Positions 1-38,179 of a stretch of DNA of 38,179 bases are shown piece after piece. Source of the stretch: Bdellovibrionales bacterium (lineage in GTDB: Bacteria > Bdellovibrionota > Bdellovibrionia > Bdellovibrionales > UBA1609); the NCBI GenBank assembly GCA_014323935.1, contig JACOND010000012.1:1-38179 (forward strand), read 5' to 3'. How positions within the stretch are numbered: position 1 is the first letter of the stretch; each line of letters starts with the position of its first letter. The notes beneath the pieces are model-generated. The model was not told the DNA's origin, made no database searches, and saw only the letters and a program-made list of their open reading frames with translations. The translations under genes and the position numbers were made by a program.

Positions 1-395
1 TTGAAGAGATCCTTTCCATTTGAAAGGCTCTCTCCCATGATAAAAAAGCGATAGGTTGAACGTAACCTTTTTGTTGAATCAAAAACTTTCGAAGGAAACA
101 TTGATAATCTAATAATTGCTCATAAAGGTTTTTATCATAAGAACTTTTATGTTCTAAAAGAATAAAAATTCTTAATCTGATTTTAGGAAAAGCCTTAAAA
201 GGAAAAGATAAAACAAGATCTGCTCTCTTATCTTCAAAAGTGTCTTTTTCTACTTTTAGCTAAATTATAGATTTCAAGTTCTTCTTTTGAAAAGATGAGC
301 TGAAGTAATTCCTGACTGAGTTTAGGATCTGAGTAAAAACTCTTAAAGAAAGTATCATGACTAAAATAGTTTGTTTTTGGGGTTTGTTTTTCTAT
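1..395 (-). pseudogene. Rpn family PD-(D/E)XK nuclease / putative transposase, decayed copy
   Basis: The - strand encodes the N-terminal part of an Rpn (Transposase_31, YhgA-like) protein, homologous to the open frame at 37817-38179. It is broken. The position of the start codon reads ATA (393-395) where the other copy has ATG, and five bases are missing near 258-263, shifting the frame between the stretches equivalent to 'KIYDLEKLK' and 'VEKDTFEDKRADL'. The reading continues past base 1. In the family these proteins are PD-(D/E)XK endonucleases linked to recA-independent recombination. This copy is presumably inactive. Confidence 0.8.
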
Positions 396-459
396 AAAAT
401 CAAGATGTGTTTTTGATTATTTAAAAGAAGTTGTAAAAAAAGGCAAGCTCTTTTTTTAA

Positions 460-567
460 TTATAATATAACAAACCCATCCTCTTTTAATATCTCTGGTT
501 TATTTACAAAGAATTTTTTAAAGACAACATTTCTTGTCATCTGGACATAGTTTTTTTGTTGTTTCAT
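460..567 (-). CDS. Small ORF preceding the Rpn gene (35 aa)
   Basis: ATG at 567 is preceded by a strong ribosome binding site (AGGAGG, about 7 bases upstream). The peptide starts MKQQKNYVQMTRNVVFKKFF and ends in EDGFVIL. The same ORF sits at 37647-37757 in the other copy with a different last few residues, because one extra T here shifts the frame near the end. The motif 'TRNVVFKKFF' resembles the N-terminus of Rpn/PD-(D/E)XK-type transposases, so this may be a truncated family member rather than an independent gene. Short, but conserved between copies with a good ribosome site. Confidence 0.5.
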   Translation of the reverse strand: MKQQKNYVQMTRNVVFKKFFVNKPEILKEDGFVIL

Positions 568-654
568 TTGTTACCTCCTGCTTTTAGGATTAATTTTTAA
601 ATTAAAGTCCCTACTTGAAAGTTATTAGCAAATTCAGTTCCAAACTGATATAAA

Positions 655-695
655 AGTGTAAAATAATGAAAAAGTGGGAATTATTATTTTACACT
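655..695. repeat. 13-bp perfect palindrome upstream of the left Rpn element
   Basis: AGTGTAAAATAAT (655-667) is repeated as its exact reverse complement at 683-695 with a 15-base loop. A shorter palindrome with the same core (TGTAAAA ... TTTTACA, 37553-37578) lies at the equivalent place upstream of the right copy, and TTTTACACTTTT is shared. It could be an operator, an outward terminator or an element end. Confidence 0.55.
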
Positions 696-739
696 GAATA
701 AAGCTTTAGTGGCCTTTAACTATAAGGGCTTTAGGAGCT

Positions 740-983
740 TTTTATGGAGAGAGAGAAAAGATAAAGTTTGAGTTTCTATGAGTTCTGCCAATCAAAAAGA
801 ATTTCTGAAAGTAAAAACCATATAGGTGTTTATCAATGTAAAGATTGCCATAAAGAGTTTTCAGTTCAATTAGGAACGTTATTTGAGCAATCCCCTATCT
901 CCTTAAGAAAGTACTTATACTTTATTTATTTCCTTCAAACGAGTTTCAAACTTACAGTTTTCAAATTAGCTGGGAAATTTTAA
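740..983 (+). pseudogene. IS1595-type (ISXO2-like) transposase, N-terminal remnant
   Basis: Translation from about 768 gives a zinc-finger-like segment, 'VYQCKDCHKEFSV', followed by 'GTLFEQSPISLRKYLYFIYFL'-type sequence. That is the typical N-terminal zinc ribbon and following region of IS1595 transposases (usual pattern: C-x2-C ... C-x2-C ... FSV-x2-GT-x-FE-S-x-IPL). The first CxxC pair is damaged, no proper start is visible, and the frame stops at 983, so only about 70 of the usual roughly 300 residues remain. A C-terminal remnant of the same kind of transposase lies at 6161-6505. Confidence 0.65.
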
Positions 984-1179
984 AGAGCAAGCTTTAGACT
1001 TCTAATAACAAATAATATTTTTATTCTAATAGGCTTGTTTTTTGGTTTTGAGTTTTTTAGATATATCCTTAAAGTAACAGTTCCTTAATTTCTTTTTTTA
1101 ATGTCTCCGATTGAATTTTTTAGTTCTGACTTCTTAATTAATAATTAAAACTTAAAAAATCTTTTTTTTAATAAATGCT

Positions 1180-1318
1180 AGACTTAGCTGAATAATTTTG
1201 ATAAACTACACATTATCTTAAAAAGATAGAGTTGGTACTATATGTGCAAACTGTTAATATTAATGACTTGTTTAAATTATAAAATCCCCTATTTAGTAAA
1301 TTAAGTAGGGGGTATTTA
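1180..1318 (+). ncRNA. Candidate retron-type non-coding RNA (msr-msd) upstream of the RT
   Basis: The 345-bp gap in front of the reverse transcriptase has no ORF but carries small hairpins: TATCTT-AAA-AAGATA (1214-1228), a TTAATATTAA palindrome near 1258, and CCCCTA ... TAGGGG (1286-1311). A 'TTAGC' at 1184-1188 resembles the branching-G context at the start of retron msr RNAs. I could not find a convincing long a1/a2 pair, so this is position-based inference. The last hairpin could instead act on translation of the RT gene. Confidence 0.25.
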
Positions 1319-1328
1319 TAAAGTTATT

Positions 1329-2987
1329 ATGAAAAAAAAACTTTATAATGTTGTAGGTCACTTACCAAAAATATGGTTTGTATGTGGAGCTAAGTTTGAA
1401 GGTAAAAATTCTATTAGAAAACTATTTATAAAATATATACAAAAAAATCACCAAGAAATATGTACTGCAAGAAATAGAAATTCTAATAGCTTATCATTTA
1501 GTCCAAAAAAAATTATATTAGCAGAGGATGTTTTAGAACAGTCTAAAACAAAGGATACAAAAATTTTAGATTATGAAGAACATATTTCTGAATTTTCCAC
1601 AAATGTTATTTTTTTCTTAGAATCACCTTCCGTGTTCATGGAAATAGGAAGATTTACAAAAACTATAACAGACCCTTTGAAATTTTTATTCTGTGTTGAT
1701 CAGAAACATAAAAAAAAGAAAAATTTAATTAACAAACTTCTTTCTGATCCAAAATATACAGTCTTACATTATACAACTAATAATGATATTATAATTAATT
1801 CAGATGATTTTTTCAAAAAAGTTTTAAATTGTCTTAATAAGACAACTCCCACAATTAGTTACTATGAAGATAATATCCATTCTTTTTATTCTTTTTTAAT
1901 AAGTTTTTTACAAAAGGAAGCTTCTCTTGAACAAATCATAAGAAAAGTAGAGTTGGAAAGAAAAAAAACAGGTTTTTTTTCTAATTTTTTAAATAAAATT
2001 AAATTTCATTTAAAGCTTTTAATAAAATCAGGTTTAATACTTAAACAAGATTGTTTTTATTTTTCTGTTATTAGAGGAGACATCTTAAAAGGAGTAAAAT
2101 TTCAAGCTTTAACAGAGAGACAAAAAGAATTATTATTTGATGTTGAAATGAATTATAGCTATGAACACATAAAAGACCTTGTATATGAACCTAACAGTAC
2201 TTTAAAGAATTACCAAGCCTTTATTAAAACAAGAGTTTTTGATCCCCTGGAAGAAGAACATAAAGTGATTCATAAGCGATGCTTTTCTTATAAGAAAAAA
2301 CATTCTATATCAAATCTTGTTGAGTTACACATAGGAAATAACTATTTACTAAACATGGATCTTAAAAATTTCTTTAATTCAATTAAAAGAGAAGATTTTA
2401 TAAAATGTATGGTTACTTTAGGTCTTTTTGAAGAAAGATTTAGAACTAAAATAACTGATATTTGTTTTAAGACAAAAAGTAATGAAATAAATGGACTTCC
2501 TATAGGAGCTAGAACATCTCCTTTTATATCTAATTTAGTAATGAGAGAGTTTGATAATTTAGTTTATAATCTTTGTGAAAAAAAAGAGGTTGTTTACACT
2601 AGATATTCAGATGATTTGTCTTTTTCTTGCAAGAAAAAGGGGGTGTTACAGGATATTGAAAAAGAGATTTATAAAGTTATTAAAAAATTACCTTACCCTC
2701 AAAACTTAAAAATTAATGAAAAGAAAACAAAACATATGTCAAAAAAAGGAAGAAGAAAAATTTGTGGGTTATACATAACGCCAGAAAGTCATATTTCCAT
2801 AGGCAGAAAAAATAAAAATAAAGTAAAAAATATTTTAAAAAACTTTAATAAGACAGAAAAAATATATCACAACAAAGAGATGATCAAAATCATCCAAGAG
2901 TCATTTCTTGATAGTGAGGAAAAAGGATATTTATATTATGTAAATTCAGTTGAAAAAGAGTTTTTAAAATCACAAATTTACTTATAA
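1329..2987 (+). CDS. Retron-like reverse transcriptase fused to an N-terminal NDT-like effector
   Basis: 552 aa. Residues about 14-170 resemble the nucleoside 2-deoxyribosyltransferase-like effector of type II retrons (Ec86 type): 'WFVCG' near 16-20, 'ILAEDVLE' at 63-70, 'VIFFLESPSVFMEIGRF' at 93-109 (the Ec86 effector has an equivalent PESPGSFTELGAF), then 'LFCVDQKHKKKK'. Residues about 190-260 look like the winged-helix linker of that effector. The rest is a retron/group II-type RT: motif A 'NMDLKNFFNSI' (D344), motif B 'GLPIGARTSP' (389-398), catalytic YSDD (426-429), and 'ICGLYI' where retrons usually have a VTG-type motif. In most type II retrons effector and RT are separate genes; here they form one chain. 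An anti-phage role is inferred. A KAP NTPase follows 180 bp downstream. Confidence 0.8.
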   Translation: MKKKLYNVVGHLPKIWFVCGAKFEGKNSIRKLFIKYIQKNHQEICTARNRNSNSLSFSPKKIILAEDVLEQSKTKDTKILDYEEHISEFSTNVIFFLESPSVFMEIGRFTKTITDPLKFLFCVDQKHKKKKNLINKLLSDPKYTVLHYTTNNDIIINSDDFFKKVLNCLNKTTPTISYYEDNIHSFYSFLISFLQKEASLEQIIRKVELERKKTGFFSNFLNKIKFHLKLLIKSGLILKQDCFYFSVIRGDILKGVKFQALTERQKELLFDVEMNYSYEHIKDLVYEPNSTLKNYQAFIKTRVFDPLEEEHKVIHKRCFSYKKKHSISNLVELHIGNNYLLNMDLKNFFNSIKREDFIKCMVTLGLFEERFRTKITDICFKTKSNEINGLPIGARTSPFISNLVMREFDNLVYNLCEKKEVVYTRYSDDLSFSCKKKGVLQDIEKEIYKVIKKLPYPQNLKINEKKTKHMSKKGRRKICGLYITPESHISIGRKNKNKVKNILKNFNKTEKIYHNKEMIKIIQESFLDSEEKGYLYYVNSVEKEFLKSQIYL

Positions 2988-3033
2988 TAAAATTCCAAAA
3001 AGCTTTCCAAATTTAATAAAATATTTTAAGTCA

Positions 3034-3135
3034 ATGACATATGAATATGTAGATTCTTCTTTTGTAGTCTTAATATCTATAGAAGAAGATTTATCTTTTG
3101 ACCACAAAATCCTTACAGAGTATAAACTTAAATAA
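3034..3135 (+). CDS. Possible small ORF or remnant between RT and KAP genes (33 aa)
   Basis: An open frame from ATG 3034 encodes a peptide beginning MTYEYVDSSFVV and ending EYKLK. The same frame is open upstream back into the 3' end of the RT gene, so it may be a leftover C-terminus rather than a start-to-stop gene. There is no convincing ribosome binding site. I do not recognise it. Confidence 0.2.
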   Translation: MTYEYVDSSFVVLISIEEDLSFDHKILTEYKLK

Positions 3136-3169
3136 CCTTTAGGCTTCAAAATAATTTTAGAGTAAAATA

Positions 3170-4489
3170 ATGAACATACAAAACAATTTACAGAAAAAAA
3201 CATTTAGTGATTTTGATAAATTGAATCTAAAGAGTTTTGCTGAAAATTTATTACAAAATATAGAAAAAGGAATAGAATCTCCTATAGAAGAACAAGAAGG
3301 ATCCTACACAGTAAGCCTAAATGCTGCATTTGGAAATGGAAAGACAACTTTTTTAGAGATGTTTCAAAGCTTTATGGAAGATAAAAAAAAATACAATGTT
3401 ATTTCTATTAACGCATGGACATCTGATTTTTACGTTCATCCAATTATTTCGATACTCTATGAATGGCTTGAATTTATAGAAAGTCAAAAAATGGAGAAAA
3501 AAGCAAAAAAAGAATTTATAAATAAAATAAAAAAAAAAATAATAAATGTAGCTCATCAATTCTTTAGAAATAAGACAGGACTTGACATAAAAGAAGTATG
3601 GAATGATACAAACACTGTTAAAAACGAAACTATTTTAGACACATTAAAACAGATAAAATCAGCTGTAAAAGAGCTAAAAGCTATTATCCAAAAATATACA
3701 GAAGATAAAAAGTTATTGATTATTGTTGATGAATTAGATCGTGCAAGACCAGATTATGCAGTTCATTTTCTTGAAGATATGAAACATTTTTTTGATGTTA
3801 AAAATATAATTTTTCTTGTTGCTGTGAACAGAAACCAAATGGAAAATACCGTCAAATGTCTTTATGGACAAAACTTAAACTTTAATGGTTATTACAGAAA
3901 ATTCTTTAAACAAGAAATAGAATTACCAGATCCCTATCAGGAAGCTCAAAACTTTGTTGATAATTTAATTAAAAAAACAAAAGTAAATTTTCATTTTCAA
4001 ACAAGTAAAAAAGAATATACTCTAGATAATGTGTATTATTCCTGTAAAATGTTTAATTTGACACTCAGAGAAGTAGAACAGTTTATGAGAATATTTGATG
4101 CTGTTTTAGGTCATGACACTGCCGGATTAAGTTTGACATATATGGATTGTTATTCTTTTTTTATTTGTTTTTCTATAAAGCAAAAAAATATATTTAAACA
4201 AATACTAAATAAACAATTTTCTATTGATTCTTTTCTTAATTATGTAAAAGAACTTTCACTTCCAGAAGATCCAAAACATTATTTACGCTATCTTTTAAAA
4301 CACGTGGCATATTCTTTTTTAACAAAAAAAACTAAGCCATCTTATATAGAAAAGATATTTAATATTTTATTACCTCATCCAGAAAACTTACATTTTTTGA
4401 GATATGAAAATCTTACATTATCTGAAACACAACCTGCTTTTATTATTTGTGAAAAAATAAACCAATGTAAATCCCATTTTAGTAGATAG
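3170..4489 (+). CDS. KAP family P-loop NTPase
   Basis: 439 aa. Walker A 'FGNGKTTF' at about residues 54-61 and Walker B 'LLIIVDELDRARPD' at about 182-195, followed by 'VAVNRNQMENTVKCLYG', as in KAP NTPases. No clear membrane-spanning insert is seen, so it is probably soluble. KAP NTPases recur in bacterial anti-phage operons, often beside an effector. It lies 180 bp after the RT-effector gene on the same strand, so the two may act together, but nothing in the sequence proves this. The ribosome site is weak (AGAG about 9 bases before the ATG). A second, unrelated KAP gene lies at 25460-27553. Confidence 0.8.
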   Translation: MNIQNNLQKKTFSDFDKLNLKSFAENLLQNIEKGIESPIEEQEGSYTVSLNAAFGNGKTTFLEMFQSFMEDKKKYNVISINAWTSDFYVHPIISILYEWLEFIESQKMEKKAKKEFINKIKKKIINVAHQFFRNKTGLDIKEVWNDTNTVKNETILDTLKQIKSAVKELKAIIQKYTEDKKLLIIVDELDRARPDYAVHFLEDMKHFFDVKNIIFLVAVNRNQMENTVKCLYGQNLNFNGYYRKFFKQEIELPDPYQEAQNFVDNLIKKTKVNFHFQTSKKEYTLDNVYYSCKMFNLTLREVEQFMRIFDAVLGHDTAGLSLTYMDCYSFFICFSIKQKNIFKQILNKQFSIDSFLNYVKELSLPEDPKHYLRYLLKHVAYSFLTKKTKPSYIEKIFNILLPHPENLHFLRYENLTLSETQPAFIICEKINQCKSHFSR

Positions 4490-4785
4490 GACAAAGAGAG
4501 GACTTCGACAAAGAATAAATAGAAAGGGCTATAAAGAATTCGTCAAAGAAGACAATTATTTTATCAAGATTAATGTATTTTTATGTCTCTGTTTTTGATA
4601 ATTCTAAGTATTAAAGAGTAAATCTTAATTCTGCTTTCCTTTTTTCACTTAAATTAAGATTCCTTAACTGATAAGAATAAAAACTTCTAATCCGTAATTT
4701 TTTAAATATATTACATACTTTAAAAACTAATTTTTCTTCTATATATCTATCTCTGCTGACGAACCACTTAGTCCCTTCCGTCATC
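4490..4785. other. Intergenic stretch without a convincing gene
   Basis: Low-complexity AT-rich DNA. A short + strand frame near 4495-4600 ('GLRQRINRKGYKEF') has protein-like composition but no start and no recognisable family. A - strand frame at 4611-4859 overlaps the Fic promoter and looks accidental. Confidence 0.4.
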
Positions 4786-4816
4786 TTGACAATGGCGGAA
4801 AAATGGCGGATATTAT
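4786..4816 (+). promoter_or_regulatory. Fic gene promoter with tandem 9-bp operator
   Basis: TTGACA (4786-4791) and TATTAT (4811-4816) are separated by 19 bp. The spacer is almost entirely a direct repeat, AATGGCGGA at 4791-4799 and again at 4802-4810, giving an 11-bp period, one helical turn. A binder here would block the promoter. The Fic protein itself has a C-terminal winged helix, so autoregulation is a natural inference. Confidence 0.6.
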
Positions 4817-4831
4817 AGAAAGAGGTCAGCT

Positions 4832-5872
4832 GTGTCAAAATACAAATCACTGGAATCACTAGGTATTCCCTATAACATTGAATTCTCCAACAAACTCAGC
4901 AATCTCTTGATGAGAATCGCTGAATGCAAGCCCTTTTTTAAAAGCTCAGTGAGTCATTCCTTAAAGGTAAATCTCCTCAGAAACGCTAAAGTAAAGGCAA
5001 TTACATACTCTAACCAGATAGAGGGTAACCCCCTAAAAGAAGAAGATGTCCAGAAACTCATTTACAGTAAGAAGTCCACTGAACATATTCAGCAAATTGA
5101 AATCCAAAATTATGCTGATGCCTTGGATTTTTTAGAAAAGCTCGCCTTGGACAAGAGATTCATTTCCATTAACGATTTTTGTGATATTCAAAAGCTTGTG
5201 ACAAGTGGCTTGCTTAAAAAAGATCAAGTAGGACGAATCCGCACTATCCCTGTTTCTATTGTCAATGTTTCTACGGGTAATAAAATTGACTCCTGCCCTG
5301 AACCCCATATGTTAAAAGAAGCTTTGAAAGATTTGTGGCAATGGCAGGAGGATACCAAGGAAATAAACCCTTATGCCAGAGCTTTTGCTTTTCATTTTAT
5401 AGCAATTGCAATTCATCCCTTTGCAGATGGAAACGGCAGAACCATTCGATTGATGCAACACTTTCTTCTCCTTCATTCAGGTGAGGAACTCGCTAGGTAC
5501 ATTCCTTCTGAAACAGCAATCATGAAACACCGAAAGGAATACTATGCAGTGATTTGTCAAACAAAAAAATTAGGGCGACTCACTCCTATGCTTGAGTTTT
5601 TAGCAGATTGTTTTTGTGAAGTTGCAGAATCTGTGACAAAAGAAGCCAGGAAAATATTACGAAAGGAGTCCTACACACCAGAAAACAGGCAACATGAAAT
5701 TATAAAATTAGTAAAAAAGAAAAAAGAAATTCAGATCAAAGATGTAATAAAGCTTTTCTCCGATGTGCCAAGAAGAACACTGGAAAGAGATATGAAATCT
5801 CTTTGCGAAGAGAAAAAATTAAAAGCAAAGGGAGAAAAAAAAGCAAGAGCTTACATTTTAAATGGTAAATAA
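4832..5872 (+). CDS. Fic domain protein (AMPylase) with C-terminal winged helix
   Basis: 346 aa. The Fic active site HPFADGNGR starts at residue 195 (His195), matching HxFx(D/E)GNGRxxR, so transfer of AMP (or another nucleotide part) to a target hydroxyl is expected. Upstream, 'SNQIEGN' (Ser60-Glu64) fits the inhibitory (S/T)xxxE(G/N) helix, so this is a self-inhibited class II Fic protein. The C-terminus ('IKDVIKLFSDVPRRTLERDM' and following) is a DeoR/ArsR-like winged helix. The start is GTG at 4832, with AGAGG 6 bases upstream. It is monocistronic. The target is unknown. It is intact, unlike the genes downstream. Confidence 0.9.
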   Translation: MSKYKSLESLGIPYNIEFSNKLSNLLMRIAECKPFFKSSVSHSLKVNLLRNAKVKAITYSNQIEGNPLKEEDVQKLIYSKKSTEHIQQIEIQNYADALDFLEKLALDKRFISINDFCDIQKLVTSGLLKKDQVGRIRTIPVSIVNVSTGNKIDSCPEPHMLKEALKDLWQWQEDTKEINPYARAFAFHFIAIAIHPFADGNGRTIRLMQHFLLLHSGEELARYIPSETAIMKHRKEYYAVICQTKKLGRLTPMLEFLADCFCEVAESVTKEARKILRKESYTPENRQHEIIKLVKKKKEIQIKDVIKLFSDVPRRTLERDMKSLCEEKKLKAKGEKKARAYILNGK

Positions 5873-6160
5873 ATCTCATTATAAAACAGCTGTAAGAAAG
5901 TATCCTTGGCTTTCTACGAGTTAAAATTTGATATCTCAAGCAAGAATTAAATGCTTTGAAGATTTTTATTAGAAATAAAATTCTTTTTTTTTAATTAATT
6001 TGATTATGTCTTCCAAGAAAAGCTTTACTTTTAAGCTTTCTGGATTTACTTCTTTTTTTATATAAAATCTTTTTAAAAGAAGAGTTTAAAAAAACTAAGC
6101 AAATCTAGATTGAACTTATTTCTTACTTAAATCAATTAAAATTTCATATTATATACAGCC

Positions 6161-6505
6161 ATGATAAAAAGAAATATAGTTAAAAATGTAGAGGCTCATA
6201 TAACTACAGATGAGTTTTTTAGCTATAAAGGGCTTGAATAAGCTTTTTTTCCAAAATCATTCTAATAAAGCACTCTGAAAGCGTTTATGTTTGCCCTATA
6301 TTCAGCCACTACAAACGATCTTGAAAGTGTCTGATCTGTTAGGAGTTTATCATCACGGTCTAAGAAATACCTCCACCGATACATAAACGAGTTTGACTTT
6401 AGGTTTGATAAAGGGAATTGTAAGATAGATACTATAAACAGAATTAGGTCTTTAGCAAAGGGTTCCAAAAATAAAAGATTAACTTATCAAATGCTTATAA
6501 AGTAA
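6161..6505 (+). pseudogene. IS1595-type (ISXO2-like) transposase, C-terminal remnant
   Basis: Broken + strand frames spell the C-terminal half of an IS1595 transposase. 'ITTDEFFSYKGLE' (around 6206-6240, DDE-region Asp) is followed by stops, then 'TTNDLESV' with a TGA where the family has Trp (usual pattern: HTN-x-IES-W-LLKR), then after a frame change 'KKYLHRYINEFDFRFDKGN', which matches the usual 'RY-x-EF-x-FR-x-N' end, and the tail to TAA at 6503-6505. Several stops and shifts show a genuine dead gene rather than a single sequencing error. Confidence 0.75.
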
Positions 6506-6510
6506 TATAA

Positions 6511-7451
6511 AATCAACCAAAGATCATGCATATAGGTTTATTGATTTGTTTGCTGGCATAGGTGGATTAAGGCTTGCTTTTCAAGGTCTTGGTGGCTCAT
6601 GTGTTATGTCTAGTGAGAATGACGAACAAGATTACTTATAATGAAAATTTTAATGATATTCCTTTAGGAGATATAAGAGAATTGTCTTATAAAATAATTC
6701 CAGATCATGAAATACTGCTTGCTGGATTTCCTTGCCAGCCGTTTAGTTATTCAGGATATAAAAAAGGCTTTAAAGATGATAGAGGAACTTTATTTTTTGA
6801 AATACTTAGAATTTTAAAAAATAAAAAGCCTAAAAGCTTTCTTTTAGAGAATGTAAAAGGCTTAACAAGTTTAAATGAAGGTAAAATTTTAAAAAGCATG
6901 ATTTTATCTTTAGAGGATTTAGGCTATAGCATATATCAAAAAGTTTTAAACACAAAAAATTATGGCAACACTCCGCAAACAAGAGAAAGAATTTATATTG
7001 TAGGTTTTAGGGACAAGGTTGATTTTAAATTTCCACAGCCAATTAAATTAAACAAAGGCATTTCCGATCTTTTATTAAAAAAAAACAGGAAAGCTTTTTT
7101 TATTATGAAGGTTCTCTTATTTACAATATTTTAAAGAAACAAATAAAAGAGCATAATACTATTTATCAATGGAGACGAAATTATGTAAGAAAAAATAAAT
7201 CTAACGTTTGTCCTACTCTTACTGCAAATATGGGAACTGGTGGACACAATGTCCCTCTTATAAAAGATAGATATGGGATAAGAAAACTAACCCCAAGAGA
7301 ATGTATAAGATTTCAGGGTTTCCCAGACACTTTTAAACTTCCTAAAATAGCAAGGTCTCATCTTTATAAACAAATTGGAAACAGCGTCTCTGTTCCTGTG
7401 ATAAAAAGAATAGCTAAGGAAATGAAGAAATGTCTAAAAAATGGTCAGTAA
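6511..7451 (+). pseudogene. DNA cytosine-5 methyltransferase, frameshifted
   Basis: Three frames together make one C5-cytosine methyltransferase: motif I '[16 protein letters not shown]' (6534-6581), motif IV 'LLAGFPCQPFSYSG' with the catalytic Cys (around 6716-6757), motif VI 'ENVKGL' (6847-6864), motif VIII 'QTRERIYIVGF' (around 6979-7011), the target-recognition part, then 'GNSVSVPVI' (motif X) to a stop at 7451. There is a frame change near 6620-6640 and another within A/T runs near 7075-7105. No in-frame ATG precedes motif I, as a stop lies just upstream. It would have protected DNA from the adjacent endonuclease, with which it overlaps by 22 bases. Confidence 0.85.
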
Positions 7452-7878
7452 ATATAACCAATAAAGAACAGGGTATATTTAGGACTATGAATGGAAATTC
7501 AGACGAATTTATTGCTATAGAACGAGCTATTAAAGCTGGGTTTGCCTGTAGTAAAATTGATATAACAAATGCCAAATATGATGCGGTTATAGACATATCA
7601 GGAAAGAAAACAAAACTGTTAAGAGTTCAGATAAAGCACAGGCTCTTTAAATTTTCAGGGAGGGGTAAGATCAGGAGGGCAATTTGATAGAAAAGCAAAA
7701 AGCAGAGCTTATAAATACACAAAAAAGGATTGTGATATTGTATTAGGAATAGACAACACAAACGGAGATTGCTATATAATTCCAGTTGAAGATAAAGGAT
7801 TGGGGTATAACAAGGGCTTTATCTAAGCTTGAAAAATACAAAGAAAACTGGGATTTCTTCTTAAGATTGAAAAGTTAA
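7430..7878 (+). pseudogene. PD-(D/E)XK restriction endonuclease, frameshifted
   Basis: The first 85 residues (from ATG 7430) contain 'NSDEFIAIERAIKAGF', 'KYDAVID' and 'LLRVQIKHR', the PD-(D/E)XK pattern with Asp and Q-x-K (PDDEXK_5-like). After a frame change near 7660 it continues with 'RSGGQFDRKAKSRAYKYT' and 'DCDIVLGIDNTNGDCYIIP', and after another near 7795 with 'LSKLEKYKENWDFFLRLKS' to the TAA at 7876-7878. Its start overlaps the methyltransferase end, so it is probably the cognate type II endonuclease. Both halves of the pair are dead. Confidence 0.7.
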
Positions 7879-7907
7879 GCGTATACTTTTTTTAAAATAA
7901 AGGCTAT

Positions 7908-8115
7908 CTGATATGATAAATACTCTTAGCCCATTGTTTTATCTTTTCTTTGTATCTATATTTTTTTATGAAACTCTTTTTTAAGATTTTTGTATTTGTT
8001 TACTACATTCTATACTTCTTCATAATCCATAGGTAAATAGGGATTAGGAAAATCTTCTATTCTTTTGTCAAGAACATCATAAAATAATTTTTTTTTCAAT
8101 ATCAGTTATCTTTTG
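7908..8115 (-). pseudogene. Partial, degenerate copy of the 9282-9749 gene
   Basis: Bases 7908-8115 align closely, with small gaps, to about 9263-9460, which is the 3' half of the gene at 9282-9749 plus a few bases of the small downstream ORF start. It encodes a broken version of '(D)FPNPYLPMDYEE' and the Lys/Tyr-rich tail. Together with the intact gene it forms a direct repeat flanking alkD. I see no gene in 8116-8362. Confidence 0.7.
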
Positions 8116-8362
8116 AAATTCTAAAAATTTCCAATTTTTACTTTTAAAATCTTTATGCTATTTAGTACAATATCTTCTTTCTTTTTTGCATCCGAAAATA
8201 AAGTCTTTAACTTAAAAATACAAAATTACTCCTTTTTATCATTTGATTGACAGTAGCAAGAAAGCTTTAAATCAAAGTTTTTCATAAATGAAGGAAATAT
8301 CACTTTAATTTTATGAAAGGGTTATTATTTCTTGGGAATTATATTTTCTTTATATTCGCATT

Positions 8363-9097
8363 TTATTTTATTTGTCTTCTTTTTCTTTTTTTATAGTTTT
8401 TATGTTGGGCAAGATATTTTGTATGTCGGTCAATAACTTCTAGACTTAGTTTTTCAAAGTGCTTTTCTATGATAAGACTCGCTTCCTTTGGAAAATGCTT
8501 TGATAAATCACTGAGAGTCCAACCGATACCCGTTTGAATAAAACGCTTTGAATCTTTAACAAGCTTAGAAACAGTTCGTTTAATCTGTGCCACATGTTTT
8601 TTTTCTTTAACCAAGGGACGAAGAGAAACAATGCTTGCCCGTCTTTGCCAAAGATTTTTAGAATTTGTCCATTCTTCCATTCTTTTTAAACAAACTTCTT
8701 CTGTTTTTACTAAAGGAGATAGCACTCTTACTGTAAACCAATCTGCTGTACTCCAATCAAAAAAATAAGCTTTTGCAAAACATTTTTCAGCGAGTTTTAG
8801 AATCTTCTCAGAAGATAATTTTTTTAACAAATAGTATTGTATATACAAAGTCCCTGCTAATTTTTCTTCCGCATGAGGAAGAGAAAACAAGCTCTCTGCC
8901 AAAAGAAGTTGTTTCTTCAAATCTTCTTTCTCTATAGAGTTATCCTTAACCCATTGAGTCACAATTTTTTTAATCTCTGGAGTCTTAATCCCGTAATAAG
9001 AAATACTTCCTCTAAGATAGTTCTCAAACCAAGCTTTCGTTTGAAGATCTGCGTTTTGCTTAAATCGATTTTGAAGTTCTTTAATAAGATGTTTCAT
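8363..9097 (-). CDS. AlkD-like DNA alkylation repair glycosylase
   Basis: 244 aa, matching the DNA alkylation repair (AlkD/AlkC, HEAT-like repeat) family in length and in motifs: 'YYGIKTPEIKKIV' near residues 34-46, 'FFDWSTADWFTVRVL' (around 112-126), 'LWQRRASIVSL' (around 149-159), and 'RFIQTGIGWTLSDL' (around 185-198). Family members excise N3- and N7-alkylated purines without base flipping. The C-terminus ends in a Lys/Arg-rich tail. Its ATG overlaps the TGA of the 56-aa ORF upstream (ATGA), so translation is probably coupled. It could be ordinary repair or an accessory role in the defence-rich region. Confidence 0.88.
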   Translation of the reverse strand: MKHLIKELQNRFKQNADLQTKAWFENYLRGSISYYGIKTPEIKKIVTQWVKDNSIEKEDLKKQLLLAESLFSLPHAEEKLAGTLYIQYYLLKKLSSEKILKLAEKCFAKAYFFDWSTADWFTVRVLSPLVKTEEVCLKRMEEWTNSKNLWQRRASIVSLRPLVKEKKHVAQIKRTVSKLVKDSKRFIQTGIGWTLSDLSKHFPKEASLIIEKHFEKLSLEVIDRHTKYLAQHKNYKKRKRRQIK

Positions 9098-9264
9098 TCT
9101 TTATCCAATAACTTTAGAAAAAAACAACTCCGATGATCTATAGAAAGAGCCATTTGAGCTATCACCCAAGAATACTCATGAAAATTTAGATAAGAATTCA
9201 TTTTAAGCCACTTTCGATACTTTTTATATCCTTTATCAATTTTTGAAAAAATTAGCTCAGCCAT
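9094..9264 (-). CDS. Small unknown protein translationally coupled to alkD (56 aa)
   Basis: ATG at 9264; the TGA at 9096-9094 overlaps the alkD start in an ATGA arrangement. The protein begins MAELIFSKIDKGYKKYRKWL and contains 'HEYSWVIAQMALSIDHR'. It is helix-prone and basic, with no signal peptide. It starts 17 bases after the stop of the 155-aa gene upstream, so the three genes form one operon. I do not recognise a family. The coupling to alkD and protein-like composition make it likely real. Confidence 0.55.
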   Translation of the reverse strand: MAELIFSKIDKGYKKYRKWLKMNSYLNFHEYSWVIAQMALSIDHRSCFFLKLLDKE

Positions 9265-9281
9265 GATAATATACTCTTAAC

Positions 9282-9749
9282 CTATTGCTTTATCTTTTTT
9301 TTATACCCATATTTTTTATGAAATTCTCTTTTAAGATGTTTGTATCTCTTTGCTATACTTTTTCCTTCTTCATAATCCATTGGTAAATAAGGATTAGGAA
9401 AATCTGCTATTCTTTTTTCAAGAACCTCGTAAAGGAAATGTTTTTCAATATCAGTTATCTTACCATCAATTTCTTTTTCTCTTAATTCATCAAATCTTTT
9501 ATTTAAAAAATCAATGTCATCAAAATTATTTCGTATAACATCCCATTTAGTAAGAGGAAGAAATGAATCAGAATATGTTGGTATCATCTGTTTAGAATCT
9601 AAACTCCTATTAGGATTCAACAAAAAGTAACTTTCATTTCTGTCGTTAATACCACTATTTATCTGTGATAACATTTCTGGTTGATTAAAGAGATCAAATC
9701 GCAAAACATAAGAGCTATCTTCATCAAATAAAATAGTTTTTTTAATCAT
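9282..9749 (-). CDS. Unknown 155-aa protein, first gene of the alkD operon
   Basis: Starts ATG 9749 with GTGAG about 5 bases upstream. The N-terminal half has 'LFDEDSSYVLRFDLFNQPEM'; the C-terminal half is charged and ends in a Lys-rich tail. It contains 'DFPNPYLPMDYEEGKS' and 'ITDIEKHFLYEVLEKR', the latter probably helical. There are no membrane segments and I recognise no family. A partial duplicate of its 3' half lies at 7908-8115, showing a local duplication. Upstream lies another broken gene on the same strand. Confidence 0.6.
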   Translation of the reverse strand: MIKKTILFDEDSSYVLRFDLFNQPEMLSQINSGINDRNESYFLLNPNRSLDSKQMIPTYSDSFLPLTKWDVIRNNFDDIDFLNKRFDELREKEIDGKITDIEKHFLYEVLEKRIADFPNPYLPMDYEEGKSIAKRYKHLKREFHKKYGYKKKIKQ

Positions 9750-9862
9750 TTACTCACAGTTATTTTTTATGAAATCATCAAAAAACACATCTTTCAATTC
9801 TTTTTTTATAGATTTTATTTCATCAAAAATAACTTTATCTTATAATTGTATTTAATAGTTTT

Positions 9863-10285
9863 TTATTTATACCATCCATTAATATTGTGATACTTCTCAA
9901 GATGAAATGGATTTTCTAGTTCTAGATCAATTTTGATTTTATTTACATAACGAACAGTTATTTTTATAGAATCAAAAATATTTGTTTCCTTTATACAATT
10001 GATAGCTTTTTGTAAAGTATTATGAAAGCTGTCTTTATAATTTAGATACGAATGATTTTTATCAAAAAGAGAATAAAAAAGCAAAAGTTTGATGCCATGC
10101 TCTAACAATTTTTTTATAATTATTTTCTATCCATTTAATTTCCCCATTCCAAAAATGTGGAAAAACAAATGTTTTATGCTGGCCAGCTTTTATGTCAATT
10201 AAGGATGGATAACTATAAGATAATACTCTTCTAAAATACCATCTTTTTCTATATTAAAATTCCCCTTCCTTTGCACTTCTATCAT
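9863..10285 (-). pseudogene. Unknown protein, broken by two frameshifts
   Basis: Three successive - strand frames read as one protein: 'MIEVQRKGNFNIEKDGILEE' from ATG 10285, then 'YSYPSLIDIKAGQHKTFVF' and 'HFWNGEIKWIENNYKKIV', then 'LFDKNHSYLNYKDSFHNTL' to 'YHNINGWYK' at 9863. The order and continuity suggest one gene of about 140 residues with shifts near 10210-10240 and 10070-10100. I recognise no family. It lies upstream of the alkD operon on the same strand and may once have belonged to it. Confidence 0.5.
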
Positions 10286-10881
10286 GATTTTCAACTTTAT
10301 TGAATTTTTGTCAATAATAAAAAATCATTCTAAATAATTCTTGATATTTAATAAAGATATCCAATAAAAGAAGCTTTATAGAATATCTCCTTAATTGAAG
10401 GTTCTTTCTTGTAAAATAAGTTTTTTTAAAAAATGGAAAATCAAAAAAAGATAAAGGATACTCCAACCTTTTTTTATAAAGATGAAGATATAAAGAAAGT
10501 AAGATATTTCTTTTGTAGCCATTGATAAAGCTTGTTATTTGACATTATAGAACAAAATCCTTAAACCTGCATTTAAAAAACCAAGAAGCTTTTTGTAAAG
10601 TCCACTAAAAGAGATTTAACAGACCAATCAAAAATAAATATCTAAAGAATAAACTTATCTGTTATCATTTGAACTTTGAGTATTCTACTCTTCCTATATC
10701 AAATTTTGGCTTGAAACATTAGAAACACATTAAACATCTATTTTTAATAACTTCTTCTAAAGACACAAAAAACTAAAAATTTATTCTTTGAAATTTAAAT
10801 CAAAAAATCACTGGAGGAGAATAAAACTGAATATCCTTACTTTTAAAAGAAAGAAAATTCCTTATTATCGTTTTAAAATCA
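10286..10881. other. Gene-free AT-rich stretch
   Basis: No ORF with a ribosome site or protein-like composition is seen on either strand, and no obvious repeats other than A/T runs. It may be decayed DNA between the alkD operon and the CRISPR-Cas locus. Confidence 0.5.
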
Positions 10882-10917
10882 CTCTCAATGAGGCCCTAAC
10901 TTTCTGTTAGGGAAAAT
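10882..10917 (-). repeat. Solitary inverted CRISPR repeat upstream of cas10
   Basis: Read on the - strand this is a full 36-bp copy of the array repeat, including the CCCTAAC-AGAAA-GTTAGGG hairpin, with only two mismatches by eye, both in the last five bases (TTGAGAG instead of TTGCGAC). Its orientation is opposite to the array. It lies 345 bp before the cas10 start, with no second repeat nearby. Confidence 0.9.
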
Positions 10918-11261
10918 ATGGTTTTAAGAAGCTCTTTTGACATTTAATAGTTAAAAGTAAAGCAACAATCGAGAAAATCACTTATATTGATTTTCAATTA
11001 AAACAATTTTTTTTTTTAAACGAACATGTGAGAATCTCATTTTTTGACAGTTAAGTTTTATTAAATTCCAAAATTGCTAAAAAAAAAGATAGCTGAAAAA
11101 TATCTTAAAATAAAGCTTTTTTTAATTTTAAAATATTTTTTTCATTTTTTCTAAAAAAAAATTAAAGTTTTACTTTTAACTTCCGAATATAGTTAGTAAC
11201 AAATGAAAACAAAAAACTTTCACAGAAAAAATAAAATAAAATTCATCCTTAGGAGAACATC
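10918..11261 (+). promoter_or_regulatory. Probable 5' region of the cas operon
   Basis: No ORF. TTGACA hexamers lie at 10937-10942 and 11044-11049, but neither has a good -10 at normal spacing, so the promoter is not settled. TTAGGAG (11249-11255) sits 6 bases before the TTG start of cas10. Confidence 0.35.
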
Positions 11262-13751
11262 TTGAAAAAAAAAGATCAGGTTGTTTTTTCTGCTTTTTTT
11301 CATGATATAGGAAAACTTTTTGAAAGAGCTGAAGATCTATCAGGTCTACAGGAAATACAAAAATGTATTAAAAACAAATTTCCTTCTGGAACAGATAATA
11401 ATTTGATCAACGTAGCTTCTCATCAACCTTCCAGTATAGAAGAGCATATTGTTACTAAAGCAATTGTTTTAGCCAGCTCAGAAAAAGAAATACAAGAGGG
11501 GGAGCAAAAGGAAAAAAATATCCATAAAAAAACTTTACTGGAACCTCTTTTAGAAAAAATTTCTTTAAAATCTGAAGAAGAAAAAAAAACAAAATATCGT
11601 ATTCCATTAGAACATTTAGATGATGAATGTAACAATATTTTTCCTCAAAAAGGAACTGATCTTGGTTTAGAAGGAGAGAACTTATTATCTAAGGATTTAT
11701 TGGAAAAAAAGTATAAAGACTTAGCTAAAGAATTCCTTCAATCTATTGAGAAACTACCAGAATATAAAGAGGATAGTTTTGAGAGCTTAAGGTCTTTAAT
11801 GCAAAGCTTGCTTTCTCAAACAGAAAGGTTCTTAATTTCTGTTCCAACCAATGTAAGTCATCCTGATATTTCTTTGTTTGATCATTTAAAAATGACAAGT
11901 GCCATTGCAGAATCTTTATATTTATACCACGAACATAATAATAAATTGACAGAAGAAGAGTTAAAAAAAGACGAAGAAAAATTTATATTAGTATGCGGAG
12001 ATTTTTCTGGCATACAAAAATTCATTTATAATATTGTAAGTAAAGGGGCAGCTAAAAGTTTATCCGGAAGATCTCTTTATATCCAGCTCTTTTGTGATGC
12101 TGTTTCTGAATGGATTTTAAGATGTTTAAAACTTTATCCAAATTCTCGTATTTATTCTTCAGGAGGGAAATTTTATTTATTAACATCCAGCCATTTTGAA
12201 GGAGAATTATTAAAAAAAGGGGATGAGTTAAATGAACTCTTATTTGATGAATATCAGGGTGAAATTCACTTAGATATAAGTAGTATCAAAATGACTGAAA
12301 ACGATCTTAAATCTTCTAAACTCTCAGAAAAGTTTGAAGAACTAAGCAGACAATTAAATGAAAAACGTGATCAAAGATTTTTATCCTTGATAAAAGAAAA
12401 ACCCCAAAAGTTTTTTTCTCCAGAGAAGGTTGGTGATAAAGTTTGTGTTATCTGTGGATCTGATAAAGAAGAACAAACAGATTCATCTTCAGACACATCT
12501 AGAAATTGTGAAAAATTTGAAAAACTAGGAAGAGAAATCAGAGAGCTTTTTAAGGAAAAAAAATCAAATGGTCTTTTATGGTTATGGTGCAAAGAAGATT
12601 ATAATCAAATTAAAAATCAAATCGAAAATAACAAAGAAAAAATTCATGAATTTAATTTTTTTTCAACAGATACAAATAAAAAAAATAGTTTTTTTCCTGT
12701 TTTTTTAATAGTTGAAGATATAAATGAAATAAAAGATATCTCATTTAAAAATTCACATTTTGAATTTGTAAATTCTATTCAAGACCCTGAGCCTATCCAA
12801 GGTCTTTCTTTTTCCCATCGTTTTTTATCTGCTCCTGGTGACTTAAATTTAGATGAAATAACAACAAAAGCTAAAGGAATAAAACGTTTTGGAATTCTTA
12901 GAATGGATGTAGACAATTTAGGACAAATTTTTTCAAAAGGACTGAAAAATAAAGATGAAGATTGGGGTTCTTTATCTCGTTATGCCAGTTTATCCCGTCA
13001 GCTAAATACTTTTTTTACAGGTTATTTAAATGTTCATCTTTTAAAAAAAGAGTATTTAAAAGAATCTCAGTTAAAAAAAGAGCAGTCAGAAGAATCTGAT
13101 TGTAAGCTCATTTATGCCGGTGGAGATGACCTTTTTGCTGTTGGTCCTTGGAATGAAATCCCTTGTTTAGCTCATGAGATTCAAAAAAAGTTTAAAGAAT
13201 ACTGTTGTTATAATCCAGACTTAAATCTATCAGCAGGAATAACTTTATTAAGGCAAAAAGAACCTATTTTAATGGGAGCAAATTTAGCAGGTGATGCAGA
13301 GGAGAAAGCTAAAAACTTTAAAAGAATTGAAAAAGATTCGGTGATAGAAAAACAAGCTCTTTGTTTTTTAGATAGCGTGATAGGCTGGGAAGAATATAAG
13401 GAAGTTAAATCTTTACAAGAAGATATAAAAGAACTTGTAGAAAAGACAAAAAGTCATGCTCTGCTTCAAGTTTTGTATTCTATTGAAAGAGAAGAAGAAT
13501 CTTTAAAAGAAGGTAACAAAGAGTATAGGTTATGGAGACATCGTTTTGTGTATCATATTTCTAGGCTTTTAGAAAGAACAAAAGATAGTAATGATATAAA
13601 ACAAAAAATTATAAAATTACAAGACTTAATTTTAGGCAAACCTCAAGAAGATGAAAAACATAAGAGACGATTAGAGTATCTTTATTTGCCAGTTTGTTGG
13701 ACTGATTACCTAGAAAGAAAAGAAGAAAACAACAAAAGTAAAACAGGATAG
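11262..13751 (+). CDS. cas10: Cas10/Csm1, large subunit of type III-A CRISPR effector
   Basis: 829 aa, starting at TTG 11262 behind AGGAG. The N-terminal HD nuclease motif 'FFHDIGKLFERA' (His14-Asp15) is intact, so ssDNA cleavage is possible. 'VCGDFSGIQKFIYNI' (near 246-260) and 'AKSLSGRSLYIQL' are typical of Csm1. A zinc finger ('CVICGSDKEE' with later Cys) lies near 394-425. The second palm has 'FGILRMDVDNLGQIF' and the catalytic 'YAGGDDLFAVG' (GGDD 620-623), so it should make cyclic oligoadenylates when target RNA is bound. A CARF-HEPN RNase gene downstream is the expected receptor. It is the first gene of the cas operon; csm2 follows after 44 bp. Confidence 0.97.
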   Translation: MKKKDQVVFSAFFHDIGKLFERAEDLSGLQEIQKCIKNKFPSGTDNNLINVASHQPSSIEEHIVTKAIVLASSEKEIQEGEQKEKNIHKKTLLEPLLEKISLKSEEEKKTKYRIPLEHLDDECNNIFPQKGTDLGLEGENLLSKDLLEKKYKDLAKEFLQSIEKLPEYKEDSFESLRSLMQSLLSQTERFLISVPTNVSHPDISLFDHLKMTSAIAESLYLYHEHNNKLTEEELKKDEEKFILVCGDFSGIQKFIYNIVSKGAAKSLSGRSLYIQLFCDAVSEWILRCLKLYPNSRIYSSGGKFYLLTSSHFEGELLKKGDELNELLFDEYQGEIHLDISSIKMTENDLKSSKLSEKFEELSRQLNEKRDQRFLSLIKEKPQKFFSPEKVGDKVCVICGSDKEEQTDSSSDTSRNCEKFEKLGREIRELFKEKKSNGLLWLWCKEDYNQIKNQIENNKEKIHEFNFFSTDTNKKNSFFPVFLIVEDINEIKDISFKNSHFEFVNSIQDPEPIQGLSFSHRFLSAPGDLNLDEITTKAKGIKRFGILRMDVDNLGQIFSKGLKNKDEDWGSLSRYASLSRQLNTFFTGYLNVHLLKKEYLKESQLKKEQSEESDCKLIYAGGDDLFAVGPWNEIPCLAHEIQKKFKEYCCYNPDLNLSAGITLLRQKEPILMGANLAGDAEEKAKNFKRIEKDSVIEKQALCFLDSVIGWEEYKEVKSLQEDIKELVEKTKSHALLQVLYSIEREEESLKEGNKEYRLWRHRFVYHISRLLERTKDSNDIKQKIIKLQDLILGKPQEDEKHKRRLEYLYLPVCWTDYLERKEENNKSKTG

Positions 13752-13795
13752 TAAAAAAATAAAGTAAAACATAACATTTAAAAGGGAGAAAAATT

Positions 13796-14206
13796 ATGAG
13801 TAATAAAAAGAACAACAATTACCATTTAAAAAAAGAAAAAAGCATAGATAAAGACTGGATCAAAACAGCTAATATTAAAGAACTTTTAAATTATGCTGAA
13901 CAAAAAAAACTACAAAGTATTAGTATTACCTCTATAAGAAGAATTTATAGTTCTGTTCTTAAAATTAAAGCTCAGCTTGATAATGGTAATAAAGAATGGA
14001 AAAGAGAACTTTTTCTTTTAAAACCTCGTGTTATTTATTTATCTTCAAAAGAAAAAAAAGGAACAATGTTATCTTTAAAAAATGATATTGTAGAGAGTAT
14101 TGAAGCGATAAAAGAATTAAATGAAGAAAAACAGAAGGAAGAAGAAGCGACTAAAGCCTTTTGTTATTTTATGGAATCTGTTGTGGCTTATCATAAATCA
14201 AAATAA
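13796..14206 (+). CDS. csm2: Csm2, small subunit of type III-A effector
   Basis: 136 aa, all-helical composition. 'SISITSIRRIYSSVLKIKAQL' and 'LFLLKPRVIYLSS' match the Csm2 pattern (usual: T-T-S-QIRK, then LKPKLAY). It forms the inner filament of the Csm complex along the crRNA-target duplex. Good ribosome site (AAGGGAG) 10 bases before the ATG. Size and position between cas10 and csm3 support the call. The C-terminus is Glu/Lys-rich. Confidence 0.9.
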   Translation: MSNKKNNNYHLKKEKSIDKDWIKTANIKELLNYAEQKKLQSISITSIRRIYSSVLKIKAQLDNGNKEWKRELFLLKPRVIYLSSKEKKGTMLSLKNDIVESIEAIKELNEEKQKEEEATKAFCYFMESVVAYHKSK

Positions 14207-14242
14207 GGTAAAAAAAGTAACAATTAACAAAGGAGAAAAGTT

Positions 14243-15046
14243 ATGAGTCAAAAAATACATTCTAAATTATTTATCAAAGGAAAACTCCATACCCTAACAG
14301 GTCTTCATATTGGAGGAAACTCAGGAGGTTTAAAAGTAGGAGGAGTTAATTCGGTCGTTGTCCGTAACCCTTTAGATAACCAACCTTATATACCGGGGTC
14401 TTCTTTAAGAGGAAAAATGCGATCTCTTTTAGAAAGAGCGAGAGGACCAGAAGAAAAGAACTCTGAAGAAGGAGGCTATAATAAAGAAGGACTAGAAAAA
14501 AAGAACTCTGAAGAAGGAGGCTATAATAAAGAAGGACCAGGAACAAATCCCAAAACTTTATTAGGAAAGTTGTTTGGAGTTGGTGCGAGTGAGAAATCTA
14601 ATGAACCCACAAGACTCATAGTAAGGGATTCTTTTTTAACAAAAGAGAGTGCAAAAAAACTTGAATTAGCTTCTAACACTGATATGCCAATGACTGAAGT
14701 TAAAACAGAAGTCAGTATCAATCGTATTTCATCAAAAGCTAATCCTAGAGAAATAGAAAGAGTACCAGCAGGAGCAATATTTGATTTGAATTTCATATTG
14801 ACTCTTTATGATAAGGATGAAGAGATTAAGTTTTTAAATTTATTTTTTGAGTCTTTGAGTCTTATAGAAGGAGATAGTTTAGGAGGTCATGGTTCAAGAG
14901 GTTATGGTAGAGTTCTATTTAAGGAATTGAAAATCTCTCAAAAAACAGTAGAAGATTATAAAAATCCTAAACAAGAAGAACAACAATTTCAAGATTACCA
15001 AATCTTTTTAGAAGCTTTAAAGAATGATAAAAAAAAAGCTATTTAA
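14243..15046 (+). CDS. csm3: Csm3, backbone subunit, with catalytic Asp replaced by Asn
   Basis: 267 aa RAMP protein. 'LTGLHIGG' (18-25), 'PYIPGSSLRGKMRSLLE', 'NRISSKANPREIERVPAGAIF' and the C-terminal glycine-rich 'GGHGSRGYGRV' are typical. In Csm3 of S. epidermidis and S. thermophilus the target-RNA-cutting residue is Asp (D32/D33) in a GAID/GGID context; the aligned residue here is Asn36 in 'VGGVNSVVV' (codon AAT, 14348-14350). Loss of six-nucleotide-interval RNA cleavage is therefore predicted. A 15-residue tandem repeat (KNSEEGGYNKEG twice) is inserted after the GKMRSLLE helix. AAAGGAG ribosome site. Confidence 0.95.
   Translation: MSQKIHSKLFIKGKLHTLTGLHIGGNSGGLKVGGVNSVVVRNPLDNQPYIPGSSLRGKMRSLLERARGPEEKNSEEGGYNKEGLEKKNSEEGGYNKEGPGTNPKTLLGKLFGVGASEKSNEPTRLIVRDSFLTKESAKKLELASNTDMPMTEVKTEVSINRISSKANPREIERVPAGAIFDLNFILTLYDKDEEIKFLNLFFESLSLIEGDSLGGHGSRGYGRVLFKELKISQKTVEDYKNPKQEEQQFQDYQIFLEALKNDKKKAI
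14456..14537 (+). repeat. In-frame 45-nt tandem repeat within csm3
   Basis: AAGAACTCTGAAGAAGG begins at 14456 and again at 14501; about 37 of each 45-base unit are identical. Both units encode KNSEEGGYNKEG. Because the unit is a multiple of three, copy-number change keeps the frame. It sits in a loop region of Csm3 that varies between homologues. Confidence 0.85.
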
Positions 15047-15083
15047 TTTTGTAAAAATACAAATGATAAGGAGTTAAGAAATA

Positions 15084-16154
15084 ATGAAAGAGGATATAAA
15101 ACTTTATAAATTAAATTTTGATTCTGGTTTTCATATTGACAGTTTTGGAAATCAAATGTACTCAAAAAGCCAAAAGTTCATTCATTCAGATACTCTCAGT
15201 TCCGCTCTAATCTCTTTTTGGGCTACTCAAAAACCTGAAAGCTTTGAGGAGTTCATAAAAGATCCTCCTTTTTTATTAAGTTCAGCTTTTCCTTTTTTTG
15301 ATAATATCTTTTTCTTTCCTGTTATTAAGGGAAAATCTTTATTGTCTAAAGATTCAAAAGATAATAAAGCTTTTAAAAAAGTTAAAAAAATAGAATTTAT
15401 AGCCTATGATTTATGGGAAAAACTATTAAAGAATCCTTCCCTTTATTTAGAATCAATAAATAATCAGGATGATACTTTCTCCCTACCTCTATCTTCAAAA
15501 GAGTATAAAGTTTATTCTTCTTTTTTAGTTCCTAAAAATACCTTTCCAGAAAAAAAAGATTTTGAAAAAGTCTATAAAGAGGAAAAAAATACTAGAACTT
15601 CTGTCAACCGTTTAAGTAACAAAGTTGAAGAAGCTGAAGAAGGAAATTTGTTTCAGTTTTCAACTACAAGATATTCCAGTAAAAAGAAAGCAGGGCTTTA
15701 TTTTTTAGTTAAATTTTCATCCTCAAAAGTAAAGTCAGACTTTGAGTTCCTTTTGTCTTTACTTGGAGATACTGGAATAGGAGCAGATAAAAGCAGTGGT
15801 AAAGGTCAGTTTTCTTTTGAAGAAGTAGATTGCCCTATAAAGCAGTTTTACAGTGATGAACCTTCTTTTGCTTATAACTGTTCTTTATTTTCTCCTTCTA
15901 TTAAAGAACTAGAAGATAAATCTTGGATACAAAAATCAAAGTATGAATTAATAAGAAGAAGAGGATGGATTCACAATTATTCCTTTAGAAAAAAAAGCAT
16001 CTTTATGTTTAAAGAGGGAAGTTGCTTCCCTATTTCAAAGGAAAATTCTTTAAAAGGAGAGATGAAAGATGTGAGTCCAGACTTAAAACAATTAGATCAT
16101 AAAATCTACCGTGATGGCAGAGCTTTTTTTATTTACTTTAAAAGGAAGGATTAA
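15084..16154 (+). CDS. csm4: Csm4, crRNA 5'-handle-binding subunit
   Basis: 356 aa. The N-terminal 'IKLYKLNFDSGFHI' followed by 'IHSDTLSSALISFW' is typical of Csm4, as is 'LLGDTGIGADKSSGKGQF' (about residues 228-245), a glycine-rich RAMP loop. It caps the complex with Cas10 and holds the repeat-derived 5' tag of the crRNA. ATG 15084 has AAGGAG about 10 bases upstream. The stop (16152-16154) lies one base before the csm5 ATG. Confidence 0.93.
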   Translation: MKEDIKLYKLNFDSGFHIDSFGNQMYSKSQKFIHSDTLSSALISFWATQKPESFEEFIKDPPFLLSSAFPFFDNIFFFPVIKGKSLLSKDSKDNKAFKKVKKIEFIAYDLWEKLLKNPSLYLESINNQDDTFSLPLSSKEYKVYSSFLVPKNTFPEKKDFEKVYKEEKNTRTSVNRLSNKVEEAEEGNLFQFSTTRYSSKKKAGLYFLVKFSSSKVKSDFEFLLSLLGDTGIGADKSSGKGQFSFEEVDCPIKQFYSDEPSFAYNCSLFSPSIKELEDKSWIQKSKYELIRRRGWIHNYSFRKKSIFMFKEGSCFPISKENSLKGEMKDVSPDLKQLDHKIYRDGRAFFIYFKRKD

Positions 16155-16155
16155 G

Positions 16156-17550
16156 ATGAAAAATAAAGGAAAAAACTTTTCTGAAAAAATGATTTTAGAA
16201 ACCTATACTCCCCTTCATATTGGATCAGGAGAAGAGCTTAAAGAAGATGTTGATTTCATAAAAGAAAATAATAGTTATTTTGTCGTAGATATTCAAAAAA
16301 CTTTAGATTCTATACAATCAGAAGATAGACAGTTAAATAAATATTTTGATACAGCTCAACTAACTGATCTGTTAAAAATTTCAGAAGAAAGACAGGGGTA
16401 TACTTTAAACCCTCTTACAGTAAACAATAGCCTCAATGGTAAAAAAGATATTAGAGAATACTTAAAAGATGTTTTTTTTAAACCTATCCTTCCTGGTACT
16501 TCTTTAAAAGGAGGAATCAGGACTGCTTTATGGAATTTAGGACTAAGGAAAAATAACAACCTGGATTATATTGGAAAAAAACTAGAAAAAGAAATTTTTG
16601 GTTCAAATCCTCAAAAAGATATTATGAGATGTTTAAAAGTGTCTGATGCTTATTTTGAAAAAGAGCATTTAGCTTTAGGAGATATTCGGATTACCAACGT
16701 TTCTAATAATAAAATCAAATGGAAGAATTTAGCTACTAAAAAAAATATAGATGAATGGGAATTAGCAAAAGGAATTTATCCTGAAGTTGTTAAAGCTGAA
16801 TCTAAAGCTGAGTTTCTCTTTTCTTGGGATGAGTTTTTACTTAATGATATTTCATGGACAGATATTAATAATAATATAAAAAACTCACTTGGAAGCTATA
16901 GCAAATTAAAAGATTTTTTAAACGACTATGCCTTAAGAATGATAGAAAATGAAATCCAATTTTTTAAGACTTATGAGTATCCCCTACCGATAGAATTTTA
17001 TGAAAAATTAAAAAGTGAAATAGAAAAAGATAAAACAAATACAGCTTGGTTAAGGCTTTCTTGGGGAAGTGTTTGGACAGGTATGACAGGGCTTACAAAT
17101 GAACTTTTAAATGAACCCTATATGAAAGATATAAAACAAAAGATCAATCAGAGAAAAAAAAATAAAAATATTGATTATCCTAAAACTAGAAGGCTTCTTG
17201 TAGACAAGGGAAACCCACAGATACCTATGGGCTGGGTTAAGTTATATCCTTCTGATGAAACAGTTAGAAACCCTTATAGAAAAGCTTTAAAAACAAACTC
17301 AAAAATTTCTAACTCCAGTTTTTCATCTATTTTAAGTAAAGCGATTCAGGAGATTAAGAGTAAAAACAATATCCCCACAACTGAGGAGGTTTTTAAAGGG
17401 AAATCTTTAGCAGACTATTATCAAAATATAAAGGACCTAGAACAGAAAAAGAAAGTCCAAGAAGAGATAAAAAAATACTGGATAGAAAAAGAATGGTGGG
17501 ATAATCCATCTAGAAACCAAAAAAAACTAAAAGCTATTTATGAATACTAG
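16156..17550 (+). CDS. csm5: Csm5, RAMP subunit at the crRNA 3' end
   Basis: 464 aa from ATG 16156. 'LETYTPLHIGSGEEL' at the start, 'FKPILPGTSLKGGIRTAL' (about 113-130) and the later 'GWVKLYP' are Csm5-like. I chose 16156 because AAAGGAAGG lies just upstream and the csm4 stop is directly adjacent. An ATG at 16111 is in frame but lies inside csm4 with a poorer site and adds a non-conserved stretch. Csm5 is needed for crRNA 3' maturation in characterised III-A systems. The end overlaps the cas6-like start by 11 bases. Confidence 0.93.
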   Translation: MKNKGKNFSEKMILETYTPLHIGSGEELKEDVDFIKENNSYFVVDIQKTLDSIQSEDRQLNKYFDTAQLTDLLKISEERQGYTLNPLTVNNSLNGKKDIREYLKDVFFKPILPGTSLKGGIRTALWNLGLRKNNNLDYIGKKLEKEIFGSNPQKDIMRCLKVSDAYFEKEHLALGDIRITNVSNNKIKWKNLATKKNIDEWELAKGIYPEVVKAESKAEFLFSWDEFLLNDISWTDINNNIKNSLGSYSKLKDFLNDYALRMIENEIQFFKTYEYPLPIEFYEKLKSEIEKDKTNTAWLRLSWGSVWTGMTGLTNELLNEPYMKDIKQKINQRKKNKNIDYPKTRRLLVDKGNPQIPMGWVKLYPSDETVRNPYRKALKTNSKISNSSFSSILSKAIQEIKSKNNIPTTEEVFKGKSLADYYQNIKDLEQKKKVQEEIKKYWIEKEWWDNPSRNQKKLKAIYEY

Positions 17551-18298
17551 GAATCAAAAAATAACAACCGCTTATTTTGTTCTTTTAGACATTCCAAAAA
17601 TATCCTCTAAAAATACATTAAAAGCAGGAGAGAATCTAAGATCTTCTTTAATGGGCTTAGCCAAACAGCTTTCAGGAAAACAATTTATTCCTAGTGAAAT
17701 ATCAGGACATAATTTAAGCCCTAATAACAAACATGAGCATTTTTTTTATTTACCCATTGATTCACAAAATACCGGTTGGATTGATTCTTTTTTTATTTAC
17801 TGTAAAAAAGGATTTAGTGAGTCATCTCTTCAAACTCTAAGAAGTTTATCATGGATAAAAAATAAAAGAGGAGAAAAACAAAATTTAGTATTAGAAAATT
17901 TTGGAACTGAAAATGATTTTAAAAACCGTTTTTCTTTTTTTCAAGAATCTAAGCTATGGCAATCTCATACTCCTTACTTTCATCCTTGGTATAAAAAAAA
18001 GAATTTTTCATTATTTGATCAATTAAGAAAAGAGTGTCACTTAAGAGAATGGCCTGAGTTAAAATCAATAAAACTGATTCCTTTTATTGAAAAAAAAGAT
18101 CGACGATTTTATCCTTTTCAATTTAAAAAATTTAGATATAAAAAACATTTGTCACAGCCAGATAAAAGAGGGGGTTTTTGGAAATTAGAATTTTCTAAAC
18201 CGGTGCAAGGTCCTATTTCGCTAGGTTTTAGCTGTCATTTTGGTTTAGGCTTATTCTCAGCTCTCAAAGAAGAAAATCAAATAAAAGAGGCTTGTTAA
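17540..18298 (+). CDS. cas6: Cas6-like crRNA processing protein (Csb2-like)
   Basis: 252 aa. 'LSGKQFIPSEISGHN' and 'KHEHFFYLPID' followed by 'GWIDSFFIYCKKGFSESSL' resemble the Cas6-like domain of Csb2 (GSU0054) proteins of type I-G/I-U, with candidate catalytic His in H-x-H. The C-terminus 'GPISLGFSCHFGLGLF' is the glycine-rich RAMP loop of the Cas6 superfamily. It is shorter than full Csb2. It should cut the repeat hairpin of pre-crRNA. The locus has no other Cas6. The start overlaps csm5, suggesting coupled translation. Confidence 0.75.
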   Translation: MNTRNQKITTAYFVLLDIPKISSKNTLKAGENLRSSLMGLAKQLSGKQFIPSEISGHNLSPNNKHEHFFYLPIDSQNTGWIDSFFIYCKKGFSESSLQTLRSLSWIKNKRGEKQNLVLENFGTENDFKNRFSFFQESKLWQSHTPYFHPWYKKKNFSLFDQLRKECHLREWPELKSIKLIPFIEKKDRRFYPFQFKKFRYKKHLSQPDKRGGFWKLEFSKPVQGPISLGFSCHFGLGLFSALKEENQIKEAC

Positions 18299-18313
18299 AA
18301 ATAGGAAAACAAA

Positions 18314-19651
18314 ATGTATAACTATCAGCTTATTATTACAGTAGGAACAAGCCCTGAACCGATTAAAAAAAGCATTGAGCAAATCAAACCTAAAAAAATT
18401 ATTTTTATAGCGTCTAAGAAATCTGAAGATATTTTTTTAGAAAACCTAAATAAAGAAGAAAGTAAAATGAATATAGAACAACGATATAATAGACAATGGA
18501 TTACTTTAGAAGACTTTCACAATATACAAAAAATAACTGAAAAAATTATACAAGAAGTCAAAATAGAGCATAATAACTGGATTAAACATGGAGAAAATTA
18601 TTTATCTGTCTTAGATTTTACAGGAGGGACTAAAGCCATGGTTGCTGCCTTGACTTTATGTGCTTATAATTGGAAACAGTATGAATTCAGATATACATCA
18701 GTAAAAACAGAGCAAAAAGTAAGTGTTATACCAGGAACTGAAAAAATTATAAAAGTTGATAATCCTTTAGAGATATATGGTTATCAAGTTATAGAAGAGG
18801 CAATTTTATTATTTAATTCTTACAGTTACTCAGAAGCTCATGAAAAAATATTAAACTTTATAGAAAATAATAAAAACAATCCAGACAAAAAAAAGAGTGA
18901 GCTTTTTGTAATTAAAGAGTACTTTGATTTTTTTAAAAAATGGGATAATTTTAATCATAAAGATGCTCAAAAAAAAATAGGTCATTTGGAGGGTAAATTA
19001 AATGATCTGAAAGCAGGTTTTCGTCCTTTTATAAATTCAGAGTTTAAAAAAAATATTGAAGGAAATATTAAAGACTTCAGTGATTATTTTAATAAAATGA
19101 TAAATAATAAAAATGAAGTTAAAAACTCTCCTTATTTGATAGCAGATTTAATTGCAAATGCTTATAGAAAATCAAAGCAGGGAAAATATGATGATGCTAT
19201 CGCTAGACTTTATAGATCGTTTGAGGCTATGGCTCAGTATCAACTATTAGAAAAATATCAAATAGATACGAGTAAGGTAGATGATGAACAATTAATACCG
19301 GAGTTAAAAAAGAAGTATGAGAAAAACAAAAAAGATATAAAATTAGGTCTGCAAGAAAGTTTTTTATTATTAAAAGATAAAAAAGATGTTTTAGGAGAAT
19401 ATTTTTATGAACTAAAACTTCACACAGAAATTTCACCTCTTTCTCTAAGAAATAAATCTATTTTAGCTCATGGTTTTGAGTCAATGAAAGAAAAAAATTT
19501 TAACCAGTTGTTAGATGTAAACTTAAAACTATTTAAGCATCTTCAAAAAGAAAAAAAGATTTTTAATATGTCAGATAATAAAGACCTTAAAGAAGAATTT
19601 AAAAAACTAGAAGAAGAAGGAAAAGCTCCTTTTTTTCCAAAGTTAAATTAG
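18314..19651 (+). CDS. CARF-HEPN ribonuclease, TIGR02710-like (Csm6/Csx1 class)
   Basis: 445 aa. The N-terminal CARF domain starts 'LIITVGTSPEPIKKSI' and has 'LDFTGGTKAMVAAL' (about residues 101-114), the nucleotide-binding DxTGGTK motif of TIGR02710 proteins. The C-terminal helical part ('DDAIARLYRSFEAMAQYQLL') ends in 'LRNKSILAHGF', a HEPN-type R-x6-H (Arg379, His386). Cyclic oligoadenylate from Cas10 should bind CARF and switch on RNA cleavage. A good AGGA ribosome site is 7 bases before the ATG. Which ring size it senses and whether it degrades the ligand cannot be read from the sequence. Confidence 0.88.
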   Translation: MYNYQLIITVGTSPEPIKKSIEQIKPKKIIFIASKKSEDIFLENLNKEESKMNIEQRYNRQWITLEDFHNIQKITEKIIQEVKIEHNNWIKHGENYLSVLDFTGGTKAMVAALTLCAYNWKQYEFRYTSVKTEQKVSVIPGTEKIIKVDNPLEIYGYQVIEEAILLFNSYSYSEAHEKILNFIENNKNNPDKKKSELFVIKEYFDFFKKWDNFNHKDAQKKIGHLEGKLNDLKAGFRPFINSEFKKNIEGNIKDFSDYFNKMINNKNEVKNSPYLIADLIANAYRKSKQGKYDDAIARLYRSFEAMAQYQLLEKYQIDTSKVDDEQLIPELKKKYEKNKKDIKLGLQESFLLLKDKKDVLGEYFYELKLHTEISPLSLRNKSILAHGFESMKEKNFNQLLDVNLKLFKHLQKEKKIFNMSDNKDLKEEFKKLEEEGKAPFFPKLN

Positions 19652-19696
19652 CTTAGACTTAAATTTAATTAAAAAAGGATTTTTTAAAGACAAATT

Positions 19697-21412
19697 ATGG
19701 AAGAAAAAGAAAAAAGATCTATTCCTATTCAATTAGATTTGTTACCAAAAAAAGAAGATATCCTTATTCCCGCAAGCTCAATTAATGCCAGTCAGTATTG
19801 TAGAAGGTTAGCTTATTTGCAATTTATTCATCAAGAAAGAAAAGAGACCTCAGATACTATAAAAGGAAAAAGAGTCCATAATCGAGTTGATAAATCAAAT
19901 TCTCTTTTACCTTCTCCTGAGGAGTTGATTGATAATAATAAAAAGATACAATCTCGCTCTGTGACTTTGTCTTCTGAAAGACTCAATCTTATTTCAAGGA
20001 TGGATTTATTAGAATCAGAAAATGGCTTTATTGTTCCTATAGAGTATAAAAAAGGATCTCTTCCTAGAAATAGAGAAAGTGAGGAACTCTTACCTGAAGA
20101 AGCTCAACTTGCAACTCAAGCTTTAATTTTAAAAGATAATGGTTACCTTTGTGAAAAAGGAATGATTTATTATGCAGAAAGTGAAAAGAGAGTCATTGTA
20201 AATTTTAATAAAGATTTATTTGAAAAAACAAAAAAAATCATTGATCAATTTAAAGAAGATATTAAAAGCTCATCTTCCCCGAAACCTCTGAAAGACAGTG
20301 CAAAATGTCCTCGTTGTTCTTTAGTTGAGATCTGTTTGCCAGATGAATTTCATTATATAGAACAACAAAAAACAAAAAAGATAAGACCTATTTCTTTAAA
20401 ATCTGAGTCTAAGTTTCCTGTTTATGTACAAGCTTATAGAGGGCAAATTTCTAAAAAAGGGTATCGCTTAGAAATTAAAACCGATGAAGAAGAGATAAAA
20501 TCTGTTCCTATTATGGATATCTCTCAATTGGTTTTAATGGGTAATGTTTCTATCAGCACTCCTTGTTTACATGAACTCATGAATCGAGAAATCCCTGTTT
20601 CATGGCATTCTTACAGTGGATGGTTTTTAGGAATTTCTCAAGGGATTGGTCATAAAAACTCTTCTTTAAGAGAAGCACAATATAGAAAATCTTTTGACAA
20701 AGATTTTTGTTTAAAATTTGCAAAGAGTCTTGTGAAAGCTAAAATCTACAATTGCCGTACTCTTATTAGAAGAAATTGGCGAGGAACACATAAACCAGAA
20801 AATCTTCTCATGATTTTAAAAAAATATGCAGAAAAAACAAACCTGGCAAAAAACATACAAGAGCTTTTAGGGATAGAAGGTTATTCGGCACATGAATATT
20901 TTCAATCCTTTCATTTAATGATTAAAAATAAAGAAAGCTATCCTTTTCATTTTACTAAGAGGAGTCGACGTCCCCCTGAAGACCCTATCAATTTAATGTT
21001 ATCTTTTTCCTATTCTTTGTTAACAAGGCTTTGGACAGTGACCTTAAGTTCTACAGGTTTTGATGCTTTTAGAGGTTTTTACCATCAATCTAAATATGGC
21101 AGACCTGCTTTAGCTCTTGATATGATGGAGCCTTTTCGTCCTTTGATTTGTGACTCTACAGTTTTACTTGCAGTAAATAATAAAGAAATTCAAGAAAAAG
21201 ATTTTATATACAATGCTGGAAAAGTAGGATGGAAGCCTGAAGGTAAAAAAAAATTCATATCTGTTTTTGAAAGACGTCTAAGTCAAAAAATAAAACATCC
21301 TGTTTTTAAGTATGAAGTGAGTTATAGGCAGTTATTAGAAGCACAATCTAGATTGTTAGTTCGGTATCTTTTTGATGAAATAAAAGAGTACCCTCATATT
21401 ATAACGAGATAA
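19697..21412 (+). CDS. cas4-cas1: Cas4-Cas1 fusion, spacer acquisition
   Basis: 571 aa. Residues about 18-220 are Cas4: 'INASQYCRRLAYLQF' with the first cluster Cys, 'KGKRVHNRVD', 'ISRMDLLES', 'PIEYKKG' (RecB-type D...ExK) and 'CPRCSLVEIC' with the other Cys. Residues about 235-571 are Cas1: 'LVLMGNVSISTPCLHELM', 'IEGYSAHEYF' (catalytic Glu), 'GFYHQSKYGRPALALDMMEPFRP' (His and acidic residues). The fusion is characteristic of type I-G (I-U) adaptation modules and is unusual beside III-A effector genes. Cas4 trims and orients prespacers for Cas1-Cas2. Same operon; cas2 starts 3 bases after the stop. Confidence 0.95.
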   Translation: MEEKEKRSIPIQLDLLPKKEDILIPASSINASQYCRRLAYLQFIHQERKETSDTIKGKRVHNRVDKSNSLLPSPEELIDNNKKIQSRSVTLSSERLNLISRMDLLESENGFIVPIEYKKGSLPRNRESEELLPEEAQLATQALILKDNGYLCEKGMIYYAESEKRVIVNFNKDLFEKTKKIIDQFKEDIKSSSSPKPLKDSAKCPRCSLVEICLPDEFHYIEQQKTKKIRPISLKSESKFPVYVQAYRGQISKKGYRLEIKTDEEEIKSVPIMDISQLVLMGNVSISTPCLHELMNREIPVSWHSYSGWFLGISQGIGHKNSSLREAQYRKSFDKDFCLKFAKSLVKAKIYNCRTLIRRNWRGTHKPENLLMILKKYAEKTNLAKNIQELLGIEGYSAHEYFQSFHLMIKNKESYPFHFTKRSRRPPEDPINLMLSFSYSLLTRLWTVTLSSTGFDAFRGFYHQSKYGRPALALDMMEPFRPLICDSTVLLAVNNKEIQEKDFIYNAGKVGWKPEGKKKFISVFERRLSQKIKHPVFKYEVSYRQLLEAQSRLLVRYLFDEIKEYPHIITR

Positions 21413-21415
21413 ACC

Positions 21416-21709
21416 ATGAAAGAAGAAAAATTATTTATTGTTTCTTATGATATTACAGATCCAAAAAGATGGAGGAAAATATTTAAAATACTAAATGGAT
21501 ATGGAAATTGGTTACAGTTATCTGTTTTTCAGTGTCAAATGAATGAATTAAAAAAAGAAAAATTAGTTTCAGAATTAGATACTATTATAGATAAATCTAA
21601 AGATCAGATTCTATTTATTGATGTAGGATTGAAAAATAAAGTAAAAACAAAAGTGATGAGTATAGGTAAGAAATTTCAAATGATTGAGAAAAAGCCAATG
21701 ATTTTTTAA
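21416..21709 (+). CDS. cas2: Cas2, spacer integration partner
   Basis: 97 aa, usual length. 'FIVSYDITDPKRWRKIFKIL' (the conserved Asp after Y) and 'GNWLQLSVFQCQM' are typical. It dimerises and bridges two Cas1 dimers. It is the last gene of the cas operon, and the array leader begins just after it. Confidence 0.96.
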   Translation: MKEEKLFIVSYDITDPKRWRKIFKILNGYGNWLQLSVFQCQMNELKKEKLVSELDTIIDKSKDQILFIDVGLKNKVKTKVMSIGKKFQMIEKKPMIF

Positions 21710-21803
21710 AATGATAAATAAGCGAGGACTTGAGCTGTGTTTTACAATTTAGTAAGTTCTCGAATTTGCTTTTGTTCTTTGACAATTGAATAAAAAAATA
21801 AGA

Positions 21804-21832
21804 TTGACTTTTCAAAAATAAAAACTTATAAT
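21804..21832 (+). promoter_or_regulatory. CRISPR leader promoter
   Basis: TTGACT (21804-21809) and TATAAT (21827-21832) at exactly 17 bp, about 70 bp before the first repeat. It directs transcription along the + strand, fixing the array orientation and identifying 21710-21902 as leader. An imperfect hairpin (CGAGGACTT ... AAGTTCTCG, 21723-21762) precedes it and may end the cas transcript. Confidence 0.8.
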
Positions 21833-21902
21833 ACTAAAAATACAAGACTACTCGAAAATCAAAGATTAAATTTTTGATTTTATTAACATGTTAAAAGTTA
21901 CT

Positions 21903-23389
21903 ATTTTCCCTAACAGAAAGTTAGGGCCTCATTGCGACAAGAAGTGAAAAAGATCTTTATTTTTATTTCTTTTTATTTTCCCTAACAGAAAGTTAGGGCC
22001 TCATTGCGACCTCGAAGCAAAGTTCTCTTGTTACTACAATGAAGTATTTTCCCTAACAGAAAGTTAGGGCCTCATTGCGACGAAAAATTATTCACAATAT
22101 TCCTTTAATTCAGAAGCTATTTTCCCTAACAGAAAGTTAGGGCCTCATTGCGACTTTGGAATTTTGACTTGCTCCAAAAAAAAGTAAAACGAATTTTCCC
22201 TAACAGAAAGTTAGGGCCTCATTGCGACACTAAATCAGAAGTTTTATTTTCCAAAGAATTTATTATTTTCCCTAACAGAAAGTTAGGGCCTCATTGCGAC
22301 ATCTCTTAATCAAAGAGGAATAAGAAGTTTAGATTATTTTCCCTAACAGAAAGTTAGGGCCTCATTGCGACTCGCTTCAATCAGCTTCTTACATTGAATA
22401 TCAAGAAAATTTTCCCTAACAGAAAGTTAGGGCCTCATTGCGACTTATTTCCGTTTGTTGTTTCGTTTTTTTTATTCATATTTTCCCTAACAGAAAGTTA
22501 GGGCCTCATTGCGACTATCGTGCTTTTTGAAGATATGAAAAATCCATCTTCATTTTCCCTAACAGAAAGTTAGGGCCTCATTGCGACTAATTATTATAAG
22601 TAGAAGAATTTTCACTTCCAAATTTTCCCTAACAGAAAGTTAGGGCCTCATTGCGACAAGGAGAAAAAACACTATTGCTTCATGACGCAATAGATTTTCC
22701 CTAACAGAAAGTTAGGGCCTCATTGCGACATGGAAGAACTTGAACCTGTTCTTGGCCAAGTCGCAGGACATTTTCCCTAACAGAAAGTTAGGGCCTCATT
22801 GCGACTTGGACTACCGCCCTCCAAAGATTAGGGCTTTTTGTATTTTCCCTAACAGAAAGTTAGGGCCTCATTGCGACAGTGGTTGTGCAGTAGTTGTGTA
22901 ATGTGTGCATTTAAATTTTCCCTAACAGAAAGTTAGGGCCTCATTGCGACTGATTTCTCTGATTTAAGATCTCGCATACATGGTAAATTTTCCCTAACAG
23001 AAAGTTAGGGCCTCATTGCGACTCTTTTACAATTTTAAATTGTAACAAGATTTCATTTTATTTTCCCTAACAGAAAGTTAGGGCCTCATTGCGACGCCAA
23101 GTGGTCTTTAGGACTATCAAAATGTCTTGAAGGATTTTCCCTAACAGAAAGTTAGGGCCTCATTGCGACATTTGATCTCTGGATACTTTTAAGCCTAATT
23201 GAAAATCATTTTCCCTAACAGAAAGTTAGGGCCTCATTGCGACATTTTTTTATCAAGTTCATAAAAAAATACTCTTGAAATATTTTCCCTAACAGAAAGT
23301 TAGGGCCTCATTGCGACTTTTTAACAACTTTCAATACTTCGTTTTTCATCGAAATTTTCCCTAACAGAAAGTTAGGGCCTCATTGCGAC
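21903..23389 (+). CRISPR. CRISPR array, 21 repeats of 36 bp, 20 spacers
   Basis: Repeats start at 21903, 21975, 22046, 22119, 22193, 22265, 22336, 22409, 22480, 22552, 22622, 22694, 22770, 22842, 22915, 22987, 23060, 23134, 23208, 23282 and 23354. Each begins ATTTTC, holds the 7-bp stem CCCTAAC-AGAAA-GTTAGGG, and ends CATTGCGAC, so the expected 8-nt crRNA tag is ATTGCGAC. All 21 copies look identical, including the last. Spacers are 34-40 bp and all differ. The leader with its promoter is on the cas2 side. Confidence 0.99.
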
Positions 23390-23410
23390 CTTGTTTAAAA
23401 AAAAGAAATA

Positions 23411-23551
23411 ATGAAATATATATTTATTTTAATATTATATTTAAGTATGCAAGTATATGTATACGTATTAAATGATGAGGAATTATTGAAGCATGTTCTT
23501 TACTTCCAAGAAGAATTAAAAGAAGGTGAATTTGATGTTACCATTTGGTAA
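23411..23551 (+). CDS. Possible small ORF after the array (46 aa)
   Basis: ATG 23411 starts 22 bases after the last repeat. The N-terminus MKYIFILILYLSMQ is hydrophobic and signal-like; the rest is acidic ('DEELLKHVLYFQEELKEGEF'). The ribosome site is weak and there is no recognised family. It would be transcribed from the array or from a spacer-borne promoter. Confidence 0.3.
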   Translation: MKYIFILILYLSMQVYVYVLNDEELLKHVLYFQEELKEGEFDVTIW

Positions 23552-23879
23552 TTATTAATTACACCTTTTACTTGTGTTTATTAGGGATTAGCCTACGGAA
23601 TGACTTTTCTCCCTGAGCCAGTTGAATTTAGACAGAGATTAACATTAGAAAACTAATAAAATATGGATTAATCTCTGAAAAAAATTATGAATAATATTTA
23701 AATAGATACAACAATCATGATAAAAAAGTTAATTGGTTAGACGCAAACGAAAACGTCATTTGTTTTAATTGCAGTATTGGATTAAGAAAGGGATTTTAAT
23801 GTCATTAGAATTGCAGTTATTTTTTTTGTAGTTTTAATTCTTTTTGGAAAAAGAAAAGTTAAAAAAATAGAGTATGCTT
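23552..23879 (+). other. Decayed stretch between array and degenerate repeat
   Basis: A broken + strand frame reads 'NIRKLIKYGLISEKNYE', a stop, then 'NWLDANENVICFNCSIGLRKGF', which has protein-like composition with a CxxC-like pair but no recognised family. It is probably a gene remnant. Nothing else is seen. Confidence 0.35.
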
Positions 23880-23914
23880 ATTTTCTCTAACAGAAAGTAG
23901 AGACTCATTATGGT
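23880..23914 (+). repeat. Degenerate CRISPR repeat beyond the array
   Basis: Same orientation as the array and about 28 of 36 positions identical: ATTTTC, then CTCTAAC-AGAAA-GTAGAG where the array has CCCTAAC-AGAAA-GTTAGGG, then CTCATT. The C-to-T and G-to-A changes in the stem compensate each other, so the hairpin is kept with one bulged base. Confidence 0.75.
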
Positions 23915-24022
23915 ATCTTTTAAGATTAGGACCTTTTATAAGGAAGAAAAACCTTTAAGTCTTTTTCTCAGATTTTCTGACCAAAGTAAAAAGCCTTTTT
24001 CTCAAATACAAAAAGATATGGA

Positions 24023-25042
24023 TTAAAAATTTTTTCGATCTTTTTGTGATTCTTGTTTTTTTAATATCTGAACACCAGTTTTTCCCCATGAGATGCCTGT
24101 TGTATTTTCGTATAATTTTACGAAAGGGCTAATTTTAAAAAAGCCATTGATTAAGATATGAGCCTCCCAAAGGAGTTCCTCAAGAGAAGGGTCAGCATAT
24201 TCGATTTTTAAACCAAATGATTTTAACTTTTTTATTGATAATGGACGAGAATGCATTAGGTGTTCCTCATAACTGGATACATATTTCACAGCTTTTTCTA
24301 TTTTTTCATCAAGGTCTTTTTCTTCATTTTTTTCAAACATATATTGTTTAAGCCAGCTAGAAATTAAAACCTCAGATAATTTTTCTGAGTCTTCACACAT
24401 TTCTAATAACTCTAAAGAAATACTTTTTTCAATAAGGGGAATGTAAGCAGGAAGAGTTTTAGGACCTTCTTTAGAGATTTTTTCTTTTATTTTTTCAAAA
24501 CCCTTCTTTATTACCCTTGCAGGAATATCTTTAAATTGAGGGTCAATAGGGGTTAAAACAGCACTAGGGTGCAAAATGATATTGTTTCCTGAAAGAGCTA
24601 ACATCGTTGCCGCTGAGTAAGCAGAATGTGGGATTAGGAAATCAACCTGTTTAAAATGACGACGTAACAACCCTACAAGCCGTTCTGTAGCATCTGATTT
24701 GCCACCAGGACTTTGTAAAAGTACATCAACAGAGTCACTATTTTTTACTTTTACAGAGTTTATTAAATCCGTAAAACCGTCTATATCTGGGAGATCAATA
24801 AAATTTTGAGAATTTGGAGAAACATTTTCCAAAAATTTTGTTGCATAGACTAATAAAGGTCGACCACGAATGTCTTCAATATCTTTGTAACAATTTTCAC
24901 GTAATGTTAACAAACTAACTGTATTATTTGGTTTTCGTATAAAAGTATAGAAATCTTGGGTGCTTTTAAATTTTATACGATTCTGTTGTGAGGGCGATGG
25001 CATTGTGATTGATCTCGCAGTTTTCTGTTGAATTAAAATCAT
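24023..25042 (-). CDS. SDH_sah-type serine protease (ClpP/SppA fold)
   Basis: 339 aa. 'VDVLLQSPGGKSDATERLVGL' and 'FLIPHSAYSAATMLALSG' (candidate nucleophile Ser in the AYSAATM helix), followed by 'LHPSAVLTPIDPQ', match the serine dehydrogenase proteinase group of the ClpP/crotonase fold. No signal peptide or membrane segment is seen, so it is probably cytosolic. The start is uncertain: ATG 25042 (overlapping the small upstream gene by 77 bases, with AAAGAAAG upstream) or ATG 25003. It is convergent with the CRISPR array. The substrate is unknown. Proteases are known partners of some type III systems, but this family is not one I know to be such. Confidence 0.7.
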   Translation of the reverse strand: MILIQQKTARSITMPSPSQQNRIKFKSTQDFYTFIRKPNNTVSLLTLRENCYKDIEDIRGRPLLVYATKFLENVSPNSQNFIDLPDIDGFTDLINSVKVKNSDSVDVLLQSPGGKSDATERLVGLLRRHFKQVDFLIPHSAYSAATMLALSGNNIILHPSAVLTPIDPQFKDIPARVIKKGFEKIKEKISKEGPKTLPAYIPLIEKSISLELLEMCEDSEKLSEVLISSWLKQYMFEKNEEKDLDEKIEKAVKYVSSYEEHLMHSRPLSIKKLKSFGLKIEYADPSLEELLWEAHILINGFFKISPFVKLYENTTGISWGKTGVQILKKQESQKDRKNF

Positions 25043-25214
25043 AACTGTATACTTTCTTTTTGTCCAAAGCAGTAGCTACTTTCTCTAAAATATCTTTTGT
25101 TTCTTTTAATAAGTTGTCTGTTTCTTTGTATAATTCTAGCATTTCTTGATCGCAGTCCAGAACAGATTTAGGGAACACTTGTTCCGTCACAGATTTTGAT
25201 TTTACCTTTTTCAT
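24966..25214 (-). CDS. Small coiled-coil protein upstream of the protease (82 aa)
   Basis: Starts ATG 25214 and overlaps the protease start. 'LDCDQEMLELYKETDNLLKETKDILEKVATALDKKK' (residues about 19-54) has a heptad-like pattern, with a Lys-rich N-terminus. No family is recognised. The overlap implies co-translation, so it may be an adaptor, inhibitor or substrate of the protease. Confidence 0.55.
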   Translation of the reverse strand: MKKVKSKSVTEQVFPKSVLDCDQEMLELYKETDNLLKETKDILEKVATALDKKKVYSYDFNSTENCEINHNAIALTTESYKI

Positions 25215-25459
25215 ACTATCAATACTTTAGGCTTTTAAAGGTAAATGACACTAAGTATAAAGTCAAGAAAAAAGTTTTTTATAACAGAGAATTTAAGTGT
25301 TTCTATTTTAATAAAAATCTTCTAAAATCCAATAACTTGAATTCATATGACACTTATTGTGTTTAAATTTATATTTTTAGAACCATCAATTATCTTAAAT
25401 TTCTATTTGTATTTCTATTTTTTGTTACCAAATTTTTAATACTTATCAGGATTATCACG

Positions 25460-27553
25460 TCAATCTTTACTTTGAAGTAAAGCCTTAATAACTTTTTTTT
25501 GATTTTCAGAAGCTCTTTTTGAAAAAGAATCGATTCTATTATACAAGGCATTTAAATCTTTAAAAAAAACTGATAGAAATTCATGGTCTAAGCGATCTTT
25601 TACTTTAGTTTTATTTCCTGAATACACAAATTCTTTACTAACTAATTTTTCTAAAAAAGATAAAATCTTCTCATCTGAATCAAGTTGTTTATCAAGCCAA
25701 ATTTGCATGCTAAGCTCTTTAACCAGATCTTTCCACATAAATAATATTTGACCTATATGCCTCATATTGAATAATTTTTCAGAATTTTTTAAAGCCTTCT
25801 CAATTTTGATCTTGGCAATATTTTTTAAGCAATCAAAGTCTTGAGAAGTGAATATATATAAATCCGAATATCGATTCTCTTCTCTTCTTTCTATTTCATC
25901 CTGTATTGATCTTAAACCTAAATATAAACCTTTTGTGTCTTTTAAAGCTTTTATGAAAATCTGTTTTTTTTCACTTCCAAAATTTTGCTCTTTGAAATAC
26001 CAATGAATAATTCTCCTAACATGATAAACTGGAGAAATATAACTTCCTTCACCGGATTCATCTGATAAGTCATCACCAATTTCCATTAATGAAGATATAA
26101 AAGGTATAGCATCCTCTTTTGAAACTTGCTGTTTATAGTTTTCAAACTTGGTTATAAAACTCTCTAGAATGCCACGACGTTTTAAATCTTTTAGATAGGA
26201 TATAATATCTCCTTTATTCTTTGTAATACTCAAAAAATAATTAAACTCTGAATTTGAAATATCTCCCTCTGGTAAATAAAGTAAAAAATAACGATCAAAA
26301 ATATCTGGATGACAAATCCTTAATTTTCTGTACATATCTTCAGAATCACTTGTCGAATCATAACTATTTGAATAAGACCAACCCACATTAGGAAATAACG
26401 TATCGAAAAATCCTTTTATAACTTCTTGGTTATTTTGATGACTCAGTTTTATAGTTTCTTCTACAATTTTCTTATATCTTTCCCTTATAAAGTCATTACG
26501 TGAATCAGGTAATTTCGATGTAAAGACTTTTTTGTGCTTAAATATATTTTTATATATCAGAGGTTCAAACTGTCTCAAAACCTCAAGTGAAACCAAGTCC
26601 ACAAAGTTCACATCAATAGATTCTTTATTTCTTAAAGCATTTGTATGAAAAGAAAGAGTAGAAATAAATCTATAGACGTCTCTCAAATTATTAAAATACT
26701 CTCCCAAGCTTGATACAAAAACAGTCTTCCAACGATGAGAATCAAACCTGTTTATATTATACTCAGCTATCAGTTCATCTAATTTTTTATATAAAATAGA
26801 GTGAATTTGATTTTTTGGAATACAAGGTAACTCAAATCCCACTTGAATTATCTTTTTAAGATAGTCACTGCCCTCATAAACACCCTCCTCCTTTAAACTT
26901 TTCTCGACAATATCTCTTTGAAAAAAAGTTAAGTAAACAGTATTAGGAAAATCAGCATTTGATTTAATCAACTTAAAGAGAGATTTTGTCTCATTTTTAG
27001 AAAGTCTATCAATATCATCAATCATTATAATGATTGTCCTATCAATATTAGAAAGGTCTTTTTTTAATGCGTCTTTCTTTTCTTCAAGAGTAGCTAATTC
27101 AACATTTTTTCTATTTAATAATTTCAAAGGAAAACCAAATAACTGCTTTTGAAAAATATTTTCATTAATAGACTCAAGATATTTGAAATAGTCTTCTAGT
27201 TTTTCAGCAATTTTTTGCATTTTTTTATTAACACTGGATTTTAATAAATTACTTAATTCTAAAAAAAATGCCTTAGTTAATTTTTCAGAATTCCCCCACT
27301 CATAGGGATTAAACTCAAGAATACTGATCCAGTTATCAGAAATCTGACCTTCAAGACTCTCTTTAATCATATTCTTAACAGAAGATTTCCCATCACCCCA
27401 TTTTCCATATATGGCTAAAACAAGACTATCCTTTTCTCTACAATCAAAGATTGAATTTGCTAACTCCTCAGAAAAACGTTTTCTCTGAAGCAGATCTTCA
27501 TCCTTCTTTGTAATGGGACGATCCGGTGAAAAAATATCTTGTTTGCTTAACAT
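25460..27553 (-). CDS. KAP family P-loop NTPase, large
   Basis: 697 aa. Walker A 'AIYGKWGDGKSSVK' (GKWGDGKS at 50-57) and Walker B 'IIIMIDDIDRLSK' (near 170-185), followed by 'VYLTFFQRDIVEKSL' and 'YLKKIIQVGFELP', are the KAP signature. The long C-terminal part is helical without clear membrane spans. Strong ribosome site (GGAAGGGG) 6 bases before the ATG. It lies 91 bp after the phosphoribosyltransferase gene in the same direction as dprA, so DprA, phosphoribosyltransferase and KAP probably share a transcript. Family members energise anti-phage effectors. Its own role is inferred from context. Confidence 0.82.
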   Translation of the reverse strand: MLSKQDIFSPDRPITKKDEDLLQRKRFSEELANSIFDCREKDSLVLAIYGKWGDGKSSVKNMIKESLEGQISDNWISILEFNPYEWGNSEKLTKAFFLELSNLLKSSVNKKMQKIAEKLEDYFKYLESINENIFQKQLFGFPLKLLNRKNVELATLEEKKDALKKDLSNIDRTIIIMIDDIDRLSKNETKSLFKLIKSNADFPNTVYLTFFQRDIVEKSLKEEGVYEGSDYLKKIIQVGFELPCIPKNQIHSILYKKLDELIAEYNINRFDSHRWKTVFVSSLGEYFNNLRDVYRFISTLSFHTNALRNKESIDVNFVDLVSLEVLRQFEPLIYKNIFKHKKVFTSKLPDSRNDFIRERYKKIVEETIKLSHQNNQEVIKGFFDTLFPNVGWSYSNSYDSTSDSEDMYRKLRICHPDIFDRYFLLYLPEGDISNSEFNYFLSITKNKGDIISYLKDLKRRGILESFITKFENYKQQVSKEDAIPFISSLMEIGDDLSDESGEGSYISPVYHVRRIIHWYFKEQNFGSEKKQIFIKALKDTKGLYLGLRSIQDEIERREENRYSDLYIFTSQDFDCLKNIAKIKIEKALKNSEKLFNMRHIGQILFMWKDLVKELSMQIWLDKQLDSDEKILSFLEKLVSKEFVYSGNKTKVKDRLDHEFLSVFFKDLNALYNRIDSFSKRASENQKKVIKALLQSKD

Positions 27554-27644
27554 AATTACCCCTTCCTTTTTAAAAAAATTACAAATTTTTTTAATAAACT
27601 ACTTTAGCTAGCTTGTCTTGAATCTCACTTCAATTATCTGCATT

Positions 27645-28257
27645 CTAGGTATGCACAGTTCTAGACCAAAACAATCCAACTATCTTCCCTTTATATCCAT
27701 TTTCTGTAAGAAATTCACACATTGCACGAAAATGAGCTCCCGTTGTTATAACATCATCTACAATATATATCTTATCAAGAGATTTTTTAAAACCTTTCCA
27801 TATATAATTTTTCTTTATAGTTTCTGGATTTCTTGGACCTCCATGATGAGAGGCTTTTACTGTATCTTTATTTTCAACAGGCCATTCAATATTTAAAGAG
27901 GGTCGTATTTCTAAAAGTTCTTTAAATAAATCTTCAAAACGATAATCATACTCTAAATCTCTCTTCGATTTAGAACTTGGAATAGCAGTTATATTTAGAC
28001 TTGTATCTGATGGTTCATGTTTTGTTTTAAAAAACATTTCAAGTTCTTCAGCAAATATCTCAATAGCCTCCTTTCTATATTTCCACTCTATAGTCCCTTT
28101 TTTTTTGTGGAGACTTTTTAAAATTTAAGATTAAATTATTAGTTCGACCTCTTTTATAACCCTCACTTTTATTCTCTCTAGCAAAGAAACATTCATCTTC
28201 GATATCTTTAAGTTCTGTTAAATCACTTTTATCAAGCTCAATCCACAGATTTTCCAT
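27645..28257 (-). pseudogene. Phosphoribosyltransferase-like gene split by a frameshift in an A9 run
   Basis: The C-terminal frame has the PRPP-binding motif 'IYIVDDVITTGAHF' and 'AIPSSKSKRDLEYDYRFEDL', typical of ComF/PRTase-like proteins. The N-terminal frame (from ATG 28257, 'MENLWIELDKSDLTELKDIE') runs into the second after nine A residues (on +, T9 at 28098-28106). One A fewer would join them through 'GTIEWKYRKEAIEIFAEEL', giving about 200 residues. It may be a phase-variable or slippage-read gene, a true loss, or a sequencing error. It overlaps the dprA end by 20 bases. DprA with a phosphoribosyltransferase is, from memory, a reported anti-phage pair in P2/P4 hotspots. Confidence 0.75.
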
Positions 28258-29191
28258 AATTTTTATCCAAAATATCCAAAATGTCTGAAACCTTCCTTAC
28301 CCTTATAGCTCCTTTTTTTTCATAAATTTTAGGCCAAATGATCTTTGGATTATTAAAACAGTGATCCATTATAAATAATTTCTTTTTTTGCTTAATACAC
28401 TCTCTAGCTTGAGTAAGAGAACCGCTTGTATCTGAAGCTTCTACAACAACTGTAGCTTCTGAAATGGAAGCCATTGTCATATTTCTACGAGGGAAATGAT
28501 AAGCATGAGATTTAAAGTGTTCTTTAGAGTATTTATAAAAAGGCACTTGACTTATAAGAAGGAAATCACTTGCAATTCTATCTTGTAATTCTTTATTTTC
28601 TTTTGGATAGTACTTATTTATAGGAGTTCCTATAACTCCAATTGTAAGTCCTTTATTTTCAATGGCTGATTGATGGGCGACTGTATCTATACCTTTAGCA
28701 AGTCCAGAAACAATAGTAAACTTTTGACTTAACTCCTTAACTAATTCCCTGGCTTTTGATAATCCTTCATCAGAGGCTTTTCTTGCCCCTACTATTGAAA
28801 GACATCTTGTTTCTAATAGACCTAAATCACCCTTATAATAAAATAGACCTACTGGACAATGCTTCTTTAAATTTTCTGGATATTGAATAGCTTTATTTAC
28901 AGCTATTGAAAAAGAAAGAGGACCTTTGTCAAAAGAATCTTTTAAGAATTTATCTACTTTCTCTTTTATCTCCAAAAAGGAGAGTTTTGTATCAAAGAAT
29001 TCCTTTTCTTGTTTATACTGATCAGATAATGTTTCTAAAGTTTCTAAAGGAGTGTATTTTTCAAACATCTCTTTTAAAGTTTTTTCTTTAATATCTTCTA
29101 TAGAATGTTCCATAGCCCACAAAGTTTCATAAGCATACATTTCTTTTTTAGGGGAAATAGTTTTTTGGATAAAATCTTCTGATAGCATCAT
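28238..29191 (-). CDS. DprA/Smf-like Rossmann-fold protein, defence-type
   Basis: 317 aa. 'SIVGARKASDEGLSKARELV', 'FTIVSGLAKGIDTVAHQSAI', 'IGVIGTPINKYYPKEN', 'FPRRNMTMASISEATVVVEA' and 'SGSLTQARECIKQKKKLF' are the DprA Rossmann core in order, covering about residues 120-290. Residues 1-115 are helical and unlike the SAM domain of competence DprA. Housekeeping DprA loads RecA on incoming DNA. Being followed at once by a phosphoribosyltransferase and a KAP NTPase, this copy is more likely a defence component. Either of two adjacent ATGs (29191, 29188) may be used. Confidence 0.85.
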   Translation of the reverse strand: MMLSEDFIQKTISPKKEMYAYETLWAMEHSIEDIKEKTLKEMFEKYTPLETLETLSDQYKQEKEFFDTKLSFLEIKEKVDKFLKDSFDKGPLSFSIAVNKAIQYPENLKKHCPVGLFYYKGDLGLLETRCLSIVGARKASDEGLSKARELVKELSQKFTIVSGLAKGIDTVAHQSAIENKGLTIGVIGTPINKYYPKENKELQDRIASDFLLISQVPFYKYSKEHFKSHAYHFPRRNMTMASISEATVVVEASDTSGSLTQARECIKQKKKLFIMDHCFNNPKIIWPKIYEKKGAIRVRKVSDILDILDKNYGKSVD

Positions 29192-29218
29192 AAAGGTATT
29201 ATTTTAATTATAAATAAC

Positions 29219-29247
29219 TTTATAGGACATTTACTTATTTTTTACAA
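29219..29247 (-). promoter_or_regulatory. Candidate promoter of the dprA operon
   Basis: On the - strand, TTGTAA (29247-29242) and TATAAA (29224-29219) are 17 bp apart, about 28 bp before the dprA start codons. The -35 matches the consensus only in part. Confidence 0.4.
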
Positions 29248-29506
29248 TGAACTTATAAAAAAATACAACCAAAAGAATATTTGTAAAAAAATCAAGATAT
29301 TAGACTTTGATAAGATTACAATTTAAGATTTTAAAAGAAAGTAATTGACTATTTCATCAAGTAAATCTTTGTCTTTTACATTATATTTTTAATCAAGAAA
29401 AAAGAAATAACAAAAAAAAGTTTAACCATTTATAAGAAGTATCTTTCAAGCGATAATAAAGATTGAAACCGTCAATCATAGATAATAGTTTTCATGATCT
29501 AAAAAC

Positions 29507-29555
29507 GCGAAAGCAGGCTTTCGCCTGCTCGCACCCACCAGTCGAAACGAGTGGG
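29507..29555. repeat. GC-rich double hairpin, REP-like
   Basis: In very AT-rich surroundings, GCGAAAG-CAGG-CTTTCGC (29507-29524) overlaps an alternative stem GCAGG-CTTTCG-CCTGC (29513-29528), then CCCAC ... GTGGG (29534-29555) encloses TCG-AAA-CGA. It resembles a dispersed palindromic (REP/RAYT-like) element or a structured leader RNA. It lies 179 bp before the radical SAM genes. The rest of 29248-29733 shows no gene. Confidence 0.5.
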
Positions 29556-29733
29556 GATGTTGCCTTTTATTATCATTAATTTTAAAGAATTTATCAAGTA
29601 TCTTGAAACACTTTTAGATGGAATTAATAGAAGAAATATTAAAAATATATTGCTTTTCATATTTTTTTTGCTATTCTTTTTTTTAGAAAACAAAATCATT
29701 TAGAAAATATAAACCTAATAAAAATGGAAAAAA

Positions 29734-30639
29734 ATGAATTTTTATGAAATAGAACCTGAAAAAAATCATTTTCATACCTTACTTGCAGATGTGACTCATA
29801 AATGTCAAATGTCCTGTGCCAATTGTTATATTCCAAATAGAGAGATACCTGATATGGATATTGATAAACTTGAAAGTTTTATCAAAAGACTTCCTCACCG
29901 TACTGATATTAGGTTGATTGGAGCTGAAGCAACTCTAAGAAAAGATCTTCCAGATATTATCTATATGCTTCGTCAAAATGGTCACCGCCCTACTTTACTC
30001 ACGAATGGTTTAAAATTGGCTTCTGAAAACTATTGCAAGACGCTATGGAACTATGGACTAAGATCCCTTGGCATTTCAATGAATGGTGGTGATAAAGATG
30101 ACATCTATGACCTTATCGACAAGGGGAGGTATGCCAAAAAAAAAGTTCAAGCTTTAGAGAATTTAATCAAATTAGGTTTTTTAGTTCATATTAATTGTAT
30201 TCTTATTCCCAAACTTAATGAGGATATACCTCTTAGACTTCTAAAATTGATTGAAAAATTTTGTTTAAAGTATCAGAAAACTTCAGGAAATTATTATCCC
30301 CTTATGTTAAGGTTTAAGAATGTAGGGCAAATTGGAAGGTATATGAAAGAGCCTCAATCTTTTGAAATTGATAAAATGCTTAAGTTATTGTTTAAAACTT
30401 TTGACATAAATGAAAGTCAAGTAAAAATAAAAAATGAGATTGATGGTTTTAGTGAATGTAAATCTTATTTTTTTTCAATTCCCTCTCAAGTAGGAAAAAT
30501 CTTTGTTAAAGTGACGGATTGGAGAGTTGATGATGACGGTGTTCCTGATGCAGGAAGCAAAAGAAGGGGCCGTATAACTCAAAATTTCAAAATTGCTCCC
30601 TTTTTTGAACATGTAAAAAGAAATGAATATGGATACTAA
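29734..30639 (+). CDS. Radical SAM protein 1
   Basis: 301 aa. 'VTHKCQMSCANCYIP' gives the CxxxCxxC cluster (Cys24, 28, 31) that binds the 4Fe-4S cluster and SAM. The next motif, usually GGEP, reads 'IGAEATLRKDL', an unusual variant. 'LLTNGL' (about 90-95) is normal. There is no SPASM-type Cys set; the C-terminus has one Cys near residue 231 only. Best guess is a radical SAM enzyme of the biosynthetic type. It overlaps the second radical SAM gene by 17 bases, so they probably act together. The substrate is unknown. Confidence 0.82.
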   Translation: MNFYEIEPEKNHFHTLLADVTHKCQMSCANCYIPNREIPDMDIDKLESFIKRLPHRTDIRLIGAEATLRKDLPDIIYMLRQNGHRPTLLTNGLKLASENYCKTLWNYGLRSLGISMNGGDKDDIYDLIDKGRYAKKKVQALENLIKLGFLVHINCILIPKLNEDIPLRLLKLIEKFCLKYQKTSGNYYPLMLRFKNVGQIGRYMKEPQSFEIDKMLKLLFKTFDINESQVKIKNEIDGFSECKSYFFSIPSQVGKIFVKVTDWRVDDDGVPDAGSKRRGRITQNFKIAPFFEHVKRNEYGY

Positions 30640-31672
30640 TAAAATTCAGTTAAGACATCATAGAAAAGCTACAAAAGAGCTTTTTAAAGGTTATCGTTCT
30701 AAGCGAATTCCAGTCACAAAAAACAGCTTTCCTTTTGTTTTTGTAGATTTGACTTACCGTTGTAATATGAAATGTAATGTGTGTTACAATCCTATTCGCC
30801 CTATGCCAGATATGTCTTATGAATACTTTGAATCAGCCCTAAAAAAATTACCTCATCCCGTTGAAATTAGAATGTTAGGAGGAGAACCTACGCTTCATAA
30901 AAGATTCTTTGATTTTTGTAAAGTGGCTTTTGATCATGGACATTCTGTCTATGTTTCTTCGAATGGGAAAAGGATTGCAAAAAGTCCTCAATTTGTAAAA
31001 GAATTAAAAAAACTTCTTTTAAAAAGAAAAGATCCTAAATCCAAGTTAAAGATTCATATGGATATGAGTGGAGGTTTGCAAAGAGCTTTTTATAAAAAGA
31101 TTCATGCTGAAGATGTACTGGAAACTAAACTAAAGGCATTAAAAGCTTTAAGTTCAGTTGATATTGGCCGTGTGACTGTAAGTGCAATTTTAATAAAAAA
31201 TTTTAATGAATCAGTTATAGGAGATTTATTTAAAATTGCAGAAAAATTTCCTCGTACTATTAGAGAAGTTGCTTTTCGTTCTCAAGGTGATATTGGTCGT
31301 TTTATTCCATCAGAGAGTCCTTATAAGACAAATGAATGGCTGTTTTTAATGCAAAAATTGGGTTATTTAAAGAAAAAACATTTTTCAGAAGTTATCCATG
31401 CAGGTTTTATGGATCAAAAATGTGAAGGTAAAAATTGTTGCTATCATTTTAGATACAGTAGAAATTTAACAGTGAGTTTTTTAGAATTTCTAAACGAAGG
31501 CTGTTGGCAAAGAGGTCAACTTCTGGAAAATGAATATGAAATTGAATACATGTTTGAATCCCTTGTAGCAAATGATAGCAATCATTTAAAGGAAGAGGGC
31601 TTGTTGAATGAAAAAGATATCAATCAATCTATATTAGAGGAGGAAAAAGAAAAATCCTCTTTTAAAAAATAA
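30623..31672 (+). CDS. Radical SAM protein 2
   Basis: 349 aa. 'LTYRCNMKCNVCYNP' gives CxxxCxxC (Cys47, 51, 54) and 'MLGGEPTLHKRFF' the SAM-binding GGEP. 'VYVSSNGKR' follows. The C-terminal part has extra Cys ('DQKCEGKNCCYHFRYS', 'NEGCWQRG'), suggesting an auxiliary cluster or substrate site not present in the first protein. It starts inside the end of the first radical SAM gene (ATG 30623 or 30629). It is related to protein 1 in layout, so one may have arisen by duplication. Confidence 0.85.
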   Translation: MNMDTNKIQLRHHRKATKELFKGYRSKRIPVTKNSFPFVFVDLTYRCNMKCNVCYNPIRPMPDMSYEYFESALKKLPHPVEIRMLGGEPTLHKRFFDFCKVAFDHGHSVYVSSNGKRIAKSPQFVKELKKLLLKRKDPKSKLKIHMDMSGGLQRAFYKKIHAEDVLETKLKALKALSSVDIGRVTVSAILIKNFNESVIGDLFKIAEKFPRTIREVAFRSQGDIGRFIPSESPYKTNEWLFLMQKLGYLKKKHFSEVIHAGFMDQKCEGKNCCYHFRYSRNLTVSFLEFLNEGCWQRGQLLENEYEIEYMFESLVANDSNHLKEEGLLNEKDINQSILEEEKEKSSFKK

Positions 31673-31778
31673 AGGAAGTTTATAAAAAATATAAAGAGAA
31701 GAACTTAATTACACTTTCTGTTATGAAGGACTCTTCTTTAACAATCTATATAATATTTTTTAATAGGACTTTGAAAAC

Positions 31779-32654
31779 ATGATCTATCATTTAAATCCTT
31801 TTGGAGTTTGTTTTAAGAGTGAAAAATACAGTGCTTCCAATATAAATGTATCTGAAATCCGTGAGCTTCTTGTAGATCATTTTTTAGTTGTAATCAAAAA
31901 TTTTAATTTTAATGGAGTCAAAGAGTATATTGATTTTCTGGAACAATTAGGAAAACCTTTTGGAGGAGGGGGCATGTGGTGTTCCCACCCTTTATCAAAT
32001 GCTATTCAAATTGTAACAAATAAAAAAATATGTAAAAATAATACGACAGGCTTATTTTCTGAGCCAAAACTCGAGTGGCATACCAATGGAATCTTTTGTG
32101 ATCATCCAGAGCAAATCGTATCTTTGTATTGCAAGACGCCAGGGCAAAGTGCCACACAGTTTCTAAATACGTCTTTAGCTATAGAATATGTTAGAAAAGT
32201 GAGTCCTATAGATATTGACGATATTATGCTTGAAATTTCAAATGACAACTCAAAGACTATTTTAAAAGAAAGAGTGTATGATCCTCTTCCAAGCCAAGAA
32301 CATAGAGATATATCAAAACACAGGTATAGAGATAAAGGAATAGAGAATACAAAGTATGCTAATCAAAAAATTATAAAAAGGAAATCTTTTGTTCAAAAAC
32401 ATCCTTTAAGTTCAATTGAAGGCTGTTTTTTTCCAAAGTTTAATGTTCTGAAATTATTTTCAAAAAAGAATCGTGAATTGAGAAACAAAGATTTTTTTAC
32501 ACTCTGTGATCTTATTTTTCGGGAAGAGTTTATTTATACACATCAATGGGAGGAAGGCGATCTCCTCTTATGTGATCAGATTCTTACTTTACATAGAAGA
32601 AGTCAATATGAAGGAGAAAGAGAATTGTATCGTTCTGCTTTATGGTATCATTAG
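31779..32654 (+). CDS. TauD/TfdA-like Fe(II)/2-oxoglutarate oxygenase with altered metal motif
   Basis: 291 aa. 'LVDHFLVVIKNF', 'FLEQLGKPFGGGGMW', 'LEWHTNGIFCDHPEQIVSLYC' and the C-terminal 'EEGDLLLCDQILTLHRRSQ' with a downstream Arg follow the TauD/clavaminate-synthase layout. The distal His (LHRR) is present. The first metal motif, normally HxD or HxE, reads H101-T-N103, so the acidic ligand is missing. It may bind iron weakly, have changed chemistry or be inactive. Good AGGA site 10 bases before the ATG. It lies 106 bp after the radical SAM pair. Confidence 0.75.
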   Translation: MIYHLNPFGVCFKSEKYSASNINVSEIRELLVDHFLVVIKNFNFNGVKEYIDFLEQLGKPFGGGGMWCSHPLSNAIQIVTNKKICKNNTTGLFSEPKLEWHTNGIFCDHPEQIVSLYCKTPGQSATQFLNTSLAIEYVRKVSPIDIDDIMLEISNDNSKTILKERVYDPLPSQEHRDISKHRYRDKGIENTKYANQKIIKRKSFVQKHPLSSIEGCFFPKFNVLKLFSKKNRELRNKDFFTLCDLIFREEFIYTHQWEEGDLLLCDQILTLHRRSQYEGERELYRSALWYH

Positions 32655-32693
32655 CTTTTTTTTTAACTGTTTTCAAAAAGGAAGAATTTTTAA

Positions 32694-33260
32694 ATGGATA
32701 GGGTGAAGAGAAGTGAATTTAAAATTAATCTGGAAAAGCTAAGAAGCTGGCTTTCAAATTTAAAAGAAGCTCCAGAATACGGTTCATGGAAAAGTGAAAA
32801 TGGAAAGACCTATTTAAAAAAAGGAAGTAAATATTTTGGTTGGAGTGTTTTTGTACATTCTGATAAGAGACCTGGTGTCAATGGTTGTTTGCTTAGAAAA
32901 AGTTATCCTGGTATTTTACATACTGATTTTAAAAATAAATCTAAGATTTGTTATGGTTACCTTGAAGAAATATTAAAGCAATTTCCAAGAGCTTTTAGAG
33001 CTTCTATCATAGGACTTTATCCTGGTTTTCAATACTTACCACACAAGGATGCCCCTGAAGACTCCTTCCGAATGCATATAGCTATTCAAACAAACCCTCA
33101 ATGCCAAATGAAATATGGAAATGAGTATTTTCATATTCCAGCAGATGGTTTTATTTGGATGGCAAAAACTGATGAAACTCATTTAGCCTTCAATCTTGGA
33201 AACGAACCCAGAATTCATCTGACTTGGCAGATGCCTATGACAAAAGATAATGACTTTTAA
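32694..33260 (+). CDS. Aspartyl/asparaginyl beta-hydroxylase-like 2OG oxygenase
   Basis: 188 aa. 'GFQYLPHKDAPEDSFRMHIAI' carries the HxD (His117, Asp119) and the 2OG-binding Arg (Arg126), and 'KTDETHLAFNLGNEPRIHLTW' supplies the second metal His (His163). This is the Asp/Arg/Pro hydroxylase cupin layout. It probably hydroxylates an amino-acid side chain, free or in a peptide. ATG 32694 has AAGGAAG 9 bases upstream. Unlike its neighbour, all metal ligands are kept. Confidence 0.82.
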   Translation: MDRVKRSEFKINLEKLRSWLSNLKEAPEYGSWKSENGKTYLKKGSKYFGWSVFVHSDKRPGVNGCLLRKSYPGILHTDFKNKSKICYGYLEEILKQFPRAFRASIIGLYPGFQYLPHKDAPEDSFRMHIAIQTNPQCQMKYGNEYFHIPADGFIWMAKTDETHLAFNLGNEPRIHLTWQMPMTKDNDF

Positions 33261-33274
33261 TATTTATAAAGTCT

Positions 33275-33865
33275 ATGAAGTTTCAACCCCGTCATCTTGT
33301 CCTTAAAACAAAAAGTCAAATATCTCAGTGGTATGAAGATTTTGAATCGGTGAGGCAATCTATTTTGAACTCAACTGATCATAATAAAAAAAATTATGAT
33401 TTTAAGGGATTAAACCTAAAAGAACAAGAAGAATTTACAGTACTTTATCTAGAGAGGGAAATCGTTGCTTTTTCATCTCTTTACTGTAGAGATTACTACC
33501 CTAATAACATTTCAAGAGTTTTGAATCGTATTTGGAAATCTCCAAAAATAAGATATGTTCATCAGTCTTATTGGCCTTTGAGTAGAAAAATGTTACTTCC
33601 TCAAATAAAAAAAGCTCATTTATTAAATAAATCTGCTGTTTTTATATCTATAGAAGGTCAAAAAAAAAGATGGCTGAAACGTTTTATCTTTGAAGCTAAA
33701 AAAGAAGATAGCAGATGGCTTGTTCTTCCAGGCTTTTATAAAGTAGCTCCTGGAGATGACAAATCATGCTGGCAAAATGTGATACTATTACCTTTAAAAA
33801 AAAACTATAAGTTTCAATTTCCACATATCAGTGAAAATGAGTGGCAAAGGAGATTTGGAGTTTAA
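33275..33865 (+). CDS. Unknown protein, possibly GNAT-like acyltransferase
   Basis: 196 aa. 'FTVLYLEREIVAFSSLYC' and the preceding Tyr/Asp-rich region could form the GNAT beta-strand core, and 'AVFISIEGQKKRWLKRFIFEA' a later strand, but no clear acetyl-CoA P-loop (Q/RxxGxG/A) is seen. Rich in Trp, Tyr and Lys. It starts 14 bases after the hydroxylase gene and ends 14 bases before the tRNA, so it is the last gene of the run. The acyltransferase call is weak; it could be a binding or condensing protein. Confidence 0.45.
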   Translation: MKFQPRHLVLKTKSQISQWYEDFESVRQSILNSTDHNKKNYDFKGLNLKEQEEFTVLYLEREIVAFSSLYCRDYYPNNISRVLNRIWKSPKIRYVHQSYWPLSRKMLLPQIKKAHLLNKSAVFISIEGQKKRWLKRFIFEAKKEDSRWLVLPGFYKVAPGDDKSCWQNVILLPLKKNYKFQFPHISENEWQRRFGV

Positions 33866-33879
33866 TATGATTCAAGAAA

Positions 33880-33956
33880 TGGTCGGACCGACAGGATTTG
33901 AACCTGCGACCTCCACCGCCCCATGGTGGCACGCTACCGGGCTGCGCTACGGTCCG
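33880..33956 (-). tRNA. tRNA-Pro(GGG)
   Basis: Read on the - strand: acceptor CGGACCG paired with CGGTCCG, D-arm GCGC/GCGT, anticodon stem CCACC/GGTGG with loop ATGGGGC (anticodon GGG), T-arm GCAGG-TTCAAAT-CCTGT, discriminator A, and an encoded CCA (33882-33880). It lies convergent with the gene before it and 10 bases from the next. tRNA genes are common integration sites, but no repeated 3' end was seen in this window. Confidence 0.96.
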
Positions 33957-33966
33957 AAAAAAAATA

Positions 33967-34776
33967 TTAAACTATTTTTTTAATTCTATTTGTTATATGA
34001 GATCCTAACAACAAAATAATAGGAAGAAAAGTAAATGTAAATACAATAAAAGAACTTGTTGGTAAATTAAAAATATAAGAGCTGATTAAAGCTAATAAAC
34101 TTAAAATCACAGCTAAAAACCAACCAAATAAAAAACGAAGATAAAAAGTTTGAAATAAAAACTGACTTAAAAAGGAAGGAACTATTAAAAAAGAAAAAAC
34201 TAATAACACACCAACAATAGAAACTGAACTTGAAATAACAAAACTAAATAAGACATAAAAAAGCAAATTCCACTTCCAATGATTTTCTTTTCCTGTTGAA
34301 CTTTCCCAAAATTTCTTTTGAAAGAAATAGTAAAAACAAGCTATAACACTATAGATACAAAAAACTTTAAAAACTTCAAACCATGAAATCCAAATCAAAT
34401 AGCCTGTAAGAGTTTGCTTTATATGTTCTGCTCCATGAGCTGATTTATCAAAAAGTAAAATCACAAGAACAGAAAAAAAAGCATACACAATTCCAATAAA
34501 AGCCTCTTGAGAGAGATGTTTCTTTTTTTCAGCTATCAAAGTAAATAAAACCGAAGCAAAAAGAGCACTCGATAAAGTTATTAAATAACTCTGTAAAGAT
34601 CCTGCTTTCAAACCTATCAATAAAGAAAGAGCTAAACCAAAAGCAGCTGATTGAGCTAAGGCTAAATCCACAAAAATAATTTTTCTTGCTAAAACATGAA
34701 GCCCTAAGTAACAGTGAATCCCCGCTAATAAAATACACATCAAAAAAGCAGGACCTAAAAGAGAAATAACAGACAT
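33967..34776 (-). CDS. ZnuB/TroC-like metal ABC transporter permease
   Basis: 269 aa, hydrophobic throughout, about eight membrane spans. 'GPAFLMCILLAGIHCYLGLHVLARKIIFVDLALAQSAAFG' at the start is typical of ABC-3 family (ZnuB, MntB) permeases, with the conserved 'D-LA-AQ' region. It moves zinc (or manganese) across the inner membrane. It lies 42 bases after the binding-protein gene. No ATPase gene follows, as the tRNA comes next, so the nucleotide-binding subunit must be encoded elsewhere or is absent. Confidence 0.88.
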   Translation of the reverse strand: MSVISLLGPAFLMCILLAGIHCYLGLHVLARKIIFVDLALAQSAAFGLALSLLIGLKAGSLQSYLITLSSALFASVLFTLIAEKKKHLSQEAFIGIVYAFFSVLVILLFDKSAHGAEHIKQTLTGYLIWISWFEVFKVFCIYSVIACFYYFFQKKFWESSTGKENHWKWNLLFYVLFSFVISSSVSIVGVLLVFSFLIVPSFLSQFLFQTFYLRFLFGWFLAVILSLLALISSYIFNLPTSSFIVFTFTFLPIILLLGSHITNRIKKIV

Positions 34777-34818
34777 TTTTTCTGCAATGTTATCGATTTA
34801 TAGCCTTTTGAAATAAAT

Positions 34819-35766
34819 TCATAGCTTTTGATTTTTAACAAAAGTTCCACATTTTTCAAAAGATTGAACAAAAGCTTCTATAAGTTCAAAATAATCCTTT
34901 ACTTTCTTTATTCCCCCAACCTCTGTATCTACAACTTCTATATGAACAGGAATAGAATTTTTGATTTTACCTATCTTATTAGGACTGTAAAAGCTAGACA
35001 TCATAATACAAGAAATTTGATTCTCTTTCATTTTTTTGATCAAATTCATTATATGTTTTGCAGAGGGAGCTATACCTGGTTTTTCTTCAATTAAACCGAA
35101 AAGATTTATTTCAAAAGTTTCTAAAAAATATTCAAAACTACTATGATAAGAGACCAGATTTTTAATCCCTGAGTCTTTGATTCTTTTCCTCCAAAGCTTC
35201 ATGTTCTCTTTTATCTTTGTCTCAAATTTTTTATGATTTACTAAATAATAATCTTTATTTTGAGAATCAAGTTCTATGAGTTTATTTGTTATTCCCAAAG
35301 AAACTTGAACCGCTCTCAAAGGATCTAGCAAATAATGTGGATTGCCATAAGGATGAATATCTCCAAAAAAACGATCGACTTTTCCTTCAGAAACAGACAA
35401 AGCTTTTATAAATTGACTCGCATCTAAATGACCGGGTTGTCCCTCTTGTATTTTAAGATTTTTAGATCCTGAAATAACACTAGGGAGCCAACCAACTTCT
35501 AAATCAAGCCCTATAAAAATCAAAAGTTGAGACTTTCTTGCTCTTAACATATAAGAAGGTTTAGGTGAAATAAAATGCGGATCTTGCCCTCCTCTGAGGA
35601 TAGAATTCAATTCCACCCGGTCCCCTGCTATCAATTCAGTTAAAGACTTTAAGCTTGTAGTACTTGTTAAAATCTTTAGCTTTCCTTCTGAAAAAAAAGA
35701 AAGGCACATTGTAAAATAAACAAAGAAAAATTTTATAATTTTTCCACTTAAAAATAGACTTTTCAT
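34819..35766 (-). CDS. ZnuA-like periplasmic zinc-binding protein
   Basis: 315 aa with a signal peptide (about residues 1-28). 'ILTSTTSLKSLTELIAGD' at the start, 'GQDPHFISPKPSYM' (metal-binding His), 'GDIHPYGNPHYLLDP' (next His region), 'LVSYHSSFEYFL' (third His) and 'EVVDTEVGG' (acidic ligand) are the cluster-9 metal-binding set. It has no His-rich loop of the kind seen in enteric ZnuA; the His-rich stretch is instead in the neighbouring outer-membrane protein. Ribosome site AAAGGAG 8 bases before the ATG. The start lies 40 bases after the outer-membrane gene. Confidence 0.9.
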   Translation of the reverse strand: MKSLFLSGKIIKFFFVYFTMCLSFFSEGKLKILTSTTSLKSLTELIAGDRVELNSILRGGQDPHFISPKPSYMLRARKSQLLIFIGLDLEVGWLPSVISGSKNLKIQEGQPGHLDASQFIKALSVSEGKVDRFFGDIHPYGNPHYLLDPLRAVQVSLGITNKLIELDSQNKDYYLVNHKKFETKIKENMKLWRKRIKDSGIKNLVSYHSSFEYFLETFEINLFGLIEEKPGIAPSAKHIMNLIKKMKENQISCIMMSSFYSPNKIGKIKNSIPVHIEVVDTEVGGIKKVKDYFELIEAFVQSFEKCGTFVKNQKL

Positions 35767-35806
35767 ATCAATCTCCTTTTTTAAAAAAGATAAAATCTTT
35801 TCTCTT

Positions 35807-36913
35807 TTAATAAAGATGTGCGGGATGAACCCCTAAACTTACATTGCTTTGAATAGAGACTCCATGAATCCATTCTCCATGATCTGAGACCTGAGTATCA
35901 TACTGCAAACGAATAGCAGAGTATTCTGTAGGAGCAAATAAAAATAAAAAAGAATACTTCTGCTTTTCTATATCAGACCAATTCTTACCTAAGAGATAAT
36001 CAGCTCTTCCTTCAACCCACCAATTTTTTAAAACCTGCCACTGTATATAAGAACTCACCCCTTCTATATTACCTAACTGAGAATCTTTCATAGCTTTCAT
36101 CCATTCGGTTGTCCAAAAGACCTTTTGCGGTTTTACATTTTCCATAGACTCCCATCTCAAGACTAAAGCCACATCAAATAAGTGTTTTAAATGATTCATA
36201 CCTGAAGCATAAGATAGATCTAACTCAAAATTAAAATTAGAAGGCAGTTCCCAAAAGTTTTTGAAAAATAAAACTGTTGCTAAAGGATTTTTATGTTCCA
36301 GGTGCTTTTCTTCACCAAACAGCTTTGATAAAGAATTTAGCTTTAAAGAAGGCATGTAAAAAGCTTGTAGTATAATCTCTGAATACCAACTCAAAGGAGT
36401 CAGATAAGCTAAAGATAGTCCTGTTCCATTCCATCCATGAAAACCAAATATTTCCTCGTTAATTAAAGGAGGATCAATAAAAGGATAGTAATGAGTATGT
36501 AAATTGTTATGTCTTCCCAAAAAAGGATAAAATTTCCCAGCTTTAAAAGTGAAATTAGGAATAAATAAACTTTCCATGTACGCTTCTTCTAAATCTAAAC
36601 CAAAAGATCCTTGATCACTGTGAATCCCTAAATAAATTTGAGAAGACCAATAAGGATCAATATTAGATATAAAAAAGACTTCTAATTCCTGAACTGAAAA
36701 GCCATCTGAGGAATGAGAATGTCCCGCATGATCTTCATGATCTGCATGTTCATGTCCTTTATGCTCTTCATGTTCTTTATCTTCCTTTGAAAAAGTCTTT
36801 TTTCCTAATAAAAGTAGATTCACACCTATATCTGGATTTGTTTTATTAACAGCTAAACCAGGCTGAATAAATAAAACAAAACAGAAAATAATTAAAATAT
36901 TATAGTTTTTCAT
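35807..36913 (-). CDS. Outer-membrane beta-barrel protein with His-rich N-terminus, zinc-linked
   Basis: 368 aa with a signal peptide (about 1-21, 'FCFVLFIQPGLAV'). Residues about 45-70 are a histidine/acid stretch ('HEEHKGHEHADHEDHAGHSH') likely to bind zinc. The rest has alternating strands ending in a C-terminal aromatic ('GVHPAHLY'), as in porin-like barrels, with 'AGKFYPFLGRHN', a porin-type strand-turn. With ZnuA and ZnuB downstream, zinc entry through the outer membrane is the likely role. Ribosome site AAAGGAG. It is the first clear gene of the transport run. Confidence 0.75.
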   Translation of the reverse strand: MKNYNILIIFCFVLFIQPGLAVNKTNPDIGVNLLLLGKKTFSKEDKEHEEHKGHEHADHEDHAGHSHSSDGFSVQELEVFFISNIDPYWSSQIYLGIHSDQGSFGLDLEEAYMESLFIPNFTFKAGKFYPFLGRHNNLHTHYYPFIDPPLINEEIFGFHGWNGTGLSLAYLTPLSWYSEIILQAFYMPSLKLNSLSKLFGEEKHLEHKNPLATVLFFKNFWELPSNFNFELDLSYASGMNHLKHLFDVALVLRWESMENVKPQKVFWTTEWMKAMKDSQLGNIEGVSSYIQWQVLKNWWVEGRADYLLGKNWSDIEKQKYSFLFLFAPTEYSAIRLQYDTQVSDHGEWIHGVSIQSNVSLGVHPAHLY

Positions 36914-37047
36914 TTCTTAACTCCTTTATTAAAAAATTAATAGCTTATAGATTTATTTTTAAACAAATAAACAATTTTTTCAAAATCCCTTAATTAGATT
37001 GGATTATTTTGAAAAAAAATTACAAAAAAATGATTTTACTCTAAAAG

Positions 37048-37323
37048 TTATAAAGGAGGAGAACGAGGAAAAAAAACAAAGTAATGATTGTATTTAAAAA
37101 ATTTTTTAATGCTAAAAAAAATAAATTTATAGAAAGTTAAGGAACTAGAAATATCAAAAGAAAACTCATACAAAACATTCTTATCCCATATACAAATAGA
37201 ACAAGTTTCCGAGTGTTCTTCTTCATGCAAATGAGTTATCTTGTTATTAAAAATAGTAAGACTTAATAAAAATAAAAAACCTGCTAAAAAAAAAGAAAGA
37301 TTCTTCTTACTTTGATAACTCAT
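37048..37323 (-). CDS. Small His/Cys membrane-anchored protein, metal-related
   Basis: 91 aa. Residues about 8-28 form a signal/anchor helix, then 'THLHEEEHSETCSICIWDKN' gives a His- and CxxC-containing metal-binding segment, and the C-terminus ends 'FFPRSPPL'. That layout (H-x-H, CxxC, terminal R-x-PP) is like small periplasmic DUF2946-type metal proteins. It lies upstream of the zinc uptake genes in the same direction, 134 bases from the outer-membrane gene. A zinc sensor or carrier role is inference. Confidence 0.55.
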   Translation of the reverse strand: MSYQSKKNLSFFLAGFLFLLSLTIFNNKITHLHEEEHSETCSICIWDKNVLYEFSFDISSSLTFYKFIFFSIKKFFKYNHYFVFFPRSPPL

Positions 37324-37552
37324 GTGATTAATACAACTCTTTTAAGTATCCTAAATCAAGTTTATCTTAAGTCAAGTTCTTTATTTATTAACAAAAAAAG
37401 TAAAAAACTTGAATTTAAAATACATAATTCCCTTTTTTTTTTTAAAGTCAGAGAGCTTTTTATATTAAGACACTAAAGATAGCTTTCAATGATAGCTATA
37501 GAAGAACAATATATAAGTAAAAAAAACTAAAAATACATTAAATCTAAATTAA

Positions 37553-37578
37553 TGTAAAAAGTTTGAAATCGTTTTACA
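37553..37578. repeat. Palindrome upstream of the right Rpn element
   Basis: TGTAAAA (37553-37559) and TTTTACA (37572-37578), with the shared TTTTACACTTTT following, lie at the place equivalent to the 13-bp palindrome of the left copy. The rest of the 323-bp gap 37324-37646 shows no gene. Confidence 0.5.
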
Positions 37579-37646
37579 CTTTTTTAATTATCAAGTCGTA
37601 TAAGTTTCAATTGATGTAAAAAAACAAATCCCTAAGGAGATATAAA

Positions 37647-37757
37647 ATGAAACAACAAAAAAACTATGTCCAGATGACAAGAAATGTTGTCTTTAAAAAA
37701 TTCTTTGTAAATAAACCAGAGATATTAAAAGAGGATGGGTTGTTATATTATGATTAA
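37647..37757 (+). CDS. Small ORF preceding the Rpn gene (36 aa)
   Basis: ATG 37647 with AAGGAG 8 bases upstream. It encodes the same peptide as the left copy (MKQQKNYVQMTRNVVFKKFF...) but ends 'EDGLLYYD'. It stops 59 bases before the Rpn ATG. It may be an upstream coding element or the N-terminal stub of another Rpn-type protein. Confidence 0.5.
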   Translation: MKQQKNYVQMTRNVVFKKFFVNKPEILKEDGLLYYD

Positions 37758-37816
37758 AAAAAAGCTTGCATTTTTTAATCATTTCTTTTAAATAATCAAA
37801 AACACATCTTGATTTT

Positions 37817-38179
37817 ATGGAAAAACAAACAGCAAAAACAAACTATTTTAGTCATGATACTTTCTTTAAGAGTTTTTACTCAGATCCTAAACTCAGTAAA
37901 GAATTACTTCAGCTCATCTTTTCAAAAGAAGAGCTTAAAATCTATGATTTAGAAAAACTAAAAGTAGAAAAAGACACTTTTGAAGATAAGAGAGCAGATC
38001 TTGTTTTATCCTTTCCCTTTAAGGATTTTCCTAAAATCAGATTAAGAATTTTCATTCTTTTAGAACATAAAAGTGCTTATGATAAAAACCTTTATGATCA
38101 GTTATTAGATTATCAATATTTCCTTCGAAAGTTCTTGATTCAACAAAAGGGCTATGTTCAACCTATTGTTCCTGTGCTT
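37817..38179 (+). CDS. Rpn family PD-(D/E)XK nuclease / putative transposase, partial at the window end
   Basis: 121 codons open to the window edge. 'SHDTFFKSFYSDPKLSKELLQ' starts the family (HDTFFK near residues 13-18). 'FEDKRADLVLSFP' (catalytic Asp) and 'FILLEHKSAYD' (E-x-K) form the PD-(D/E)XK site, and 'LLDYQYFLRKF' follows. Family members (RpnA-E, Transposase_31) are DNA endonucleases that raise recombination. This copy has a proper ATG and intact catalytic residues, unlike the left one. The C-terminus is outside the window. Confidence 0.85.
   Translation, partial: MEKQTAKTNYFSHDTFFKSFYSDPKLSKELLQLIFSKEELKIYDLEKLKVEKDTFEDKRADLVLSFPFKDFPKIRLRIFILLEHKSAYDKNLYDQLLDYQYFLRKFLIQQKGYVQPIVPVL

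Follow-up and report, generated by a model that had tools for sequence, protein, structure and literature searches.

The 38,179-nucleotide contig of a Bdellovibrionales bacterium analysed here over its full length (the window) carries what is probably a signalling-only type III-A CRISPR complex, a rare natural variant in which both cutting activities would have been lost while cyclic oligoadenylate (cOA) synthesis was kept. The system is known from one bin. The preliminary description of this DNA had proposed an RNase-dead, signalling-biased complex. An RNase-dead Csm3 is still the best-supported reading, resting on Asn36 and on the precedent of the M. tuberculosis D35A mutant. However, because the HD domain of Cas10 has lost three conserved motifs, the complex looks signalling-only and not signalling-biased.

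The window is one whole contig (C12) of a 1.59-Mb bin of 57 contigs that is approximately 88% complete. Its cas genes run in the order cas10-csm2-csm3-csm4-csm5-Csb2-like-csm6-cas4/1-cas2, followed by a CRISPR array (Table 1), and all nine are open frames. Cas10/Csm1, Csm2, Csm3, Csm4 and Csm5 each score above their NCBIfam cut-offs. By gene content the system is type III-A (Csm), an assignment made from the genes present in a locus whose Csm3 carries Asn36 where the family typically has its catalytic Asp. Contamination by a foreign contig is unlikely: for one gene of this contig, two of three genus-mates have relatives that are 54-55% identical.

Table 1. Features of the type III-A locus in the window, and the locus of Halocatena marina with which it is compared.
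Feature	Position	Strand	Remarks
cas10/csm1	11262..13751	+	829 aa, TTG start; TIGR02578, 548 bits
Degraded HD domain of Cas10	11298..11477	+	alignment with 33 Cas10s
HD dipeptide of Cas10, kept (H14-D15)	11298-11315	+	FHDIGK
Cas10 HH pair, changed to SHQ	11418-11426	+	
Cas10 AD motif, changed to AI (Ile68)	inside 11457-11477	+	
GGDD cyclase motif, intact	13119..13130	+	same in 32/32 relatives having the region
csm2	13796..14206	+	TIGR01870
Conserved Csm2 Arg, kept as IRR	13934-13942	+	equivalence judged from alignment context
csm3	14243..15046	+	267 aa; NCBIfam Csm3 equivalog TIGR02582, 203 bits
Csm3 residue 36 codon	14348..14350	+	AAT = Asn36, where catalytic Asp expected; context GGVNS
Tandem duplication, 45 bp, in frame	14443..14532	+	variable part of csm3
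csm4	15084..16154	+	TIGR01903, 182 bits
csm5	16111..17550	+	first possible start; ATG at 16156; TIGR01899, 78 bits
Csb2/Cas5-6g-like C-terminal half	17540..18298	+	TIGR02165, 72 bits; Cas56g
CARF-HEPN effector (Csm6/Csx1)	18314..19651	+	TIGR02710, PF09670
Csm6 CARF motifs	18341-18361 and 18617-18640	+	conserved in 14 relatives
Csm6 HEPN RNKSILAH (R-x6-H)	19448-19471	+	conserved in 14 relatives
cas4/cas1 fusion, type I-G kind	19697..21412	+	NF049935, 711 bits, above cut-off
cas2	21416..21709	+	TIGR01573
CRISPR array	21903..23389	+	21 identical 36-nt repeats; 20 different spacers, 34-40 nt
Halocatena marina III-A locus (L143; also L144)	NZ_CP109982.1 284767-303420		

In a HMMER alignment with Csm3 proteins of solved structure, residue 36 of the window Csm3 falls in the column of the catalytic Asp, so that the Asn originally read there is confirmed both by codon and by column. 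One solved chain, PDB 6ifk, likewise has Asn in this column ('aigaiNspv'); that chain is S. thermophilus Csm3 with the engineered D33N substitution. The column is Asp in all 35 other Csm3s of a whole-locus alignment and in each of 17 relatives (47-60% identical) found among 84,980 species genomes. A pattern scan that took Asp or Asn equally, a few of whose matches are other Cas7-like RAMPs, gave a GAY catalytic codon in 125/125 matches (596 sampled genomes). These comprise 42/42 from the order of Methylovulum and 83/83 from the phylum of a Desulfobacteraceae genome; a separate scan of the class of a Competibacteraceae genome, with the catalytic codon left open, gave Asp in 7/7. The idea that Asn might be a conserved trait of a Csm3 subfamily is thereby ruled out, every close relative found having Asp. 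Asn36 is a lineage-specific loss, paralleled in Halocatena.

An alternative active-site Asp, which would speak against this reading of Asn36, was not found nearby in the alignment. The sole Asp within residues 1-60 is D45 of NPLDN, where most relatives have Thr. D45 is ruled out as a substitute, being off-site and occurring naturally beside an intact catalytic Asp in relatives L112 and L113. In the near-invariant IDR motif of Csm3 (14717-14725) Asp is likewise replaced, by Asn160. We dropped this as a second inactivating change; INR is found in Halocatena, L119 and L121 as well, and the latter two have a normal catalytic Asp. The AF2 model confirms the fold of Csm3, with the active-site loop (25-38) at low confidence. 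No further Csm3s were found in viral contigs and phages, where the Asp form was equally absent.

Cas10, whose AF2 model matches solved Csm1 chains, had been described as keeping both GGDD and HD. The cyclase motif is indeed intact, as is MDVDN in the alignment, but HD persists essentially as the dipeptide; three conserved motifs are gone and the nuclease site is not intact. The H-x3-T segment is deleted (its His is present in 26/26 relatives having the segment), the HH pair has lost one His (HH in 27 of 31 aligned Cas10s), and Ile68 stands where 30 of the 31 have the Asp of the AD motif. We take the lost residues to be metal-site residues, as in HD nucleases. A hidden frameshift is ruled out as the source of the loss, since cas10 reads through its own frame without a break and the remaining frames are closed. 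The window Cas10 also lacks a zinc-finger Cys and R268. Judged from the two alignments, both intrinsic nucleases of the complex are probably dead.

The remainder of the locus is well preserved in its motifs. The CARF-HEPN RNase gene reported earlier is present, with its family matches and its CARF and HEPN motifs kept, and the system thus combines a GGDD cyclase with a CARF effector. Csm2 retains the Arg for which a general-base role has been proposed in L. lactis Csm (PMC8964682). Between 17540 and 21412, components of the type I-G kind accompany the III-A effector, namely the C-terminal half of Csb2 (Cas5/6g) and a Cas4g/Cas1g fusion, in which the Cas1 His and Asp motif is present. We infer that the Csb2-like protein is a probable crRNA-processing protein of the type I-G kind; none was detectable in the relatives examined. 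The rest of the genome gave no match to a type I-G Cas7, nor did control genomes. Spacer targets were absent among 50,697 phage records, and within the organism's own genome no spacer match rose above the AT-rich background. Single degenerate repeats lie outside the array, one inverted some 340 nt upstream of cas10 (10876-10917, minus strand) and one downstream of the array (23878-23923, plus strand); these are either old array remnants or a crRNA-like regulator.

Other genes of the contig include, within 1329-4489, a retron-like reverse transcriptase whose N-terminal extension is long, adjoining a KAP NTPase that matches PADLOC PDC-S20. A SoFic-like Fic protein and a C5 DNA methyltransferase fragment, the latter looking like a broken restriction-modification gene, are found at 4832-5872 and 6574-7134. 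A direct duplication of 134 nt (7962-8095 and 9312-9445, 84% identical) overlaps an open reading frame at 9282-9749. On the minus strand, 24023-29191 holds defence-like genes: an SDH-type protease, a PifA-like KAP ATPase and a ShosA/ShosT pair whose ShosT appears truncated.

A second natural case came from ten plasmid-borne Csm3s of other lineages, sampled for breadth, nine of which have Asp; the tenth, from the archaeon Halocatena marina, reads IGGVNGPVV, with Asn in the same catalytic column. Its Cas10 reads LSEIGRL against the LHDIGKL of HD-containing proteins and keeps GGDD. The loss of HD and the Csm3 Asn are shared by complete plasmid records from two isolates (NZ_CP109982 and NZ_CP110252); as the csm3 sequence is identical in both, the two may represent one event. 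Like the window, this III-A system pairs a Csm3 Asn and a lost HD motif with an intact GGDD and a CARF effector. It differs in being archaeal, in its distant Csm3 (39% identical), in having csx2 (TIGR02221) and a SAVED protein as effectors where the window has a TIGR02710 protein, and in its ordinary Cas6, with no cas1 or cas2 within the stretch read, against the Csb2-like gene, cas4/cas1 and cas2 of the window. CRISPR repeats are present, and the N-terminus of the SAVED protein looks TIR-like. The nearest plasmid relative of the Halocatena Csm3, from Rhodothermus (46%), has lost the HD motif and kept the Csm3 Asp, which suggests that in this lineage the HD loss may have preceded the Csm3 loss.

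HD is absent from 35% of III-A loci (PMC11229360) and is hence no requirement for type III-A. Both Asn-type systems, in the window and in Halocatena, lack HD, as against 8 of the 39 Asp-type systems examined (Fisher p = 0.055, on rows that are not phylogenetically independent); a strict association is not established at this value, and the pairing of the two losses is suggestive only. In relatives L012 and L113 the Cas10 HD motif is gone and the Csm3 Asp kept, so HD loss recurs alone in this subfamily. HD loss by itself is common, and the loss in Csm3 is the rare element. HD-less III-A systems (L012, L113, Rhodothermus, cyanobacteria) resemble the window in having no usable HD nuclease and an intact GGDD, but apart from Halocatena all eight examined have the Csm3 Asp (L151 read by eye).

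Among characterised systems, the III-A complexes of S. epidermidis and S. thermophilus, which have all three activities, share with the window the order cas10-csm2-csm3-csm4-csm5, a CARF-HEPN effector, and the fold and sequence of Csm3 and Cas10; the window departs from them in its Csm3 Asn, its degraded HD, and its Cas6-like and Cas4/Cas1 proteins of the type I-G kind. The closest functional equivalents are engineered: the Csm3 D35A and HD mutants of M. tuberculosis, RNA-guided cyclases acting via Csm6, which are laboratory-made at one site each and, in Csm3, carry Ala where the window has Asn. With D35A, target cleavage was abolished and cA5/cA6 increased, each mutant gave wild-type plasmid immunity in E. 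coli, and immunity was abolished by loss of the cyclase or of Csm6 (PMC6755085). In S. thermophilus Csm made RNase-dead by D33A, the Cas10 DNase stays active almost unchanged whereas that of the wild type decays (PMC11040160). Types III-G, III-H and VII likewise do not conserve the Cas7 catalytic Asp. However, III-G and III-H keep HD and have lost the cyclase and cOA effectors (PMC12669027), the reverse of the window, and type VII cuts RNA with Cas14. The main text of the Hoikkala survey (PMC11229360) makes no mention of Csm3, Cas7 or Cmr4, and a word-match full-text search of open-licence papers brought up no natural III-A system reported to combine an active cyclase with a dead Csm3.

In the proposed mechanism, the crRNA-loaded complex would bind invader transcripts, upon which Cas10, through its intact GGDD, would make cOA to activate the CARF-HEPN RNase Csm6. 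The complex itself would cut neither target RNA, owing to Asn36, nor DNA, owing to the degraded HD domain, so that the Palm route would be the only one left. With no cleavage of the target, each bound transcript would give a longer or larger cOA output and defence would become more dormancy-like, with immunity delivered via Csm6 alone. Signalling would then have to end when the target dissociates, when Csm6 destroys it collaterally, or when cOA is broken down. In S. islandicus an RNase-dead Cmr4 is toxic, causing autoimmunity via either HD or Palm, although three bacterial Csm systems tolerate a dead Csm3 (PMC9368842). The toxicity implies that an off-switch is needed, which counts against a signalling-only complex when none of the window proteins scanned was recognised as a ring nuclease. 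The case in favour is made by Asn36, by HD damage at three motifs including a deletion, and by the intact GGDD, MDVDN, CARF, HEPN and Cas1 motifs, all as read from the sequence; the 21 identical repeats, the nine open frames, the Halocatena parallel and the engineered Csm precedent point the same way.

The main rival to a signalling-only complex, though an unlikely one, is that the effector module has been decaying since its horizontal transfer to a host with no further need of it, the nuclease sites going first and the cyclase to follow, with no selected function. The genome is the sole carrier of such a system among 369 of its phylum, and degenerate repeats flank the locus. Long end branches (Csm3 1.06, Cas10 1.43), Csm3 differences at 6 of 80 near-invariant columns, and the loss from Cas10 of the zinc-finger Cys and R268 mean that the complex as a whole may be under relaxed constraint and that cyclase function is not certain. 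Decay would nevertheless have had to leave all nine cas genes open, the GGDD, CARF, HEPN and Cas1 motifs intact and the repeats identical, and the same combination recurs in two Halocatena isolates.

Less probable still is an RNase impaired only in part, with Asn36, another residue or deamidation of Asn to Asp leaving useful target cleavage. The residue is followed by Ser in the window and by Gly in Halocatena, and Asn-Ser and Asn-Gly are deamidation-prone pairs; the Csm2 Arg and the remaining active site are also conserved. Against this, Csm3 has no stand-in Asp nearby, and substitution of the Asp, in Ala mutants, is reported to abolish cleavage by the Csm complexes of M. tuberculosis and S. 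thermophilus and to be deleterious in several homologues (PMC6755085, PMC11040160, PMC8964682). An assembly or sequencing error masking a true GAT codon would require one base in a 57-contig bin, yet we consider it very improbable: the prior chance of a mistake at precisely this base is low, the damage to HD extends to a deletion that no single-base error explains, and two complete Halocatena plasmid records carry the same substitution.

If the window complex is signalling-only, nature may have built the signal-only CRISPR complexes otherwise known as laboratory mutants, and these would be ready-made cyclase-only RNA sensors for diagnostics. It is tempting, if tentative, to suppose that such sensors arose repeatedly from type III-A complexes, in a bacterium as well as in an archaeon, both nuclease sites being lost under selection; target binding alone would then determine how long the cOA signal lasts, and defence would be purely effector-driven. 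Target RNA cleavage by Csm3 or Cmr4 is regarded as the switch by which Cas10 is turned off. Natural systems lacking that switch would show whether target cleavage is needed at all, and by what other ways a type III response can be brought to an end.
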